DNA from: Aphanomyces cochlioides
Lineage: Eukaryota; Oomycota; Saprolegniomycetes; Saprolegniales; Verrucalvaceae
DNA: 64,000 nt
Assembly (NCBI GenBank): GCA_019828595.1
Contig: JAHQRK010000006.1
Coordinates: 248,001 to 312,000 of the forward strand
Direction of reading: 5' to 3'
Part shown: positions 1-64,000 of the stretch, piece after piece
Position numbering within the stretch: position 1 is the first letter of the stretch
How the letters are laid out: every line of letters begins with the position of its first letter
The notes under the pieces: generated by a model
Told to the model about the DNA's origin: nothing
The model's database searches: none
The model's input: only the letters and a program-made list of their open reading frames with translations
Position numbers and translations under genes: made by a program

Positions 1-568
1 TTTCAGCCGTTTCCAAACGGGAGGGAAATCAGTATATATCTCATCCACTTGTTTGTTAAATTTCCTTGATCTTGTCCACCTGTGAAGCTGCTGACAGCGG
101 CTTTCGATGAATCGTAGGCAAAAGTGCCAATTTTTGCGGCATGACATCAGCGATGGAGCCGACGTTGATCACGCGGGCGTTGGTTTGGAGCACGGGGAGC
201 AAGAATTTCGTCAAGAAGAATGGCGCCGTCAAGTTGAGATCCATCACTTTGTTCCACCTCTTCTTGTCACGCGTTGGGAACCCACCTCCACATGCAATCC
301 CCTACGCTTCCATGGGCTCATTAATTCACGGCGTTTTCTCTACCGAGTTGTTGATCAGCGTGTGGAGCATGGATTCGCGTTCTTGCAACGCTGTGACGAG
401 ACATTGGAAGCCTTCAATCGAGCTCAAATCTTCTGGGATCCAGATAAAATTCAGAGGAGTGATGAGTTCTGTTCCTAGAAATGAGTCGATCGTACGGGAA
501 TGCACTGACCGCGTCCTAGATAAAAGCTTAAGAAATCGACGGATCAGCCAAAAAGGCAAAGTGCACAC
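1..568 (-). pseudogene. Short-chain dehydrogenase/reductase (SDR) gene, partial, probably broken
   Basis: The minus strand reads as the middle of a classical SDR. The helix after the coenzyme fold gives EDLSSIEGFQCLVTALQERE, then HTLINNS, NLTAPFFLTKFLLPVLQ and RVINVGSIA. A 42-nt GT-AG intron lies between NNS and the downstream reading frame; removing it restores the family NNxG motif. The catalytic tyrosine/lysine motif (YDSSKAA) is present near position 95 but in a different frame from GSIA, so a one-base slip appears to break the gene. The gene runs off the left edge and its cofactor-binding N-terminus is not clear. SDRs are NAD(P)-dependent oxidoreductases; the substrate cannot be told. 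Family assignment is good; inactivity is an inference from one frame change. Confidence 0.6.
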
Positions 569-1029
569 CTAGCCCTAAGTTTACTGGAACAGTAAACTGC
601 AACTTGAAAAATTGTAAAAATACACGCCGTGGCCATTGAGAGATAGTCGGAGTAGAGGAAGCGCCGCTGTCATATCGCTCTCTCTAATGACTTATTAGCC
701 TTCTAGAAGCTTTCGACAGTGAGCTGAAGGGCCAAATGTATTGAATTGATGACTTTTTAAAGGAGACGTCGACACGAATTTTATTATAATCTTGATACCA
801 TGACGTGACTTCTTGATTTCACCAGATGACCAAGAAGGGATGTAAACTTTGCGGCTGCGGCAAGCGTCGGTACGGTATGCCGACTCTCTCTATGTTCTTT
901 GCTTACATTGGATGAACAATTTACGATTTGTAGCATTACATTTACGACTTTTGCGGCGGAAATTGATGGCGTCGTTCCTGCGGATGTCAATATAGAAGCT
1001 CAATGGTGTCCTCCACCTGGTCTGAGTAT
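569..1029. other. Intergenic stretch, no gene recognised
   Basis: No convincing coding region was found. Short open frames exist on both strands around 784-1020 but show no recognisable motif. The stretch separates the SDR remnant from a CRN fragment. Confidence 0.5.
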
Positions 1030-1275
1030 TTCTTTCTTCTTGTCCCGGCTCGGCCTGGAAATATTAACACCAGAGATTTTGATGCATCTTCCACGCGCAA
1101 TTTCTTCAAAGGTAATGTCCTTTACTGAAAATTTCACATTTTTGTGTTTTGGATCTGTTCGTTGCCGCTTTGATACGATAGGAGAAGGGACAACAATACA
1201 CAGGGGAACCTTTTTCTTTTGCCGTACTTCGTGAATCGCTCTTCTCCGTCGTCATCTTTTAGAAGTTGCTTTTGG
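1030..1275 (-). pseudogene. Crinkler-type (CRN) gene fragment
   Basis: The minus strand matches, at the protein level, the linker between header and NTPase domain of the better preserved CRN copies in this window (compare 6400-6560 and 18400-18530). Recognisable parts are the segment leading to IARGRCIKISGV and the following basic stretch. Only this piece survives. The mariner element at 1302-2936 begins a few bases upstream of it, and an alpha/beta-hydrolase copy follows that element on the plus strand, so this looks like the remains of the same divergent CRN/hydrolase unit seen elsewhere. Confidence 0.65.
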
Positions 1276-1301
1276 CGTGATTCGACGGCTATTAATTAAT
1301 A

Positions 1302-2936
1302 CTACCTCTGTCCAGGAATAATTGCGACTGGATATTCGACTTGACAATATATCTTGGTTTTATTAAACATATTTCGTTGACGAATCTGAAAATATAAAAA
1401 AAAGACACAGGGCTGAGAGATTAGACGACGACATGCTTTACGTTATGACACATTTCTATTCTCCTGATTATATAAATGATGTGTGTTGCATCGTTTAAAT
1501 CGGATCCTTCGAGCAATTGACAGAGACCTTCAAGTCGATCCTCTTCCTCAATGCGAGCGTCCAGAAGATCAAGAGCCAAGCAATCGACATCAAGCGCCTT
1601 CAAAGACCTGGGGATCTTGTAGTTGTTGCAGCCTTCATGTTCAATGCAAAGACACATCACACGTTGCAGCGTTGCAAAAGTTCGATCAAGTGTCTCTGAT
1701 CCAAGTTGTGCAAACGAATCATGAACAGCTTGGACAAGTTCTTCAATTGTGCTCACATCTTTTTCATGCTGGAGTGCTTGTATCGCATTGAAAAACCCTA
1801 GATCTAGAACGTTCAAATCGGGAGATTGGGCTGGCTGGTTCATAAGGCTAATACTCCATTCACCACAAAGTGGCAACAATCGATGGGTCGTCTACTTTCA
1901 CGTGCGGGCGGGCATTGTCTTGTTGAATGATCACGCTTCGATTTCCATTCACACTCACCCAACTTCGTTGAATTGCAGGAAACACTTTCTCACAAAGGAA
2001 ACGTCGATACACGTCTTTGGTCACATTTGTTGGCACCACTTGCAAGATTTCAGCGGGGTGATTCTTGCTCGAACGTTGCGCGGCCACCATCTCAGTAATC
2101 GGCCAGCAACCAACCTTCCCGTCCCATCCATGGCGTGGTCTTGCAACTGCCACAAGAAACATGACTTTCACAACATGGGCTTTTGATTTGCACAGCCGCA
2201 ATGGTCTCTCTTCGTCGTGCCACAGAATGTAACGAGCTTTCGTGCGGGTCATATAAAACCATTTTTCATCGATATGAACGTACGAATACATGTCGTCAAT
2301 TGAGTCGTTGCCACCGCCACCGCTGGTAAAAAACGACTTGCAGAATTGGACTCGGTCCGCCTTGTGCTTGTCCGACAGCATTGGCTTCACGTAGCTCGTT
2401 CGTTTGACAATCCACTTCTTTTGCACAAAGGTCCACAACGTCGAGCGTGGAATGGCCAATGCACGAGATAAGGATCGGTAAGTTTGTCGCTTGCTGAGCT
2501 CTACAGACTTGATACGTTCCTCGACGACAGCCGAGTCATATTTCGACTTGGCTCCTGAACGACCTTTTATGCGTGATGTGACGTCAACCCTCGAACCTGA
2601 CGATTGCCCACGCTGCCATATTCGCCATGCTGTCGACTTGTTCACGCCAAAACTCGTGGACACATCTACGACTTGCGCGTTGGTGAGCTTTCCGCTCACG
2701 CTGACACTGCACAAGCGGCAATAGAGAGCCAAGCGGTCGTCGTCAGTGAGATTAGACTTGGATTTTGTATCGGATTTTGTCATGCCGGTTCCAAAGAATG
2801 AAGTGAAATATAATTCACGAAAAAATGCCACTGAGTGCCTCTTCCTAGCTCTTTCATATCCACCAACTTTTACACCAATCAGAGATTTGGAAGTGCAGTT
2901 ATAGATTGAGTCGCAATCATTTCTGGACAGAGGTAG
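1302..2936 (-). mobile_element. Mariner-type transposon with Stowaway-like terminal inverted repeats
   Basis: The ends are 28-bp inverted repeats, 1302-1329 and 2909-2936, that differ at two positions. They begin CTACCTCTGTCC and are flanked on both sides by TA (1300-1301 and 2937-2938), the target duplication of the Tc1/mariner superfamily. The end sequence resembles that of plant Stowaway elements (CTCCCTCCGT type; established knowledge). The 1635-bp element carries one transposase gene on the minus strand. It is inserted between a CRN fragment and a hydrolase copy. Confidence 0.9.
1421..2783 (-). pseudogene. Mariner-like DDE transposase, one frameshift
   Basis: The protein starts at the ATG at 2783 (MTKSDTKSKS) with an N-terminal helix-turn-helix region. 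The DDE catalytic core shows the first aspartate in HIDEKWFY, the second in QQDNARPH and the third in QSPDLNVLDLGFF. The last motif, followed by an aIQaLQ-like helix, is typical of the plant-type (DD39D) mariner branch. The frame changes near 1865-1870, between the second and third catalytic aspartates, so the protein is cut before its last active-site residue. Elsewhere the frame is open, so the break looks young, or could be a sequencing error. The enzyme would cut and paste its own element at TA sites. Confidence 0.85.
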
Positions 2937-2989
2937 TAGAAGAGTTCGAGCCATGGAATGTATGTTACATATCCTGGTCGTAGCTTCTG

Positions 2990-3813
2990 TCTTGGATCTG
3001 CCGCGTCCAGCTCCACGACGCTCATTCGACCCTTCCTTGACGCCTTGACACGTTTGAACATCCACGCCAAGCTCTTTAGCCTCGAGTACAACCTTGCTCC
3101 GGAGAATCCCTTCCCAGGTCCGATCAATCAAGCATTGCAGGTTGACAAGACAACTGCAATGACGGACGACTCAACTCTCTGGAGGCCTACGAGTGGTTGC
3201 TCCGTGACGGCAATCGTAACATCGATGTGATGGGCGAGTCTGCCGGTGGAAACGCCGCCTTGTCAATGTTGCGACATGCGGTGAGAAAGGTCTTCCCATG
3301 CCTCTCTGTGCACTTTTTCACTCTCCATCGGTGGATCTCAGTGGTTTGTCTCCATGCTATAATGAGCACGGCGCCTTTGATTACCTCTCCAAGTTCGTCC
3401 CCACTGTTCCTTTCAACTGACGTTGTCTGACATTGTTGGTGCTAGGAAAGTCTTGCGGAATGGTGGCATTTCTATGCTGGAACAAACCCCAAGCAACTTG
3501 AAGCCGCATCGCCAGGCTTGCGTTCAGTCGCGAGACTGCCTCCTATGTTTGTAAGTCGCTCCATTTTGTCCTGGTTGCAATGTCAGCATCCATGGACTAG
3601 GTTGTCTATAGCCTCAAGGAGCTGTACGGTCCTGAAATCGCGCAGTTTGTGACCAAGGCTGCCAGTGAAGGCGTGGCCGTGGAAAGTCTCGCGCATCCTT
3701 ATCTCTTTCACGTCTATGCGATGCTCCTTGTGAATCATCCAGCGTCGAATGAAGCTATCGAAGCCTTGGCTCGCTTTTATGCCAAGCGGTTTACTGCATC
3801 GATCAAGGAATAG
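2990..3813 (+). pseudogene. Alpha/beta-hydrolase (HSL-like esterase) copy 1, N-terminus missing
   Basis: Readable parts are a segment with FSLEYNLAPENPFPGPINQA (the E-Y-x-L-A-P signature of hormone-sensitive-lipase-like esterases), then the nucleophile elbow GESAGGNAAL, then FYAGTNPKQLEAA, and finally a C-terminal part ending in ARFYAKR with stop at 3811-3813. Frame changes between them coincide with plausible GT-AG introns (about 3140-3182, 3400-3450, 3551-3616), which are shared with copy 3. The oxyanion-hole HAGG part seen in copy 3 is absent here; the mariner element ends 50 bp upstream. Family members hydrolyse short-chain esters; the substrate is unknown. The copy is judged truncated. 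Confidence 0.65.
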
Positions 3814-3829
3814 CACATTCAATCAGCAC

Positions 3830-4430
3830 AAGAACTCCGCGGCATCATGGTACTGCTAGCGTCCTTCCTCGTTTCGATGGTACTGGTGAATGAAATGTAC
3901 ACTCCATGAAATATTCGCTGGCATCTCCCCTGCAGTAGGATTCTGGGAACTTCGGAATTCTTTGTCTTTCCACAACTCCTGTGTAGAGGAATCTGGAGTT
4001 TTCTCGTTATCGCGCGGTAAAGCAAGAAGAAAGGACTCAAAATGCGTAGGCGTATTTTTTTATGAAAAAGGAGCTGTACATGAGCACGAAACCAAGGAGA
4101 GGTACGATGCCAGCAAGTGGTGATCGTTTTGATTTCTTGGATGCTGTCAAGAACAAAATTTCGACATTCTCAATGGGATTCGTACGTCACGACTCGTTGT
4201 CGATGGCAAGGAAATAATAGGTCGGTCATGCTACCAGCCACTGGATGAAATTTTTGATGTTGACGACGGACAAGGGCGATTCAAGAAGTACAACACAGGA
4301 CACAATGATTCTTCTCATATCTGGGTCGAACGTCAATCAAAACGGCAACGAAGAGATATCAACGAAAAAAATGAACTTTTGAGTGAACACATAGCCTGTA
4401 GAGACATTTGTGCGTGGAAATGAACAATCG
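3830..4430 (+). pseudogene. Remnant of a second CRN header family
   Basis: After a short hydrolase 3' flank, 4080-4430 on the plus strand contains the header hallmarks RFDFLDAV and, in other frames, pieces matching the better readable copy at 27280-27603. Several frame breaks are present. The same segment occurs inverted at about 20560-21050 and direct at about 26990-27605, always beside a hydrolase C-terminus, so it belongs to the repeated unit. Confidence 0.5.
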
Positions 4431-5085
4431 TGAAGGAAACATTCGTTCTTGTTCAATAACTACAACTTAAATGTGATATGTTTTCTAGCTTGAGGTTGTT
4501 GCCTAAGAGGACGACTATGGATTCTTGTAGTGGCTGGGCATGCAGAACGATGTGTGGGTTCTTCGGGAAAGTTTCAAGAAAGAACCTTGGAAGATGGCAA
4601 AATGGGGGAGTAAATACGTAGATTTAGCAACCAAATTGTTGACAAAAACCACAAATTTGATTGTGATGACAATCCCAACATGACAAATTTTGATCAAGTT
4701 TTCGTCTCGCATTTAGAGAAACTTCATGGATTGAAGACTCGATTTCGTGAATCTCTGTTCTCAGTGGTCACTCAACTAAAGCCTGGGCTCTTCATCTCCG
4801 CACGTTACTACATATTTTTTGTACTTCCAGAAGTCACCATGGACATGCCGCTTTTGTCGATTGTCATTAGACTGGAATGTGGTTGCCTACACACTTCTTT
4901 GGTGTGCCTCAAAGAACACGATTCCCAAAAAATCTAGTGAAAAGATAGTTTTACTCAAAATTCAAAAACAATTCCATTAATATGCGTCAAAACATTTTCC
5001 ATAAACCACGCACCGACATAATGTCGTATTCCTCCGTGTCATCTTCATCGTAAGGTACTCTAACTTCTTTAATCTGATTTAGTGA
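4431..5085. repeat. Repeated intergenic segment of the CRN unit
   Basis: This stretch has no gene of its own. It matches, inverted, the sequence downstream of the intact CRN gene (about 20018-20640). It therefore represents the 3' flank of the CRN unit rather than unique sequence. Confidence 0.6.
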
Positions 5086-5089
5086 ACTT

Positions 5090-6858
5090 CACAATCTTGA
5101 CATCCCGTATATGGTGAGATCCAATTCACGCGCAAAATTCGTAGCAAAGTCTTTATAAGCTTCAGTTTGAGTCCATGCTCTTTTGCTGACGTAACTTGAA
5201 TAAATCGTAGAACCAAGCGGTTCTCAATCCCAACTCGGAGACAAACGAGATCCTAGCCAGCCTGGTTCCATCTTGTTGGCAACAACCACACAGTTTCCGT
5301 CGAAATTTTTGTGTCCAGAGCTCGCCCCAAGGATGTCTTCGTCAACGACTTCGTATCAAGACGAATAAAGTCTTTCACGGCAATAGTACTCCTTCCAGTA
5401 GACCCCATCACATTGACAGTAAGGCCACTTCCCTTGCTGTTCTTATTTGTTGAATGAAATCCAACTCGACAATCCAACCAGTCAGTGAGGGATTGGTCAG
5501 GTCATTGGCTATGCCGTAGGCTACACGAATAAAATCGTTTCCACCTTTGTCAAAAGCCAGTCTTGCGATATATCGACTTGTGAAAAATCTTTTGCCTTGA
5601 GATTGCTCACACGCCAAGTGATTCAGTGCAATGCTGCTTTTTTCACCCATCAAGCCTTCGAAAAAGGCAACCACGTTTTTAGCTTGTGCAAAATGCGAGT
5701 CAATTGTTGCGAGAACTTGTGGCAAATTGTATTCGAACATCCATCGGGCTGAGAAACCTGCATAATAGAATTTGTGATCAACTGCATCTTTCTTGCCTTC
5801 ATCGCTCTGAGTGTCGACAGTAGCTTCAACCACCAAATTCGCTCGAACACTGCTCCAGAAGTCAGGATTCTTTGTAGCTTTACAATATTCCTTCAATGTC
5901 CATGGACGTGCGATAAAACCTTCTACATTCATCCAACCACGTGCCTCGTCGTTACGTTTGATTGACATTGATGCTATTGATATGGAATATCGTTTTTTGG
6001 AATAATCGGTATCGAAGACATCTTGTTCTAATTTCAAATGGTAGTCAAGTTTGGTCACTCCATCTATGACAACAATGTCATCCATTGCTCGGGCGATGTA
6101 CTGCCGGATGTCACGTTTGTCGTGAAATTTAAGTTTCCATGTGCCGTCTTGAGTCAACCGGACAAGATGAATGTAATTGGAGCTATCCACGTGGATCCAC
6201 AAGACAGATTTTCCACTTGCAGCTTGCTTGCATGCCCAGAACCAAGTCGTGATTGATTTCCCAACACCTGGAGGGCCTTGTATCCAAACCCCACGATGAC
6301 CTTCATCTGATCCATCGGTGTTGGCCAACGCATTCACGTCGTCTAATGCCTTGATCAACCGCAATGTATCTTTTCGACAGTACATCAATATTTCTTTCTT
6401 CTTGTCCCGGCTCGGCCTGGAAATGTCAACACCAGAGATTTTGATGCATCTTCCACGCGCAATTTCTTCAAAGGTAATGTCCTTTACTGAAAATTTCAAA
6501 TTTTTGTGTTTTGGATCTGTTCGTTGCCGCTTAGGAAAAGGGACAACAATCCACAGGGGATCCTTTATTCTTTTGACGTACTTCGCGAATCGCTCTTCTC
6601 AGTCGTCATCTTTTAGAAGTTCATTCAGAGGCTTTTGGCCTGACCGACACGCTTCTTCGTTAGCATAGATCATGAGTCGTGACTGATCGATCCCATCGAG
6701 ACTTTGGGAGTTTTGTTTTTGACAGCATCCAGGAAATCAAAATGGACACCGCTTGCTGCGATCACAACTCTGCTTGGATACGTATCCATGTACGGTTGTC
6801 TTCCCTCATCCACTAGAACAAAATACGCATATCGAGTTCCCTGTTGGGTAGTTGCCAT
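5090..6858 (-). pseudogene. Crinkler-type (CRN) gene, multiple breaks
   Basis: The N-terminal header starts with MATTQQGTRYAYFVLVDEG at 6858 and contains HFDFLDAVK. Its frame is lost after that point, and a TGA stop lies in the region matching the KYDDGEEHFAKY part of the intact copy. A long open stretch (6499-5408) holds the P-loop GPPGVGKS and the Walker B-like DDIVVIDG. The frame shifts again near 5450, just before the segment matching the C-terminal nuclease-like domain (LLPTRWNQAG). The domain order is the same as in the intact copy at 18053-20017. Upstream, the TE nest begins at 6991, which has separated this gene from its divergent hydrolase neighbour (now at about 15.9-16.8 kb). Confidence 0.8.
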
Positions 6859-7336
6859 GCTTTTCGCGCATAAGAGAATTTCTTCAATGATGTACTCTTT
6901 GATGTGATATTGATTTATACAGTAGATAAGAGGGGTTTGGGGGTTTGCAAATTGAATTTCATCTTTAATCAGATTCGACCACTATTACTACAGTCCGCGA
7001 AGTATTTATACGCGCAAATAGATTTTCTAAGATAACATTAAATTTCTCGAATAAAAATGCGTTTTTGGCGATTTTTCAAAGTTTGTGGCGAAATTGGGCC
7101 TTCGGACAGTGCTCTCTATAATACGCGCAAAAAGTCATCCACTTTCCCTATACAGATATGGGAGGGTATCGAAAACTGGGGGCGGTGACCTGTGAGAAAT
7201 AATTATACGTGCAGGGACTTTTTAAATTTTTTAAAGTACCCAAACTACATTTAAATGGAGTTTAAATTATGTGCTATTTATAGTCATACAAAACACACGA
7301 AATTGCGCGCATCTGGCATCGAAATTCAATTTTCTC

Positions 7337-8342
7337 ATGCCACGACGACCTGAACTGACGCAACTGGAGATAGGCAAGATCCTAGCATGGAAAATGGAGA
7401 ATCTATCCATGGGGGAGATTGATAGACAGCTCCAACGCTCTCACTCGACCATACGAGCCTTTTTGAAGTAGCCCGACACCTACAAGACCAAGAAAAGGAG
7501 CGGAAGTAAGCCAAGACTCGTCAAGAGGGACATTCGTCGCATTTTCCAGAATGCTATAATCCACAACTACTCGGCCGAGAAGAGCGCGATGACTCCATCA
7601 AGAAAGTCTCTGGCCGTACTGTGCTCAACATCTTGAAGTCGTCCAAATTCGTCAAGCATGCGAAGAAAAAGCCTGCTCCGGCTTTGACCAAGCTGCACAA
7701 AATCAGGCGCAAGAAATTTGCCGCAAAGTTCTTGGCCAAAGTCAAGTTGTGGGATAACGTCATCTTCTCTGATGAAAAGAAGTTCAATCTTGACGGTCCT
7801 GATGGATTTCGCTGCTACTGGCGAGATCTACGACGCGAAGAAGAAACCTTCTCCAAGCGAGTTTGCGGTGGTGGGAGTGTCATTGTGTGGGGGGCGGTCA
7901 ATCGCTAGGAAAGTCCTCCTTGGTGTTTTTGGAAGGCAAGCAAGACTCAAGAAAGTACTGCGACACCCTTCAAGAACATCTGATGCCGTTTATCGATGAA
8001 GTCAAGCGCCAAAATGGAGGACAAGTTGTTGTGTTCCAACAAGACAACGCCTTAATTCATGTGTCAAAGGTCACTGGTAAGTTTATTGATGAATCAGGGC
8101 TATTGCTGCTAGATTGGCCAAGCAAGAGCCCTGATTTGAACATTATCGAGAACGTTTGGGGCCATTTGGTACGTCTTGTTTACTCAAATGGACGCCAGTT
8201 CGACAATGTGTCTGATTTGAAGCGACAAATTGCGTTATCATGGTCGCAGATTACTGTTGACTACTTGACTAAGCTTGTGGAAAGTATGCCAACTCGTTTG
8301 GCCAATGTCTTGTTGAATAACGGTGGTGCAATTGACTATTAG
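7337..8342 (+). pseudogene. Tc1-like transposase, several breaks
   Basis: The protein begins MPRRPELTQLEIGKILAW at 7337 with an N-terminal helix-turn-helix. Catalytic residues appear as FSDEKKFNLDGPDG, VFQQDNALIHVS and SKSPDLNIIENVWG, giving a DD34E spacing typical of Tc1. A TAG stop at 7469, a frame change around 7600 and another near 7905 show it cannot be translated in full. The last part runs open to the stop at 8340-8342. Confidence 0.85.
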
Positions 8343-9772
8343 TCTAGTGCGCGTGTAAATACTTCGGGCAATGAAATTTGATTTTTTTCATGTTTGACTA
8401 GTTAGCTAGATTAAGTCAGTTTGTTTGATGTTGAGATCAATGAATCGTTCAATCAATAAGGCTGTGTTCGGTTTCAAGTGGATTTAGTGGATTCTGCTTG
8501 ATTCCAGGTGATGCAATCAGGGTTAGGGAATGGAATCTACTTTTGATCGAACACAAACGAGAGTCAACTGAAACATGATTCAGGTCCAGAATCACGATTT
8601 TTGGAATCTACGTCATGGTGGTCGATTCAGGTGGACGCCAAAAGAGTGATTCTGCACTCTATATCTCTATATTATATTTGAAAGGAGGATAGTGGGGCAC
8701 TTTGCTTTTGACGATGGAGTCTGACGACGACTTACTGCTTGTGGCATGTGCATTGGCGTCTGCACGCTCAAGGCTATTGAAGACGATCATGACAGTACGG
8801 CCAAAACGAAGGATGATCGATTCGTGCGTCCCGTGCTGTCCTACGTGTCTTTCTTAGACTTGCAACACCAAGTACTGCCTGACAATGGCAAGCGAATCAT
8901 ATACGACACATTTCGAATGGAAAGTGGAGAGCTTGACCCGCTCATTGACATGGCAGAAAAATACATCAACAAACGTCTGTCACCAAAGCTCGTGATTTGC
9001 GTTACACTACATTGGTTGGCAACAGGTGCGAGTGTCCGTGTCCAGGAACAATTCTTTTTAGATCCTGCTTACTCAACACTGCACTATTACCGTCATATTG
9101 GTCTCAACGCATTGTTGCGCAGTCTGGTTGAGCATGGATTTTATGGAGCCAATGTAAATGACCCCACACGCCTTGAAAATACAAGTAAACAATTTGGAGC
9201 GATGCAACCATCCTTTTACGGCTGCATTGGAGTATTTGACGGCACCCATGTACCGATTGTTGTATCGAAGGACTTGTCAAATAAATACCGCAATCGGTAC
9301 GTCGATGTCGTCAATTGCTCGAATCATATAACACAACATGTAGTGGAGGCTATACATCTACGAATGTACTAGGTGTGGTAGACTGGAATGGCTCCTTTTT
9401 GGCAGTATTTCCAGGTGCAGAGGGATGTCCTAGTGATGCCTTTGTGTTTTCCCATTGCACATCCTTTTCAACGATGATTCCAAAAGGCTATTTCTATCTA
9501 GCCGACGCTGGTTATGGTCTATCAAAAAGCATTTTAACCCCTTATCGATCCACTCGTTACCATCTGCGCGAGTGGGCGGACAATGAAGATGGAAGACCGC
9601 AGAACTATCGGGAAATTTTCAATTACAGACACTCTAAATCTCGAATTGTAGTCGAAAGAGCATTTGGAGTGCTCAAAAGAAGTGGAAAATTCTAAGCGAG
9701 CCTTTAGAAATGGAGCTCAGCATCACGAACCAAGTGATTCATACTTGCTGTGGGCTACACAACTATGTCTTA

Positions 9773-10723
9773 CAGTGGTCGACAGCATCCAGACGACTTG
9801 AATGTTTAAAGGAACCTGTTGAAGTCAATATTTGATGAAAATCTATGTATGTCAGTGTTAAAGACTCGTCACGATGTGTAGAATTGGCTAATATCCCTAA
9901 GACGTAATAATCTGCCATATTAAAATATCTTTTTCGTGAAAACCCAACCAAATTGGAGAAAATTCGACTTATAACATAATAACCTCTATCAATTAATAAA
10001 TTTATAAAAATGACATTTCAAGAACCTTTCCGTGAAACATGCGTCTGTTGCCAAAGGGCACATCTTAAAATGACGACTCGTGTGAAAATCAACGTCGATC
10101 GCGCATTCGCTACCGAGATATTTGACTTCGTTAAGCAGCATCGCCAGCGTACGCTGTCTCTCGACGAACGATTGGACATTTTACAGTTGCAAGCTGCTTT
10201 CCGGCTTGAACAACACGAGTCTGGTGACACAGGCGATGTCAGTGCCCGTGTTGCGAGGTTCCTTGGTCGTGGTCGCGATACGGTCCAACAAGTTTGGCGT
10301 GATTTCTGCACCGAGAGAAAGCTGCATGTCGCTCAGGTGCACGCAAACCGCACGCCTAAACCAACACGCGATTGTGAAAGGAAAAGTTGGGAGACAGTAT
10401 GATGTCAACACGATGTTTGACGATGTTGGCAAGAGATTGAACGAAGCAATTGGCGAATTAACCACCGAAGTGATCCATGGATGCATCAAAAAGGCTGAGA
10501 AGTGTTTGCTTGAGTTGCATCGATATATTTTGGCCATTGATGATGCAGACATCGTTGAGGAATCGTCAAGCAGCGACTCAGATTCAAGTAAATACCCCTT
10601 CATATTTTGTATTTCTCTAATTTTATACTCTTTGTATATATCACACGACAAAGGGTTTATACCATGTAATTTTATATCCACCGGATATTTATCCGTAAGA
10701 CGTCTGGATGCTGTCGACCACTG
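9773..10723 (+). mobile_element. 951-bp Harbinger-like (TTA-flanked) non-autonomous element
   Basis: Near-perfect terminal inverted repeats of about 25 bp start CAGTGGTCGACAGCATCCAG at 9773 and end at 10723. The flanks are TTA on both sides (9770-9772 and 10724-10726). The insertion splits the end of the HARBI1-like gene precisely. Inside is an ORF remnant with transposase-like N- and C-terminal parts but no catalytic core, so it looks like an internally deleted derivative. Confidence 0.85.
10010..10600 (+). pseudogene. Core-less transposase-derived remnant (HTH plus acidic tail)
   Basis: The first frame (10010-10402) contains a helix-turn-helix-like stretch ARVARFLGRGRDTVQQVWRD. A second frame continues with a helical segment and ends in a serine/aspartate-rich tail (EESSSSDSDS). 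Both lie between the inverted repeats of the 951-bp element. No DDE residues are present. This fits the fused ends of a transposase gene whose middle was deleted; the parent family was not identified. Confidence 0.45.
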
Positions 10724-10942
10724 TTAGCTTGTACAAGCCCGTCAACAATTGATAATGAGCTTCCAAACGGCACCAACGGAGATGACGACTCGATATCCGA
10801 ATCACTGTCCCAACTGTTGCAATTGCAAGATGCGTTTCAAAATGAAGCTACGTCTTGGCGGGATTCGATAGCAAATAACATGTGGAATGCTTATAATCTA
10901 TATCGTAGCGGCTAGCACCAATGTATTATCGATTTAATGCAA

Positions 10943-11689
10943 TCAATCTGACTTTTCATCTTCCAAGACGCTCTCGAGGTGATACTTAGCTGCATACAAT
11001 TTCACTAAATTGCCCAGACTGGTCGAAATGTCAACTAAAGCCTTGAGACGAGTCTCTTGTGCTAGGTCTTCTTCTCGACTTGCCTGGCGATTTCGATTCT
11101 TCTTCAAATGATGCAAGATTTTGGCTCTCTTTTGAGCGGCAGAAAGGTCACCAACCTGCAACTCTGCTTCTTGCTCGGACGCACTCTCGATTGGCGTCTC
11201 GCTGATTGAATCATCATTACTCGTAACGTATTCATCGACGGCAGCAATAAGATCACCATTTGCCATTAAATCTCCGATAACGGACGACATGGCCTCCCAA
11301 TGAACAAATGGCTTGTCTCTAAATCTGTAGTACTTAAGCTTCCCCTTCGTTGCATCGAGCTCTGACCATTTTTCGATGGTAAAACCATCGCCAAATCCAG
11401 ATAGATTCATGAGGAAGCTATAGTCCGCCCAATCTGCCTTCAATCGTCGCCATTTCGATTGCAGCTGACCCACGCTTGCAATTCCCTCACCGTGAAAGCT
11501 TGTCAATATGGCGTTCCATCCAGCAAGACGGAGGTTTTTTCCTCCAGAAGCAACAAACTTGGCCTTCACAGCTTGTTCTCTGTAAGCAGAAATGAGGCGC
11601 AGCTCGAGGTCCGGTGTCCTATAGATGCGCTCGATTGAAATTTTTATAAAAAGCAAATATAAAGCGCAACACGGGCGCTTATCAAGCAC
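10943..11689 (-). CDS. Myb/SANT-like DNA-binding protein of Harbinger-1
   Basis: The minus-strand frame shows a Myb/SANT-like three-helix pattern: a conserved GWNAILTSF, then QLQSKWRRLKADWADYSFL, followed by GFGDGF. A long charged, helical C-terminal part rich in Q, E, K and R follows. Harbinger elements encode a Myb-like partner that helps bring the transposase to the element ends (established for the superfamily), and this gene lies convergent to the HARBI1-like gene in the same element. The 5' end is unclear: the open frame begins with GTG, and an upstream exon with ATG at 11847 joined by a GTAAGT intron is plausible. The coding part seems intact. Confidence 0.65.
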   Translation of the reverse strand: MLDKRPCCALYLLFIKISIERIYRTPDLELRLISAYREQAVKAKFVASGGKNLRLAGWNAILTSFHGEGIASVGQLQSKWRRLKADWADYSFLMNLSGFGDGFTIEKWSELDATKGKLKYYRFRDKPFVHWEAMSSVIGDLMANGDLIAAVDEYVTSNDDSISETPIESASEQEAELQVGDLSAAQKRAKILHHLKKNRNRQASREEDLAQETRLKALVDISTSLGNLVKLYAAKYHLESVLEDEKSD

Positions 11690-11847
11690 TCGGTGCGCTC
11701 GATTGATTTTCTCTTCCCATTGGATGAAACAGAACTTGCAGAATAATCTATAAGATTATAGCTTTGTATTATCAATATAGTGCAAAATATAAACTTACGA
11801 AGTTGTTCTGTATTCTTATCTTGAAAACATGATATTTCGTGCCTCAT

Positions 11848-12090
11848 TCAAGTTGCAACCCAATACTGAAAAAAAACTTATAGCGAATTTTAATCACGAA
11901 TTCTGCTTGCTCTATCACCTTCCAGTCGCAAAAATCCTCAAGCGATAGGCTTCAATAATGAGGTTCTGGTGCACGAGGTCCCGCATGGATCGAAGCCAAT
12001 GATGTTTTGGTTGCCAGTAGGTTGTGTTGCTCTGACCAAATTTGACCACAACATTCCATCAGTTAGACCATGCTATCCCTTAGACATTAC
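11848..12090. other. No gene recognised (inner Harbinger-1 sequence)
   Basis: AT-rich sequence between the Myb-like gene and the proposed left end of the second Harbinger element. No coding or RNA signal was seen. Confidence 0.5.
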
Positions 12091-12332
12091 GGAGTTTTCG
12101 CAAAACGAATTATATTATAATTGGAGTTACACTGTATCGATAATAGATTTATGAAGGAACTCGTACAAATTTATAGTTTATAATTCAAAACGATAAGAAA
12201 TCAAGTATAAAGCCCTCATCATAATGGACTAAATTAACCTCCAGCATTCTATATCTGTGAAAGATAATATGATAATGATATAAAGCTCCAAAGCCCAAGA
12301 ACCACACAATACAATTTCAACCAGAGAAGACA

Positions 12333-12470
12333 ATGGAAGAGCAACTCACTGACGTCCCGACCGACCGCAAGTCGCGGAAGCCCCGCTTTCATTACAAGGA
12401 AGACCACGACGTCGCGCTTCTTCGAGAAGTGCTGGGCGATGCATGGGTTTTCAGCGGCGGAAGAATCAAG
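12333..12470 (+). pseudogene. Truncated Myb-like partner of Harbinger-2
   Basis: The frame opens MEEQLTDVPTDRKSRKPRF and continues HYKEDHDVALLREVLGDAW, a pattern like the first helices of Myb/SANT proteins that accompany oomycete Harbinger transposases. It then runs directly into sequence that is antisense to the end of the Harbinger-2 transposase (from about 12466), so an internal deletion has fused the two genes and removed most of this one. Confidence 0.5.
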
Positions 12471-13270
12471 GATCAGTGCCAAAGAAGATGCTCGTTTGGT
12501 TCTTGCCACGTTCGCACGTCAGGTAGTTGATCAAGTGCACGCCGACAAGATAAAGCTTGCCAACTGGTGACAAGAAGATCTTCAAGTTCTTCTTGAAATC
12601 CAGAAACGCCCAAAAGCGGAGGATATCTCCGAAACACCACTCGGCGGAGACACGCACGGAGCTCATTTTCTTGTTGTATTTTCTTTCTGCGGGCGATAAA
12701 CCTGAGCCTTTGGAAGGACTCAACAGCCACGATCGTAGAGGATAGGCAGGATCACCATACATGTAGGAGCCGCAGGGAGTTGAGTTCAACCATTTTCGCC
12801 CGACATCACTTTCGCGGAGCAGAACAACGTCGTGTCTTCGCCCTTCAATAGGGCCAAACATACTAATGATCAAGCCTTGTGCAATCGACACGCTTTGAAA
12901 CTTGATTGAGTGCACCCGCTTGTGGCCGTTATAGGCTTGTCGTTGGAAATATGTTGGTCACGCAATTGGCCTCACGGTTCCATCAATAAAAGCAGCGCAA
13001 GATGAGTTGATACCTGTCTTACGAGCAATTGCCGTAGTCGATTCAGAGAGGCATCGCACCAGCATTCTATCGTCAAACTCCACCTTTTGCTTATACTTCG
13101 ACAACATTAGAGACATAACATGATTAAATATCTTACACAACGATGGGATACTTCGTCCAAACAATATAGCCATGTCGATCCATCGGTTGGGGTAGCTGAA
13201 GCGTCGTAATATGATAAGAAGAGCCTCATAGGAGAGGATTCTATCACGCTGCTCTGTTACTATCACACTA

Positions 13271-14765
13271 CAGTCGTCCCCCAGTTTTTGCACACCACTC
13301 AAACTAAATAACCTCCATAATATCATATATGCAAGGGATTAAGTATCTTGAGTACTCTTTGAAATCAGTACATTGATCATTTGAATCGCGCATGAAGCAT
13401 GGCCGGTAAGTTTAAAAATTCAAATGTGTGGTGTCCTTAGCATAGCAGCACAGATTTGACTTTAAGTTTCAATGCCATCATCAAGACAAGCCATTAGCCT
13501 TACGATCCATCAAAAGAACCTGATGAGAGCGTATTATAAAAGCCATGCATGGATCACAATCGAGACGATGATGCGTTGGACTCTGAAGGAATTCGGGGAG
13601 ACTCCAAATATATCGACAGTACGAAGGATTGTCCTCGACACTCGACATCACAGCAGTGCAAACATCGACAATGAATCAACAAAACATCGCTTTAACTTAT
13701 ACCCTCCAAAGCACCAAGATCTTGACGAGAGTGTCTACAAATGGATCATGAACGCAAACGACAAGGATGCCAACGTGTCTGGAGCGCTCATCAAGCACCG
13801 AGGACAGCAAATCGCTGAAAGAATGGCCCTAAGCGACGATTTAAAATGTTCGAATGGTTGGCTGTACCGACTGCAGCAACGACGGAGCCTCAAGATGTAC
13901 CGTCTCCATGGAGAAGCGGCGTAAGCGGACCCTATTGTTGTCGGTGAAGGTCGTGAAATGCTGCAATCAAGTATTCAAAAGTATGACTTGAGTGATGTCT
14001 AAATATGGATGAGACCGGAGTGTTCTACAATTGCCAACCGAATACGACAATCACACGCAAGAAACGAAGCGGTACCAAGAAAGACAAAGCTCGCGTGTCT
14101 GTGGTCCTCAGTGCAAACGCGGATGGCTCCGACAAACTGCCCATTGTCTTCATTGGCAAGTCCATGCGACCACACTGTTTCAAAGGAATGAGCAACGAAG
14201 AGTTGTCAATCTTGTACCGCTCAAACAGGAAGGCATGGATGACAATTGCCCTGTTCTCGGAGTGGATTGGCAATCTGAATGAGTCCATGATGAAGCACGA
14301 CAAAAAGGTCCTCCTCATACTGGACAATGCATCATCCCATAAAGCCATTGGAGTGAATCTTACCAACGTCGAAATTCTCATGCTACCTCCCAATACCACC
14401 GCTTTCCTTCAACCAATGGATGCTGGAATAATTTCATCGTTCAAGCATGCCTACAGACGCCGTCAAATGAGACATGCCATTCGTCTCATCGATATGCCTA
14501 CCAATGCAATGGTGAGGGGAAAGAAGTTGTATGTTCTTGATGTGCTTGTTGTAATGCAATGGATGACAGACGCCTGGAATGAGCTTTCATCCTCAACAAT
14601 CCGCAATTGCTGGACGCACACTGGTATTGTTGGTTGAGACCGCGCCGCATTGGCAAGTTTCCAATGGACACTATTGTTTTCCTCTATAACTCAATATATT
14701 TTATTCATGTGATAACTTGTAATACTTTATCAAAATTGGAATGTGCAAAAACTGAGGGACGACTG
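13271..14765 (+). mobile_element. Pogo/Tigger-type transposon inserted in Harbinger-2
   Basis: Terminal inverted repeats of about 24 bp, CAGTCGTCCC[C/T]CAGTTTTT..., start at 13271 and end at 14765 with one mismatch. TA flanks both sides (13269-13270 and 14766-14767). The 1495-bp element carries one pogo-like transposase gene. It lies between the two halves of the Harbinger-2 transposase, which proves insertion order. Confidence 0.9.
13472..14637 (+). pseudogene. Pogo-like (DDE_1) transposase, two breaks
   Basis: The N-terminal half (from ATG 13472) has a CENP-B-like helix-turn-helix arrangement with KHRGQQIAERMAL and SNGWLYRLQQR. A TAA stop at 13922 and a second stop with frame change at about 14000 separate it from the catalytic half. 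That half starts MDETGVFYN and contains LILDNASSH and LPPNTTAFLQPMDAGII, giving the three catalytic acidic residues of the pogo/Tigger branch. The catalytic half is open to the stop at 14635-14637. The protein would mobilise the surrounding element but is broken. Confidence 0.85.
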
Positions 14766-15109
14766 TATTATATAATAATAGGAAAACGCATAGCGTTCAC
14801 CATTCGCTGAACCCCGTTTTTGGTGAAGCGGAACGTAGCGACAAAAGATGTTTCAGACATTGAGTCGACATCCAACCTCTCTTGCGGTATGAGCAATCGA
14901 TGGCGCAGTGCACGATCAAGAAGCAGGACCATCACAACGTCGTCGTCGCCATCGGCAACGAGCACCAGCAAAGCTTCCATGTCACTGCGAATGAAAGAGA
15001 GAAAGTGTCCACGAATTCCCAGCCAACGAATCAAAACCTCTGACCTACGTGATGTTTTTTATAAATCCTTTTATAATTCAGTTCATTCTGCGAAAACCCA
15101 ATTGTCGTG

Positions 15110-15719
15110 ATTTATAGGATGAACTTATAGTATGTTTTATACTATAATTTATAATATAAACCCATGTGCGAAAACTTTCTATTCTGCTAAATAGACCTCG
15201 CATGATCCCCATCCTTCAAATAATAGCATTATGACATAGAAGTCAGAGTGGTCTCAAGTTGTGTTGGTTGAAGAAAGGACAGGGAGTGTATTATATGCAT
15301 TGAGCTTAGAAATACATAGATTGTATTTCTTAGGTCAATGCATATACAGTGTAAAACTCTCAGTTCACAGGTTCACAAATGCAGTCGTTTCAAGGATTTT
15401 ATTTCATACAAATTCCAATATGCCAAGTGCACAAAATTGAAAAAAATATCAAACATGTCGAAAATATCAAGCGCGCGCGCATCTCGCATTTAATCGCATA
15501 AAAAAGCACAAGCATCTATACGGTGTCCACAGTGCTTTGTCTTCCATGACAGAATATAGAATGCATGTAATGTGGCAGAACATGAAGAAACGAAATGGTG
15601 TTCGAGTGCGTTCTATCATCCTGATTCACCCGACACGCACGAATCATCATCAACTTGAATCCAGATCGTCCGGCATCCAGATTCTACTGCAGAATCTAGA
15701 TTCAAACCCGAACACAGCC
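15110..15719. other. Harbinger-1 right arm, non-coding
   Basis: No coding region was seen. It contains a 24-bp-arm hairpin (15292-15346) and the GATTC/GAATC-rich subterminal region that mirrors the left arm of Harbinger-1. Confidence 0.6.
15292..15346. repeat. Near-perfect hairpin, 24-bp arms
   Basis: Arm 15292-15315 (TATATGCATTGAGCTTAGAA...) pairs with 15323-15346 at 22 of 24 positions around a 7-nt loop. It lies in the non-coding right arm of Harbinger-1. It could be a tiny foldback element or just a stem that folds in RNA. Confidence 0.7.
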
Positions 15720-15834
15720 TAATTGATCGAAAAGGATCTTCATAAAGTATTGTCTTAGTGTTACAGTGAATAACATGCTGCGCGTATAAATACTTCGAGG
15801 ACTGTTCAAGAAGAGGTCGAGGCATGGTATCAGG

Positions 15835-16800
15835 ATAATTTCCGAGACGGAGCCCTCAAGTAGCACATGCGCTGGCAATTCTGAGTGAGCGACAACTTCT
15901 TTGACAATGTACGCGGATTAGACTCTTGTTGTGTCATACTACGTATTTCCTTCATAGACGGGCAACTCCAAGTGTTCACAGAACTACTCGCCAGTACGCT
16001 AGATGCAGTACCTGGCAATTCCAAGCGTCGACGCAATATTTGTACCTGCCCGTCGATCCATTCTCCTTTCATCGGACGATTTCACGCTAATGGAATAGAC
16101 CGAGCGACGTGATCACCCTTCCGCAAGTCAAAGACCTTTGGTACGGTGACCTTGACGCCTCTGGCCAGACCATTTGCACATCCACCGCGGCGGGTACGAT
16201 GCGTTTCCTCCTACATAAGACATTCCTGCTCATAGCTTCTGTCTTGGATCTGCCGCGTCCAGCTCCACGACGCTCATCCGACCCTTCCTTGACGCCTTGA
16301 CACGTTTGAACATCCAGGCCAAGCTCTTTAGCCTCAAGTACGATCTCGCACCCGAGAATCCCTTCCCAGGGCCGATCCATCAAGCATTGCAGGTTGACAA
16401 GAAGACCGCAGCTAAAGAGAACTCTACCCTCTGTACGAGTGGTTCCACTCATCGTAACGAAACTCAACCAGTTTCGAATTGGACAGTCGGAATCGCCGCG
16501 ATGGGCGAATCCACCGGTGGAAATGCCGTCTTGTCCATGCTGCAACATGCGGTGAAGAAAGGTCTTCCCATGCCTCTCTGTGCACTTCTCTCCATCGGTG
16601 GATTATTGTAGATTGTCTCCATGCAATGAGGAGCACGGCGCCTTTGATTTCCTCTCCAAGTTCGTTTCTCCTCATCCTTTCAACTGGCACTGGCCCTAGG
16701 AAAGTCTTGACGGAATGGCGGCATTTCTACGCTGGAACAGACCCCAAGCAGCTCGAGGCCGCATCGCCAAGCTTGCATTCAGTTGCGGGACTGCCTTCTG
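15835..16800 (+). pseudogene. Alpha/beta-hydrolase copy 2, degraded
   Basis: The plus strand carries, in broken order of frames, KRRRNICTCPSIHSPFIGRF, the stretch ITLPQVKDLWYGDLDASGQT before the oxyanion region, LFSLKYDLAPENPFPGPI, the nucleophile elbow GESTGGNAVLSML (here with Thr instead of Ala) and FYAGTDPKQLEAA. A six-base loss removes the intron 3' splice site that the other copies share. The C-terminal part is missing and the sequence passes directly into a CRN fragment on the other strand. This copy probably paired with the CRN gene at 5090-6858 before the TE nest separated them. Confidence 0.65.
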
Positions 16801-17311
16801 CTCTCTTCACCCATCAAGCCTTCAAAAAAGTCATTCACGTTTTTAGCTTGTGCAAAATGCGAGTCAATTGCTTCGATAACGTGTGGCAAATTGTATTCCA
16901 ACATCCATCTGATCGACTCTAGCATGCTTGTCTCTTTCATCGTCCTGTACGTAGATGTCTCAATTCACCAATTACGGTTGAACACTGTCGCAGAATTCAG
17001 TGTTCATGCTAGCTTCACAGCAATCCTCCAAAGTCCATGGACACGCGATAATATCATACACGTACTTCTGTCTTGCGCCTTGTGGTTTCGTTTGATTAAT
17101 ATAGATACTTTTCCGCAAACTTGTGTAGAGTGTGAGTTGTGACGGAAGAATCCCACGCATGATTTGCACTTGGACAGTACACTGAAAATCACCATGGTCA
17201 CCATTTTCTGGGATCGCAACCCTCCTCCATTAATGTGTACCCATCTACGGTTTTCTTTTCTCATCCAGAGCAAAGTGCGCATACCGAGTTCCCTGTTGGG
17301 CAGTCACCATG
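16800..17311 (-). pseudogene. CRN-type gene, internally deleted remnant
   Basis: The minus strand starts with a header N-terminus (MVTAQQGTRYAHFAL at 17311), then soon jumps to sequence from the middle and C-terminal region of the NTPase part (compare 5650-5720 and 5820-5900). Stops interrupt all frames. The header bases around 17190-17260 are the closest match in this window to an odd patch in the intact CRN gene (18126-18184). Confidence 0.65.
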
Positions 17312-17439
17312 CTTGTTGCGGTTGGAGAGAAATTCTTCTCTAGGCTGTGATATATATTCATGCACTACTTGCTGGAAATCTAAGGTTCCCTGAATCCCTC
17401 CAACATCTACATTTCATACACCATTATCATCGATACGAC

Positions 17440-17880
17440 GAAGGACGTCAAAACTTTTTAGTACCAGGATGCCGCGGAGTTCTTGAGCTGATTTTATTGA
17501 ATGTACTATTCCTTGATCGATTTAATCAATCGCTTAGCATAAAAGCGAGCCAAGGCTTCGATAGCTTCATTCGACGCTGGATGATTCACTAATAGCATCT
17601 GGTCGACGTGGAAGAGATAAGGATGCGCGAGACTTTCGACGACCACGCCTTCACTGGCAGCCTTAGCCACAAGCTGCACGATTTCGGGACCGTACAGTTA
17701 TTTTCAAGTACTCGAAGGCTTTTGCTGCAGTCGTCTGGTCAGCTTGATTGATCGGACCTGACAAGGATTCTCGGGAGCAAGACCGGACTCGAGGCTAAAG
17801 AGTTTGGCATGGATGTTTAGACGTCAAGGAAGGGTCGAACGAGCTTCGTGGAGCTGGACGCGGCAGATCCAAGACAGAAC
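17440..17880 (-). pseudogene. Alpha/beta-hydrolase remnant lacking the catalytic serine region
   Basis: On the minus strand the 5' part (SAASSS/LIRPF region, about 17770-17880) is joined directly to the C-terminal part (about 17500-17720, ending in the helix matching ARFYAKR). The E-Y-x-L-A-P and G-E-S-A-G-G segments in between are gone. It lies head to head with the CRN gene at 18053, the arrangement seen in all units. The identical deletion is present in arm B (30100-30480), so the deletion predates the duplication. Confidence 0.6.
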
Positions 17881-18052
17881 CTACGACCAGGACTGTCTTA
17901 TGCAGCATGAATTCTATAGCTCGAACTCTTCTATTGATAGTCATGATGAAATTTCACACTTGCAACCCCCTAAACCCCTCGTATCTACTGTGTAAGTCAA
18001 TATCACATCTAAGAGGATAGCATTGAAGAAAATTCACTTTCGCGCGAAGAGC

Positions 18053-20017
18053 ATGGCAACTGCCCAACATGGAAATCGATACGTGCACTTTGTTCTAGTG
18101 GATGAGGGAAGAAAACCGTACAAGGGTACGCATCAATGGTATGTTGAGATCCCAGAAAATGCTGACCATGTTCATTTTCTGCGTGCTGTCAAAAAAGAAA
18201 ACTCCCAAAGTCTTGATGGGATCGATCAGTCACGACTCAAGATCTATGCTAACGGTGAAGCATGTCGGTCAGGCCAAAAGCCTCTGAATGAACTTCTAAA
18301 ATATGACGACGGAGAAGAGCACTTCGCGAAATACAGAAAGAGAAAAAATGATCCCCTGTGGATTGTTGTTCCTTCTCCTATCGAATCAAAGCGGCAACGA
18401 ACAGATCCCGAAGAACGAAGCTTGGACTTTTCTGTGAAAGACTTTGCCTCTAAAGAAATTAAGCGTGGAAAATGCATCAAAATCTCTGGTCTTAACGTTT
18501 TGAGATCGAACCAGAGAGAGAAGAAAGAAATATTGATGTACTGTCGAGAAGATACAATGCGCTTGAAGGATAAATTGGATGAAGTCAATGCATTGGACGC
18601 GCTCGATAACTCATATGAAGACTGCCGCGGTGTTTTGATAAAAGGCCCTCCAGGGGTTGGAAAGTCAATTACTACTTGGTTCTGGGTTTGCAAGCAAGCG
18701 GCAAGTGGCAAATCTGTCTTATGGATCAGCGTGGCCATTGACTCTGATCCCCGTCTTTTCCGATTGACTCAAGAAAGCACACATGCAATTATCTTCACCG
18801 ACCTTGATGATATTTCACCTTATATCATTAAAGCCACTGATGACATTGTAGTCATCGATGGTGTTACCAAAAAAGAGCGCCATGTTCAATTGGAAAACAA
18901 AGTTTTCAACGTGCAGGTCGTCGGAAAGCGATACGCTATATCAGTGGCATCGATGTCAGTTAAACGAAACGACGAGACGCACGATCAGGCGCGAGTGCAA
19001 AAATTTACTGCTAGTCCTTGGTCTTGGGAGGAATATTGTGAAGCTACAAATAACTCTGACTTCTGGAGCAGTATTCGACCATATTTGGAGAACCAAGAAT
19101 TGTGCAATCAGGACGATGAAGAACATAAGTCTGACGATGAAGATCATAAGTATGATCTAGTTGATCAAAAGTATTATTATGCAGGTTGCTCAGCCCGATG
19201 GATGTTTGACTACAACGTGCCACAACTTATCGAAACTATTGACACGCATTTTGCACAAGTTGGCGACGTGGCGGCCTTTTTCAAAGCCTTGATGGGTGAA
19301 GAAAGCAGCATTGCTTTGAATCACTTGGCATGTGAGCAATATCAAGGCAAAAGATTTTTCACGAGCAAATATATCGCAATACTGGCGCTTGACAAAGCTG
19401 GAAATGTGTTGGTTCGTGAGGCCTACGAGATAGCTAAAGCTTTGAACAATCCCTCAATGGTTGGTTGGATTGTCGAAATGGATTTTATTCAGCAAATCAA
19501 GAACAGCAAGGGAGATGTCCTTCGTGTGAATGTGATGGGGTCTACTGAAATTACCACAATTGCCGTGAACGATTATATTCGTCTTGATACGAATTCTTTG
19601 ACGAAAATATCTTTGGAGCAAGCTCTGCATGCAGAATTTTCGACAGAAAAATTGATCAATCTGTGGTTGTTGCCAACAAGATGGAACCAGGCTGGCTATG
19701 ATCTTGTTTGTCTTCGAGTTGGTGAGAATGAACGTTTGGTTCTACGATTTATTCAAGTTACGTCAGCAAAAGAGCATGGACTGAAACTGAAGCCTTTTAA
19801 TGACTTTGCTACGAGTTTTGCGCGTGAATTGGATCTCGTCATATACGGGATTGAAATATTTTTTGCAATTCCTAGTAATGTGACGGACTTTTGTATCCCA
19901 CATTCGAAGATTTCTGGGAGCATAAACGATTGGTTTGTTGGAGACAGCTCTAGAAAGTGGGGATCTACAAACAAGAAAGAGGCGTTCAAGATTTTGAACT
20001 TCACTAAATCAGATTAA
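18053..20017 (+). CDS. Crinkler-type (CRN) protein, full length
   Basis: This is a 655-residue protein starting at the ATG at 18053; the open frame extends 10 codons upstream only by a TTG. Residues 1-109 form the ubiquitin-like CRN header ending in the basic/charged DPLWIVVPSP, equivalent to the family's LVVxxP boundary. A P-loop NTPase follows with Walker A GPPGVGKS at 198-205 and Walker B-like DDIVVID at about 263-269. The C-terminal part (about 540-655) has an AGYDLV...LRFIQVTSAKEHGLK pattern resembling the restriction-endonuclease-fold domain described for CRN/RHS proteins. CRN proteins act inside host or competitor cells, often in the nucleus; the role of this one is unknown. No classical signal peptide is visible, which is common in saprolegnialean CRNs. 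Neighbour: divergent hydrolase remnant. It is the only intact copy in the window. Confidence 0.85.
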   Translation: MATAQHGNRYVHFVLVDEGRKPYKGTHQWYVEIPENADHVHFLRAVKKENSQSLDGIDQSRLKIYANGEACRSGQKPLNELLKYDDGEEHFAKYRKRKNDPLWIVVPSPIESKRQRTDPEERSLDFSVKDFASKEIKRGKCIKISGLNVLRSNQREKKEILMYCREDTMRLKDKLDEVNALDALDNSYEDCRGVLIKGPPGVGKSITTWFWVCKQAASGKSVLWISVAIDSDPRLFRLTQESTHAIIFTDLDDISPYIIKATDDIVVIDGVTKKERHVQLENKVFNVQVVGKRYAISVASMSVKRNDETHDQARVQKFTASPWSWEEYCEATNNSDFWSSIRPYLENQELCNQDDEEHKSDDEDHKYDLVDQKYYYAGCSARWMFDYNVPQLIETIDTHFAQVGDVAAFFKALMGEESSIALNHLACEQYQGKRFFTSKYIAILALDKAGNVLVREAYEIAKALNNPSMVGWIVEMDFIQQIKNSKGDVLRVNVMGSTEITTIAVNDYIRLDTNSLTKISLEQALHAEFSTEKLINLWLLPTRWNQAGYDLVCLRVGENERLVLRFIQVTSAKEHGLKLKPFNDFATSFARELDLVIYGIEIFFAIPSNVTDFCIPHSKISGSINDWFVGDSSRKWGSTNKKEAFKILNFTKSD

Positions 20018-20559
20018 AGAAGTTCGAGAACTTCACAAACGATGACACGGAGGAATTCGACATTATGTTGGTGCGTGATTTATGGAACATGTTTTTGACG
20101 CATATTAACGGAAATGTTTTTGAATGTTTGAGTAAACACTATATTGTTTGGGAATTGTGTTTTTTGTGGCACCCGAAAGAAGTGAGTGGGCAACAACTTT
20201 CTAGTCGAACGATATATTATCTACTGAAAAGCGGCATGTCCACGGTGTCTTCTCAAAGTAAAAAATATGTAGTAACGTGCGGAGATGAAGAGGCTAGGCT
20301 TTGGTTGGGTGACCATAGAGAACAGATATTCACGAAATCGAGAGTCTTCAATCGAGTAAGTTCTCTGAATGCGCAGATGACAAAACTAGATAAAAAAATT
20401 TCGTGTTGGGATTGTCATCACAATCAAATTTGTGGGTTTTGTCAACAATTTGGTTGCTAAATCATTTTGCCATCTTCCAAGGTTCTTTCTTGAAACTTTC
20501 AAGTAGAACCCACACACCTTCTGCATGCCCAGCCACTAGAAGAATTCATCCATAGTCGT

Positions 20560-21050
20560 CCTCTTAGGCAACAGCCTCAAGCTTGAAAACATATCACATT
20601 TTAAGTTGTAGTTATTGAACAAGAACGAATGTTTCCTTCACGATTGTTCATTTCCACGCACAAATCTCTCTACAGGCTAAGTGTTCACACAAAAGTTCAT
20701 CTTTTTTCTTTGGGATCTCTTCGTTGCCGCTTTGATTGAGGTTCGACCTTGATATGAAGAGAATCATTATGCCCTGTGTTGTACTCCTCGAATCGCCCTT
20801 GTCCGTCGTTAACATAAACATTTTTATGGACTGGCTGGTAGTATGACCGACCTATTAGTTTTTGCCATCGACGAGTCGTGACATATCAATCCCATTGAGA
20901 ATGTCGAAATATTTTGCTTGACAGCATCCAGGAGATCAAAACCATCATCAATTGCTGGCATCGTAACTCTCCTTGGTTGCGTGCTCATGCTCCTTTTTCA
21001 CAAAAAAACCCACACGCATTTTGAGTCCTTTCTTCGTGCTATACTTCCCG
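20560..21050 (-). pseudogene. Remnant of the second CRN header family (inverted)
   Basis: Sequence equivalent to 4080-4430 and 27240-27605, on the minus strand, with frame breaks. It lies between the 3' flank of the CRN gene and the C-terminus of hydrolase copy 3. Confidence 0.5.
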
Positions 21051-21242
21051 CGCGTCAATGAGAAAACTCCAGGTTCCTCTATACAGGTGGAAATACAAAA
21101 AATTCTGAAGTTCCCACAATTTGACTGCAGGGGGCTTCAGGAAATGAGAGAATTTTTCTTGGAGTGTACATTTGATTCACCATTACCATCGATACGAAGA
21201 AGGACGCCAGCAGCCACGGAGTTCTTGTCCTGATTGAATGTG

Positions 21243-22300
21243 CTATTCCTTGATCGATGCAGCCAACAGCTTGGCATAAAAGCGAGCCAGGGCTTCGATA
21301 GCTTCATTCGACGCTGGATGATTCACAAGGAGCATCGGGTAGACGTGAAAGAGATAAGGATGCGCGAGACTTTCGACAGCAACGCCTTCACTGGCAGCCT
21401 TGGTCACAAACTGCGCGATTTCAGGACCGTACAGCTCCTTGAGGCTATAGACAACCTAGTCCATCAATGCTCATATTACACATAGGCCGACATGGAGCTG
21501 ACTTACAAACATAGGAGGCAGTCCCGCAACTGAATGCAAGCCTGGCGATGCGGCTTCGAGCTGCTTGGGGTGTGTTCCAGCGTAGAAATGCCGCCATTCC
21601 GTCAAGACTTTCCTAGCATCAATGTCAGTTAAATGGAAGAGGAGGAATGAAGGAACTTGGAGAGGAAATCAAAGGCGCCGTGCTCGTCGTAACATGGAGA
21701 CAAACCACGGAGATCCACCGATGGAGAGAGAAGAAGTGCACAGAGAGGCATGGGAAGACCTTTCTTCAGTGCACGTTGCGGCATGGACAAGACGGCGTTT
21801 CCACCGGCAGACTCGCCCATCACGGCGATGTTACGATGACCGTCACGGAGCAACCACTCGTAGGCCTACAGAGAGTTGAGCTGTCCGTCATTGCATTCAT
21901 CTTGTCCACCTGCGATGCTTGATTGATCGGACCTGGGAAGGGATTCTCTGGAGCAAGATCGTACTCGAGGCTAAAGAGCTTGGCGTGGATGTTCAAACGT
22001 GTCAAGGCGTCAAGGAAGGGTCGAATGAGCGGCGTGGAGCTGGACGCGGCAGATCCAAGACATACGCTACAAGCAGGAATGCCTTATGTAGGAAGAAAGC
22101 ATGGGACCCGCCGGCGTGGATGTACAAAACAGTCGGGCCAGAAGCGTCAAGGTTGCCGTATCAAAGACCTTTGACTTGCGGAAGGGTGATCTCGTCGCTC
22201 GGTCTATTCGATAAGCGTGAGATCGTCCGGTGATAGAGAATGGATCAACGGGTAGGTACGAACACTGCGACGGCGCTGGGAATTGCCCAAACGGCGTATC
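21243..22300 (-). pseudogene. Alpha/beta-hydrolase copy 3, most complete, one nonsense codon
   Basis: This copy keeps every landmark: PVDPFSITGRSHAYRID near the start, VLYIHAGG (oxyanion hole), FSLEYDLAPENPFPGPINQA, MGESAGGNAVLSM (nucleophile Ser), LSPSVDLRGLSPCYDEHGAF, and a C-terminus ending in IKE with stop at 21243. Short GT-AG introns explain the frame changes: one after the HAGG codons, a 44-nt one after PINQASQ, and others later. A TGA near 22171 stands where copy 2 has TGG, so the protein would end before the oxyanion hole. Frame near the 5' end is also uncertain. The family hydrolyses short-chain esters. Confidence 0.6.
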
Positions 22301-22377
22301 ATGCGGTAATCCAATGACGTGTTGACCGCACGGATGATATGAGACCCCGGCAGACAAAATGATGCTTATGGAGTTTT

Positions 22378-23590
22378 GTTGAAGTTCGAGTTAGCTACGC
22401 AGTGCGATAGAGCATTGTTTCAGCTACATTTCGATGGTCTAAGACCTCCAGAAGTCGTAGTGGTTACGATGATATCGCCTTCGGCGTGACAGCCATACCG
22501 CAATTTTCAATTTTGTCGAAATTTTTTCTTTACACCATTGGATAATATTTGGCATGGGCTATCGAATACTGGCATCCGACTGGCTTGAAACGCACTGGAA
22601 GATGATCAAAACACAGAAAATAGATATTTAACCGGATTATCTGGAAAATATTTTGACGAAATTTTGGATGAAATTGTCTTCACTAGAGCTGTCGAGTCAT
22701 TCCAATATTCACTCTCGCCCGAGTCTTCAGCACACCAGGTCAACCCATTGCCACCTTGATCGCTCATTTTGTTCTGTTGTCTGGAATATAATGATTTCTG
22801 TAGTTCTTGTCAATTTGGCCATTTCTCAAAAGAAATGGATGAGGATAACAGAGTGGTACTCCGGCTTCAAAGTTGATTTTCTCAAAAGTCGAAAAATGGC
22901 CTAAGCATCATTTTGTTTGCCAGGGTCTCATATGCAGGGTGGGCGCTTCAATAGGGGGAATCAAATTAGAGCATTTGCTTTTCCTTTTTGTTTCGAAAAT
23001 CTAATTTATTTATTTTTTGTACCATTTTCGAAAAGCAGCTTTGCCACAGGGGAATCAAAATATTAATAGAATCGTTTTGATTGCACTACATATCCGGTTT
23101 CGGATAACAGACTTGTGACTAACATCACGCAGTTTTGTTTTGCTCATGGGTCGTACTCTGAGCGTGCGGCAGTATTGAGAGATGTCGACATGATTATTTG
23201 AGCAATCATTAGACCTCCATATCAATGACAGATATTTCAATCATACACGAGCTTTATCTGTATATAAGTATAAGTATACGATAAACCAATGAATCAATGA
23301 CATATGACAAAATATTTGAGCAAAAATCATCAGAAGAATTTAACGTGCAACGCTTTGATGAAAGACCTACTCATTGAAGAAATGACGGAATCACGTGGAA
23401 AACCTGAGAGTCATTTCATTCTTATGCCATACTTGCTCAAAAACATCCAAGCAGAAAAGTCTCTTCCATGGTATAGAGGTTGAGGACGTTAAGCATAGAA
23501 AAACTTTTCCTTGGGCTAGAGGTTGAGGACGACAGTGCAAATGAAAACTAAGGAGTAAAGAAAATGTCATTGCAGATATTTCCTCGCACC
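22378..23590. other. Unassigned intergenic sequence
   Basis: No gene, RNA or element boundary was recognised. Open frames here are short and show no recognisable motif. Confidence 0.5.
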
Positions 23591-23597
23591 TGAACCC

Positions 23598-23905
23598 ATG
23601 GACCATCGTGAAATTGTTCTTCGTTTCCAAAACGACATGGATGAAGCAAATCAAAACATGGCGGAACTGAGCCAAGCCTTTCACACTAATGCCGACCAGA
23701 TAGATGACGCTCCCGACACTTTGACACCCATTATTGACAGCTACTTTGACCAGGTTGGCAATACATCATTGACGACAATGACGAACTTTACATCTCGTGA
23801 ATTTGAAGCGATATAGACTGTGGTTGAGCCCGTGCTGGTGCCAACATGGCAAACTGGTCGTGGAAGAAAATCCAATGTCTCGGAAATTTTTAGTTGTTGA
23901 AACTT
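23598..23905 (+). pseudogene. N-terminal fragment of a Harbinger-like transposase
   Basis: The frame starts MDHREIVLRFQNDMDEANQ and leads to TTMTNFTSREFEAI, then a TAG where a tryptophan would fit, then TVVEPVLVPTWQTGRGRKSN. The N-F-T-x-x-E-F and G-R-G-R-K motifs are like the N-termini of oomycete DDE_Tnp_4 proteins. A second, related fragment lies at 24690-24908. No catalytic core follows, so both are truncated relics. Confidence 0.4.
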
Positions 23906-24393
23906 CAAATTCGTTTTTGAGGCTGTTAGAGGTCGCTTTTGGCTTTGAAATGTGTCTCCTTGTGATCCGAATGGTCATTACTATCATTTCAGCCACTCAA
24001 ATTTATGTTTTGAGGACAAATGATATCCATATGTTTTTATGAAGATCGACTTTGTGATCAATTAGATGTGTTTTGGTCAGTCATTTGCACGACAAGTCAA
24101 AAATGGAATACTATATCATTTCCCCAATTATACACACTTATCTGTGTCAATGATCACTTTGTCCGTTGTGATCAAACAGTAGATCTCTTGTTCATATACT
24201 CATATTCATATCAGAACGTCATAAATGAACAGTCATCTAATAAGTCATCCTTTCACTTGTAAATGATCTGTGACATATAAACTGTGTCAGTGACTGATTA
24301 AATAATCCGTCAATATCTGAAATGATCACTTGCTCGATCTTCAAACCGTATGTTTTTGACCGGTAGGTTGGTCGAAAGTACCAAACATCGGCT

Positions 24394-24480
24394 TGGCACG
24401 TGGCTCACCGGTTAGAGCGACGCATCACAGCGATAGAGGAAGGGGCCCGGGTTCAATCCCGGGCAGTGGCAAGTCTTTTT
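24394..24480 (+). ncRNA. tRNA-like Pol III unit (possible tRNA-derived SINE head)
   Basis: An A-box-like TGGCTCACCGG (24401-24411) and a perfect B box GGTTCAATCCC (24450-24460) are spaced as in a tRNA gene. A D-arm-like GCTC...GAGC stem and a T5 run at 24476-24480 follow the expected layout. However, the acceptor ends do not pair well and the T stem has a mismatch, so it is not a normal tRNA gene. A tRNA-derived SINE or a decayed tRNA gene is likely. Confidence 0.4.
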
Positions 24481-24689
24481 CCAAAAATAGAAAAAATGAA
24501 AAAAAATGCATATATATTATGAAAAATTGTATGCAATGTAAATGTGCATATAAAGGCCTTGAAAAGACTAAGAGAACGAACGGCGACGATCAAATTCGGG
24601 AGATTGCGTGTGAGCTTCAAGTCGTCTCGCTCTACGAGCTCGGTAGCGAGCTTGAGTTCCAGCGCGCTTTCTTGACGCTTCGTGGGCCA

Positions 24690-24908
24690 TGCGAATTCGG
24701 ACTGTGTGAAGTTCATCATAGTAGTCAGTGCAGCATTGCTGCCTTGGAGAAAGAATCGATCCATGACTGGAGTTGGACTATCATCTTCATCTTCGACTTG
24801 TTGGGTGTATTCGAGGTAGACCTGACTCGTTTCTTCGAGTTGGATATGCTCATCGTCAAGATCTTGTTGAAGACGGCTGATGATAGAGAGGGGGTCCATG
24901 GAAGGCAT
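24690..24908 (-). pseudogene. Second N-terminal Harbinger-like transposase fragment
   Basis: The protein reads MPSMDPLSIISRLQQDLDDE and later ALTTMMNFTQSEFAW, paralogous to the fragment at 23598-23816 (shared pattern TTM-x-NFT-x-x-EF). Homology stops after the EFAW part. It lies 220 bp from the tRNA-like unit. Confidence 0.4.
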
Positions 24909-24932
24909 CGAGTTCGAAACGGCAAAGATTAA

Positions 24933-25514
24933 TTTGAGTTATGGATGGTCTAATGCTTGTAAAAGCTTGTCTCTCATGCTGTTGTGCATAGTCATGGCAT
25001 TTGCGTGGTCATTTCCGTCTATTCCACTTGCATTATATTTGAGTATGTCCTTTCTTCAGTGATTGAGTCACATACCATTTGCCCCGCCTCTTCGTCATTT
25101 GAATGATAAATTACTATTTAGTGTGTTTATGATCTTTCAGTTCGTCAAATAGTATGAATATACTGGTATATTGTAAAACGAAACTAAACTGAACAGTAAC
25201 ACTATATATGAGCAAGAGGTCTAGTAACTGTTTGATATAGAGATCTATTGCTCTCAATCCTCGTATCTCTGCTTCTCAGACGAGGAAGATTGACCACCTG
25301 ACGAAGGCAACCGGATGACACTGGTCAGCATATGGCTGCATGCAACTTCCTTTTTGTACTCGAAAAGCAAAAGCACCTCTCGAGCTACTTTTGGTTTTTG
25401 CTACGAAATACAAAACTTGAAAAGCGCGGTCGAAACGCTAAAGCAGCTTTGTTTTCTAATTTGATTCACCCTAATGACAATTTGCAGAAAAATAATCCTA
25501 CTATGAATATTTAA
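24933..25514. other. No gene recognised
   Basis: Mostly AT-rich sequence without coding or RNA signals that could be supported. Confidence 0.5.
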
Positions 25515-26011
25515 GGGCTGGTCTGGATGCCCATCAATTTTTTATTCCATAAAAGTGAAATGACATTTTGCAAAAATTTCCAAAATTCCAAATTCACATT
25601 TTAAATGGAATAGTTGGAGAATTTGTTATTTGTCTGGATGCCACAACTTGCTGCCTTCAACATTACGATTGTTGTCATACTGCTGTGTCAGTCACTTCCT
25701 ACCGGAAACTTTGAAATGAGCCAGAGATGAGCAAGGGTCGATCCCTGTCGCTTCTCAGAGTGTTAGAACATGCAACAGTGATAATATATAGTGTATTCTT
25801 GTAGCGATGACAAGCTGAATCTCAAGCTTGATTCGATCAGTGCGTTCATGACGAAAATATGTCATAATTTGGCCAAAAATCCAGAAAAATGTGACAAATA
25901 ATTCTTTGAAAAGGTGGCATCCAGACAGTCAAAATTGAAACTTATGGCATATTTCGAATTATGGCACTTTTGGGCATTTTATGCCATTTTTGGTGGCATC
26001 CAGACCCGCCC
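25515..26011. mobile_element. 497-bp Harbinger-type MITE with double inverted repeats
   Basis: The ends GGGCTGGTCTGGATGCC (25515-25531) and its inverse at 25995-26011 match at 16 of 17 positions, and both flanks are TAA (25512-25514, 26012-26014). A second inverted pair of the TCTGGATGCC word occurs inside, near 25633 and 25915. There is no coding sequence. The TAA duplication fits PIF/Harbinger-driven MITEs. Confidence 0.85.
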
Positions 26012-26014
26012 TAA

Positions 26015-26820
26015 GCCAATCAACAATTATTTAATATTTAACGGCGATTAATTGGCTGAAACATTCAATCGAGGAGTTTACGATGTGAGAATCAAATTGA
26101 TAAGAGCGTCAAAAACATAAGCCATTCTGTAAAACTCTCGAGATTACCTTAGAGTTATAATGCTGTATTCAAAGAATGTACGACTTGATGTGATTATGTT
26201 CCCACGAATAAGAAACAACATCGATCATGCCTATGCCCAAATCTATGCAGCGGATTGATTGTATTTGTACAGCGGAGAATTTCTTGTGCATTCATTCTAC
26301 ATTTAGAACAGGCAAATTGGCTTTGGAGCAGACATACTCTACAGACATGAGATTCACATGCCAGCATCTAATAACAACACATTCTAGTGATAGCTGTGGA
26401 CAAATGGGGAATTAAATCTTAACTGTTCCTAACGTTAAAAGTACAAATTGACAGAGGACGTGTGGATTACAATACAGTGCAATGTTGTCTAGCATAATGA
26501 TACCTATTTGTGTTGTTAGCAATCAATGACTTCTTTTCTAGCTCTTTGCATTGTGGTTGTCATGGTGTCCATTTTCGCAATTTTTCACATCATGATTGGT
26601 TCGATTCCCGACAGAAAAATCCTTCTGTAAATTCCGTGAATTCTGAACCATTTTCAAAATTACTTTATTACGTACAAAACGTAGTACTAAATCAATTTTT
26701 AACAGTGACATATCGCACCAAACCGACATGAATCCTGCAATCTGATTGGCTAACCGACAAGTTTTGTCGGTTCTGATACAGCATGTTGCCAAAAATAACT
26801 TGCATGTAACCTAGATTTAT
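26015..26820. other. No gene recognised
   Basis: Low-GC sequence between the MITE and the next hydrolase fragment. Short open frames on both strands lack any recognisable motif. Confidence 0.5.
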
Positions 26821-26827
26821 GTGGGCG

Positions 26828-27000
26828 GCCTAGTGAAGGCGTGGCCGTCGAAAGTCTCGCGCATCGTTATCTCTTTCACGTATATCCGATGCACTTGTGA
26901 ATCATCCAGCGTCGAATGAAGCTATCGAAGCCTCGGCTCGCTTTTATGCCAAGCGATTGACTTCAGATCAAGGAATAGCGCATTCAATACATAAGCACAA
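26828..27000 (+). pseudogene. Alpha/beta-hydrolase copy 4, C-terminal fragment
   Basis: Matches the last exon of copy 1 (about 3640-3813), starting at the G-V-A-V-E-S-L-A segment and ending at the stop region, with small indels. The upstream hydrolase exons are missing. Confidence 0.6.
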
Positions 27001-27229
27001 AAACTCCGCGGCATCCTGGTACTTCTGGCGTTCTTCGTTGTATCGATGATAATGGTGAATGAAAGGCTCACTGTATGAAATGTTTGCTAGCTTCATGTAG
27101 TCCCTTCTGCAGTTGCATTCTGGGACCTTCGAAATTCTTCGTCATTCCACTTCTCCTGGACATATGATTTGCGCGTTCTAGAGGATTGAAGAACTTCTCG
27201 TTGAGCATCACGCCAAATAAGGAATATTT

Positions 27230-27605
27230 TGTTCTGGTGGAAAAGGAAAAAGAGTTGTACTTAGTTATGCATCAAAGTAGTGTTACGATGTCGTGACTAT
27301 TTTGATTTTCTGGATACTGTCAAAGAGGAAAATTTCAACATCCTCAATGGGATTGATATTTCACGACTCGTTGTCTACGCCAAGGAAATTATATGTTGGT
27401 CATGCTACACCCCGTGGATGAAATTTTTGCTAATGACGACGAACAAGGGCGATTCGAGAAGTCTAGCACAAGAAACGATGATCCCCTGTGTTCGTTCTCC
27501 TATCAGGGTCGAAACTCAAAGCGGCATCGAAGAGATCCCAAAGAAAAATATTGAATTTTTGTGTGAAGGACATGGACTGTCGAGATATTGTGCGTGGAAA
27601 TGAAC
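27230..27605 (+). pseudogene. Second CRN header family, best readable remnant
   Basis: The open part (27280-27603) contains YFDFLDTVKEENFNILNGID and SRLVVYAKEI, aligned with the header of the intact CRN (HFLRAVKKEN...GIDQSRLKIYANGE). The N-terminal residues are separated by a TGA and the sequence after the header is unrelated to a readable NTPase. It ends exactly where inverted repeat arm B begins. Confidence 0.5.
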
Positions 27606-27968
27606 AATTACGCGCATTCAGAGAACTTACTCGATTGAAGACTCTCGATTTCGTGAATATCTGTTCTCTATGGTCACCCAACCAAAGCCTAGCCTCTTCA
27701 TCTCCGCACGTTACTACATATTTTTTACTTTGAGAAGACACCGTGGACATGCCGCTTTTCAGTAGATAATATATCGTTCGACTAGAAAGTTGTTGCCCAC
27801 TCACTTCTTTCGGGTGCCACAAAAAACACAATTCCCAAACAATATAGTGTTTACTCAAACATTCAAAAACATTTCCGTTAATATGCGTCAAAAACATGTT
27901 CCATAAATCACGCACCAACATAATGTCGAATTCCTCCGTGTCATCGTTTGTGAAGTTCTCGAACTTCT

Positions 27969-29934
27969 TTAATCTGATTTAGTGAAGTTCAAAATCTTGA
28001 ACGCCTCTTTCTTGTTTGTAGATCCCCACTTTCTAGAGCTGTCTCCAACAAACCAATCGTTTATGCTCCCAGAAATCTTCGAATGTGGGATACAAAAGTC
28101 CGTCACATTACTAGGAATTGCAAAAAATATTTCAATCCCGTATATGACGAGATCCAATTCACGCGCAAAACTCGTAGCAAAGTCATTAAAAGGCTTCAGT
28201 TTCAGTCCATGCTCTTTTGCTGACGTAACTTGAATAAATCGTAGAACCAAACGTTCATTCTCACCAACTCGAAGACAAACAAGATCATAGCCAGCCTGGT
28301 TCCATCTTGTTGGCAACAACCACAGATTGATCAATTTTTCTGTCGAAAATTCTGCATGCAGAGCTTGCTCCAAAGATATTTTCGTCAAAGAATTCGCATC
28401 AAGACGAATATAATCGTTCACGGCAATTGTGGTAATTTCAGTAGACCCCCCTCACATTCACACGAAGGACATCTCCCTTGCTGTTCTTGATTTGCTGAAT
28501 AAAATCCATTTCGACAATCCAACCAACCATTGAGGGATTGTTCAAAGCTTTAGCTATCTCGTAGGCCTCACGAACCAACACATTTCCAGCTTTGTCAAGC
28601 GCCAGTATTGCGATATATTTGCTCGTGAAAAATCTTTTGCCTTGATATTGCTCACATGCCAAGTGATTCAAAGCAATGCTGCTTTCTTCACCCATCAAGG
28701 CTTTGAAAAAGGCCGCCACGTCGCCAACTTGTGCAAAATGCGTGTCAATAGTTTCGATAAGTTGTGGCACGTTGTAGTCAAACATCCATCGGGCTGAGCA
28801 ACCTGCATAATAATACTTTTGATCAACTAGATCATACTTATGATCTTCATCGTCATACTTATGTTCTTCATCGTCCTGATTGCACAATTCTTGGTTCTCC
28901 AAATATGGTCGAATACTGCTCCAGAAGTCAGAGTTATTTGTAGCTTCACAATATTCCTCCCAAGACCAAGGACTAGCAGTAAATTTTTGCACTCGCGCCT
29001 GATCGTGCGTCTCGTCGTTTCGTTTAACTGACATCGATGCCACTGATATAGCGTATCGCTTTCCGACGACCTGCACGTTGAAAACTTTGTTTTCCAATTG
29101 AACATGGCGCTCTTTTTTGGTAACACCATCGATGACAACAATGTCATCAGTGGCTTTAATGATATAAGGTGAAATATCATCAAGGTCGGTGAAGATAATT
29201 GCATGTGTGCTTTCTTGAGTCAATCGGAAAAGACGGGGATCAGAGTCAATGGCCACGCTGATCCATAAGACAGATTTACCACTTGCCGCTTGCTTGCAAA
29301 CCCAGAACCAAGTAGTAATTGACTTTCCAACCCCTGGAGGGCCTTTTATCAAAACACCGCGGCAGTCTTCATATGAGTTATCGAGCGCGTCCAATGCATT
29401 GACTTCATCCAATTTATCCTTCAAGCGCATTGTATCTTCTCGACAGTACATCAATATTTCTTTCTTCTCTCTCTGGTTCGATCTCAAAACGTTAAGACCA
29501 GAGATTTTGATGCATTTTCCACGCTTAATTTCTTTAGAGGCAAAGTCTTTCACAGAAAAGTCCAAGCTTCGTTCTTCGGGATCTGTTCGTTGCCGCTTTG
29601 ATTCGATAGGAGAAGGAACAACAATCCACAGGGGATCATTTTTTCTCTTTCCGTATTTCGCGAAGTGCTCTTCTCCGTCGTCATATTTTAGAAGTTCATT
29701 CAGAGGCTTTTGGCCTGACCGACATGCTTCACCGTTAGCATAGATCTTGAGTCGTGACTGATCGATCCCAACAAGACTTTGGGAGTTTTCTTTTTTGACA
29801 GCATCCAGGAAATCAAAATGGTCACCGCTCGCTGCGATCACAACTCTGCTTGGGCTTGTATCCTTGTACGGTTTTCTTCCCTCATCCACTAGAACAAAGT
29901 GCACGTATCGATTTCCATGTTGGGCAGTTGCCAT
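27969..29934 (-). pseudogene. Crinkler-type (CRN) gene, arm B copy, single-base frameshift
   Basis: The start ATG is at 29934 and the header begins MATAQHGNRYVHFVLVDEG, like arm A. Header, P-loop and Walker B segments are the same as in arm A apart from a few residues and a divergent header patch (SPSRVVIAASGDHFDFLDAV). Near 28447 a run of four G in arm A has become six G after a T-to-G change plus one inserted base. The frame shifts and stops at 28438, so the nuclease-like C-terminal domain (27969-28421, still open in the other frame) would be lost. The change lies in a homopolymer, so a sequencing error is possible. Confidence 0.8.
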
Positions 29935-30099
29935 GCTCTTCGCGCGAAAGTGAATTTTCTTCAATGCTATCCTCTTAGATGTGATATTGACTTACACAGT
30001 AGATACGAGGGGTTTAGGGGGTTGCAAGTGTGAAATTTCATCATGGCTATCAATAGAAGAGTTCGAGCTATAGAATTCATGCTGCATAAGACAGTCCTG

Positions 30100-30480
30100 G
30101 TCGTAGGTTCTGTCTTGGATCTGCCGCGTCCAGCTCCACGAAGCTCGTTCGACCCTTCCTTGACGTCTAAACATCCATGCCAAACTCTTTAGCCTCGAGT
30201 CCGGTCTTGCTCCCGAGAATCCTTGTCAGGTCCGATCAATCAAGCTGACCAGACGACTGCAGCAAAAGCCTTCGAGTACTTGAAAATAACTGTACGGTCC
30301 CGAAATCGTGCAGCTTGTGGCTAAGGCTGCCAGTGAAGGCGTGGTCGTCGAAAGTCTCGCGCATCCTTATCTCTTCCACGTCGACCAGATGCTATTAGTG
30401 AATCATCCAGCGTCGAATGAAGCTATCGAAGCCTTGGCTCGCTTTTATGCTAAGCGATTGATTAAATCGATCAAGGAATA
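30100..30480 (+). pseudogene. Alpha/beta-hydrolase remnant of arm B
   Basis: Inverted counterpart of 17440-17880, with the same internal deletion joining the N-terminal and C-terminal parts and ending at the IKE-stop region near 30480. It lies head to head with the CRN pseudogene. Confidence 0.6.
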
Positions 30481-30581
30481 GTACATTCAATAAAATCAGC
30501 TCAAGAACTCCGCGGCATCCTGGTACTAAAAAGTTTTGACGTCCTTCGTCGTATCGATGATAATGGTGTTCGCAGTCTCTA

Positions 30582-30655
30582 CTCGTCTTTTTCAAGGCTC
30601 AATGGGTGAAGAAAGCAACATTGCTCTGAATCGCTTGGCATGTGAGCATGATATT
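30582..30655 (+). pseudogene. Short CRN NTPase-domain fragment
   Basis: A 74-bp piece matches the part of the CRN gene that encodes the MGEESSIALNHLACEQ region (compare 19280-19340), in plus orientation and out of any longer gene. It sits immediately outside the outer end of arm B and may mark a rearrangement point. Confidence 0.55.
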
Positions 30656-30659
30656 TGAT

Positions 30660-31189
30660 TAGCTCAGACCCAAGGCTTCGACTCTAGTTGTCCACCTTGT
30701 AAGGTATTATCTTCGTCATCCACCAGACGACACCAGAAAAATCGTTCTCTACGCCTGAAAATGTCAGTACTGTCAAAAATCCTATATTTATTGATATATA
30801 ATATCAGAGTTTTGTTGCTTGGATGATTGACAATGTCAAGAATTTTTTTTTAACATCTCGTTTGCAGTGGGTGCAACATCTGTGGTCCCTTAGACCTTTT
30901 GGGTCCAAACTGTGGATGGTGTTGTATCCAAGGTTAATTCTCTCAGAGCTCGCACAGCCTACAAGCTTCATGCAAGCGCCAAGCATAGTGTCTTGATTTG
31001 TCGTCTTCTCTCTCTATTTGCTGTGCGCCTTTCCAGGTGTGGACGACGATCTTTTTCGAAAGTGCGCGCCATTTTTATTCGAATAAAGTTCAGCCCCACG
31101 TTTATATGAATGTTTGTATGCTTGACACGAAACGGCTCATAAATATTTTCGAACGTTACTCATTTTCAAAAGTGCGCGAAACTCCGCAG
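30660..31189. promoter_or_regulatory. Upstream region of the E-C-T-F-K-P repeat gene
   Basis: This marks the change from the repeat-rich region to host gene space. No TE features were seen. A frame open from 30998 continues into the downstream gene without a stop, but the ATG at 31190 in good context is preferred as start. Confidence 0.35.
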
Positions 31190-33009
31190 ATGAGTGACCT
31201 CTCCATCAAGGATGCCGCGCCGATCGCGCCACTTCCAGAGAAATTACAGGATGTCAGTTCAACCGAAGCAGGCAAGTCGCCGGCAAAGACTTCGACTCAA
31301 GATGGAGCTCCTGCGAGTCAAGTTTCGCCTGCAGTCCCTTTGAGCTTGAACGACGAATCAACAATGTCCCTTCCCACGGACACCGTCACTCAAATGGTGG
31401 GGGAAATCAAGGAAATACTGAGCTCTTCCCCTTCGAAGATCCCTATTCGAAAAGTCTTGGCGTCGACAAACGACTTGGCCCTTGATACGTCGTCCTCCCC
31501 CGCATCGCCCGAAGGGTCCCCGACCACAAAGCGCAAATCAATGTCGCCGAGCCAAAAGGAAGAAATGGCTAACCGATTATATAGTAAAGCCATGGAGCTC
31601 AAAGAGAAACGCGATAAGCTGTACTCTCAGCCGAAAGAGGAGTGCACATTCAAGCCAACGATTAATCGCACGCCATCCAAGCGCGAAGAGTTGGACAAAG
31701 ATAGATTTCTTGTTCTTCATGAGCAAGCTGAAGAGATGGCTCGTCGCAAGGAAGAACTCAAACAAAGCCTCGAATCTCAATTTACGTACAAGCCCGAAAT
31801 TTCCAGCTTAGCACGCCGGCTGTCTGCTCGTCACGACGCGGAGGAGAAGCCACCCTCATCACGCGCTGAAGAACTATACAAGATGGCTCAGGAGATTGAG
31901 GCAAAACGAGAAGAGAAGAAAAAGGAACTTGAAAAGAAAGAAGCAGAGGAATGTACCTTCCAACCGAAAATCAAGAAAACCAAGGGCAAATCGCCTCCGA
32001 AGCAACCACTGTATGATGCTGAGCTTATGAAGCAAAAGCGTCTGGAAAAGGAACGCAAAAAGGCCGAACTTGAGCTAGCCGAGTGCTCGTTCAAGCCTCA
32101 AACATCCAAGAAAACACACGATGTAACCAAAACTTTCTTTGAGCGTTTGCAAGAAGCCGACAAGAAAAAGAAGGAACGGCTTGAAGCGCTCCGTAAGGAG
32201 AAAGAGCATCAAATTGAGCAAGAAATGACATTTCGCCCCGCAATCAACGACTCAAAAGCTCCCAAAGTCCCAGAAAAAGTACCATTCCATGAGCGCCTCT
32301 TCAACAAAGAGCAATTGCAAGCTCAAGCTCTCGAAAGAGAGCAGAAAAAGATTGAAATCGAGGCACAAACATGCACGTTCAAACCTGACATCATTCCTGC
32401 CCCTGTTACTCTGGAGCGACGTGGAAGTGTATTCGACGTAAGGAGCCTTTACCCATTAACTTTGCCTTACCCATTGATAGCGCTTATTTGAGGAACAAAA
32501 GAAGAAGCAAGAGATGCTCGACTTGGCTGAGCAAGAAAAAATCAAGAAGGAACTCGAGGAATGCACATTCAAGCCAACAGTACTTGTCGATCCCGCCGAA
32601 ATCCTTAAGGAAGTGCCTCAGGAACCTGTGTGGGAACGCCTGTCCAACGACAAAAAGCAAATTCTCGAGCAACGAGAAAAGATGAAAGAAGAGCTCGAGC
32701 AAAAGGAATGCACTTTCAAGCCTAACATCCAAGCGAGTTTAGCTGAAACAAGTCGCCGTATGAGCTTGCGCCGACCATCATCGCCCCAATTACAAAGATC
32801 GCCATCTAAAGTTGAAGATAAGCCTGAAGATTCTGTTACCCCAGTTCCATCTGCGGTATCTCCAGCACAACTTTCTGAAGATAACTTAGTGTCAAATTTA
32901 GGTTGAGCCGTCAACTGATGTTACCGACGTGACCGAATCCAAGGCTGTTCTCGCTGACTATGACAACTGGGCTGCGTCGCTAGAAGAAAAAATGCGAGAG
33001 CTCAAATAG
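31190..33009 (+). CDS. Coiled-coil protein with eight C-T-F-x-P repeats
   Basis: Three exons: 31190-32437, 32481-32855 and 32902-33009, joined by introns of 43 and 46 nt (GTAAGG...ATAG and GTATCT...TTAG). The product is 576 residues. After a Ser/Thr/Ala-rich N-terminus, long charged helices (E/K/R-rich, predicted coiled coil) alternate with short motifs such as EECTFKPTI, FTYKPEI, EECTFQPKI, ECSFKPQT, EMTFRPAI, TCTFKPDI, EECTFKPTV and ECTFKPNI. Proteins with this repeat type are known from ciliated and flagellated protists, often as hypothetical or axoneme-related proteins; that link is only a suggestion. The gene is well formed, with consistent phase across introns. Confidence 0.8.
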
Positions 33010-33051
33010 ACGTGATACAATCAATGAATGTTTTGAGATATTTGGGTGTAT

Positions 33052-35026
33052 CTATCGCACAAACACGCTCTCCGTCTCGGTTTCGCCAACAATGTCAACT
33101 TTGGTGAGCTGTCCAAGGCCCATTACGGATGGGGCAAATGAGAGGTAAAACCGCTTGACCATCGTATTCGGTTTGCCATTGACGGTTCCATGGAGGAAAT
33201 AACCCTCTTGAAGGCGCAGTTGGAACGATCTTCCTTTGAGGATTCCAAACTCAACAACATAAACACCTTGTCCAAGCATTTTGGTTTTCCATTGATACGT
33301 CGTGTTCCGCTCAATGACACTCATGGGTTGTCTGGAGAACGATGAAGCCATGTCGGTTTGAGCGATTTCACTGTACCTGGGATTTTTGGCCTTTTCAAAC
33401 ATGATCCATTCACCCAAGAGCGGTTGCTCGCCATTTACTTGTTGTGTCTCTTCGTCAATGTTGAGCTTGACGACGAGCGCATTGCGGTTGGTATTTTTGT
33501 GAATGAGAAGACAAAAGAGTGGCTCAATCTGCTGGCAAACGAGGTACACTATGCCATTTTGAGTCGTCAAGGTGAATCGTTTTTAATACCCTTGGGATCT
33601 CGGGTGCTAGTCGGGTCATGGGCGTCTTTAGCTTCAAGTGGCAATGACTTAAGCTCGTCCAGGGACACGACAGGGCCAATCTTTGCATAATAGTCGGCAT
33701 CAAAAGTTTTCTCAAGGTGCATTCGAATATGGCCAACATCTTGCATGTAGTTCAACAAAACAATTTGATTCCAGCTCGAGCGTGGTCCAATATGAATTCT
33801 TTCCAAGTCTACTTGCAAGACCATTGTGACTTGAGTCGAGTTTGGAGCTGCAGACAATGGCTCTAGAATCCAGCCTTGAAGAACTGTCGTGGCCGTTGGT
33901 TTGACGTGCAATGGACAGTCTTGTGTCGAGCCTGGCACTGAAACAACTAAAATCGTCCCGTCAGGCTCCACTCGCCATCTCTTGACGTTGACAAAGTCAG
34001 CCTGCTGACACAGCCAAAGCGTCTACGCAGCCATCAACACTCAAGAGAACGTGAAAGACACACCTTGCGAATGACATGTTCGACCCAAAGGGATGTCGAT
34101 TCCTTTCGAAGGACAGCTCCACCAAGAATGGAAGGATTCATTTTCGCAGCGTCAGCTGGTGGCAACATGATGGCATCCAAGACTGCTCGAGGTGGAAACG
34201 GCATCGTCGCGACACGCTTGAACGTGCTGAATCCATCAATGAAGGCAGAATACAATCGATCTTGTGGCCCATAGACGTACAACTGATACCAACCTTCCAG
34301 AGAACTACCCAGGCGTTTAACATCTAGAAGATAGCTCAGAATCAAGCTGAAGTCAAGAGGAACTACCGCAAATGGCTCCTTGGACGTCGCGAGCAGCTGG
34401 AAGGCCAAGAAAATCGCGCAAGATATGCATTTGTGTCGTGGTGCGCTTGGACGGTGGCCCCGACTTAGCATTTGGATTCATGAGCAAGTCAATCGTCGAG
34501 CCAAGAAAAGCTAGCAGTATGTCATCATGCAACTAACCACTCAAGAGAGCAAAATACCTTCCAAGCCCAATTTGCGACGCCCAAGGAATCCATCCGTGAG
34601 GTTGTCGGTGCAATACGTCTTTGGTGGAAATTTCGTCATTTCGTTGGGAGTTAGCATGCCCGATACACGCGATGCAAAGGAAAAAAACTCTCGGTAGCGT
34701 CTTTCAATGGTGAAGGTGGGGCCATTTGGCCACAACGACGAGACGATCAAGTATTTGGCAAAGCCTTCGTGGCTCACCGTGACCTTTTCAATCCGTGCTT
34801 GGATGGAAACAATCGGTGGGTTAGATGTCGACGACGAGGACTTCCGCGCGAGCAATGGCGCTGGTTTCACGATCGACAATTGCGACGAAGGTGGAGTTAC
34901 AGGAGCTACAGCAGCTGACGGCAATGGCGAGACAGCGACAAGCTTTGGACTTTTGCATTCATGGTCTCCAATGTCATCAAGATGCACTTGTTGCTTGCAA
35001 GAGCGGCACGTGATCACGTCGGTCAT
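33052..35026 (-). CDS. PX-START domain protein
   Basis: Five exons on the minus strand: 35026-34558, 34510-34367, 34323-34064, 34022-33590 and 33548-33052, with introns of 41-47 nt and matching phases. The N-terminus has a CxxC...H-x-C motif (CRSCKQQVHLDDIGDHEC), probably a small zinc site, then a low-complexity linker. A PX phosphoinositide-binding domain follows with FTIERRYREFFSFASRV and FPPKTYCTDNLTDGFLGRRK. The rest resembles a START-type lipid-transfer domain (GWYQLYVYGPQDRLYSAFID, then VPGSTQDCPLH...LQGWILEPL). PX-START proteins probably bind membranes and lipids in trafficking. The stop at 33052 is 43 bp from the end of the convergent repeat-protein gene. Confidence 0.75.
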
Positions 35027-35053
35027 GCGGTGAAATCCAAAATTAGCGACAAA

Positions 35054-36698
35054 CTATTTCAGGTACAATTTCTTTTCATACAGATCAGTCTTTTGCAGCA
35101 ACTTAAAGATGTGTTTGTACATCTCTTTGGCGTCTGGATCAAGGAACGAACCACACAAATGATTTTTCTCCACGCGGTGAATATGCCACTGCCCTTTGAC
35201 AATGTCGTCGTCTTCCGCGCCAAAATTTGCCAAATCCACCGAGACGTACGATGCATTGCGGACCATTGACGACGACGATACTTCGTCGTTGGTTTCTTTC
35301 GGATTCAAGGTGACGCGTGGGTAGACTTGGGAATGTGTATTGACAAGACCGTCGTTGTGAACCCAAACCTGCTGGTCAAGTCCTAAAATGCCAAGTTGAG
35401 TCCCTTCAACCACTCGATTTGGGTTGTACCGTGCTCTGTTTTGCTGTAGACGTAGTACCGCATGGCCCAAGTGAACGCACAGAGCGTCGCCCTGGCTTTG
35501 GTGATGTTGACAATGGACAATTTTTTCCACATGAATGTGACGATGACAACCCAAGCGGCGGCTTGAACAAATTTGGCCGGCCAGAGTTTCCGCCCGTGGT
35601 TCAAGACATAAAGAATCCCAATCAAGCTAGCCACTTCCCAAGTCTAGCCACAAGGAAGTTCAATTGTGGATCAAGGTGCCAAGACTTACGGGGGCTTTGT
35701 GCTGATCTTTAGCCGACGCGACGATGCTGAACAAGTGTCTTTGTCCATGTGAACCAGTGCTTGATTGAGCTTAACTCGAAAGGCTGGCATGCCAGTGTAC
35801 AATGCTACGATGCACCATTGTTACCTCAAGATGACGATTCAATGAATTTTACCATTGTCCTGGCTGTACATGATGGCATTTCGTGGCGAGTACAAGACAT
35901 CCCAAGTTGCGACGTCTTTCCACTGGTCAAGTTGGTAGTCAAAGACGTGCTTGAGGACTGGCAAAACCGTCACGGAGGCTTTCCAGAACGACATGACTGC
36001 CGCGGCGAGGAAGTGCGCCCCCGAGAAATACGGCACGGGCTGACCAATTTCAGCCCCCAAGACACCACAGAGCGTCGATCCCGTCAATGGGGAGACGACT
36101 GTCGTGATGCTCTTGACCCATTTGTAGTTGGTGCCGACACCAAAGAAATCGTGGCAGATCATTTGATAAAGCTCCAACGCAGTCGTGCCGCCAAAGCTAT
36201 GACCGAGTAGATGCACGGGGTTTTCCTACATTCGCCAGTGAGCTCGTCATGAATGTCAGGAATGTGTACCTCGCTCCATGTTGGGTGAGCAGCTTCGTAT
36301 GTTCGACTGTACCGACTGTGGCCTACACAATGGATGGTACTGAGCCCCCCTGGACGAAAAACAGCAAAGATCATACCGTACTGTCGCGAATGCTCCTCGC
36401 CATAGTCGACACGGCTACCGAAGACTTGATAGAAAGCTTCGCAAGCTCGATCGTGGTCGGACGAGACGGGGCCGACTTGGACGATAATGTTGTTGGGATT
36501 GAGCTCATTGATGTCGTTGATGGGCCAGTAGCAAGGCCCCAAGTCAAAGAGTGGGCGAGGATTGACGCCCCAGCCAAAGATGCCGTGAATCAACACCACA
36601 GGGTCTCGCGTCGCATTCATCGCAAAAAAACGAATGCGCGACAACGTTCGAATCGATCCTGGCTCACGTTCCACTGCCACCTCATCCAGCTCTTGCAA
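35054..36698 (-). CDS. Staphylococcal-type lipase (GHSFGG), several exons
   Basis: Readable parts in order are DPVVLIHGIFGWGVNPRP, SDHDRACEAFYQVFGSRVDY, a short exon with RYSRTYEAAHPTWSE, HLLGHSFGGTTALELYQMI (catalytic Ser), ITTVVSPLTGSTLCGVLG, and near the C-terminus VWVHNDGLVNTHSQVYPRV. This order, including the G-x-R-V-D-Y-G and N-D-G-L-V segments, is that of lipase family I.5/staphylococcal lipases, which hydrolyse acylglycerols. Introns of about 44-55 nt (GTATGA...TGTAG, GTACAC...TGTAG) link the first exons; the model is least certain at 35380-35800. The start is probably the ATG at 36624 or one upstream. A truncated paralogue lies at 54161-54580. Confidence 0.7.
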
Positions 36699-36799
36699 CT
36701 GGATCCAAGTCCAAATTCCCGACTTTGGCTACGACGACAGGAGCAGAAAAACAGCATTCCAGGACATGCTGCGTCCCAACGAAGCCTTGACATTTGATC

Positions 36800-38190
36800 T
36801 CTTCATGACAAGCTCCGGCCTGTCTTGAATCTTGGAGCGCTTCGTCCATGCAGTAGATCCTGGTGCGCCTCGTCTGAATGTCCGGGTTGCGTGTTGGATG
36901 ATCTCAGGGTCGTACGAGAGAGATACAATCCCATCTCTCGGTCCTCACCCACCATCAAAAGACGATCCAAGCGGTCTCGCCCATAGGATATCGTCCGGAC
37001 CATTCGTTTGGAGTGACAAAATCGTCAAGACAGCCACGGAAATGACAAAGAAGTACATCGTAGATGGCGGCTTTCCCCCAGCGATTCGAACTCGAGCGCG
37101 CAGACTGAACAACTACCACCCCTTGCGAGCTCGTATGACCGGGTTGTGGCGATAACCAACAGACAAGCTTTAGGCATCCAACTCAGTGCTCCTCATCAAG
37201 TCCACAATGATTCAGATGGACGTGGAGAACGACTGCTGGATTACGTGTCTACTGCATGGAGGAAGATCTCAAGGACGAGCAAGGGCGGGCAGAAGTTGAT
37301 TTTTGACAAAAGCGTTGGCAAAAGGTACATCGACAGTATAAACGACGGTGATGGATGGTGGTGAGCATTACAAAGCTCGAGTCATCATCTGTATGAGGCG
37401 CAAGTCAGTGTACGTATGCAGTTGGCATCACGACGACGAACGCTGCATGCATACACGGCAAGAAATGGTGTCGGGCGAAAGTACAAGGTTGCCTCCAACC
37501 CATCATATGACGCGGATACTGTCACAAGCATCCTCACGAAGGAACGACATGTAGACTGAGCAACTGACCGATCCCACGGCTAATTTTTACTCGGGACCAC
37601 GGTGGAACACCACCAGGGAAGGGGATTTGACAGCGCCTACCAGTATACCAGTTGGTATTTGATTCCCCCTTGATCCTCCTCGTGCCCCCCTCAAGACGCC
37701 TACCGTCAGCTCAAACTTGTCCGCTTTCCCGGCGTCAGACAAGCGAACAACAGGTTGCTCAATCTCGTGGCTGCTACGCTGTTGTACAAAATGGTTTCCA
37801 CTGCATGACGATCGATGATATTGGCCCTGTCGTCATTGTGCTCGTTTGGCCTTGCCATGCACCTCTCTCTTGTCATCGTTCTTTTCATACAGCCCATGAT
37901 TCCGACATCTCCTGTACACAATCTACTGTATTACACCAGCCATGGGTAATGAAATCCACGCGATTGCTTGTTCGGCCATGTTCCCCGCCGACGCAGACGA
38001 AATCCACGGCGTTCTACCCCCCGACGCCTCCATGCTCCATTGCGTCTGTTTTGTCAAACCCAGATTCGACACCAACTCTTTCTTAGATTGACAACTTGAA
38101 CGTCCAACTACCCGATCAAGAGGTTGTCAACTGAAATGCCGTCAGATTGGACATGTTTGTCATTTTCTCGGTGATCTTTTTAGCGGTCTT
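36800..38190. other. No gene model supported
   Basis: Several open frames overlap here on both strands, but none shows a recognisable domain. A short plus-strand piece with hydrophobic stretches near 37700-37950 might belong to a small membrane protein. Nothing firm can be said. Confidence 0.4.
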
Positions 38191-38193
38191 TCC

Positions 38194-38550
38194 ATGCTCC
38201 TACTCTGTATGCTCCCCCGTCGTGCCGGGTTGATGCACATCCTTCCAGTCGATTGTGCAGGATTAGTGGAATTGTTTGCAAAGTTGGAGCTTGTTGACAA
38301 GATCAAACAAAACCCACGCTTTGCTCAACTGATATTTGTTGTGCCTCAAGGAATTGGCGACTCGTACAAGAATCAACAATTGATCACTCAAAATTTGCGT
38401 TTGGAAGACTTGATGGGAGCCGGCGTGAGATGTATTTCAGGGATTGGGCCAGTCCTGCAAAAGAAGTTGCACGACAAGAACATTTTTACTTGTTCACATT
38501 TGAAGGCTCATTCTAAAGATCCGCATTCTGAAAGACCATTTCCAAAGTAA
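38194..38550 (+). CDS. Possible C-terminal fragment of a CRN-like gene
   Basis: The frame contains LVELFAKLELVDKIKQNPRF, then LIFVVPQGIGDSYKNQQ and a stop at 38548. The L-I-F-V-V-P-x-x...D-x-Y-x-x-Q pattern is reminiscent of C-terminal nuclease domains of CRN/RHS proteins. No header or P-loop precedes it, and it overlaps the 3' end of the minus-strand CRN-like gene by a few dozen bases. It may be a degenerated paralogue. Confidence 0.3.
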   Translation: MLLLCMLPRRAGLMHILPVDCAGLVELFAKLELVDKIKQNPRFAQLIFVVPQGIGDSYKNQQLITQNLRLEDLMGAGVRCISGIGPVLQKKLHDKNIFTCSHLKAHSKDPHSERPFPK

Positions 38551-39808
38551 AGTTAGTTGCAAACCGCTCATAATGCCCAATGGTCCGATTGATCGTCAGC
38601 GATATCTCTTGCCTTCGTTCGTCAAGTTGTACGCACTTGAACGTACCACCGTCAAAAAGTTTTTCATGGGCGAGATTTTCAAACAACCATCCATTAAACG
38701 TAGACGCTTTTCCTGCACCGTCAAGCCATTTCATCAACTTTGCTCGTTCTTGGCTAAGTGTATCAAATCCCGAAATCTCAAACATTCAAGTCCATTGACT
38801 CGTTTATCCATTTGGGTGAGACGTTGCTGTTGTTCCAAATTACAAAATCATTAAACCAGTTTAACGGCGAGTTGGTTGTAAATCCGTATTCCAATCCAAT
38901 CCGAACCAAACTCGAGTGTTGCAAATGTTGGATCCTCTTCAGGAATGTAATGCAGCAGTCGATGAACTACAAGATTTAACGGCACAGACATTTCAAAGCA
39001 CGCTTGAACATCCTCCAACGTTTTAATCTTCTCAATCGCTTGTTCCATGGCGATCAATCCCTTTCGATACGCTCTGGCTGATTTTGCTAGACAATAGCGC
39101 GGGACACCACCAAACTGTTTATATCTCTCGGTCAATTCTTCGTCTGATATCTCCAAATTCAACACTTTGACGGCGTCACCCAACTCGCCCAATTCCCAAA
39201 CAGGCATATACAGCTCGCAATGAGCTTCGACATTCTTCCGCATCGAATCGAGCCAACCAAAATTGGGACTTGTGAAAGTTACCATTTTCGATCGCGCAGG
39301 TTCCACAGATGGCGGTCCATCATAGAGATGAATCGCATTTGAATCGTCTACTGGTAAATTTGGTCGATTGTTAACATATTGAGGCTGAGGTCTTTTATTT
39401 GGCTCAAACACGACACACTCCTTCAATTGCCGATCCTTGTTGAAAGACGCAGAAACAATAATAGCCTCGTGGTGTTCATTTCGGTATCGAGAAAAGAAGT
39501 AGTCATAAAAGATCGATTTGCCAATGCCTACACAAAACACACGCGTCTGTTATCCATCTTTTAATCGTATACAAGTTCAAACCTGGTGTTCCCGTCACTG
39601 AGATGTACTTGTATGTCTGCAGAAGTTCAAGTACACGATCATAATACGACGAGTACGCTTTTCTCACGTAGTATTCTTCCGCGCAATACTCGAAAGCAGT
39701 TGGCAAGTCGACAGTCACGTTCTGCACACCTTGCGCTTCGCCGGCCACGTTCATCTGCGGGGCAGGAGCTGGGACGGGACTTTGTGCTAGGTTCTGGCTG
39801 CCGTCCAT
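38513..39808 (-). CDS. CRN/RHS-like P-loop NTPase
   Basis: Exon 1 is 39808-39583; a 55-nt intron (39528-39582) sits inside the P-loop and joining the exons gives the Walker A motif GTPGIGKS. Exon 2 carries AIHLYDGPPS, MVTFTSPNFGW and LYMPVWELGEL, then FGGVPRYCLAKSARA, a pattern shared by oomycete CRN NTPases and trypanosomatid RHS proteins. A second intron near 38800-38855 leads to a C-terminal exon with STFNGWLFENLAHEKLFDGG. There is no typical CRN header; the N-terminus is Pro/Ala-rich. The ATG at 39808 is about 100-600 bp from the left limit of the viral insertion. Function unknown. Confidence 0.6.
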
Positions 39809-40403
39809 TTTGAAAGTGACGATATTACCGAATCATTGCATATCTCGTTGAATATTATCAACCAATCATGTGCAACGAAATCAGCGAATGGCAGCAATAC
39901 AAAATGTAAGGCTGTCAAAATCTCATATTAAAAATGTGTGCGATCTTCGTATTCCAACAAATATTCTTTTCAATTATTTAGAAGCAGTTAATGTGTTTCA
40001 TAGGGTGTTAACATTAAGTTCTACTACTAACTCTTCTTTAGGTTTTTGGACTATGATACAATGTATATCACAAAATATCTGTAAATTTCCATTTTGACTC
40101 CTGCGCAAACACTGCCCAAGTTGTTTGTTTTCAAAAAAATTAAAAATAGTGAAAAAACAGTTTGCGTCAATTTTCATCACTGTGGCCCCCATTTTGGACG
40201 GCATACTCCAATATCTCACAAGTATGTTGATCCGCATTTGGTGCAAATATATTAAAATTTGTTTTGCAATAAAACATCAAACAATTTGATCATATTTTAT
40301 ATTTATTCAAAACGGGACAATAACAATTGCACCTATTTTAATTATTGTAAAATTTAAAGCAAGATATAGAACATATTTATGTAATAATTACGAAAACCGT
40401 GAA

Positions 40404-40613
40404 ATGTTTGACCACGTAGAGATTTATAAAACAAACAATGATGCTTATATTGTAATTACAAGTCCATACGGAGATAAAGATTATGAAGGATTCTATGGAT
40501 TTAATAAAATCTATAAATTGTATAACGATTGGGCTACTACGTATTTTAAAAGAATGAGTAAAGCAGAAATAATTAACTGTAATAAAATATTTAAAAGCGA
40601 GTTTGGATATTAG
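40404..40613 (+). CDS. Small viral-type protein, unknown
   Basis: A 69-residue, AT-rich ORF (MFDHVEIYKTNNDAYIVITS...) with aromatic and lysine-rich composition like the rest of the insertion. No domain was recognised. It is the first ORF at the left side of the viral block. Confidence 0.45.
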   Translation: MFDHVEIYKTNNDAYIVITSPYGDKDYEGFYGFNKIYKLYNDWATTYFKRMSKAEIINCNKIFKSEFGY

Positions 40614-40633
40614 TATGTTTACATCTGTTTCAG

Positions 40634-40765
40634 TTTAACTCATAGTCAATGAAATAACCATATTTTTTGTCCATCATTTTATTGAATTTAACTCAATGTC
40701 AATAAAAGACGTGTTTTTATATGTCCATTTGATTGAAAATAACTCAATGTCAGTCATTATATATT
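40634..40765. repeat. Iteron-like direct repeats
   Basis: Three imperfect copies of AACTCA[TA/AT]GTCA occur at 40637, 40690 and 40741, spaced 51-53 nt, with further similarity between them (TTGTCCAT...TTGA). Position near the left side of the virus suggests terminal-region repeats, perhaps linked to replication or regulation. Confidence 0.6.
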
Positions 40766-40962
40766 TAGAGAGAAATGGTTAATCGAACTGACTTGATTTA
40801 TTATTGGAAAAATATGCCGTTTTCCCGACAAAAACCTGATGAACATAACAGACAGTCCAACATGTACTCACAAAAATTGAACATCCAAACTTGACCAATT
40901 CAAAAATTCAATATTTAATTAATTTTAAAAATACCTATCACCTATAGAATATATTAAAAATA

Positions 40963-41106
40963 ATGGAATTAAATTTCGGAAAATACAAAGCTAAGACTAT
41001 TCAAGAAGTTTTTGAGATTGATCAAAATTACTGTAAATGGTTAATAAATCAGGAAATGTTATTGTCAAACAAACCAGAAATTAAAACATATTTAACCGAA
41101 AATTAA
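40963..41106 (+). CDS. Small protein with G-K-Y-x-x-K-T repeat (unit 1)
   Basis: A 47-residue ORF, MELNFGKYKAKTIQEVFEID followed by a Y-C-K-W-L segment. This resembles short modules found in viral and phage proteins of unknown role. The next ORF (41130-41267) carries a second, similar module in another frame, so the two probably come from one two-module gene broken by a frameshift. Confidence 0.5.
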   Translation: MELNFGKYKAKTIQEVFEIDQNYCKWLINQEMLLSNKPEIKTYLTEN

Positions 41107-41129
41107 AAGATGCTGATTTGTCTTATAAA

Positions 41130-41267
41130 ATGCGATGGGGTAAGCATAGAAATCTAACTCTGAATAAAATTAAAGAAATTGACCCAAATTATATTGATTG
41201 GTTAAAAAATAATCAATATGTGATAGAAAATTGCCCAAAGTTAATATCTGAGCTTGAGCAATTTTAG
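41130..41267 (+). CDS. Small protein with G-K-H-x-x-x-T repeat (unit 2)
   Basis: A 45-residue ORF, MRWGKHRNLTLNKIKEIDPN followed by YIDWLKNN, paralogous to the module in 40963-41106. It ends at a TAG at 41265-41267, overlapping by a few bases the end of the protease remnant on the other strand. Confidence 0.5.
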   Translation: MRWGKHRNLTLNKIKEIDPNYIDWLKNNQYVIENCPKLISELEQF

Positions 41268-41560
41268 CTTTCAAATGTTTTATCGTTTAAATCGTGGAAT
41301 CCATAAAATAAATCCATACGATTATTCTGTTTTGCATATAACCAAAGCATACACCATATACCGCAATATTCAGCATACGTTGATTGATATTGTTTTTTGT
41401 TATGTTTTTTTATTCCCAAAATCAAAGGCGGTGGCTCGCCCATAGAATCAAAATATTCATTTTTATAAATCGCAGTCCAATGTCCAATTCCACCACCATG
41501 GTGGAATTGGACCTTAATAAACACGGTGCTGACGCTTTTATGAGCGCGGATGATTGGCAA
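41264..41560 (-). pseudogene. Adenain-like cysteine protease, N-terminus lost
   Basis: The minus-strand frame shows GHWTAIYKN (catalytic His), YFDSMGEPPP (Asp) and YAEYCGIWCMLWLYA (catalytic Cys), the order of the adenovirus-type maturation proteases found in Polintons. Family members have about 80-100 residues before the G-H-W; here that space is occupied by the start of the capsid gene on the opposite strand. The ORF therefore holds only the C-terminal half and is probably non-functional. Normally the protease cleaves capsid precursors during assembly. Confidence 0.7.
41482..41512. repeat. Hairpin at the capsid/protease junction
   Basis: Arms GTCCAATTCCACC (41482-41494) and GGTGGAATTGGAC (41500-41512) are perfect complements around a 5-nt loop. 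The capsid ATG at 41498 lies in the loop. This is also the point where recognisable protease sequence stops. Confidence 0.85.
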
Positions 41561-42859
41561 TCTATGTCTTTTTCTTCAGCAACGACTTCGTTATCAGGCG
41601 ATGGTTTTACAAACAATTTCTCAAATTGCACCGCTACTTTGGGAACTGTACCAACTGAGGCATTGTTGAAAGAAAATAATGGATTTATTTCTCGTATTTA
41701 CAGCAATCCACAACTTACTGGAAACATTGACTCATCGGGAAACTATACGGGTGGAGTAAATGCCTACAATTGGATTACACAACGATCTTCTGTAGCATCA
41801 ACCATTGCAGCTCAAAACGGCAAAGGAGCTTTTGTCGTAAATACTGCACCAGTGGCGGGCTCGGTTCTTGGTGTTTGGCATCATATGTTAAAAATTCGTC
41901 TTGTTGATCTTCATCCAATTTTTAAAGAATTGGATCTTATCGGAAATCCTCAATTGAAATTACGACTTAAAGTAAATAGTGGTTATTGCGATATTGCAGT
42001 TACTACTACTGGGCTAACGTTAGCTTCTACAACTATGACAAGCGGCAATACCGTTCCAGTTATGTTGGCCTCTGCTGATTCTGCAAACGCTCTTGCTGGA
42101 TGTAATACAGCTTCGACGACTGTTCGTTTAGCATTTGGTCCCCTTCAGAATAACATTACAACGCTAGCCCAAGCTGGGCAATACCTTCCATTTACAACAG
42201 CCAGATTAAATATTCCATTCTATGATATTGCTAATCCGTTACCGATTGTAAGTCAGCCTGTAAAGAACGTGAAATATCTTGATTGTTATGCTCAATATTT
42301 CCGAGGAAAAGCCGGCACTGGTGCTCTTTCTTCAGCTCAACAAAATGCTACATTCAATCTTCAATTATCTGGTTCTTGGAAAAATATCAAATATGTTTGT
42401 TTGGTACCATACAGCGAAACAAGCAGCGGACATTTTGCAAATTCGTCGGCTAATGGTGTAGAACAATTCCAAAGCCCATTTGATAGTGCGCCTTGGACTT
42501 GTCAAGCAGGTAGTTCAATTCGTAGCTTTCAAGTTCAAGTTGGAAATGACAACGTATTTAGTAAAACATTGGATTACGACTTTGAAGCTTGGAATGACGA
42601 ATTTAAGAAACTTGGAGCAATTAATGGTGGTCTTACCCACGAAATTTCAAATGGTTTGATTGATTTTCAAAAGTGGCAAACGATTCAGCGTATTATGGTC
42701 GCCGACTGTTCTCGTATTACTAACCCAGACGTTCCACAATCAGTTATCGTAAGCGGTGTCAATGCTTGCTGCCAAGGAACAAATTGCTTGATTTTAGTTG
42801 TGTATGAACGAGATCTTTCTGTTGACCGTTTAACTGGGGAAATTCATCATTGGACTTAA
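41498..42859 (+). CDS. PLV major capsid protein (double jelly-roll type)
   Basis: The preferred start is the ATG at 41498 (ACCATGG context); one at 41480 is in frame. The product is about 453 residues. Its C-terminal half has conserved PLV capsid features: QSPFDSAPWTCQAGSSIRSF, VQVGNDNVFSKTLDYDFEAW, FKKLGAINGGLTHEISNGLI, QRIMVADCSRITNPDVPQS and VVYERDLSVDRLTGEI. In the family this protein forms the pseudo-hexameric capsomers of an icosahedral shell. The gene is fully open, and convergent with the fibre-like gene, with a small hairpin between the two stops. The jelly-roll folds themselves are inferred from the family, not visible in sequence. Confidence 0.85.
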   Translation: MVELDLNKHGADAFMSADDWQSMSFSSATTSLSGDGFTNNFSNCTATLGTVPTEALLKENNGFISRIYSNPQLTGNIDSSGNYTGGVNAYNWITQRSSVASTIAAQNGKGAFVVNTAPVAGSVLGVWHHMLKIRLVDLHPIFKELDLIGNPQLKLRLKVNSGYCDIAVTTTGLTLASTTMTSGNTVPVMLASADSANALAGCNTASTTVRLAFGPLQNNITTLAQAGQYLPFTTARLNIPFYDIANPLPIVSQPVKNVKYLDCYAQYFRGKAGTGALSSAQQNATFNLQLSGSWKNIKYVCLVPYSETSSGHFANSSANGVEQFQSPFDSAPWTCQAGSSIRSFQVQVGNDNVFSKTLDYDFEAWNDEFKKLGAINGGLTHEISNGLIDFQKWQTIQRIMVADCSRITNPDVPQSVIVSGVNACCQGTNCLILVVYERDLSVDRLTGEIHHWT

Positions 42860-42876
42860 ATACACCAAAAAAACTA

Positions 42877-42890
42877 CTAAGCGAGCTTAG
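42877..42890. terminator. Possible 3'-end hairpin between convergent viral genes
   Basis: A 6-bp stem CTAAGC/GCTTAG with a 2-nt loop followed by a T-rich run (42896-42902) lies between the capsid and fibre-like gene stops. It could act as a transcription end signal for the viral genes; this is an inference. Confidence 0.35.
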
Positions 42891-42932
42891 AATTGCTTTT
42901 TTTATTACTAAGGGTCGAGAGACTTCGCTCTA

Positions 42933-45149
42933 TTACAGCAAAGCGCTGCTTTTTGTGCGTCGAACAGGTTTAGTTGTCAGTTGTTCCATCTGCATCTGCT
43001 GCTTTCCAACAACTTGAGTAAGATTATCAATTTTCTTAAGCGCACGTTTAAGAGCAGAATGCAGCAATGGTACAATACTAATCACATCGACAACAAGGCG
43101 GCTGTCAGATCCAATCTGAATAACATCACCATTAACACACTCAATAATTTCCTCGGGCAATGGTTCATCCGAATCAGTAGCGCCAACTAACACACTCAAA
43201 CCATGTTTCACGAGTTCTTGTGCACCATAGCCATAATGGCGTTTATCAGGATTTGCCTTATAGCTATACTCGATAGGAGTGATATTACGGACAAATCGCT
43301 CGGATTGATCTTGAGATAGATCGATTACATCTGATTTTGTTCTCAGATCTGAAAGACAATCAATTTCACCAGAAGCAACCATAATCCCACCACTCGTCTT
43401 AAGAGAGAAGTTTCTATTACTAAATCCAGTCGCCTGACCAACTGAACTACTCGTAATGAAAGTAAAGCCCGATCCAGTTGATTGTGAGCCAGTACCAAGG
43501 ATTTCCAGAGGACATCCAGGATTGTTTGTGCCCACGCCCCAAAAACCGTTAGATGACTTATAGAAGAGTGAGGATTGAATGTTGATATCTTTGTATTGAG
43601 ACGATGAATAATCGAAGCATTGTAGAATGCCAACACTCGAACCAGTCGAATAATGCATATGCATACCTGGACCTGTGGTGCTAAGATCACCCGCATTGAG
43701 ACCATAGCAATGAACTCCACCATTAGCAATATTGAGATTACCACCAGTACTCAGCTGCATCTGCTGAGTACCAGTGATAGCCGGCGTAGTTGAGTTGTTG
43801 TAAAACCAAGTATGCAAGCCACCAGACGTATAATTGAGTGATAAGCTCGATACGCCGAGCATGTAGGATGGGCTTGTGTTATTGGTCTGAGCAAGACAAA
43901 TGATATTGTCTTTCGATGTATTAGTTCCGAGATCCATTTTATGACTATTGCGCGCTGAGATACCAGATAGTTGAATCTGCCCATTATTAGCAAACGTATA
44001 ATATGTGCTTGTTCCTCCATTCGTACTCGATAGCACAATATCGCCTCCAGAACTTGTATTGATAGTCGAATTAACGGTTGCACTATAATACATTGCCAAG
44101 TGGTATCCAACGCTTGTAATCGAAAGGGTCCCGCCAGTATTCGAAGTAGAACCAATCGTAGCCGTAGTTGCTGAGATCGATGCGCCAGAATTGATAGCTC
44201 CACCAGTATTGATAGCTCCTGATACGCCCATTCCTCCAGCGATTACCAAACTACCATTCGACTGCGTTGTTGAAGCAATATTAGAATTGATATTGATTAT
44301 ACCAGAAGCTGCTACTTCGAGTAATCTGCTACCTCCGTAAAATCCAATTTGAAATCTATTATTGGTTGATCCGCTGCCAGCATAATAAAAGGAAAGTTCA
44401 GCTTGATTATTATTGTTGGTTGATTGACCAAGCGTAATATAAGAAGTGCCAGCAATAGCAAGATTATTGTTTAAGCAAGATATTGCTCTTGATGTATCTG
44501 TGCTCGTTCCTTGAAGTATAGATCCGCTTACTGATGCATTACTACCTACATACAGTTTCTTAGCAATAGCGCACCCACCATATATAGTCATTGAGCCGCC
44601 TGCACTCGAAGATGTAGCATCCGAAGTGCTTAGAAAACCTGTATTGCCTGCAGTGGTCATACTCATCAGAAATGATCCATTCCAAATGTAGAGCTGACCA
44701 GGAAGCTGTGAATTCGTCGATCCACGGCTACCAATCTCGAACGTACCTTGGTCATTAATAAATGCGCACGTCGATCTTCCCGCAGTATTTGACGAACTAT
44801 TTAGATTGATTTGCGCGGTTCCATTAATGATATTGATATCGCTACCGGCATAAATTTTCTTGGACACCGCCAATCCACCTGCAGTAATCATCGAGCCTGT
44901 AATAGTGCTTGATGCATCGGTAGTGCTTGTGTTTGTGTAAATGCCAGTCATACCAATCGAGTTGATTCCACTTATTGAAAGCCCTGAATCTAAAATTAAT
45001 GCCTTTTTAGCACTTGCTTGCCCAGCAGTTAGATTACTGATATATGAGACTCTAGGATCACTTTTTCTCAAATAAACATCACTTGTGTAATTTGACGGAT
45101 TGTATGTTGAACTATTTATAGTAGGTGTATTAGCTATGATTCCACTCAT
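42933..45149 (-). CDS. Fibre-like protein with peptidase S74 chaperone domain
   Basis: A 738-residue protein rich in Ser, Thr, Gly, Asn and Ile. The body has repeating modules with a G-S-x-x-I-x-G-G-L/M-A/G-V pattern followed by Y-x-G-S (e.g. SMITAGGLAVSKKIYAGSD, SMTIYGGCAIAKKLYVGSN, SLVIAGGMGVSGAIN), likely beta-rich trimeric fibre segments. The last 130 residues form an S74 intramolecular chaperone: CLSDLRTKSDVIDL with the Ser-Asp...Lys cleavage motif, then FVRNITPIEYSYKANPDKRH and YGYGAQELVK. Such domains help fold phage and virus fibres and then cut themselves off. It probably forms a receptor-binding or surface fibre. Gene open; ATG 45149. Confidence 0.8.
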   Translation of the reverse strand: MSGIIANTPTINSSTYNPSNYTSDVYLRKSDPRVSYISNLTAGQASAKKALILDSGLSISGINSIGMTGIYTNTSTTDASSTITGSMITAGGLAVSKKIYAGSDINIINGTAQINLNSSSNTAGRSTCAFINDQGTFEIGSRGSTNSQLPGQLYIWNGSFLMSMTTAGNTGFLSTSDATSSSAGGSMTIYGGCAIAKKLYVGSNASVSGSILQGTSTDTSRAISCLNNNLAIAGTSYITLGQSTNNNNQAELSFYYAGSGSTNNRFQIGFYGGSRLLEVAASGIININSNIASTTQSNGSLVIAGGMGVSGAINTGGAINSGASISATTATIGSTSNTGGTLSITSVGYHLAMYYSATVNSTINTSSGGDIVLSSTNGGTSTYYTFANNGQIQLSGISARNSHKMDLGTNTSKDNIICLAQTNNTSPSYMLGVSSLSLNYTSGGLHTWFYNNSTTPAITGTQQMQLSTGGNLNIANGGVHCYGLNAGDLSTTGPGMHMHYSTGSSVGILQCFDYSSSQYKDINIQSSLFYKSSNGFWGVGTNNPGCPLEILGTGSQSTGSGFTFITSSSVGQATGFSNRNFSLKTSGGIMVASGEIDCLSDLRTKSDVIDLSQDQSERFVRNITPIEYSYKANPDKRHYGYGAQELVKHGLSVLVGATDSDEPLPEEIIECVNGDVIQIGSDSRLVVDVISIVPLLHSALKRALKKIDNLTQVVGKQQMQMEQLTTKPVRRTKSSALL

Positions 45150-45217
45150 ATTTTTAATAGAGTTGAAGACAAATAAGTATATATTCTAAAATATATATAA
45201 TATTAGCTTTCTAATAA

Positions 45218-45901
45218 ATGAGTTCCAATGAAATAGAGGACTGGGGAGGAAAATTACCTAAGGCTTATAAAAGTAAGTCTCATGGTATAAACAAAGATCT
45301 TAAAATTCAGAACCTTTTCAGAGCTATCGTGCTGGGACCCAGCTATTCTGGTAAGACGAATCTAATTTTCCATATTCTCAAGCACTCTCCTCATATTTAC
45401 AGCCATTTGCATATTATTGCTCGCAATCCTGAGCAAAGTCTGTATAATTACTTAAAAGATAAATTAAAAGACTTCATTACGATTTATGACCCAAATGAAC
45501 CACCTCCTTCTGTTGACGATATTCCAAATAATGGCTCATTACAATTAGTTATCATCGATGATTATTCAAATGACAAAATGCTTCAAAAAAATATATTTAC
45601 GCATTATTTCACCCGTGGAAGACATAAATTGTTAAGCACTATATTTTTAGCTCATTCATATTTTGACACATATAAAACCATTAGATTGAATAGCGATTAT
45701 GTATTTATTTTAAAAGCAAATAGCAAAAGAGATCTTCAAATGGTTTGTAAGGATTTTAACATTCCTGAAGTTAATGAAGACAAAATGATCAAGGCATACA
45801 ATAAAGCTACTGCAAGCAAAGGCCAAGCTCTGTTTGTTGATTCTGTTAATCAAGAATTGAGGTATAATTTTGGGAAAAAAATTGATTTGAATACACTTTG
45901 A
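45218..45901 (+). CDS. FtsK/A32-like genome-packaging ATPase
   Basis: A 227-residue protein. Walker A is GPSYSGKT at residues 40-47, Walker B is LQLVIIDDYS at about 105-112, and the conserved GRHKLLSTIFLAHSYFD with a following IRLNSDYVFILK matches the A32/HerA-FtsK class of viral packaging ATPases. The enzyme would pump the viral genome into the capsid. The ATG at 45218 follows an AT-rich spacer of 68 bp that separates it from the divergent fibre gene. Fully open. Confidence 0.88.
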   Translation: MSSNEIEDWGGKLPKAYKSKSHGINKDLKIQNLFRAIVLGPSYSGKTNLIFHILKHSPHIYSHLHIIARNPEQSLYNYLKDKLKDFITIYDPNEPPPSVDDIPNNGSLQLVIIDDYSNDKMLQKNIFTHYFTRGRHKLLSTIFLAHSYFDTYKTIRLNSDYVFILKANSKRDLQMVCKDFNIPEVNEDKMIKAYNKATASKGQALFVDSVNQELRYNFGKKIDLNTL

Positions 45902-45980
45902 TAAGCTTGCTTTCAGCAGTTAGAGAGACAATTATTTCAATCAAATAATAAATAAATGATATAAAATAACATAAGAAAAA

Positions 45981-46846
45981 ATGAGCTCACTTATTGTTCT
46001 TAATTCAACTCATATTGTGAATAATGGCTATAATAATACGCTAAGATATACATTTGGGAATAGTGCAGTCAATTTTAGCAATATGGAAATTGCTGTTGCT
46101 GGGATTCAATTGTATAATTCTCAATTCAATATTAATTCAACCTTGTACGGAAATAATACATTTCAAATTATTGTACCATATGGCGCTACTACATCGACCA
46201 TATCTATCACTTTACCTAATGGTTATTACAGTTATGCTGATATTCAAAATTATGTAGCTTCTAAACTTATCGCGGCTGGTGCATATCTGATTGATTCTAA
46301 TGGAAACAATGTGATATATTTTAATATTTCAGAAAATTCTACATATTATGGTTGCCAAATTGATTTATTACCTACTCCTTTAAGTTTACCAACAGGCTGG
46401 TCGCTACCAGCCAGTGGGTTATATTCAACAGGCGTACCAACAGGTGGCTATGCTCCGCAAATTATCATTCCAAGTGGATTTAATTTAATAGTTGGCTATC
46501 AAGTTGCAACATTTCCTCCCTCTCGTCAAACGACTGCTCAAACGCCCCCTCGTTTTTAAGTAGTTTTACTCCACAAGTAAACCCTGTTTCAAGCTTTTTA
46601 GTTCGTTGTAATTTAGTTAATAATCCATACACTTCTGTTCCTGATGTTTTAACGACTTTTACATCACAAAACACCACTATTGGGGATTTAATAGATGTAA
46701 GATATCCTGAGTATTCTTGGGTAGAAATTTCTGATGGCTCAAGACCATACATAGAAGTGATAATTTGCGATCAGAATTATAATATTGTCAAGTTTGAAGA
46801 TAGTCAAATTTTAATTCAGTTGATTATTAGACCGAAAAAAAATTAG
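45981..46846 (+). pseudogene. Penton-like minor capsid protein, one frameshift
   Basis: The first frame (45981-46559) reads MSSLIVLNSTHIVNNGYNN, with MEIAVAGIQLYNSQFN and ITLPNGYYSYADIQNYV, the pattern of PLV/virophage minor capsid (single jelly-roll, penton) proteins. The frame shifts near 46520-46540 and the remaining part continues in another frame through PVSSFLVRCNLVNN and YPEYSWVEISDG to a stop at 46844-46846. Total length would be about 285 residues, normal for the family. One base change therefore inactivates the gene, unless the base is a sequencing error. Confidence 0.75.
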
Positions 46847-46857
46847 CTTACTATTCT

Positions 46858-47064
46858 CTAATTATTTCTTTCGATCTCTATAATTGCTTTTTTATGTGCA
46901 TATGATCTTTGATGACTAAAACGATATCTCACGTTTACTGATTCACCGCAATCACAAATGTATCGGTTTCTTTTGTATGGATTCAGATTTCGTTTAACTT
47001 GAGCATCAATCATTTCTTGAGTCTTCTTTATTAATGTTAAATCGATAAGCATTGTTGAAAGCAC
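46858..47064 (-). CDS. Small zinc-finger protein
   Basis: A 68-residue protein with RYICDCGESVNVRYRFSHQR followed by SYAHKKAI: a C-x-C-G...H...H arrangement like the single zinc fingers common in PLVs and giant viruses. Its role (DNA or RNA binding, perhaps late transcription) is not known. The stop lies 12 bp from the end of the convergent penton gene. Confidence 0.6.
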   Translation of the reverse strand: MLSTMLIDLTLIKKTQEMIDAQVKRNLNPYKRNRYICDCGESVNVRYRFSHQRSYAHKKAIIEIERNN

Positions 47065-47166
47065 AAGCTTATACTCTATATAGAGGTATTTTTTTTACTA
47101 CCGATTTTTTACAAAAGCTTGATGTTTTGGTGTTCAAAGCTCATGGTCAAACGTAAAATGGTATAT

Positions 47167-47646
47167 TTATACTAGTCGAAAACTACCACCACGTTTCTTC
47201 GCACGAACAAGGGCCATACGATCTTTAGCCGCTTGAGAGCCCTTTTGAAAACCTACGCCGCTAAGTTTACGAATGCCTTCCCTAATAGGGGCCAATTCTG
47301 GATTACTATATGCGATTGCATCTCCAACTCCACTTAGTACAGGTTTAATTACACTATTCCAAGCCGTACTCAAACCTGATCTCAAACTATCCCAAATGCT
47401 TCCGCCTTGGTGATGGCTTAAATCGTGATGAATTTCCCCTTCAGTAAAATCCAAACGAGCTCCTTTATTAGCTTTTTGAGCTTGAACTATTTTGCTATAA
47501 TTAGCTGGATGCACAAGCATTGGCTTACTTCCTTTTAAATCATCAGCGCTAAATACAACTGTACCACCTTTGGATGCTTTAGAAAGTTTTTTCTTTGAAA
47601 GAGATGATGATACGTGAACTACTTTATAACCTCCTGTTCCTTTCAT
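47167..47646 (-). CDS. pVI/pX-like capsid-associated protein
   Basis: A 159-residue basic protein. The N-terminal part has GSKPMLVHPANYSKIVQAQK. The middle HHQGGSIWDSLRSGLSTAWN is followed by a hydrophobic/amphipathic stretch and ELAPIREGIRKLSGVGFQKG. The end is Lys/Arg-rich (RAKKRGG). G-G-S-I-W helical and basic C-terminal features resemble adenovirus pVI/pX-type internal capsid proteins that Polintons and PLVs encode. It could link capsid and DNA or disturb membranes. Assignment is by pattern only. Confidence 0.5.
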   Translation of the reverse strand: MKGTGGYKVVHVSSSLSKKKLSKASKGGTVVFSADDLKGSKPMLVHPANYSKIVQAQKANKGARLDFTEGEIHHDLSHHQGGSIWDSLRSGLSTAWNSVIKPVLSGVGDAIAYSNPELAPIREGIRKLSGVGFQKGSQAAKDRMALVRAKKRGGSFRLV

Positions 47647-47717
47647 ATTTCGTTGATTTAAACGAAGTCTATATTTTATGAATTACATAAAAAATAAAAA
47701 TATATTATTAAATCATC

Positions 47718-47924
47718 TTAAAGAGCAAATGTCTTTGATTTTTGCTCTAATTTCTTTTTTCTTTTATATTCATCAATAGATGGTCCATATCTTTGAAAAC
47801 TTGATTTTGGTTCTGTATTATCAATGATTAAGTTTTCCATCGTTTCAATTAGTCTATCTTCATTTTCTTTGGCCTTTTTATTATATATTTTTAAAAATGG
47901 ATGTTTAACATTAATCGTTTTCAT
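47718..47924 (-). CDS. Small viral-type protein, unknown
   Basis: A 68-residue, Lys/Glu-rich protein (MKTINVKHPFLKIYNKKAKE...). No domain was seen. The gene begins 5 bp after the stop of the upstream 443-residue gene, so it is likely co-transcribed with it. Confidence 0.5.
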   Translation of the reverse strand: MKTINVKHPFLKIYNKKAKENEDRLIETMENLIIDNTEPKSSFQRYGPSIDEYKRKKKLEQKSKTFAL

Positions 47925-47929
47925 AGCTT

Positions 47930-49261
47930 CTATATTGTCATCATCAAAATATCATTGAATTGTTTATCGCTTAAAATTCCATTTTGAAATAAATGAATCG
48001 ACATCTTCTTTAGTTCCGATTTGATCAAAGGATTATCATTACCGATCTTGATTTCACCAATGAGCTTATTGAATTCAGCAACATATTTATCACTACCATC
48101 TCGTGGATCGCAAAGAGTTTCTTTAAACGAATTTAATAGTTTACAAACTTTTAGAGTATCGTAAAACGCAATTTTATCTTTGTTGTCAAGCTGATTATAA
48201 AGACTATAATCAATAACTCCATCAAATAACAAGATTTTGATGATTTGAAGTAGTTTATCTGACATTTTTAATCGTTTAAAACAGGAATTACCAGACGGAT
48301 GGCGTAAACTTAAATATCCTTGACCAAGAGCTTTCAAATTGACATATTTAGCTCCAAGAGGTCGATATAAATAATCTTTTTCAAAATTATGTAAATGCGA
48401 AATTCCCGCGCCGATTAAGCCTCGTCCAATGAGTTTTTTACGGGCGATTAATTTAAAGCCTTGGCCTTCCATTTTGATATCAGGTTCGCTTTTAATTGAC
48501 ATTTGAGTAACGCCTTGTCGGATGCCATTCACACGTCTATTTTCATCAATAATTTTGTCAATTTTTTCTTTTGTAGCAACCCAATCGTAATCAATTATAC
48601 GTTTATTCTTATTTTCATGATCACTCCGTATGGTAAATAGTCTTCCCGATCTTCCCAAGTATACACTCTTATCTTCATCACCATTTAGTAATATCGGAGA
48701 AATCTTTCTTGTTTTAAAGAAGTTCCAATTGTCCTTATAAAGTTTTATAATTTGTTCTCTTGGAGTTTTTTTGTTATCCTCTGCGGGAAATATTGGTTTT
48801 GACTCTTCGTCGTCTTCATCAGACAAAATTCTGAAACGATTTCTTGTTTCGACAGGGGGCATATTTTCTAATTTGATTTGATCCCTTGTTTTAATTCTGG
48901 GTTCGTATCTTGGATTACTTTCATATTGAGTTCCAGTTGTAATACCCATTGGCTCGGTTTGAGCAGATCTGGCTTTCGTATTTCGTTTAGTTTGGGTTTG
49001 TATAGTTCTACCGTTTGATTCGGTTTGAACTTCAATGGTTCTTGGGTTTGATGAATCTGTTTGAATTTCAATTGTTCTGCCAATATTTGAAGACATTTGA
49101 GGTTTTGGTAGAATTACATTTGATGCAACATCACTACTCCAAATAGCAGTTTCATATGCCTTTTGTTTAATAGCATCGATCTTTTTATCAAGTTTGATTT
49201 GATCATAATATTCTTGTAATTTTGCTTTTTTATCAGCGAGATCCTTATAGCTCGGATACAT
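47930..49261 (-). CDS. Conserved PLV protein of unknown function
   Basis: A 443-residue protein. The N-terminal part is coiled and contains four degenerate repeats of the type R-T-I-E-I-Q-T-D/E-S (residues about 60-110). The central part is acidic. The C-terminal part has GQGFKLIARKKLIGRGL, LGAKYVNLKALGQGYLSLRH, PSGNSCF and a helical region LLNSFKETLCDPRDGSDKY. The Y-x-N-x-x-x-L...L-S-L-R-H-P-S block resembles uncharacterised proteins of Mavericks and PLVs. No enzymatic motif was found. It lies between small viral genes and the integrase, all on the minus strand. Confidence 0.6.
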   Translation of the reverse strand: MYPSYKDLADKKAKLQEYYDQIKLDKKIDAIKQKAYETAIWSSDVASNVILPKPQMSSNIGRTIEIQTDSSNPRTIEVQTESNGRTIQTQTKRNTKARSAQTEPMGITTGTQYESNPRYEPRIKTRDQIKLENMPPVETRNRFRILSDEDDEESKPIFPAEDNKKTPREQIIKLYKDNWNFFKTRKISPILLNGDEDKSVYLGRSGRLFTIRSDHENKNKRIIDYDWVATKEKIDKIIDENRRVNGIRQGVTQMSIKSEPDIKMEGQGFKLIARKKLIGRGLIGAGISHLHNFEKDYLYRPLGAKYVNLKALGQGYLSLRHPSGNSCFKRLKMSDKLLQIIKILLFDGVIDYSLYNQLDNKDKIAFYDTLKVCKLLNSFKETLCDPRDGSDKYVAEFNKLIGEIKIGNDNPLIKSELKKMSIHLFQNGILSDKQFNDILMMTI

Positions 49262-49299
49262 TTTACTACGAATTAATTAACGTATATATATTTGGTAGT

Positions 49300-50388
49300 T
49301 TATATTACCTGTGCAAAATAATTTTTTTCTAATTGACTCATTTGATTTTTATTAAATATTCTTAGATTCTTCTGAGGCTCCCATGATTCACTTCCATCAG
49401 CCCATTTAACCAGATATTTGTATTGACCATTTTTTAGTTTCTTGTGACTTAAAATTTTCTCAGCTTCATAAATGTCATTTGCTCTTCCATCAGCGTCAGT
49501 AGTTTGAGCTTCTACTATTTTTATATCATTAACTGGTTTATATACGACGTGATTATTTTTTGATCGTAAATGCGTCTTTAGTCCATCTAATCCAATAAAT
49601 TCATAAACGGATTTTGAATATTTAGCACCTTCTTTTTGAAATGGATTTTTTGGTTTCAATTTGTAACGTACTTTTGAGCCAATCGGGATGCTTTCTAAGA
49701 CTTGCTTTGCTACATTTTGGTTATGATCATTTTCGGAAAATATGACTTTTCCTTTCATCTCATTTGGCGTTGCATGAATGGATGAATGTTCCGTGTCATT
49801 GTAATTTGAAATTGCATCGTTTAGATGCTTTTGAGTTAGCTTTTTAAAGATTCCTGTCTCGAACATTTTGGTTAGTCTTGATTTTAACGTTCTAATGAAT
49901 CGATCTACCTTGCCTAGAATTGTATGATCCCCAGACTCTCCAGCGTAATGACTGATATGTTCTTTTGTTAACAGTTCTTGAACTTTTTTATTCATAAACT
50001 CATTTCCATTATCTGATGTAAACGAATGTGTTTTGTTTCGAGAAAGAAATTCTTCTATTGCTTTTCTAACTACAGGCGCAGTTTTGTTTTTCAACAATTT
50101 GGCGAAGCCGATTCGACTGTTAATATTGATTGCGATAAATATTGGTTGTTTTTGCCAAAAAGCTAAATCCATTTGCCATGAGTTTGGATTGTTGCTTGCA
50201 ATTTTGAACTCAGGAAATTTCTTGTTTTGAGCTGAATGCTGTTGAATATCAGTTTGTTTCTTATACCAATCGCGAACTTGTTTTAGAGTAATAGAATTAT
50301 TAAGTTCTTTTGCTTTTTTATACAATGCTGTTGCGCTAATGAATCCAATCTTTGGATCATAGTATAATTTTTTAAGAAGTGCAGACAT
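49300..50388 (-). CDS. Retroviral-type integrase with chromodomain
   Basis: A 362-residue integrase. The catalytic core shows the first Asp in WQMDLAF (about residue 72), the second in FTSDNGNEF (about 125) and, 35 residues later, KVDRFIRTLKSRL. The third acidic residue is Asp where retroviral enzymes have Glu. The C-terminal end is a chromodomain: YEAEKILSHKK, YKYLVKWADGSESWEPQKNL. It would insert the viral genome into host DNA and may use the chromodomain to choose chromatin. The N-terminal zinc motif of retroviral integrases is not obvious. Gene open; 10 bp upstream lies the polymerase stop. Confidence 0.88.
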   Translation of the reverse strand: MSALLKKLYYDPKIGFISATALYKKAKELNNSITLKQVRDWYKKQTDIQQHSAQNKKFPEFKIASNNPNSWQMDLAFWQKQPIFIAININSRIGFAKLLKNKTAPVVRKAIEEFLSRNKTHSFTSDNGNEFMNKKVQELLTKEHISHYAGESGDHTILGKVDRFIRTLKSRLTKMFETGIFKKLTQKHLNDAISNYNDTEHSSIHATPNEMKGKVIFSENDHNQNVAKQVLESIPIGSKVRYKLKPKNPFQKEGAKYSKSVYEFIGLDGLKTHLRSKNNHVVYKPVNDIKIVEAQTTDADGRANDIYEAEKILSHKKLKNGQYKYLVKWADGSESWEPQKNLRIFNKNQMSQLEKNYFAQVI

Positions 50389-50397
50389 ATTATATAT

Positions 50398-53300
50398 CTA
50401 AGCAAATGAAACTTTTCTTGTAAACTTCAATCTCTTGCTTACCTTTTGTGTCTTAGTGTTAATGTCGATTGAACAACATTCGCTTAGATCAAATTCCATT
50501 GATTCACCATTATACATCTTCACATACTTTTCGAGAGGATTTTCTTTAAGAAGCTTTCCAGGAATACCCTTCATACGAATATGATGTCCCTCAACATCAT
50601 TACCATCGCAAGATAGCACATTCACATAGCTTTTTTTTCCTAAGAATATTGACTCCTTAGCATAAACCTCTCCTTTTGAACCTTCAAGACTAAAATCTGT
50701 ATGAAATTGCCCCATTTGCTTTCCAATTAGTTCTCTTCCATATTTTTCTTTAAAAGCGATTGCCAATTTTGGAACCCCATCACGATCAATCATCATCGAA
50801 TCTGTATCCTGATACCAAATGTTAGCTTTAATATCTTCTGCAAGACACATAACTTCATTCATAATATGTTTTGAAGAATCGAGTATCTGAACTCCAAGAT
50901 GAGCTGGTGAATAATGTTCATAGAGATATTTGTGTTCTTCAAATAATGCCAAATCATCAGTAATTGGCGTTCTTGAAATCATTTTATGAATCTTTCGTTT
51001 TGTTCGCTCTTTAATCTCGTCAGATCCTTTGACAAGTATCTTCTCTTTTACAATTGGTTTTTGAATTAGCTTTCCGTAAGCGCTATTGAGGAGCAATTTG
51101 ATTCCTTCTTGTAGAGGATTGCCTTCTTTTTTCAACTTAAGTCGTTCGTTGAATAATTCTTTTACTGCTTCTACTATCTTTGGATTAAAACCTTCATCCC
51201 AATAACAACCTTCAATTACCGTATATGTAGCATTTTGAAATTTTACAATATCTTCAAGAGCTTGCTTTCCAATAACCATTGTTTGTCCTATGATATCATT
51301 TGTAAAACCACGTGATCCATCTTGTTGAATACTTAAAAGTGGAAAACTTTGATGTTTTCCGATAGAGTTAAATCTAACTCGAGCAATGTAATAATCAGCA
51401 TTATTCGGAATTGTATCCTTAAAGAATTTTGCTTTACCTTTTACATAACCGCTTAATATTGATTGTCCTGATGGATATAGTGAAACAGCATCAAAATCCG
51501 ATAATTGATGTTTAATGTGATACTTCTTATTATCTCGAGTCATAACTCGTCCTCCAACAATAGCTTGTCTGATAAATCCCAGAACGATTCCATTTTGTTC
51601 ATAGCAACCATCAAAGCAACCTTGATTATGTTGAATTGCATAAGCAATTGATGGCATAGACATAAATCGATATACATCAATGTTGAAACGATTAATAAAC
51701 ATCATTCTGAAAGCTTCAAAACAAGTGTGAAGAACATCAACATCGCGATTACAATAATGTATAGCATACTTCTGGATATCGATTTGGTCTTCAATTACTG
51801 CACCGATCTTGTTTGCGTTGGCAATCATAGCTCCTTTGTCTTCAAATCCATTGAGATAGCTAAGCTTCCACATTGACTTGAAGTTGTTTTCATTTATGAA
51901 GTCATGAGGAAATGATTCTTTTTCTAAGTTAAGATCTTTGCTTGCATCCTTGAACATCTTTGGAAGATTTGCAAGTTTGCTATTAATAAAACTCATTGAG
52001 CATTTGACTACAAGTTCAGAGCTTTTATAAAAGCAATGAGCTTGCTTTAGTCGAGTTCCGCATTCTATCATATTGCTCTTTTGAGAAAAGCTTGTTACGT
52101 GTTTCATTAGAAAACGCAAATCGAATCCAGCATTGTGAGCCCAAAGTAAATTATGACTCTTTTCGGGAATTGACTCTAGAAATCGTTGAGCACAGTCAAA
52201 CCCATAAAAGTTTTGTGTTTCGCCTGTTGAATACAGCTTTCTAAATTTATACTTTAGGATCTTGAAAGATATGCAGTAGGCAACGTGCTCGTTATCATTA
52301 TTTACTAATGTTTCAAAATCGAAATAGATAACATTAAAGTTGATTATTTCTTCATATTGTTTAGTGTATTTATTAATTACTTGATTGAAAGGCGATTGAC
52401 CAAATTTCATTGTACCATCAACACGTCCAATTTCTTTGAATGTATTCTCATCAAAGTCTTCTTCATATAATGAATCAACTTTTTGATACTCATTGTTAAG
52501 TAGTTTAGGAACATTACTTTGAGTAATAGGAATAAGTAATTTATCTCTGTTGTGATATAAATGTGAAATGACTTCAAAACTGTCAAGAAACTTGATTCGT
52601 TTTGAATTATAACTAACTCGTCCGTGATGAAGTATAAATTCAGTCGATCCTTCTATTTTTACAATTTCTGGATTATTAAGAGCTGTTAGAGTGATTTTAG
52701 TTTCTTTAATAGCAAATACGTGTTTTGGCGTTACTCCAAGACGAATTACATTGTTACTATGAGGTCCATAATTATTAATATTATAACTTTTAACTCCATT
52801 ATTGTTTTTATAGGTTTTTACTTCCAATCTTAACTTAAACTTTTCTGCTATTTTTTTAAACAAATTAGTTGTAATACCTGAATGAAACATTAGTTGCTTA
52901 ATTTTATTAACAATGACTTTTGAAACTCCTCCTTGCTCAAGAGCATATAGAAAGCATGGAATTTCTGATTCTTTTGGAAGACCATTTGGTGATTCAGGAT
53001 ATACTTGAAATTGGTCAAGTAAATAATCTGCTTTTGTTAAATAACGGAAAAAGTTTTTGCGAGATGATCTGGATTGCTTTGGATCTTCAATCCATTCTAA
53101 CGTTATCATTGTTGTTGGAAGAATGTTAAGATCAACATCAGCTCCGGATGTGTATTCATTATTTTCAGTTATATAAAGATTTTCAATATTTACTTGATTA
53201 GAATTCAAATGATACGTTCGAAGAGTTGATCCATCTATATCCAGAAAATGAACTAATAAGTTTTTGTCGGCAGGAGCAATGATGTTTGGACGAATTCGCT

Positions 53301-53571
53301 TAAATTGTTCAAGAAGCAAAGTTGTTGTTTGATAACTGTTAACCTTCTTTAATGCTTTGAAATCACTTAATTGTGATTTAGCTTTATACATCTTAAAGAC
53401 TGATGCAATTTTAGTCTGAGAGTCAGCTTTACGTTGTGGTTGATTTAGGATTTCTTGGATCTTGGATATTTTCATATCCCATCTAACGGGGAGACCAAGT
53501 GATTTAGCCTGTTGATAGACTACTGACTTGGCTCTAGTTGCTTTAATTGCATTATTAGCTTTTGAAGACAT
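50398..53571 (-). CDS. Protein-primed family B DNA polymerase (pPolB)
   Basis: A 1057-residue protein. The exonuclease motifs are YFDFETL (Exo I, about 417), LLWAHNAGFDLRFL (Exo II, about 477) and YCNRDVDVLH (Exo III, about 607). Polymerase motifs are SDFDAVSLYPSG (A, about 692), LLLNSAYGKL (B, about 825) and WYQDTDSMM (C, about 920). The insertions and overall order are those of protein-primed B-type polymerases of Polintons, virophage relatives and PLVs. The N-terminal 400 residues are less conserved and begin with a Lys-rich, SAP-like helix pattern. It would replicate the linear genome with a terminal protein primer. Fully open. Confidence 0.92.
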   Translation of the reverse strand: MSSKANNAIKATRAKSVVYQQAKSLGLPVRWDMKISKIQEILNQPQRKADSQTKIASVFKMYKAKSQLSDFKALKKVNSYQTTTLLLEQFKRIRPNIIAPADKNLLVHFLDIDGSTLRTYHLNSNQVNIENLYITENNEYTSGADVDLNILPTTMITLEWIEDPKQSRSSRKNFFRYLTKADYLLDQFQVYPESPNGLPKESEIPCFLYALEQGGVSKVIVNKIKQLMFHSGITTNLFKKIAEKFKLRLEVKTYKNNNGVKSYNINNYGPHSNNVIRLGVTPKHVFAIKETKITLTALNNPEIVKIEGSTEFILHHGRVSYNSKRIKFLDSFEVISHLYHNRDKLLIPITQSNVPKLLNNEYQKVDSLYEEDFDENTFKEIGRVDGTMKFGQSPFNQVINKYTKQYEEIINFNVIYFDFETLVNNDNEHVAYCISFKILKYKFRKLYSTGETQNFYGFDCAQRFLESIPEKSHNLLWAHNAGFDLRFLMKHVTSFSQKSNMIECGTRLKQAHCFYKSSELVVKCSMSFINSKLANLPKMFKDASKDLNLEKESFPHDFINENNFKSMWKLSYLNGFEDKGAMIANANKIGAVIEDQIDIQKYAIHYCNRDVDVLHTCFEAFRMMFINRFNIDVYRFMSMPSIAYAIQHNQGCFDGCYEQNGIVLGFIRQAIVGGRVMTRDNKKYHIKHQLSDFDAVSLYPSGQSILSGYVKGKAKFFKDTIPNNADYYIARVRFNSIGKHQSFPLLSIQQDGSRGFTNDIIGQTMVIGKQALEDIVKFQNATYTVIEGCYWDEGFNPKIVEAVKELFNERLKLKKEGNPLQEGIKLLLNSAYGKLIQKPIVKEKILVKGSDEIKERTKRKIHKMISRTPITDDLALFEEHKYLYEHYSPAHLGVQILDSSKHIMNEVMCLAEDIKANIWYQDTDSMMIDRDGVPKLAIAFKEKYGRELIGKQMGQFHTDFSLEGSKGEVYAKESIFLGKKSYVNVLSCDGNDVEGHHIRMKGIPGKLLKENPLEKYVKMYNGESMEFDLSECCSIDINTKTQKVSKRLKFTRKVSFA

Positions 53572-53687
53572 AATTTTTCAGATCTATATAATTACAATTT
53601 TTCTTTCAAGATCAAATTGTTTTTCTTGAAGATGTATATGAGTTGGAATAAAAAAATATAGCTTAGAAAATATCAAAATTCTGTGTC

Positions 53688-53843
53688 TTAAACATTGATT
53701 TGTCTTAACAAATTAACTTCTCTTTTGTAGTGATTTCTAGCATTAATTCGATCCAAGATGCGTTGTTGATGTTTGTAGTAATAATCGTGATTCACCTGAA
53801 CTCTTGGTTTTTTGTCTTCGGGTGATTTCTTTGGTGGAGCCAT
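53688..53843 (-). CDS. Small basic viral protein
   Basis: A 51-residue protein, MAPPKKSPEDKKPRVQVNHD, followed by YYYKHQQRILDRINAR. The K/P-rich start and Y-Y-x-K-x-x-x-R-I-L helix recall small basic proteins of phages and large DNA viruses, often annotated as unknown. It is the last gene at the right side of the viral block. Confidence 0.5.
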   Translation of the reverse strand: MAPPKKSPEDKKPRVQVNHDYYYKHQQRILDRINARNHYKREVNLLRQINV

Positions 53844-53860
53844 TTGTGATTATTTGTTGT

Positions 53861-54160
53861 ATTATACTATAAATAATTATTGTTCAAGATCAAATGAATT
53901 TTAAAATTTTCTGTATGAAGGTCAAGATTATGCTGGTGATGCAAAATGCTTTGAGTGGTGATCATTTTGCCTTTGGACACTTCCACAAGTGTTAATTGTG
54001 TTTTTTGCTCGAGGGTGTCTCTAGCGTATGGTTGTGGAAATGGGTGAGAATCCATTCTTAGCTAATGGATGATGCCTTACTAATGCTTCTCGTCATGAGA
54101 ATTTTGAAGTGGCCACGATATACCTTTAACAGCTATTACTTTGGTCGACGATAGACTTAC
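53861..54160. other. Right border region of the virus
   Basis: AT-rich viral sequence gives way to host-like sequence somewhere between 53860 and about 54135. No inverted copy of the left end and no target duplication could be identified. The intron-like start GTAAGT at 54155-54160 marks the end of the lipase fragment. Confidence 0.4.
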
Positions 54161-54580
54161 CAGTGGTGCCGCCAAAACTATGGCCAAGCAAGTGGACAGG
54201 ATGTTCCTATAGAGCTCACTTAGTTAACGACCTTAAGGTCACCTCTACCTCGCTCCACTTGGGATGAGCGGCTTCATACGTCGCACCGTAGCGATGGTGG
54301 CCTAAACCACAGTGTTTAGCCGGGTGGTTTCATTGGAAATCCAACCATATTTGCAAGAATGGGCCTCGCCATAGTCAACACGACCTCCATAGAGCTGATA
54401 GAATGCTTCGCAAGCGCGATCGTGGTCGGATGAGACTTTGCCGACAATGATATGGTTGGGGTTTATCTCAGCGATTTCATCTCGGGGCCAGTAACACGGG
54501 AAGAGATGAAAGAGCGGGGTTTTCAGCCCCCAGCCAAAGATGCCATGGATTAGCACTACTGGATCGCGCGTTGCATGCAT
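54161..54580 (-). pseudogene. Truncated paralogue of the lipase gene
   Basis: The first exons of the lipase are present: RDPVVLIHGIFGWG at 54570, SDHDRACEAFYQLYGGRVDY, then in other frames the AAHP segment and HLLGHSFGGTT ending at a GTAAGT. The remaining two thirds of the gene are absent; instead the viral region follows within 300 bp. The host copy at 35054-36698 shows what is missing. Either a rearrangement or the viral insertion removed the 3' part. Confidence 0.75.
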
Positions 54581-55369
54581 TTCAAATCAAGGAATGCTTC
54601 CAGGGGAGTCGCTTCACGCTTTGTTGGATCATCATCCGCTGTCCTGCGCGAGACGAACTGCCGATCAATGGATTTCGACACAGACGACAGAAACAGGATA
54701 TCATTCACTACGACGACTATATACATACTTTAACAAAGTATAATCTATTTTATCCGGATAACAGCATTTCAAGAAGTCAACAGGATATGACGCTTTGGGT
54801 CGTCGTGGCTGTCGTGGCAGGTGTTGTGTGTGCAGTTGTAAGTTGGACTTAATCTTAAGTCGATACGCTTTTCTCTTGGAATTACCGCATAAAGGTCAGC
54901 AGTGCATTGGCATGGGGGAATTAGGCTGACTGGAGTACCTTGCCTGGTGGACGATTGTCACGACACCCAGACAAAAGGCCACATAAAAGCCAACTTTACA
55001 GTTAGTTAACCGAAGCCATGACATCCTCGCTGTCATAACCAATGCAGCCAACCAAATTGCACTGGAAATTGACAAAATGTGCTCTACGGTAAACTTTACT
55101 ATTTTACGCTAACTTTACCTATGTACGTTAAGTTTACTGTATAGTATACAGCTTGACGTCAAGTTATCCATTCGATCTTGTGCTTTTTCTCGAAGTTCAA
55201 CCGCGACATACAAATTCCAAATGTAATTTGGTTGTGGCCATTGAATCAAATCGATCTTGGTTAAAGTATCGATTTGAAATAGAACTGAAAAGGATCATTT
55301 TATCTTGTAGTTTGTAAAAGAATCTAATCGACGGTTTCACCGAGAGAAATGATTGGTGCGTACGATCAA
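54581..55369. other. Intergenic, no gene recognised
   Basis: No supported gene. Contains a short run of TTTACC/TTTACT words near 55085-55140, possibly a simple degenerate repeat. Confidence 0.45.
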
Positions 55370-55880
55370 CCATGAAAAGCGCGGGGTTTTGGTCAGAACA
55401 CGATTTAGAATTGCAGAGTCAAGTGCCGCTTGATTGGGAAATTCCCCGGACCGCAGAGCAGAAAGTGCTGGCAGTGAATGCAGAACGCCTCGGTTGGACG
55501 CTGTGAAGATGCCATTCGTGGTGGAGCATGTGCTGACGACCGAGGTCTGTTCGTCATACCAAAGTTATGCAATTGGCCCTCAAGCAACAAGTCGACGTCG
55601 TGCGGCCGCTTGGCGGGTTAACTCAACGGGGATTACTCATGTCGTGTTCTCCACGACACCCATCGCAACGTAAGGAACGCATCGTTAGCGTTTGTCAACG
55701 CTCCTGTGTATGTATGAATTTTGCATGTGCGCGATGAGGATGATTTTTTCCCTTAAACATTCGCAGTGTTTTTGCCGACAGCGAGAGCTGGAAGAGGCGC
55801 AATACTTCCTTGGATGTCTGAGCGCATTTTTTGCATGTTGTATGTTTGCTTCGTTTGCATTTACTGGTGTACCTTGATGA
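55370..55880 (+). CDS. Possible small multi-exon gene with Cys-rich hydrophobic C-terminus
   Basis: An ATG at 55370 opens MKSAGFWSEHDLELQSQVPL. Further downstream a plausible 3' exon after a GTAAGG...GCAG intron (about 55671-55767) reads CFCRQRELEEAQYFLGCLSA and ends in a hydrophobic FFACCMFASFAFTGVP with stop at about 55879. The middle exons are unclear. A small membrane-anchored protein is possible. Low certainty. Confidence 0.3.
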
Positions 55881-56208
55881 TCAACTCATGCGCGTCGTTT
55901 GAACCCTAGGGTGATGAAACGACAAACATTATCCATTCTTCTATCTGAGTACCTCATGCATATTTATCTTGCACACCCTGAAGCCAAAACTTTGGATCAT
56001 TCTCAAAACGAGAGCAACGTCGGCTCAGCGACACAAGACTGATGCGTCTGTTCTGACGGATTTATCTCGCCTATTCATGAAAGTGTAGTTCTCCCGACAA
56101 AAGTTTACATGAAACCCACACAGCAAATCCGATTATTCGTCGCCTTCAAAGCAGTCTCTGAGTGTAAAGACAGACGCGTCGAGGCGCAAGATCTCAGCAA
56201 TTAGGATT
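55881..56208. other. Intergenic, nothing recognised
   Basis: No coding or RNA signal supported. Confidence 0.45.
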
Positions 56209-56487
56209 CTACACATCGTTCCACATCAAAACAGTCGAGCCACTTGAAGTTTCTTCTACGATATGCTCCATCAGCACTGTCAATATCCCCGCGGTTGTCG
56301 TGAAGTTGCCTGTAGGTTCCACATAGCGGTGTAATCCACTCTCAAATCTCAACCTTGGAACCAAGCGCACAGGGAATCTCAATGTCAAGGCCAGAGGGAG
56401 AATTCTCACTCCATCGTCTCGCAGCTCGTCCTCTATGTGCAATTCCCCTTTTCCTCCGCCGGTTGACATCGTTTTACCATCCATCAT
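56209..56487 (-). CDS. Hypothetical 92-residue protein
   Basis: The frame contains STGGGKGELHIEDELRDDGV and RFPVRLVPRLRFESGLHRYV and ends in STVLMWNDV. Composition is that of a normal protein, but no family was recognised. An alternative start is the ATG of MSTGGGKG. It may be one exon of a larger gene. Confidence 0.35.
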   Translation of the reverse strand: MMDGKTMSTGGGKGELHIEDELRDDGVRILPLALTLRFPVRLVPRLRFESGLHRYVEPTGNFTTTAGILTVLMEHIVEETSSGSTVLMWNDV

Positions 56488-56723
56488 AGTCCAAATAAAG
56501 AATGGTTAGGTATCGACACCAAATTGGTATCACATTGAAGCTAGCAGCTCCATGTAACGCCGAGTCCATCTATCTTTAATCCAATATCCAATGCAGCTCA
56601 AGTATCACCATCGTTGGTCGGCCATATTGGCCATCTTTGACGGGTGGAACCAACGGCTAAAAATACAATTCAAGGCTAGCCTTTCAAGCGACCCCACTTT
56701 TCAATTTGAAATCAACCTCAATC

Positions 56724-58948
56724 ATGCTCTCTTTCTTCGGTTTGACGTCCGCCTCGCCGGCCAAGCCTGCCGCTGCACAACAGCAGCCAGCCCAGAAACA
56801 AGAACAGAAAAATACCCAACCCGCCAAGCCAAACACGGCTCAAAAAGCAAAAAATACACAAGAAGTCAAGCCAGTGACGCCTCAACAAGCTGCCAAGCAA
56901 GATCAAAAACCAGCCAAGACTCAAGATGACAAACAAAAACAACAACAACAACCAAAACAACAGCAGCAAAAGAATGCCACTGCTCCAGCCAAGCAGTCAG
57001 AAACTCCAAAAGAAAACCAAACATCCAAGGCTGCACCTGTCCAACAACCGACCAAGATGAAGCCAATGACTCCAGCCCAGCAACTCGAGATGCAACAAAT
57101 TCTCAACATCTTAATTGATGATGCTGGGAAAGACTGGAAGCCTCGCGACAAGACCAACAAGCAACCACAGCAAAAGCCAGCTCCCAAGCAAGCCCAAAAG
57201 ACGCCAAAGGCCCAAGCTCCAAAGCCTCAAGATGCCAAAGCGTCCAAGGCCAGTCAAAAGTCGACCAAGTCGATAGCTCCAGTTCAACAAGTCCAGAAGA
57301 CAGCTCCTGCTCTAACTCGCAAGGTCTCGATGTCTCCAGCTCAACTCCAAGAACAAAAAGAAATTCTCAACATTTTGATTGACGAAGACTGGACACCTCC
57401 TGCCAAGACTGCCAAGACTCAAACCAAACAAGCCAACCAAAAGCCAACTACAAGACCTGGTTCTGCCAAGCCAAAGCAAAACACTCCAGCCAAAACAGCG
57501 ACGACCCAGTCCCCTTCTGCGACCCAGAAGAAGGCCCAAACCCACTCCTATCCCAAGCTATCCCTGTCTCCAGCCCAACAACTCGAGATGCAACAAATCC
57601 TCAACATCTTGATTGATGATACTGGCAAAGACTGGAAGCCTCGCAACAAGACTGTGAAACCCCACGTTTTCTCAAAACGAGGCAGCCAGAAGCTCAAGAG
57701 CCGACCAACTTCGGCCACACCCAAGCAAAAGACCCCAACCCAGAAAGCCTCCACTCAGAGCCCTCCTCCCCAAACATCTTCGGCTTCTACTCCCCGACCC
57801 GCTCCCAAGATGACTTTGACTCCAGCTCAACAAGTCGAGATGCAACAAATTCTCAATATTCTCATTGACGATGCTGGCAAAGACTGGAAGCCTCGCAACA
57901 AGAGTAAGTCGACTTCGACTTCATCTGGACAACTTATACTGTCCGTAGGCGCTCCTAAGCAACCACTTCAAAAGACTGCTGCTAAGAAACAAGGCTGCAA
58001 ACCCGCAAAGTCAACTCCAGCTCAAAAACCCACAGCTCAAAAGGCTGCAACTCCCAAGGCCGCCACACCAAACGCTCCTGCTCAGCAGACCCAAAAGGCT
58101 GCTCCCACCAAACCTGCTAAGCTCTCATTGACTCCAGCTCAACAACTCGAAATGCAGCAAATCCTCAATATCTTGATTGACGATGCTGGTAAAGACTGGA
58201 AGCCACGTGAAAAGAAGGGTATGTCCATTTGATGTCTATTGACTCTAACGTTGGAATTTGAATAGCTTCCCCACAAAAGCCTTCCGTCAAGGTCGCTGGC
58301 AAGAAGACAGTGCAAAAGTCCCATGCCAAGCAGGCGCCGCAAAAGAAGGCTGCCACTCAAACCAAACCTTCAACACCGAAGAAGTCCACCGTGACTGCTA
58401 CTAAACCTCTCCACCGTCGTCGATCTCTCACGGATGCTCAGAAACGTGAAAAGCGTGCTATCATGGAAATCCTCCTCGAGCCATACGAGTATGTCCCAGC
58501 TCCCGTCCGTCCTCGCAGCTCCACCGTCCAGCTCAATGCCGAGTTGGATCACAAAGTGGGCAATGTCGTCGTGGTCTCCAATCAGCCTGTCGACGCGAGC
58601 GAAGATTTGAGCGGATTTGAGACCATCAAGTCTCGACGCACCAACTTCCAAGAGAAGAAGCAGTTCCGTCAAGAGATCGGTGACATTATGTCCATCTTGA
58701 TCGACTGGACGGAGCCTCTTCCAAAGAAGCAAGCCAAGCAGACGCCAAAGAAGAAGACTCCACAAAAGGCTCCAACCCCAACCAAGACCCAAACACCCAC
58801 AAAATCAGCGGCTCAAACCCCAACAAAGCCTCAAACTCCTACCAAGGCTCAAGCTACAAAGACACAGACAGCCCAACAGCAAAAAGCTCCTCCTGCTTCG
58901 ACTCACATCCAAGCAAACAAGAACCAACGCGCTAAGCTCAGTACTTAG
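56724..58948 (+). CDS. Repeat protein with I-L-I-D-D helical motifs in a K/Q/A/P-rich chain
   Basis: Two exons, 56724-58218 and 58266-58948 (47-nt intron, GTATGT...ATAG), coding 725 residues. It starts MLSFFGLTSASPAKPAAAQ, with no clear signal peptide. Five near-identical units read TPAQQLEMQQILNILIDDAG then K-D-W-K-P-R, spaced about 75-110 residues apart by low-complexity K/Q/T/P/A linkers. Two divergent units follow in exon 2 (REKRAIMEILLEP and EIGDIMSILIDWTEP). The linkers are histone-H1-like in composition. The repeated amphipathic helix suggests a multivalent docking peptide; the partner is unknown. Not a recognised family. Confidence 0.75.
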
Positions 58949-58979
58949 ACATTTTAGCTCATCATATCGCAATGAACAG

Positions 58980-59589
58980 AGTGTATTCTTCTTGCACATG
59001 CCTTGAGCTCTACTACATAGTATCTCGTGACCCAGGCAAACTCGCGCCGATGTAGAATAGACAGAAGAGTTCGGCAGCGAAGCTATCCCGATGAAGTAGA
59101 ATTCAGCATCAATCGGCTCCTGCATTTTCGTACAAGTAACAGGAAAAAGGAATCCTTACACGAATGCGGTGGGCGGACCACATGTCTAATCGAACCGTGG
59201 CCAGGAACCAAGTTGCGATGGTTCGCTTTGGACAATACTGCTCCTTCCAGTGAAATGATTCGACATTTTCTCGAACTGTCTTTGTGACTATAACTCTGTC
59301 GGAGAGAGTAGTGCGGTGCGCAAAGCCTCTCTTCAGTGCATCTCGTTTGCCGTTCAAACTTATCTTTGTGTTGACTAAGCGCATCCATTTTCGCCTCATT
59401 TTCGCCGAATTCTTCGTCTCCACCGCGTACTGCATGGTGGAGCATGAAGATTCACGTAGAAGAAGTACGCTGTAGAGTGCCCAAGTGCTCCTGTGGACCA
59501 TCAAGACAGGTGAGATACACTTGCTGGCCGTTCATTGCCATGCCTCCAATCTCCAGGAATTCCTTATTCAAGTACACTATTTTGCTCAT
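58980..59589 (-). CDS. Multi-exon gene of unknown function, tentative model
   Basis: The ATG at 59589 opens MSKIVYLNKEFLEIGGMAMN and continues QQVYLTCLDGPQEHLGTLQ. Short introns (GTACTT...GCAG; GTTTGA...ACAG; GTAAGG...GCAG) would link this to GGDEEFGENEAKMDALSQHK, then TKTVRENVESFHWKEQYCPK, then EPIDAEFYFIGIASLPN. The 3' end near 58950-59000 is unclear. No family recognised. It is convergent with the repeat-protein gene. Confidence 0.4.
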
Positions 59590-59599
59590 ATTAAATACA

Positions 59600-60150
59600 A
59601 AAAGTCAGTCAAATTAAATTAACCTTGACGATTATGATAAAACCGCTATATATTGTGCGTTTCAATCAAAATTGTGAGGAACGGTTTGAATCCCGAATCG
59701 ATTCCGAATCGAACGGGCATATCTGATTGGCTAAAATTCCAAATATCAACTCAATCAGCCAATCAAAGTCGAGTTGTAACCAAATTCACGCAAAACACAC
59801 CTGACACACATGAAATTGGTTTGACTTCAGTACCGTCAAATCGATTTGAAAATGAATTCGATTTTGGTCAAAACTACAAATTTTGTTGAAAATGACAATA
59901 CTGAGCGATAATATAATTCAAAAATGTTTTTCATATTCAATACTCAACTTTACTTACATTTACCAAGATATTGTAAAGTAAATGGGAAATTTAATTCATT
60001 ATCTTTATAATAATTTTTTTTTAGCATTTGTATGTACTTATGATGATTCGCTAATTTGAACGAGACAGTAACGTCTTTACTCCATTGCGATGTCACGTTT
60101 TGACGGAAGAGAGAGAATTTGCAAGATTGGGCGGCGGCAGTGTCGATCTT
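59600..60150. other. Intergenic AT-rich region
   Basis: No gene recognised. It is the shared upstream region of a minus-strand gene (59589) and a plus-strand gene (60152), so promoter elements of both are expected here, but none could be pinpointed. Confidence 0.5.
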
Positions 60151-60151
60151 C

Positions 60152-60968
60152 ATGCTCTTTGTGCATCTCGTCAAGCTCCCGCGGACAAGTTCGCTCCTTT
60201 TGCGTCCTCCTGTTGCTCCGACGATTCCATCCAATGAGACTGAAACGCCAGTAAGCGAGGAAGTCAATACGGAGCCGACTCTGGAACCCACGAAGATCGC
60301 ATCCATTCCATTTGACCCATCCTCCCCATACGTACTCGATGATCTGCTACCGGTACTTGTTTCCACAAGCGGCAGCATGCATCTGACAGGACTCGTAGGA
60401 CTCGTCGGACAATTTGATGGCCTTGTGGGACGAACAAGACGCTGTTGAATTTGAATACGCACGGGATTCCTACTCGGCAATTCGGCGTCTCTCAGACCTC
60501 GTTGAGATGGAACAACTCCTTGTGCCACCACCGCGTATTCGCGCCCGAACACTGTCGTGGTCACCAGAGGCTACACCTGAAGAAACCGTACGTGATATCT
60601 TTGGTACCATTTCTTTTACCTGCGACTGCGTGTAGGCCTCGTCTGTTGCTGCGAACATCTTGCGACGGAAATCCGACGCGACGATCACTCCAAGCGAAAT
60701 GGAATTTGTCGGCGTCCTGGATTCATTCCTCGTGACTGTCAAACGCATCTACGACGATCGGATCTTGAAAGACGTACCACGAAGTCATGTCGAAGGCGAT
60801 CTTCAAGCCATGCTTGAAGCCATTGAGCGCATCCGTCGAAAGTCGAGCGACGAAAGCCACAAATCGGCGACGTCGTTGGCCAAGAAGATGATCCACCAAG
60901 TGATCGAAGACGTCCATGGACTACAGCATTTTGGCGCGCAAGGCGAGTTGGAGTATGTTAAGTTATAA
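60152..60968 (+). CDS. Unknown protein, plus-strand member of a tail-to-tail paralogue pair
   Basis: Three exons, 60152-60352, 60399-60587 and 60636-60968, with introns of 46 and 48 nt, all in phase 0, coding 271 residues. A proline- and glutamate-rich N-terminus leads to SSDNLMALWDEQDAVEFEYA, then ITPSEMEFVGVLDSFLVTVK, IYDDRILKDVPRSHVEGDLQ and the end DVHGLQHFGAQGELEYVKL. The C-terminal 90 residues align with the end of the minus-strand neighbour (ESLYHFGKSGQMYYAIL). No known domain was recognised; mostly helical. The stop is 1 bp from the neighbour's stop. Confidence 0.7.
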
Positions 60969-60969
60969 A

Positions 60970-61647
60970 TTAGAGGATCGCATAGTACATTTGGCCGCTT
61001 TTGCCAAAATGATAAAGACTCTCGACATCGATCCATGTGCTGGCGATCATGTGCAAGAGCAGATGAATTGAATCGAGAGGAACTGTTGCAGGAAGAGATC
61101 GCTGGATACGTTCCACGGCACTTGCCGCATAGACAAGCTCGAGCTTGACATAGATTGGATGCTCCGTCACCAAGCATTTTTCGTCATACATACGCATATG
61201 GATCTGCTTGAGTACGGCGACGATTGCAAGGAGTTCGAGCGTGTCTGGATCGTCTGAGGGGTGGTATTGCACGAGCGCCGTTTCAATCGTCTTGACGTCG
61301 TGTCGCCTGCGGTCAGGAGCATAATACTCTTGTTCGCAAACAATGTCAAATTCATCCTCGACATGCGAGGAATCGTCTTCGGATTCGTCGTCCCATGAAA
61401 GACAAGAAGATCGGTCGGTGGAAATCTGTCCAGGGGGTTGAGTGAGCACGACCGAGAGAGATAAGAGAGGCAGTACCGAAGAGGAGTCGTCAAAGTAGGG
61501 AGCAAGCACGCGAGCTTCACAACAGCAGCAACAGGTCGACTTGCACTCTGTTTCATCTTCAATTCCTTCTTCCTCCTCGTCCTCTTCCATGATATCTTCC
61601 ATAGGATTGACATATTTCCGATTGCGGTGGATGCTTAGCATCCGCAC
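60970..61647 (-). CDS. Unknown protein, minus-strand member of the paralogue pair
   Basis: Exons 61647-61477 and 61425-60970 flank a 51-nt GT-AG intron (61426-61476) that has no stop and is a multiple of three, so both spliced (208 residues) and retained (225 residues) forms are readable. An acidic N-terminus with a C-C-C-C-C run is followed by SWDDESEDDSSHVEDEFDIV, then PDTLELLAIVAVLKQIHMRM, HPIYVKLELVYAASAVERIQ and STWIDVESLYHFGKSGQMYY. It matches the plus-strand neighbour over the C-terminal part. Function unknown. Confidence 0.7.
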   Translation of the reverse strand: MRMLSIHRNRKYVNPMEDIMEEDEEEEGIEDETECKSTCCCCCEARVLAPYFDDSSSVLPLLSLSVVLTQPPGQISTDRSSCLSWDDESEDDSSHVEDEFDIVCEQEYYAPDRRRHDVKTIETALVQYHPSDDPDTLELLAIVAVLKQIHMRMYDEKCLVTEHPIYVKLELVYAASAVERIQRSLPATVPLDSIHLLLHMIASTWIDVESLYHFGKSGQMYYAIL

Positions 61648-62303
61648 GCGTTTGTGCTAATGGAGTTGACGCCACTCCACCCCATGGAACACACATCCAG
61701 TGCTGTCGAATGTGTTTAAATTTCCAGAAAAACCTAATCTGCGGTTAAGACCATGCCATATTTTCGCATCCAGCATGAATCCAACACTTCAAAGAACTTC
61801 ACAACCAACGACGACGACGGTCGCATCCCCGCATCCAACGACCCAAACCACGGTTCGTGAAGCGCCAACGGTATCTCCATCGTTTGATGTACTCAATTGA
61901 CATCCTTCTGCCCTTACAGAGAAGACAAACCGATGAAGCAACAAAGCTCGATGCCCTAGCTTGATAACATGAAAGTCAAGATACTGTAAATCGGAATGAG
62001 GATGGGAATGATTTAACAATGTAAATCAATTTCTTATTTATTACGTTTTTATAGATTTAGGGTTTATTATCCAATCGACAGCACAACATCCAGGAGCGTC
62101 ACATGGATCTCATCCAACTTGGAAAGGCGGCAGTCTGTATGCAGAGTCTAACAGAACAAGACGACGCCATATCTTATGGATCTCGTTCCTGATCTCCTCC
62201 TCAAGTGTTTCTCCTTCTTGGTTTGGTACAGCAATATCAAGGGGCGTCAGAGATGTCCCCTTCAGTGTGCAACACTTACTACCATTACCCACTCTCTCGA
62301 TGG
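61648..62303. other. Intergenic, no firm gene
   Basis: A short Thr/Pro-rich ORF (61774-61900) is present but has no recognisable feature and may be random. Nothing else supported. Confidence 0.45.
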
Positions 62304-63331
62304 TCAGCGATGCTTTGCAAAATCTATCGTATCTGACGACACCCATCCGCCTTCACCATCGGCTTCTTCATCATCACCATCGTCGTCAAAATCATCTTCT
62401 AGGTCTTTTGCTGCCGACGTCGATGCTGGGTTTGCTTCATTTTGTGGGTCGTATCGTCGAATTAGTACCGCACTTTCGCCTTTAAAGTAACCCTAGAAAC
62501 GCAATGCACGATCAAGCAACGTGGTGACAAGGACGTGGATACCTGCGCTTGCCATGCGATGAAATTTGCGGAAGGAAATGGCCCTTGGATTTGCCCATCT
62601 TGCGATTTGTATTCCCAGAGCACAGGTTCTGGACGTGGTGCATGAGGAACTAATTCCTCCTTGGGAAGGTGGTACACTTCAGTCTTTCCTTGGCGCATGA
62701 GGAAGTCAGAAGCCTCTATGAGCTCTTCAAACTCGTGTTTCATCTCTTCGGTTTGTTCAGGACCTTTTGAACCCTTCTTTTTCTTCCCCAGACGCTTCAA
62801 AGCCTGCAGCGGAGTCTCACCGTCGTTGAGGATCTCCATGAACACACTTGTCGCTCGTCTTTCTGTCCACGTTTCTTCATTATCGTCCCTTGCTTCACTT
62901 TTCAATATAAGAGCTCGCTCTGCGCTTTCCATATCCTCCGCCGAGATATCTTCGAGCCATGCGTCTTCTTGCTCAACTTGTTCTTTTGCCCACACAAAAT
63001 TGTCATTTTCGTCGAAATGTCCGTCCTCTCTGTCTTCCTTGAGGTTAAATGGAATCACTCGAACACCTTCAACAGCATATTGCGGCATATCGGGGCGCTC
63101 ATCTTCTTCACCCTGTTTTTTCTTTTCCTCTGGCCCGTCTTCTTTTGTTTCTTCCTCGTCCGAATTGACCTCCTCCTTCACTTCCTCTTCGTCAGAATCG
63201 ATCCCTCCATTCACATCTTCTTCGTCGTCGCTGTCGTCGCGGTTCCTATCGTCAAATCGAACCGACTTCAGTTTCTTGGAGCCGCCCCATGCGTGGTCAT
63301 CATCTTGCTTCCCTGGATTGACCCGCTTCAT
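62304..63331 (-). CDS. CD2BP2/LIN1-like GYF-domain splicing protein
   Basis: Two exons, 63331-62543 and 62492-62304, with a 50-nt intron inside the GYF domain, giving 325 residues. The protein begins MKRVNPGKQDDDHAWGGSKK, has a long acidic region, then RVIPFNLKEDREDGHFDEND and WAKEQVEQEDAWLEDI, the conserved N-terminal part of U5 snRNP 52K/CD2BP2/LIN1 proteins. The GYF domain reads VLWEYKSQDGQIQGPFPSAN, IAWQAQ and, after the intron, GYFKGESAVLIRRYD. In yeast and animals this protein associates with the U5 snRNP and binds proline-rich peptides. Complete and well conserved. Confidence 0.9.
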
Positions 63332-63804
63332 TGTTTTTGAAAGATTGTTCCTGTTATAATAAATATTACTGAATTTTGAATATTTCTAAAAATGAATAAT
63401 TATTGAAAATGAATAATATTTCATGCATACTATGGTATTCTACACATGATTTACAAAGATAAGTGTTCGACAAATAACCTTAATTTCTCAAAGAAAAATA
63501 AATACACTTCAATTCATTCAAGTGAGAGCTCAACTAGGACTTGAGAGATGATCATAGTCACCTCGTGACATATCAATGGAAATTGTATTTTGCAGTTAGT
63601 TTCAATTGTCAAGAAATTAAAATAGTATTATTGCACAGATCATGTTGTTTTTTATATGAAATTTAATTTTGTATAATAATAATGATTTCATATTTGACTA
63701 TTTTTCTCGAATTTTCACCAAATTGCAACAACTTATTTGCCTATTTTTGCCTTTCGTTGGTTGGTTGACAACAGGTTGAACGTTGATCCATTGGCATTTT
63801 CAAC
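63332..63804. promoter_or_regulatory. Divergent promoter region between the GYF and FCF1-like genes
   Basis: An AT-rich spacer of 473 bp separates two divergent housekeeping genes. It presumably contains both promoters. No element was pinpointed. Confidence 0.4.
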
Positions 63805-64000
63805 ATGGGCAAGGACAAGAAGGTGCGTAAGTTTGCTGCTGTGAAGCGGATGATCAGTCCCAAGGACTCTCGAATGTACGTACGAAAGCTTGATATGGGT
63901 GTCATGCGCTGGTTTCTTTGATAGTAAATCTGTCCAAATCGTTACGGCGAAGAAAGAGCAGAAGAAAAAGGAAAAGGAAGCTCCACGCCAAATGTAAGTT
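63805..64000 (+). CDS. FCF1: FCF1-like rRNA-processing protein, 5' exons
   Basis: Exon 1 (63805-63875) reads MGKDKKVRKFAAVKRMISPK, close to the conserved start of FCF1 (UTP24), the PIN-domain endonuclease of the small-subunit processome. Exon 2 (63925-63993) continues SVQIVTAKKEQKKKEKEAPR. Introns begin GTACGT (63876-63924, 49 nt) and GTAAGT (from 63994). The rest of the gene lies beyond the window. FCF1 cuts pre-rRNA at early processing sites in the nucleolus. Confidence 0.85.

What the first reader, a model, noticed from the sequence alone, without database searches (positions are those of the whole stretch)
39900..53860. Integrated Polinton-like virus with a nearly full virion gene set in an oomycete genome
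Seen: a 14-kb AT-rich, nearly intron-free block with pPolB, integrase-chromodomain, A32-like ATPase, major capsid, penton-like and fibre-like genes, plus a protease remnant, between ordinary oomycete genes with introns. Known: this gene set defines Polintons/PLVs, which can form virions. Inference: a recent endogenous virus that may have lived with the oomycete, since the largest genes are open.
Basis: partly seen in the sequence, partly recalled or inferred. Interest (0 to 1): 0.88.

Follow-up and report, generated by a model that had tools for sequence, protein, structure and literature searches.

The report
Oomycete provirus carrying Crinkler-type cargo
This is a decayed copy of a small DNA virus that has inserted itself about twenty times into the genome of a water mould, and its overlooked left end carries a shuffled gene of the family that water moulds use as weapons, which suggests that viruses may help move and remix those genes.

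Summary
The window has a truncated Polinton-like provirus (38241-54140, not 39900-53860): PolB, RVE-chromodomain integrase, A32 ATPase, S74 fibre, mavirus-type capsid. Twenty near-identical copies lie elsewhere in the genome; complete ones are ~17.2 kb with 280-bp terminal inverted repeats and 6-bp target duplications (7 of 8 tested). Oomycete PLVs of this kind are known. This copy is damaged: left repeat lost, left arm rearranged, capsid and protease candidate cut by a ~0.6-kb deletion, penton candidate truncated.

It carries a spliced Crinkler/RHS-type NTPase gene. Exon 2 is open in 20 of 20 other copies, although alleles differ by up to 14% in DNA and are mosaics at a scale of ~50 bp, while the viral side of the same alignment differs by 0.5% on average. 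A second PLV family (9 copies, both repeats found) carries a canonical Crinkler (Pfam, 1.2e-22) in the same slot, with parts exchanged among the three copies compared. 32 of 48 capsid loci carry such a gene. Best reading: an exchangeable conflict-gene slot in PLVs; its function is inferred.

The parts
38241..54140 (.). Truncated Polinton-like provirus, lineage A (left repeat and about 0.9 kb of the left end missing)
   Evidence: DNA matches to other copies begin at 38241 and end at 54140
53861..54140 (.). Right terminal inverted repeat, 280 bp
   Evidence: Recurs inverted at the left end of 18 of 20 other copies (40 of 61 candidates scored); repeat ends aligned
38241..38858 (.). Rearranged 3' pieces of the cargo gene (A 38241-38523, B 38518-38762, C 38758-38858)
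   Evidence: Order and orientation differ from other copies
38851..39540 (-). 5' part of cargo exon 2: Crinkler/RHS-type NTPase; in other copies an open frame of 471-473 codons
39581..39808 (-). Cargo exon 1, ends inside the Walker A motif (intron ~39529-39580 inferred)
   Evidence: spliced public homologues P0122 and P0124
40963..41264 (+). Small ORF related to ExoX-like C-terminal domain, in two frames here
   Evidence: PF20600 1.1e-18 for the lineage-B counterpart
41270..41512 (-). Remnant of protease candidate (name recalled from its motif)
   Evidence: Residues 44-124 of 125, 86% identity
41507..42859 (+). Major capsid protein without its first ~135 residues (the listed ORF starts at 41384 in unrelated sequence)
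42933..45149 (-). Fibre-like protein with C-terminal S74 chaperone domain
   Evidence: PF13884 4.5e-7
45218..45901 (+). A32-like packaging ATPase
   Evidence: PF04665 2e-7
45981..46559 (+). Penton/minor capsid candidate, truncated
   Evidence: 192 aa against frames of ~287 in other copies; no Pfam match over a cut-off
47167..47646 (-). ORF of 159 aa, no family found
47930..49261 (-). ORF of 443 aa, no family found
49300..50388 (-). RVE-type integrase with chromodomain
   Evidence: PF00665 2.6e-6 (below cut-off), PF00385 4.2e-7
50398..53571 (-). Protein-primed type family-B DNA polymerase
   Evidence: PF03175 1.9e-27; 16 other full-length frames at 100% rounded identity

Best explanation
The feature is one decayed copy of a recently amplified Polinton-like provirus of an Aphanomyces close to A. 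euteiches. Shown: the family inserts with 6-bp target duplications and 280-bp repeats, encodes polymerase, integrase, packaging ATPase and capsid, and carries a cargo gene between the left repeat and the capsid. In lineage A the cargo is a spliced STAND/AAA+-type NTPase of the Crinkler/RHS family; in lineage B it is a true Crinkler with Ubl header and (in the copy tested) a PD-(D/E)XK nuclease. The lineage-A cargo stays open under purifying selection while its segments are exchanged by short-tract recombination among otherwise near-identical elements. Inferred: the product acts inside the oomycete cell as an NTP-regulated nuclease in conflict with other DNA (competing PLVs, giant viruses or host copies); variety in its NTPase part is favoured; co-resident or co-infecting elements exchange it during replication. 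Such carriage would also spread and remix Crinkler-type genes in the host genome.
Confidence: 0.6

Rival explanations
1. Ordinary Polinton-like provirus; the cargo is a host gene captured by chance that hitch-hikes, and its variety merely reflects repeated exchange with host gene copies.
For: Stand-alone relatives exist at C2:1504k, C3:1431k and C78:2549k with no capsid or polymerase match nearby; the homology of two of them examined by DNA ends near the gene's start. Older lineage-A copies carry other, partly broken left arms.
Against: 20 of 20 frames open despite pS 0.10; fewer amino-acid changes than neutral (179:99 against 2.90:1 expected, p 0.0003) and no stop where 12 are expected. A related kind of gene in the same slot in lineage B, 9 of 9.
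Confidence: 0.2
2. The cargo is a pathogen effector in transit: the virus mainly supplies the oomycete with Crinklers that act on its plant host.
For: Lineage-B cargo has the Crinkler header; PMC5289972 (passages; section 11) describes CRN action in host nuclei.
Against: Lineage-A cargo shows no header domain by Pfam, and the near-identical A. euteiches proteins P0124 and P0134 have none visible. The same section describes CR proteins in free-living eukaryotes and a proposed origin against invasive DNA.
Confidence: 0.11
3. The cargo mosaics are artefacts of assembling some twenty near-identical 17-kb repeats.
For: Such repeats are hard to assemble, and raw reads could not be examined.
Against: The same mosaics occur in A. 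euteiches records: P0134 225 of 225, P0124 396 of 397, P0135 212 of 214 residues. Flanks are distinct, with matching 6-bp duplications in 7 of 8. Variety peaks in one gene and is low on either side.
Confidence: 0.04

Closest known systems
Gossevirus (GKS1) group Polinton-like viruses of oomycetes (PMC7805220, PMC10120064; passages seen)
   Same: Integrated in oomycetes in many copies; RVE and pPolB in some; terminal repeats and short target duplications; capsid relatives in Phytophthora and other oomycetes.
   Different: The passages and searches seen mention no Crinkler-type cargo; no labelled GKS1 reference was compared here.
Crinkler/RHS-type (CR) proteins: P-loop NTPase with REase-superfamily nuclease (Zhang 2016 as told in PMC5289972, section 11 read)
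   Same: Walker A motif in the spliced homologues, STAND/AAA+ fold, homologue named Crinkler by a source; lineage B has the header and a PD-(D/E)XK match.
   Different: Here located between the terminal repeats of a provirus; lineage A lacks the Ubl header; short-tract mosaics.
Polinton repeats beside CRN genes of Phytophthora sojae (PMC3726527, one passage seen)
   Same: CRN genes associated with Polintons: the most abundant repeat in the flanks, at 63 duplicated CRN genes.
   Different: There flanking repeats; here whole genes inside elements with repeats, in a fixed slot.
Avs-type antiphage STAND ATPases
   Different: No PADLOC match for the two homologues tested; animal and plant STAND and AAA+ proteins score almost as well; likeness of working parts only.

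Membership tests
Polinton-like virus / Polinton | Family-B protein-primed type DNA polymerase | tested here: met
   PF03175 1.9e-27; priming itself not tested
Polinton-like virus / Polinton | RVE integrase | tested here: met
   PF00665 2.6e-6 but 28.1 bits, below the cut-off of 32.6, with chromodomain PF00385 over its cut-off; 6-bp duplications in 7 of 8 copies
Polinton-like virus / Polinton | Double-jelly-roll major capsid protein | tested here: met
   Full-length form of other copies, modelled as the identical P0002: mavirus capsid E 4.6e-14, probability 1.00, TM 0.47/0.53. The window's own copy is truncated
Polinton-like virus / Polinton | Packaging ATPase | tested here: met
   PF04665 2e-7
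Polinton-like virus / Polinton | Penton (minor capsid) protein | tested here: inconclusive
   Conserved gene without Pfam match over a cut-off; fold not predicted
Polinton-like virus / Polinton | Maturation protease | tested here: inconclusive
   Motif recalled; no useful Pfam match
Polinton-like virus / Polinton | Terminal inverted repeats | tested here: met
   280 bp at both ends of 18 of 20 other copies; only the right one remains in the window
Gossevirus (GKS1) group | Capsid of the GKS1 clusters | tested here: inconclusive
   Homologues in Phytophthora and Aphanomyces, and oomycete capsids are said to fall in GKS1; no labelled reference compared, no tree
Crinkler (CRN) effector, lineage-B cargo | Ubl/LxLFLAK-type header, PF20147 | tested here: met
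   1.2e-22 in L071; 9 of 9 lineage-B copies over cut-off
Crinkler (CRN) effector, lineage-B cargo | Translocation into and action on a host cell | not testable with these tools
   No experiment
Crinkler (CRN) effector, lineage-A cargo | Ubl/LxLFLAK-type header, PF20147 | tested here: not met
   No match in exon 1 or exon 2; lineage-A cargo is therefore not filed as a Crinkler effector
CR-type NTPase-nuclease, lineage-A cargo | P-loop NTPase domain | tested here: met
   Walker A in spliced homologues, fold of P0122; RHSP profile only E 0.039, below cut-off
CR-type NTPase-nuclease, lineage-A cargo | REase-type nuclease domain | tested here: inconclusive
   Invariant Q401, T403, H408 fit a recalled motif; no profile match; that half barely covered

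The most novel reading that the evidence does not exclude
Polinton-like viruses of oomycetes have a dedicated, exchangeable slot for Crinkler/RHS-type conflict genes and act as a diversification engine for them: copies in one genome recombine the cargo at a scale of tens of bases, exchange headers and nucleases, share the same mosaics with a sister species or strain, and so feed the host's Crinkler repertoire. The original role of these genes would be virus-versus-virus or virus-versus-host-DNA conflict, with effector use secondary.
Probability: 0.38. Interest if true: 0.9.

Novelty: new variant of a known kind. Interest (0 to 1): 0.72.

Why it matters
How Crinkler genes multiply, move and exchange domains is open; helitrons have been proposed (PMC5289972, section 11), and Polinton repeats were seen beside them (PMC3726527, one passage). 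Open Crinkler/RHS-type genes between the repeats of two virus families, in a fixed slot and with visible shuffling, give a concrete vehicle and a place to watch it. A STAND-type NTPase in a provirus also bears on the idea that PLVs defend protists against giant viruses.

Tried and rejected
Readings dropped. (a) Cargo is a pseudogene: I first thought so because L020 listed no long ORF, but the frame ran off the locus; one search shows 471-473 open codons. (b) The left-arm inversions in the window are a site-specific switch: the inverted repeats listed in L020 are 10-14 bp, and none of the 20 other copies shows the window's orientation; treated as damage. (c) Positive selection on the cargo as a whole: pN/pS is 0.44-0.96 by segment, so not claimed. 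(d) Change confined to amino-acid sites: synonymous sites vary more (pS 0.100, pN 0.053), so exchange of old alleles is likelier.

Searches that gave nothing: IMG/VR for capsid and cargo, four scans; Pfam for the full capsid; PDB sequences for the capsid, only ribosomal protein S18, a fluorescent protein, haemoglobins and the like, judged chance (for the window piece); PDB sequences for the cargo profile, in the 60 rows shown of 73 DNA polymerases matched near the C-terminus and one dystrophin row; BFVD folds, one match at E<=0.001 and not informative; PADLOC for P0122 and P0130. Species: one host gene is 404 of 416 identical to A. euteiches, other Aphanomyces 64-73%; A. cochlioides is recalled as a possibility, not shown.

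Rows dropped: L029 (partial) from the 19-copy diversity and linkage counts; the last ~25 codons of exon 2 were not held. In one search four of seven loci (L003-L006) were laid in the wrong orientation; the capsid N-terminus rests on L002, L007 and L008. In one search the widest distance bin had 15 pairs only (four-gamete 1.00, r2 0.33) and does not follow the trend in r2. The enrichment treats copies as independent, which they are not; it uses 150 of 184 header candidates.

Full report
Observation. The window is G000:C56:248001-312000 of a 76.2-Mb assembly in 94 contigs. The capsid has no Pfam match. Its full-length form, taken from another copy, has 164 relatives at E<=0.001 (120 listed), the best an identical environmental protein, with named proteins of Aphanomyces, Lagenidium, Phytophthora and Thraustotheca. 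The model of that identical protein (mean pLDDT 81.0) matches the mavirus capsid (E 4.6e-14, probability 1.00).

Borders and copies. DNA searches of the genome give 20 further near-identical copies. At the right end 21 places match, the window included; at the left, 19 others match the whole query and one a part of it. A 280-bp sequence, 53861-54140 in the window, recurs inverted at the far left of 18 of the 20 other copies; 40 of 61 candidates were scored, so 18 is a lower bound. Paired ends are about 17.2 kb apart. Eight copies had both flanks held: 7 of 8 show the same 6 bp on both sides (six of these also computed). The eighth, C13:223543-240773, instead has 987 bp of identical flank in inverted orientation. 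In the 7 copies whose repeats could be compared they differ at 0, 0, 0, 0, 0, 1 and 2 of 280 positions. Seventeen copies, this one included, have a full-length polymerase frame without stops at 100% rounded identity. The expansion is recent. No copy is singled out here.

State of this copy. It lacks the left repeat. Its left arm, 38241-38858, holds pieces that other copies have in another order and orientation. About 0.6 kb is missing at 41499/41507, with the first ~135 residues of the capsid and the start of the protease candidate. The penton candidate departs after residue 188 from a longer frame. Copies with these frames open exist.

Diversity. In an alignment of 19 left arms (171 pairs; L029 dropped) the mean pairwise difference is 0.0546 on the cargo side (maximum 0.1408) and 0.0052 from the protease candidate rightwards (maximum 0.0329). 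By 100-bp steps it is 0.008-0.269 in the cargo, declines through the upstream region, and right of that is mostly 0.000-0.006, with a few steps of 0.010-0.034. Between the left repeat and the gene it is 0.000-0.005 in 8 copies, and at the right end 0.0014 in the polymerase part of 20 copies. The peak sits between two strands before the Walker B motif, where three allele classes occur among the 20 copies and the window has a fourth. On 163 cargo sites the four-gamete fraction is 0.04 under 20 bp, 0.28 at 20-50, 0.50 at 50-100, 0.65 at 200-400 and 0.74 at 800-1600; r2 falls from 0.55 to 0.11, a trend reached by 0 of 1000 permutations. The 23 core sites give 0.08, though they are few. By blocks there are 18 haplotypes in 20 copies. 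pS is 0.100 and pN 0.053 over up to 449 codons (190 pairs). Of 283 distinct variants about 12 should be stops and none of the frames has one; amino-acid changes are 179 to 99 silent ones where 2.90 to 1 is expected (p 0.0003, variants taken as independent). So the gene is kept open while its parts are exchanged. The same mosaics occur in A. euteiches records: P0134 225 of 225, P0124 396 of 397, P0135 212 of 214 residues, while one host gene is 404 of 416 identical. That argues against assembly error and hints at recent sharing, with the caveat that only one host gene was compared and the species is not certain.

Other elements. Nine older relatives of lineage A (L030-L038) share DNA with the window only right of ~40910. 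Left of it six (L033-L038) share another arm with a broken, nuclease-like ORF (by eye), two (L031, L032) share a third, and L030 (C20) has a 296-codon frame that by eye resembles another CR NTPase-nuclease (no Pfam match); a Crinkler header with a 608-codon frame begins next to it and is probably the same gene. Repeats were not sought for these. Lineage B (capsid 61% identical) has nine copies with both repeats of ~0.25 kb found, 16.6-17.7 kb apart. Nine of nine have a PF20147 match over the cut-off between the repeats, without stops in the match. In L071 it is the gene at 3428-4651 (-): PF20147 1.2e-22, PD_DExK 3.5e-16. Among three copies compared as proteins, C18 and C1 share the C-terminus (99% of 947 bp) but not the second half of the header, and C78 has C1's header half with another C-terminus beyond the IHVLVVV junction, although the capsids of C18 and C78 score the same. 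Of 48 capsid loci, 11 have a header within 6 kb where 0.8 is expected (copies are not independent), and 21 more, this one included, have the header-less gene: 32 of 48.

Mechanism. Shown by sequence: integration with 6-bp duplications, recent spread, cargo between repeats, purifying selection, recombination. Inferred from gene families: protein-primed replication, packaging, capsid formation. Inferred further: exchange of cargo between co-resident elements during replication, and action of the cargo as a regulated nuclease on competing DNA. I hold this reading at 0.6, against an inert passenger (0.2), an effector in transit (0.11) and artefact (0.04).

Known and new. PLVs of oomycetes with RVE and pPolB, terminal repeats and 5-7 bp duplications are published, with up to 299 capsid copies in one genome (PMC7805220, PMC10120064; passages). 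S74 fibres are common in PLVs (PMC12220804; passages). Polinton repeats were the most abundant repeats near duplicated CRN genes in P. sojae (PMC3726527; one passage), and CRN genes lie in a Phytophthora contig with giant-virus genes and Polintons (PMC8204020; passages). Searches of the held library for crinkler with polinton (2 papers), CRN with polinton and oomycete (the same 2) and a wider set (25 of 259 listed) listed no paper on Crinklers as cargo between PLV repeats; subscription papers and preprints are not held, and Zhang 2016 is not held and known only through PMC5289972. So: known kind of virus, known kind of protein, new combination with unusual diversification.

Noticed in passing
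window 18053-20017 (+), 28438-29934 (-), 5408-6385 (-): Related P-loop NTPase genes in the host flank, two of them much alike; weak STAND matches below cut-off (E 0.001-0.002) for the first two, the third not scanned. They resemble Crinkler-type genes by eye.
   Followed up: partly
window 1860-2954 (-): ORF of 364 aa that looks like a mariner/Tc1-type transposase (recalled from its motifs, not scanned).
   Followed up: no
G000:C13:223543-240773 (L067, L047): This copy has 987 bp of identical flank in inverted orientation on its two sides instead of a 6-bp duplication; either an inverted duplication of the site or an assembly palindrome.
   Followed up: partly
G000:C17:1114427-1114482: A 56-bp stretch of the left arm is inverted and 100% identical relative to the window, beside a deletion; a further small inversion in this arm.
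   Followed up: no
window 36180-36637 and 54161-54597: The host sequences on the two sides of the provirus are 67% similar in the same orientation, as if it lies between tandem relatives.
   Followed up: no
G000:C2:1504k (L069), C3:1431k (L070), C78:2549k: Stand-alone relatives of the cargo with no capsid or polymerase match near; C3 has an open frame and a hypervariable segment of one allele class, C2 one of another.
   Followed up: partly
G000:C31:271748 and C6:90041: Crinkler headers within a few kb of more distant capsid or penton-candidate matches (C31:275049, C6:83850), perhaps further PLV lineages with Crinkler cargo.
   Followed up: no
P0147 and P0002: A 35% cargo homologue comes from environmental contigs of up to 17,012 bases, about the length of a complete PLV, and an environmental protein is identical to the lineage-A capsid; their surroundings could not be fetched.
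   Followed up: no
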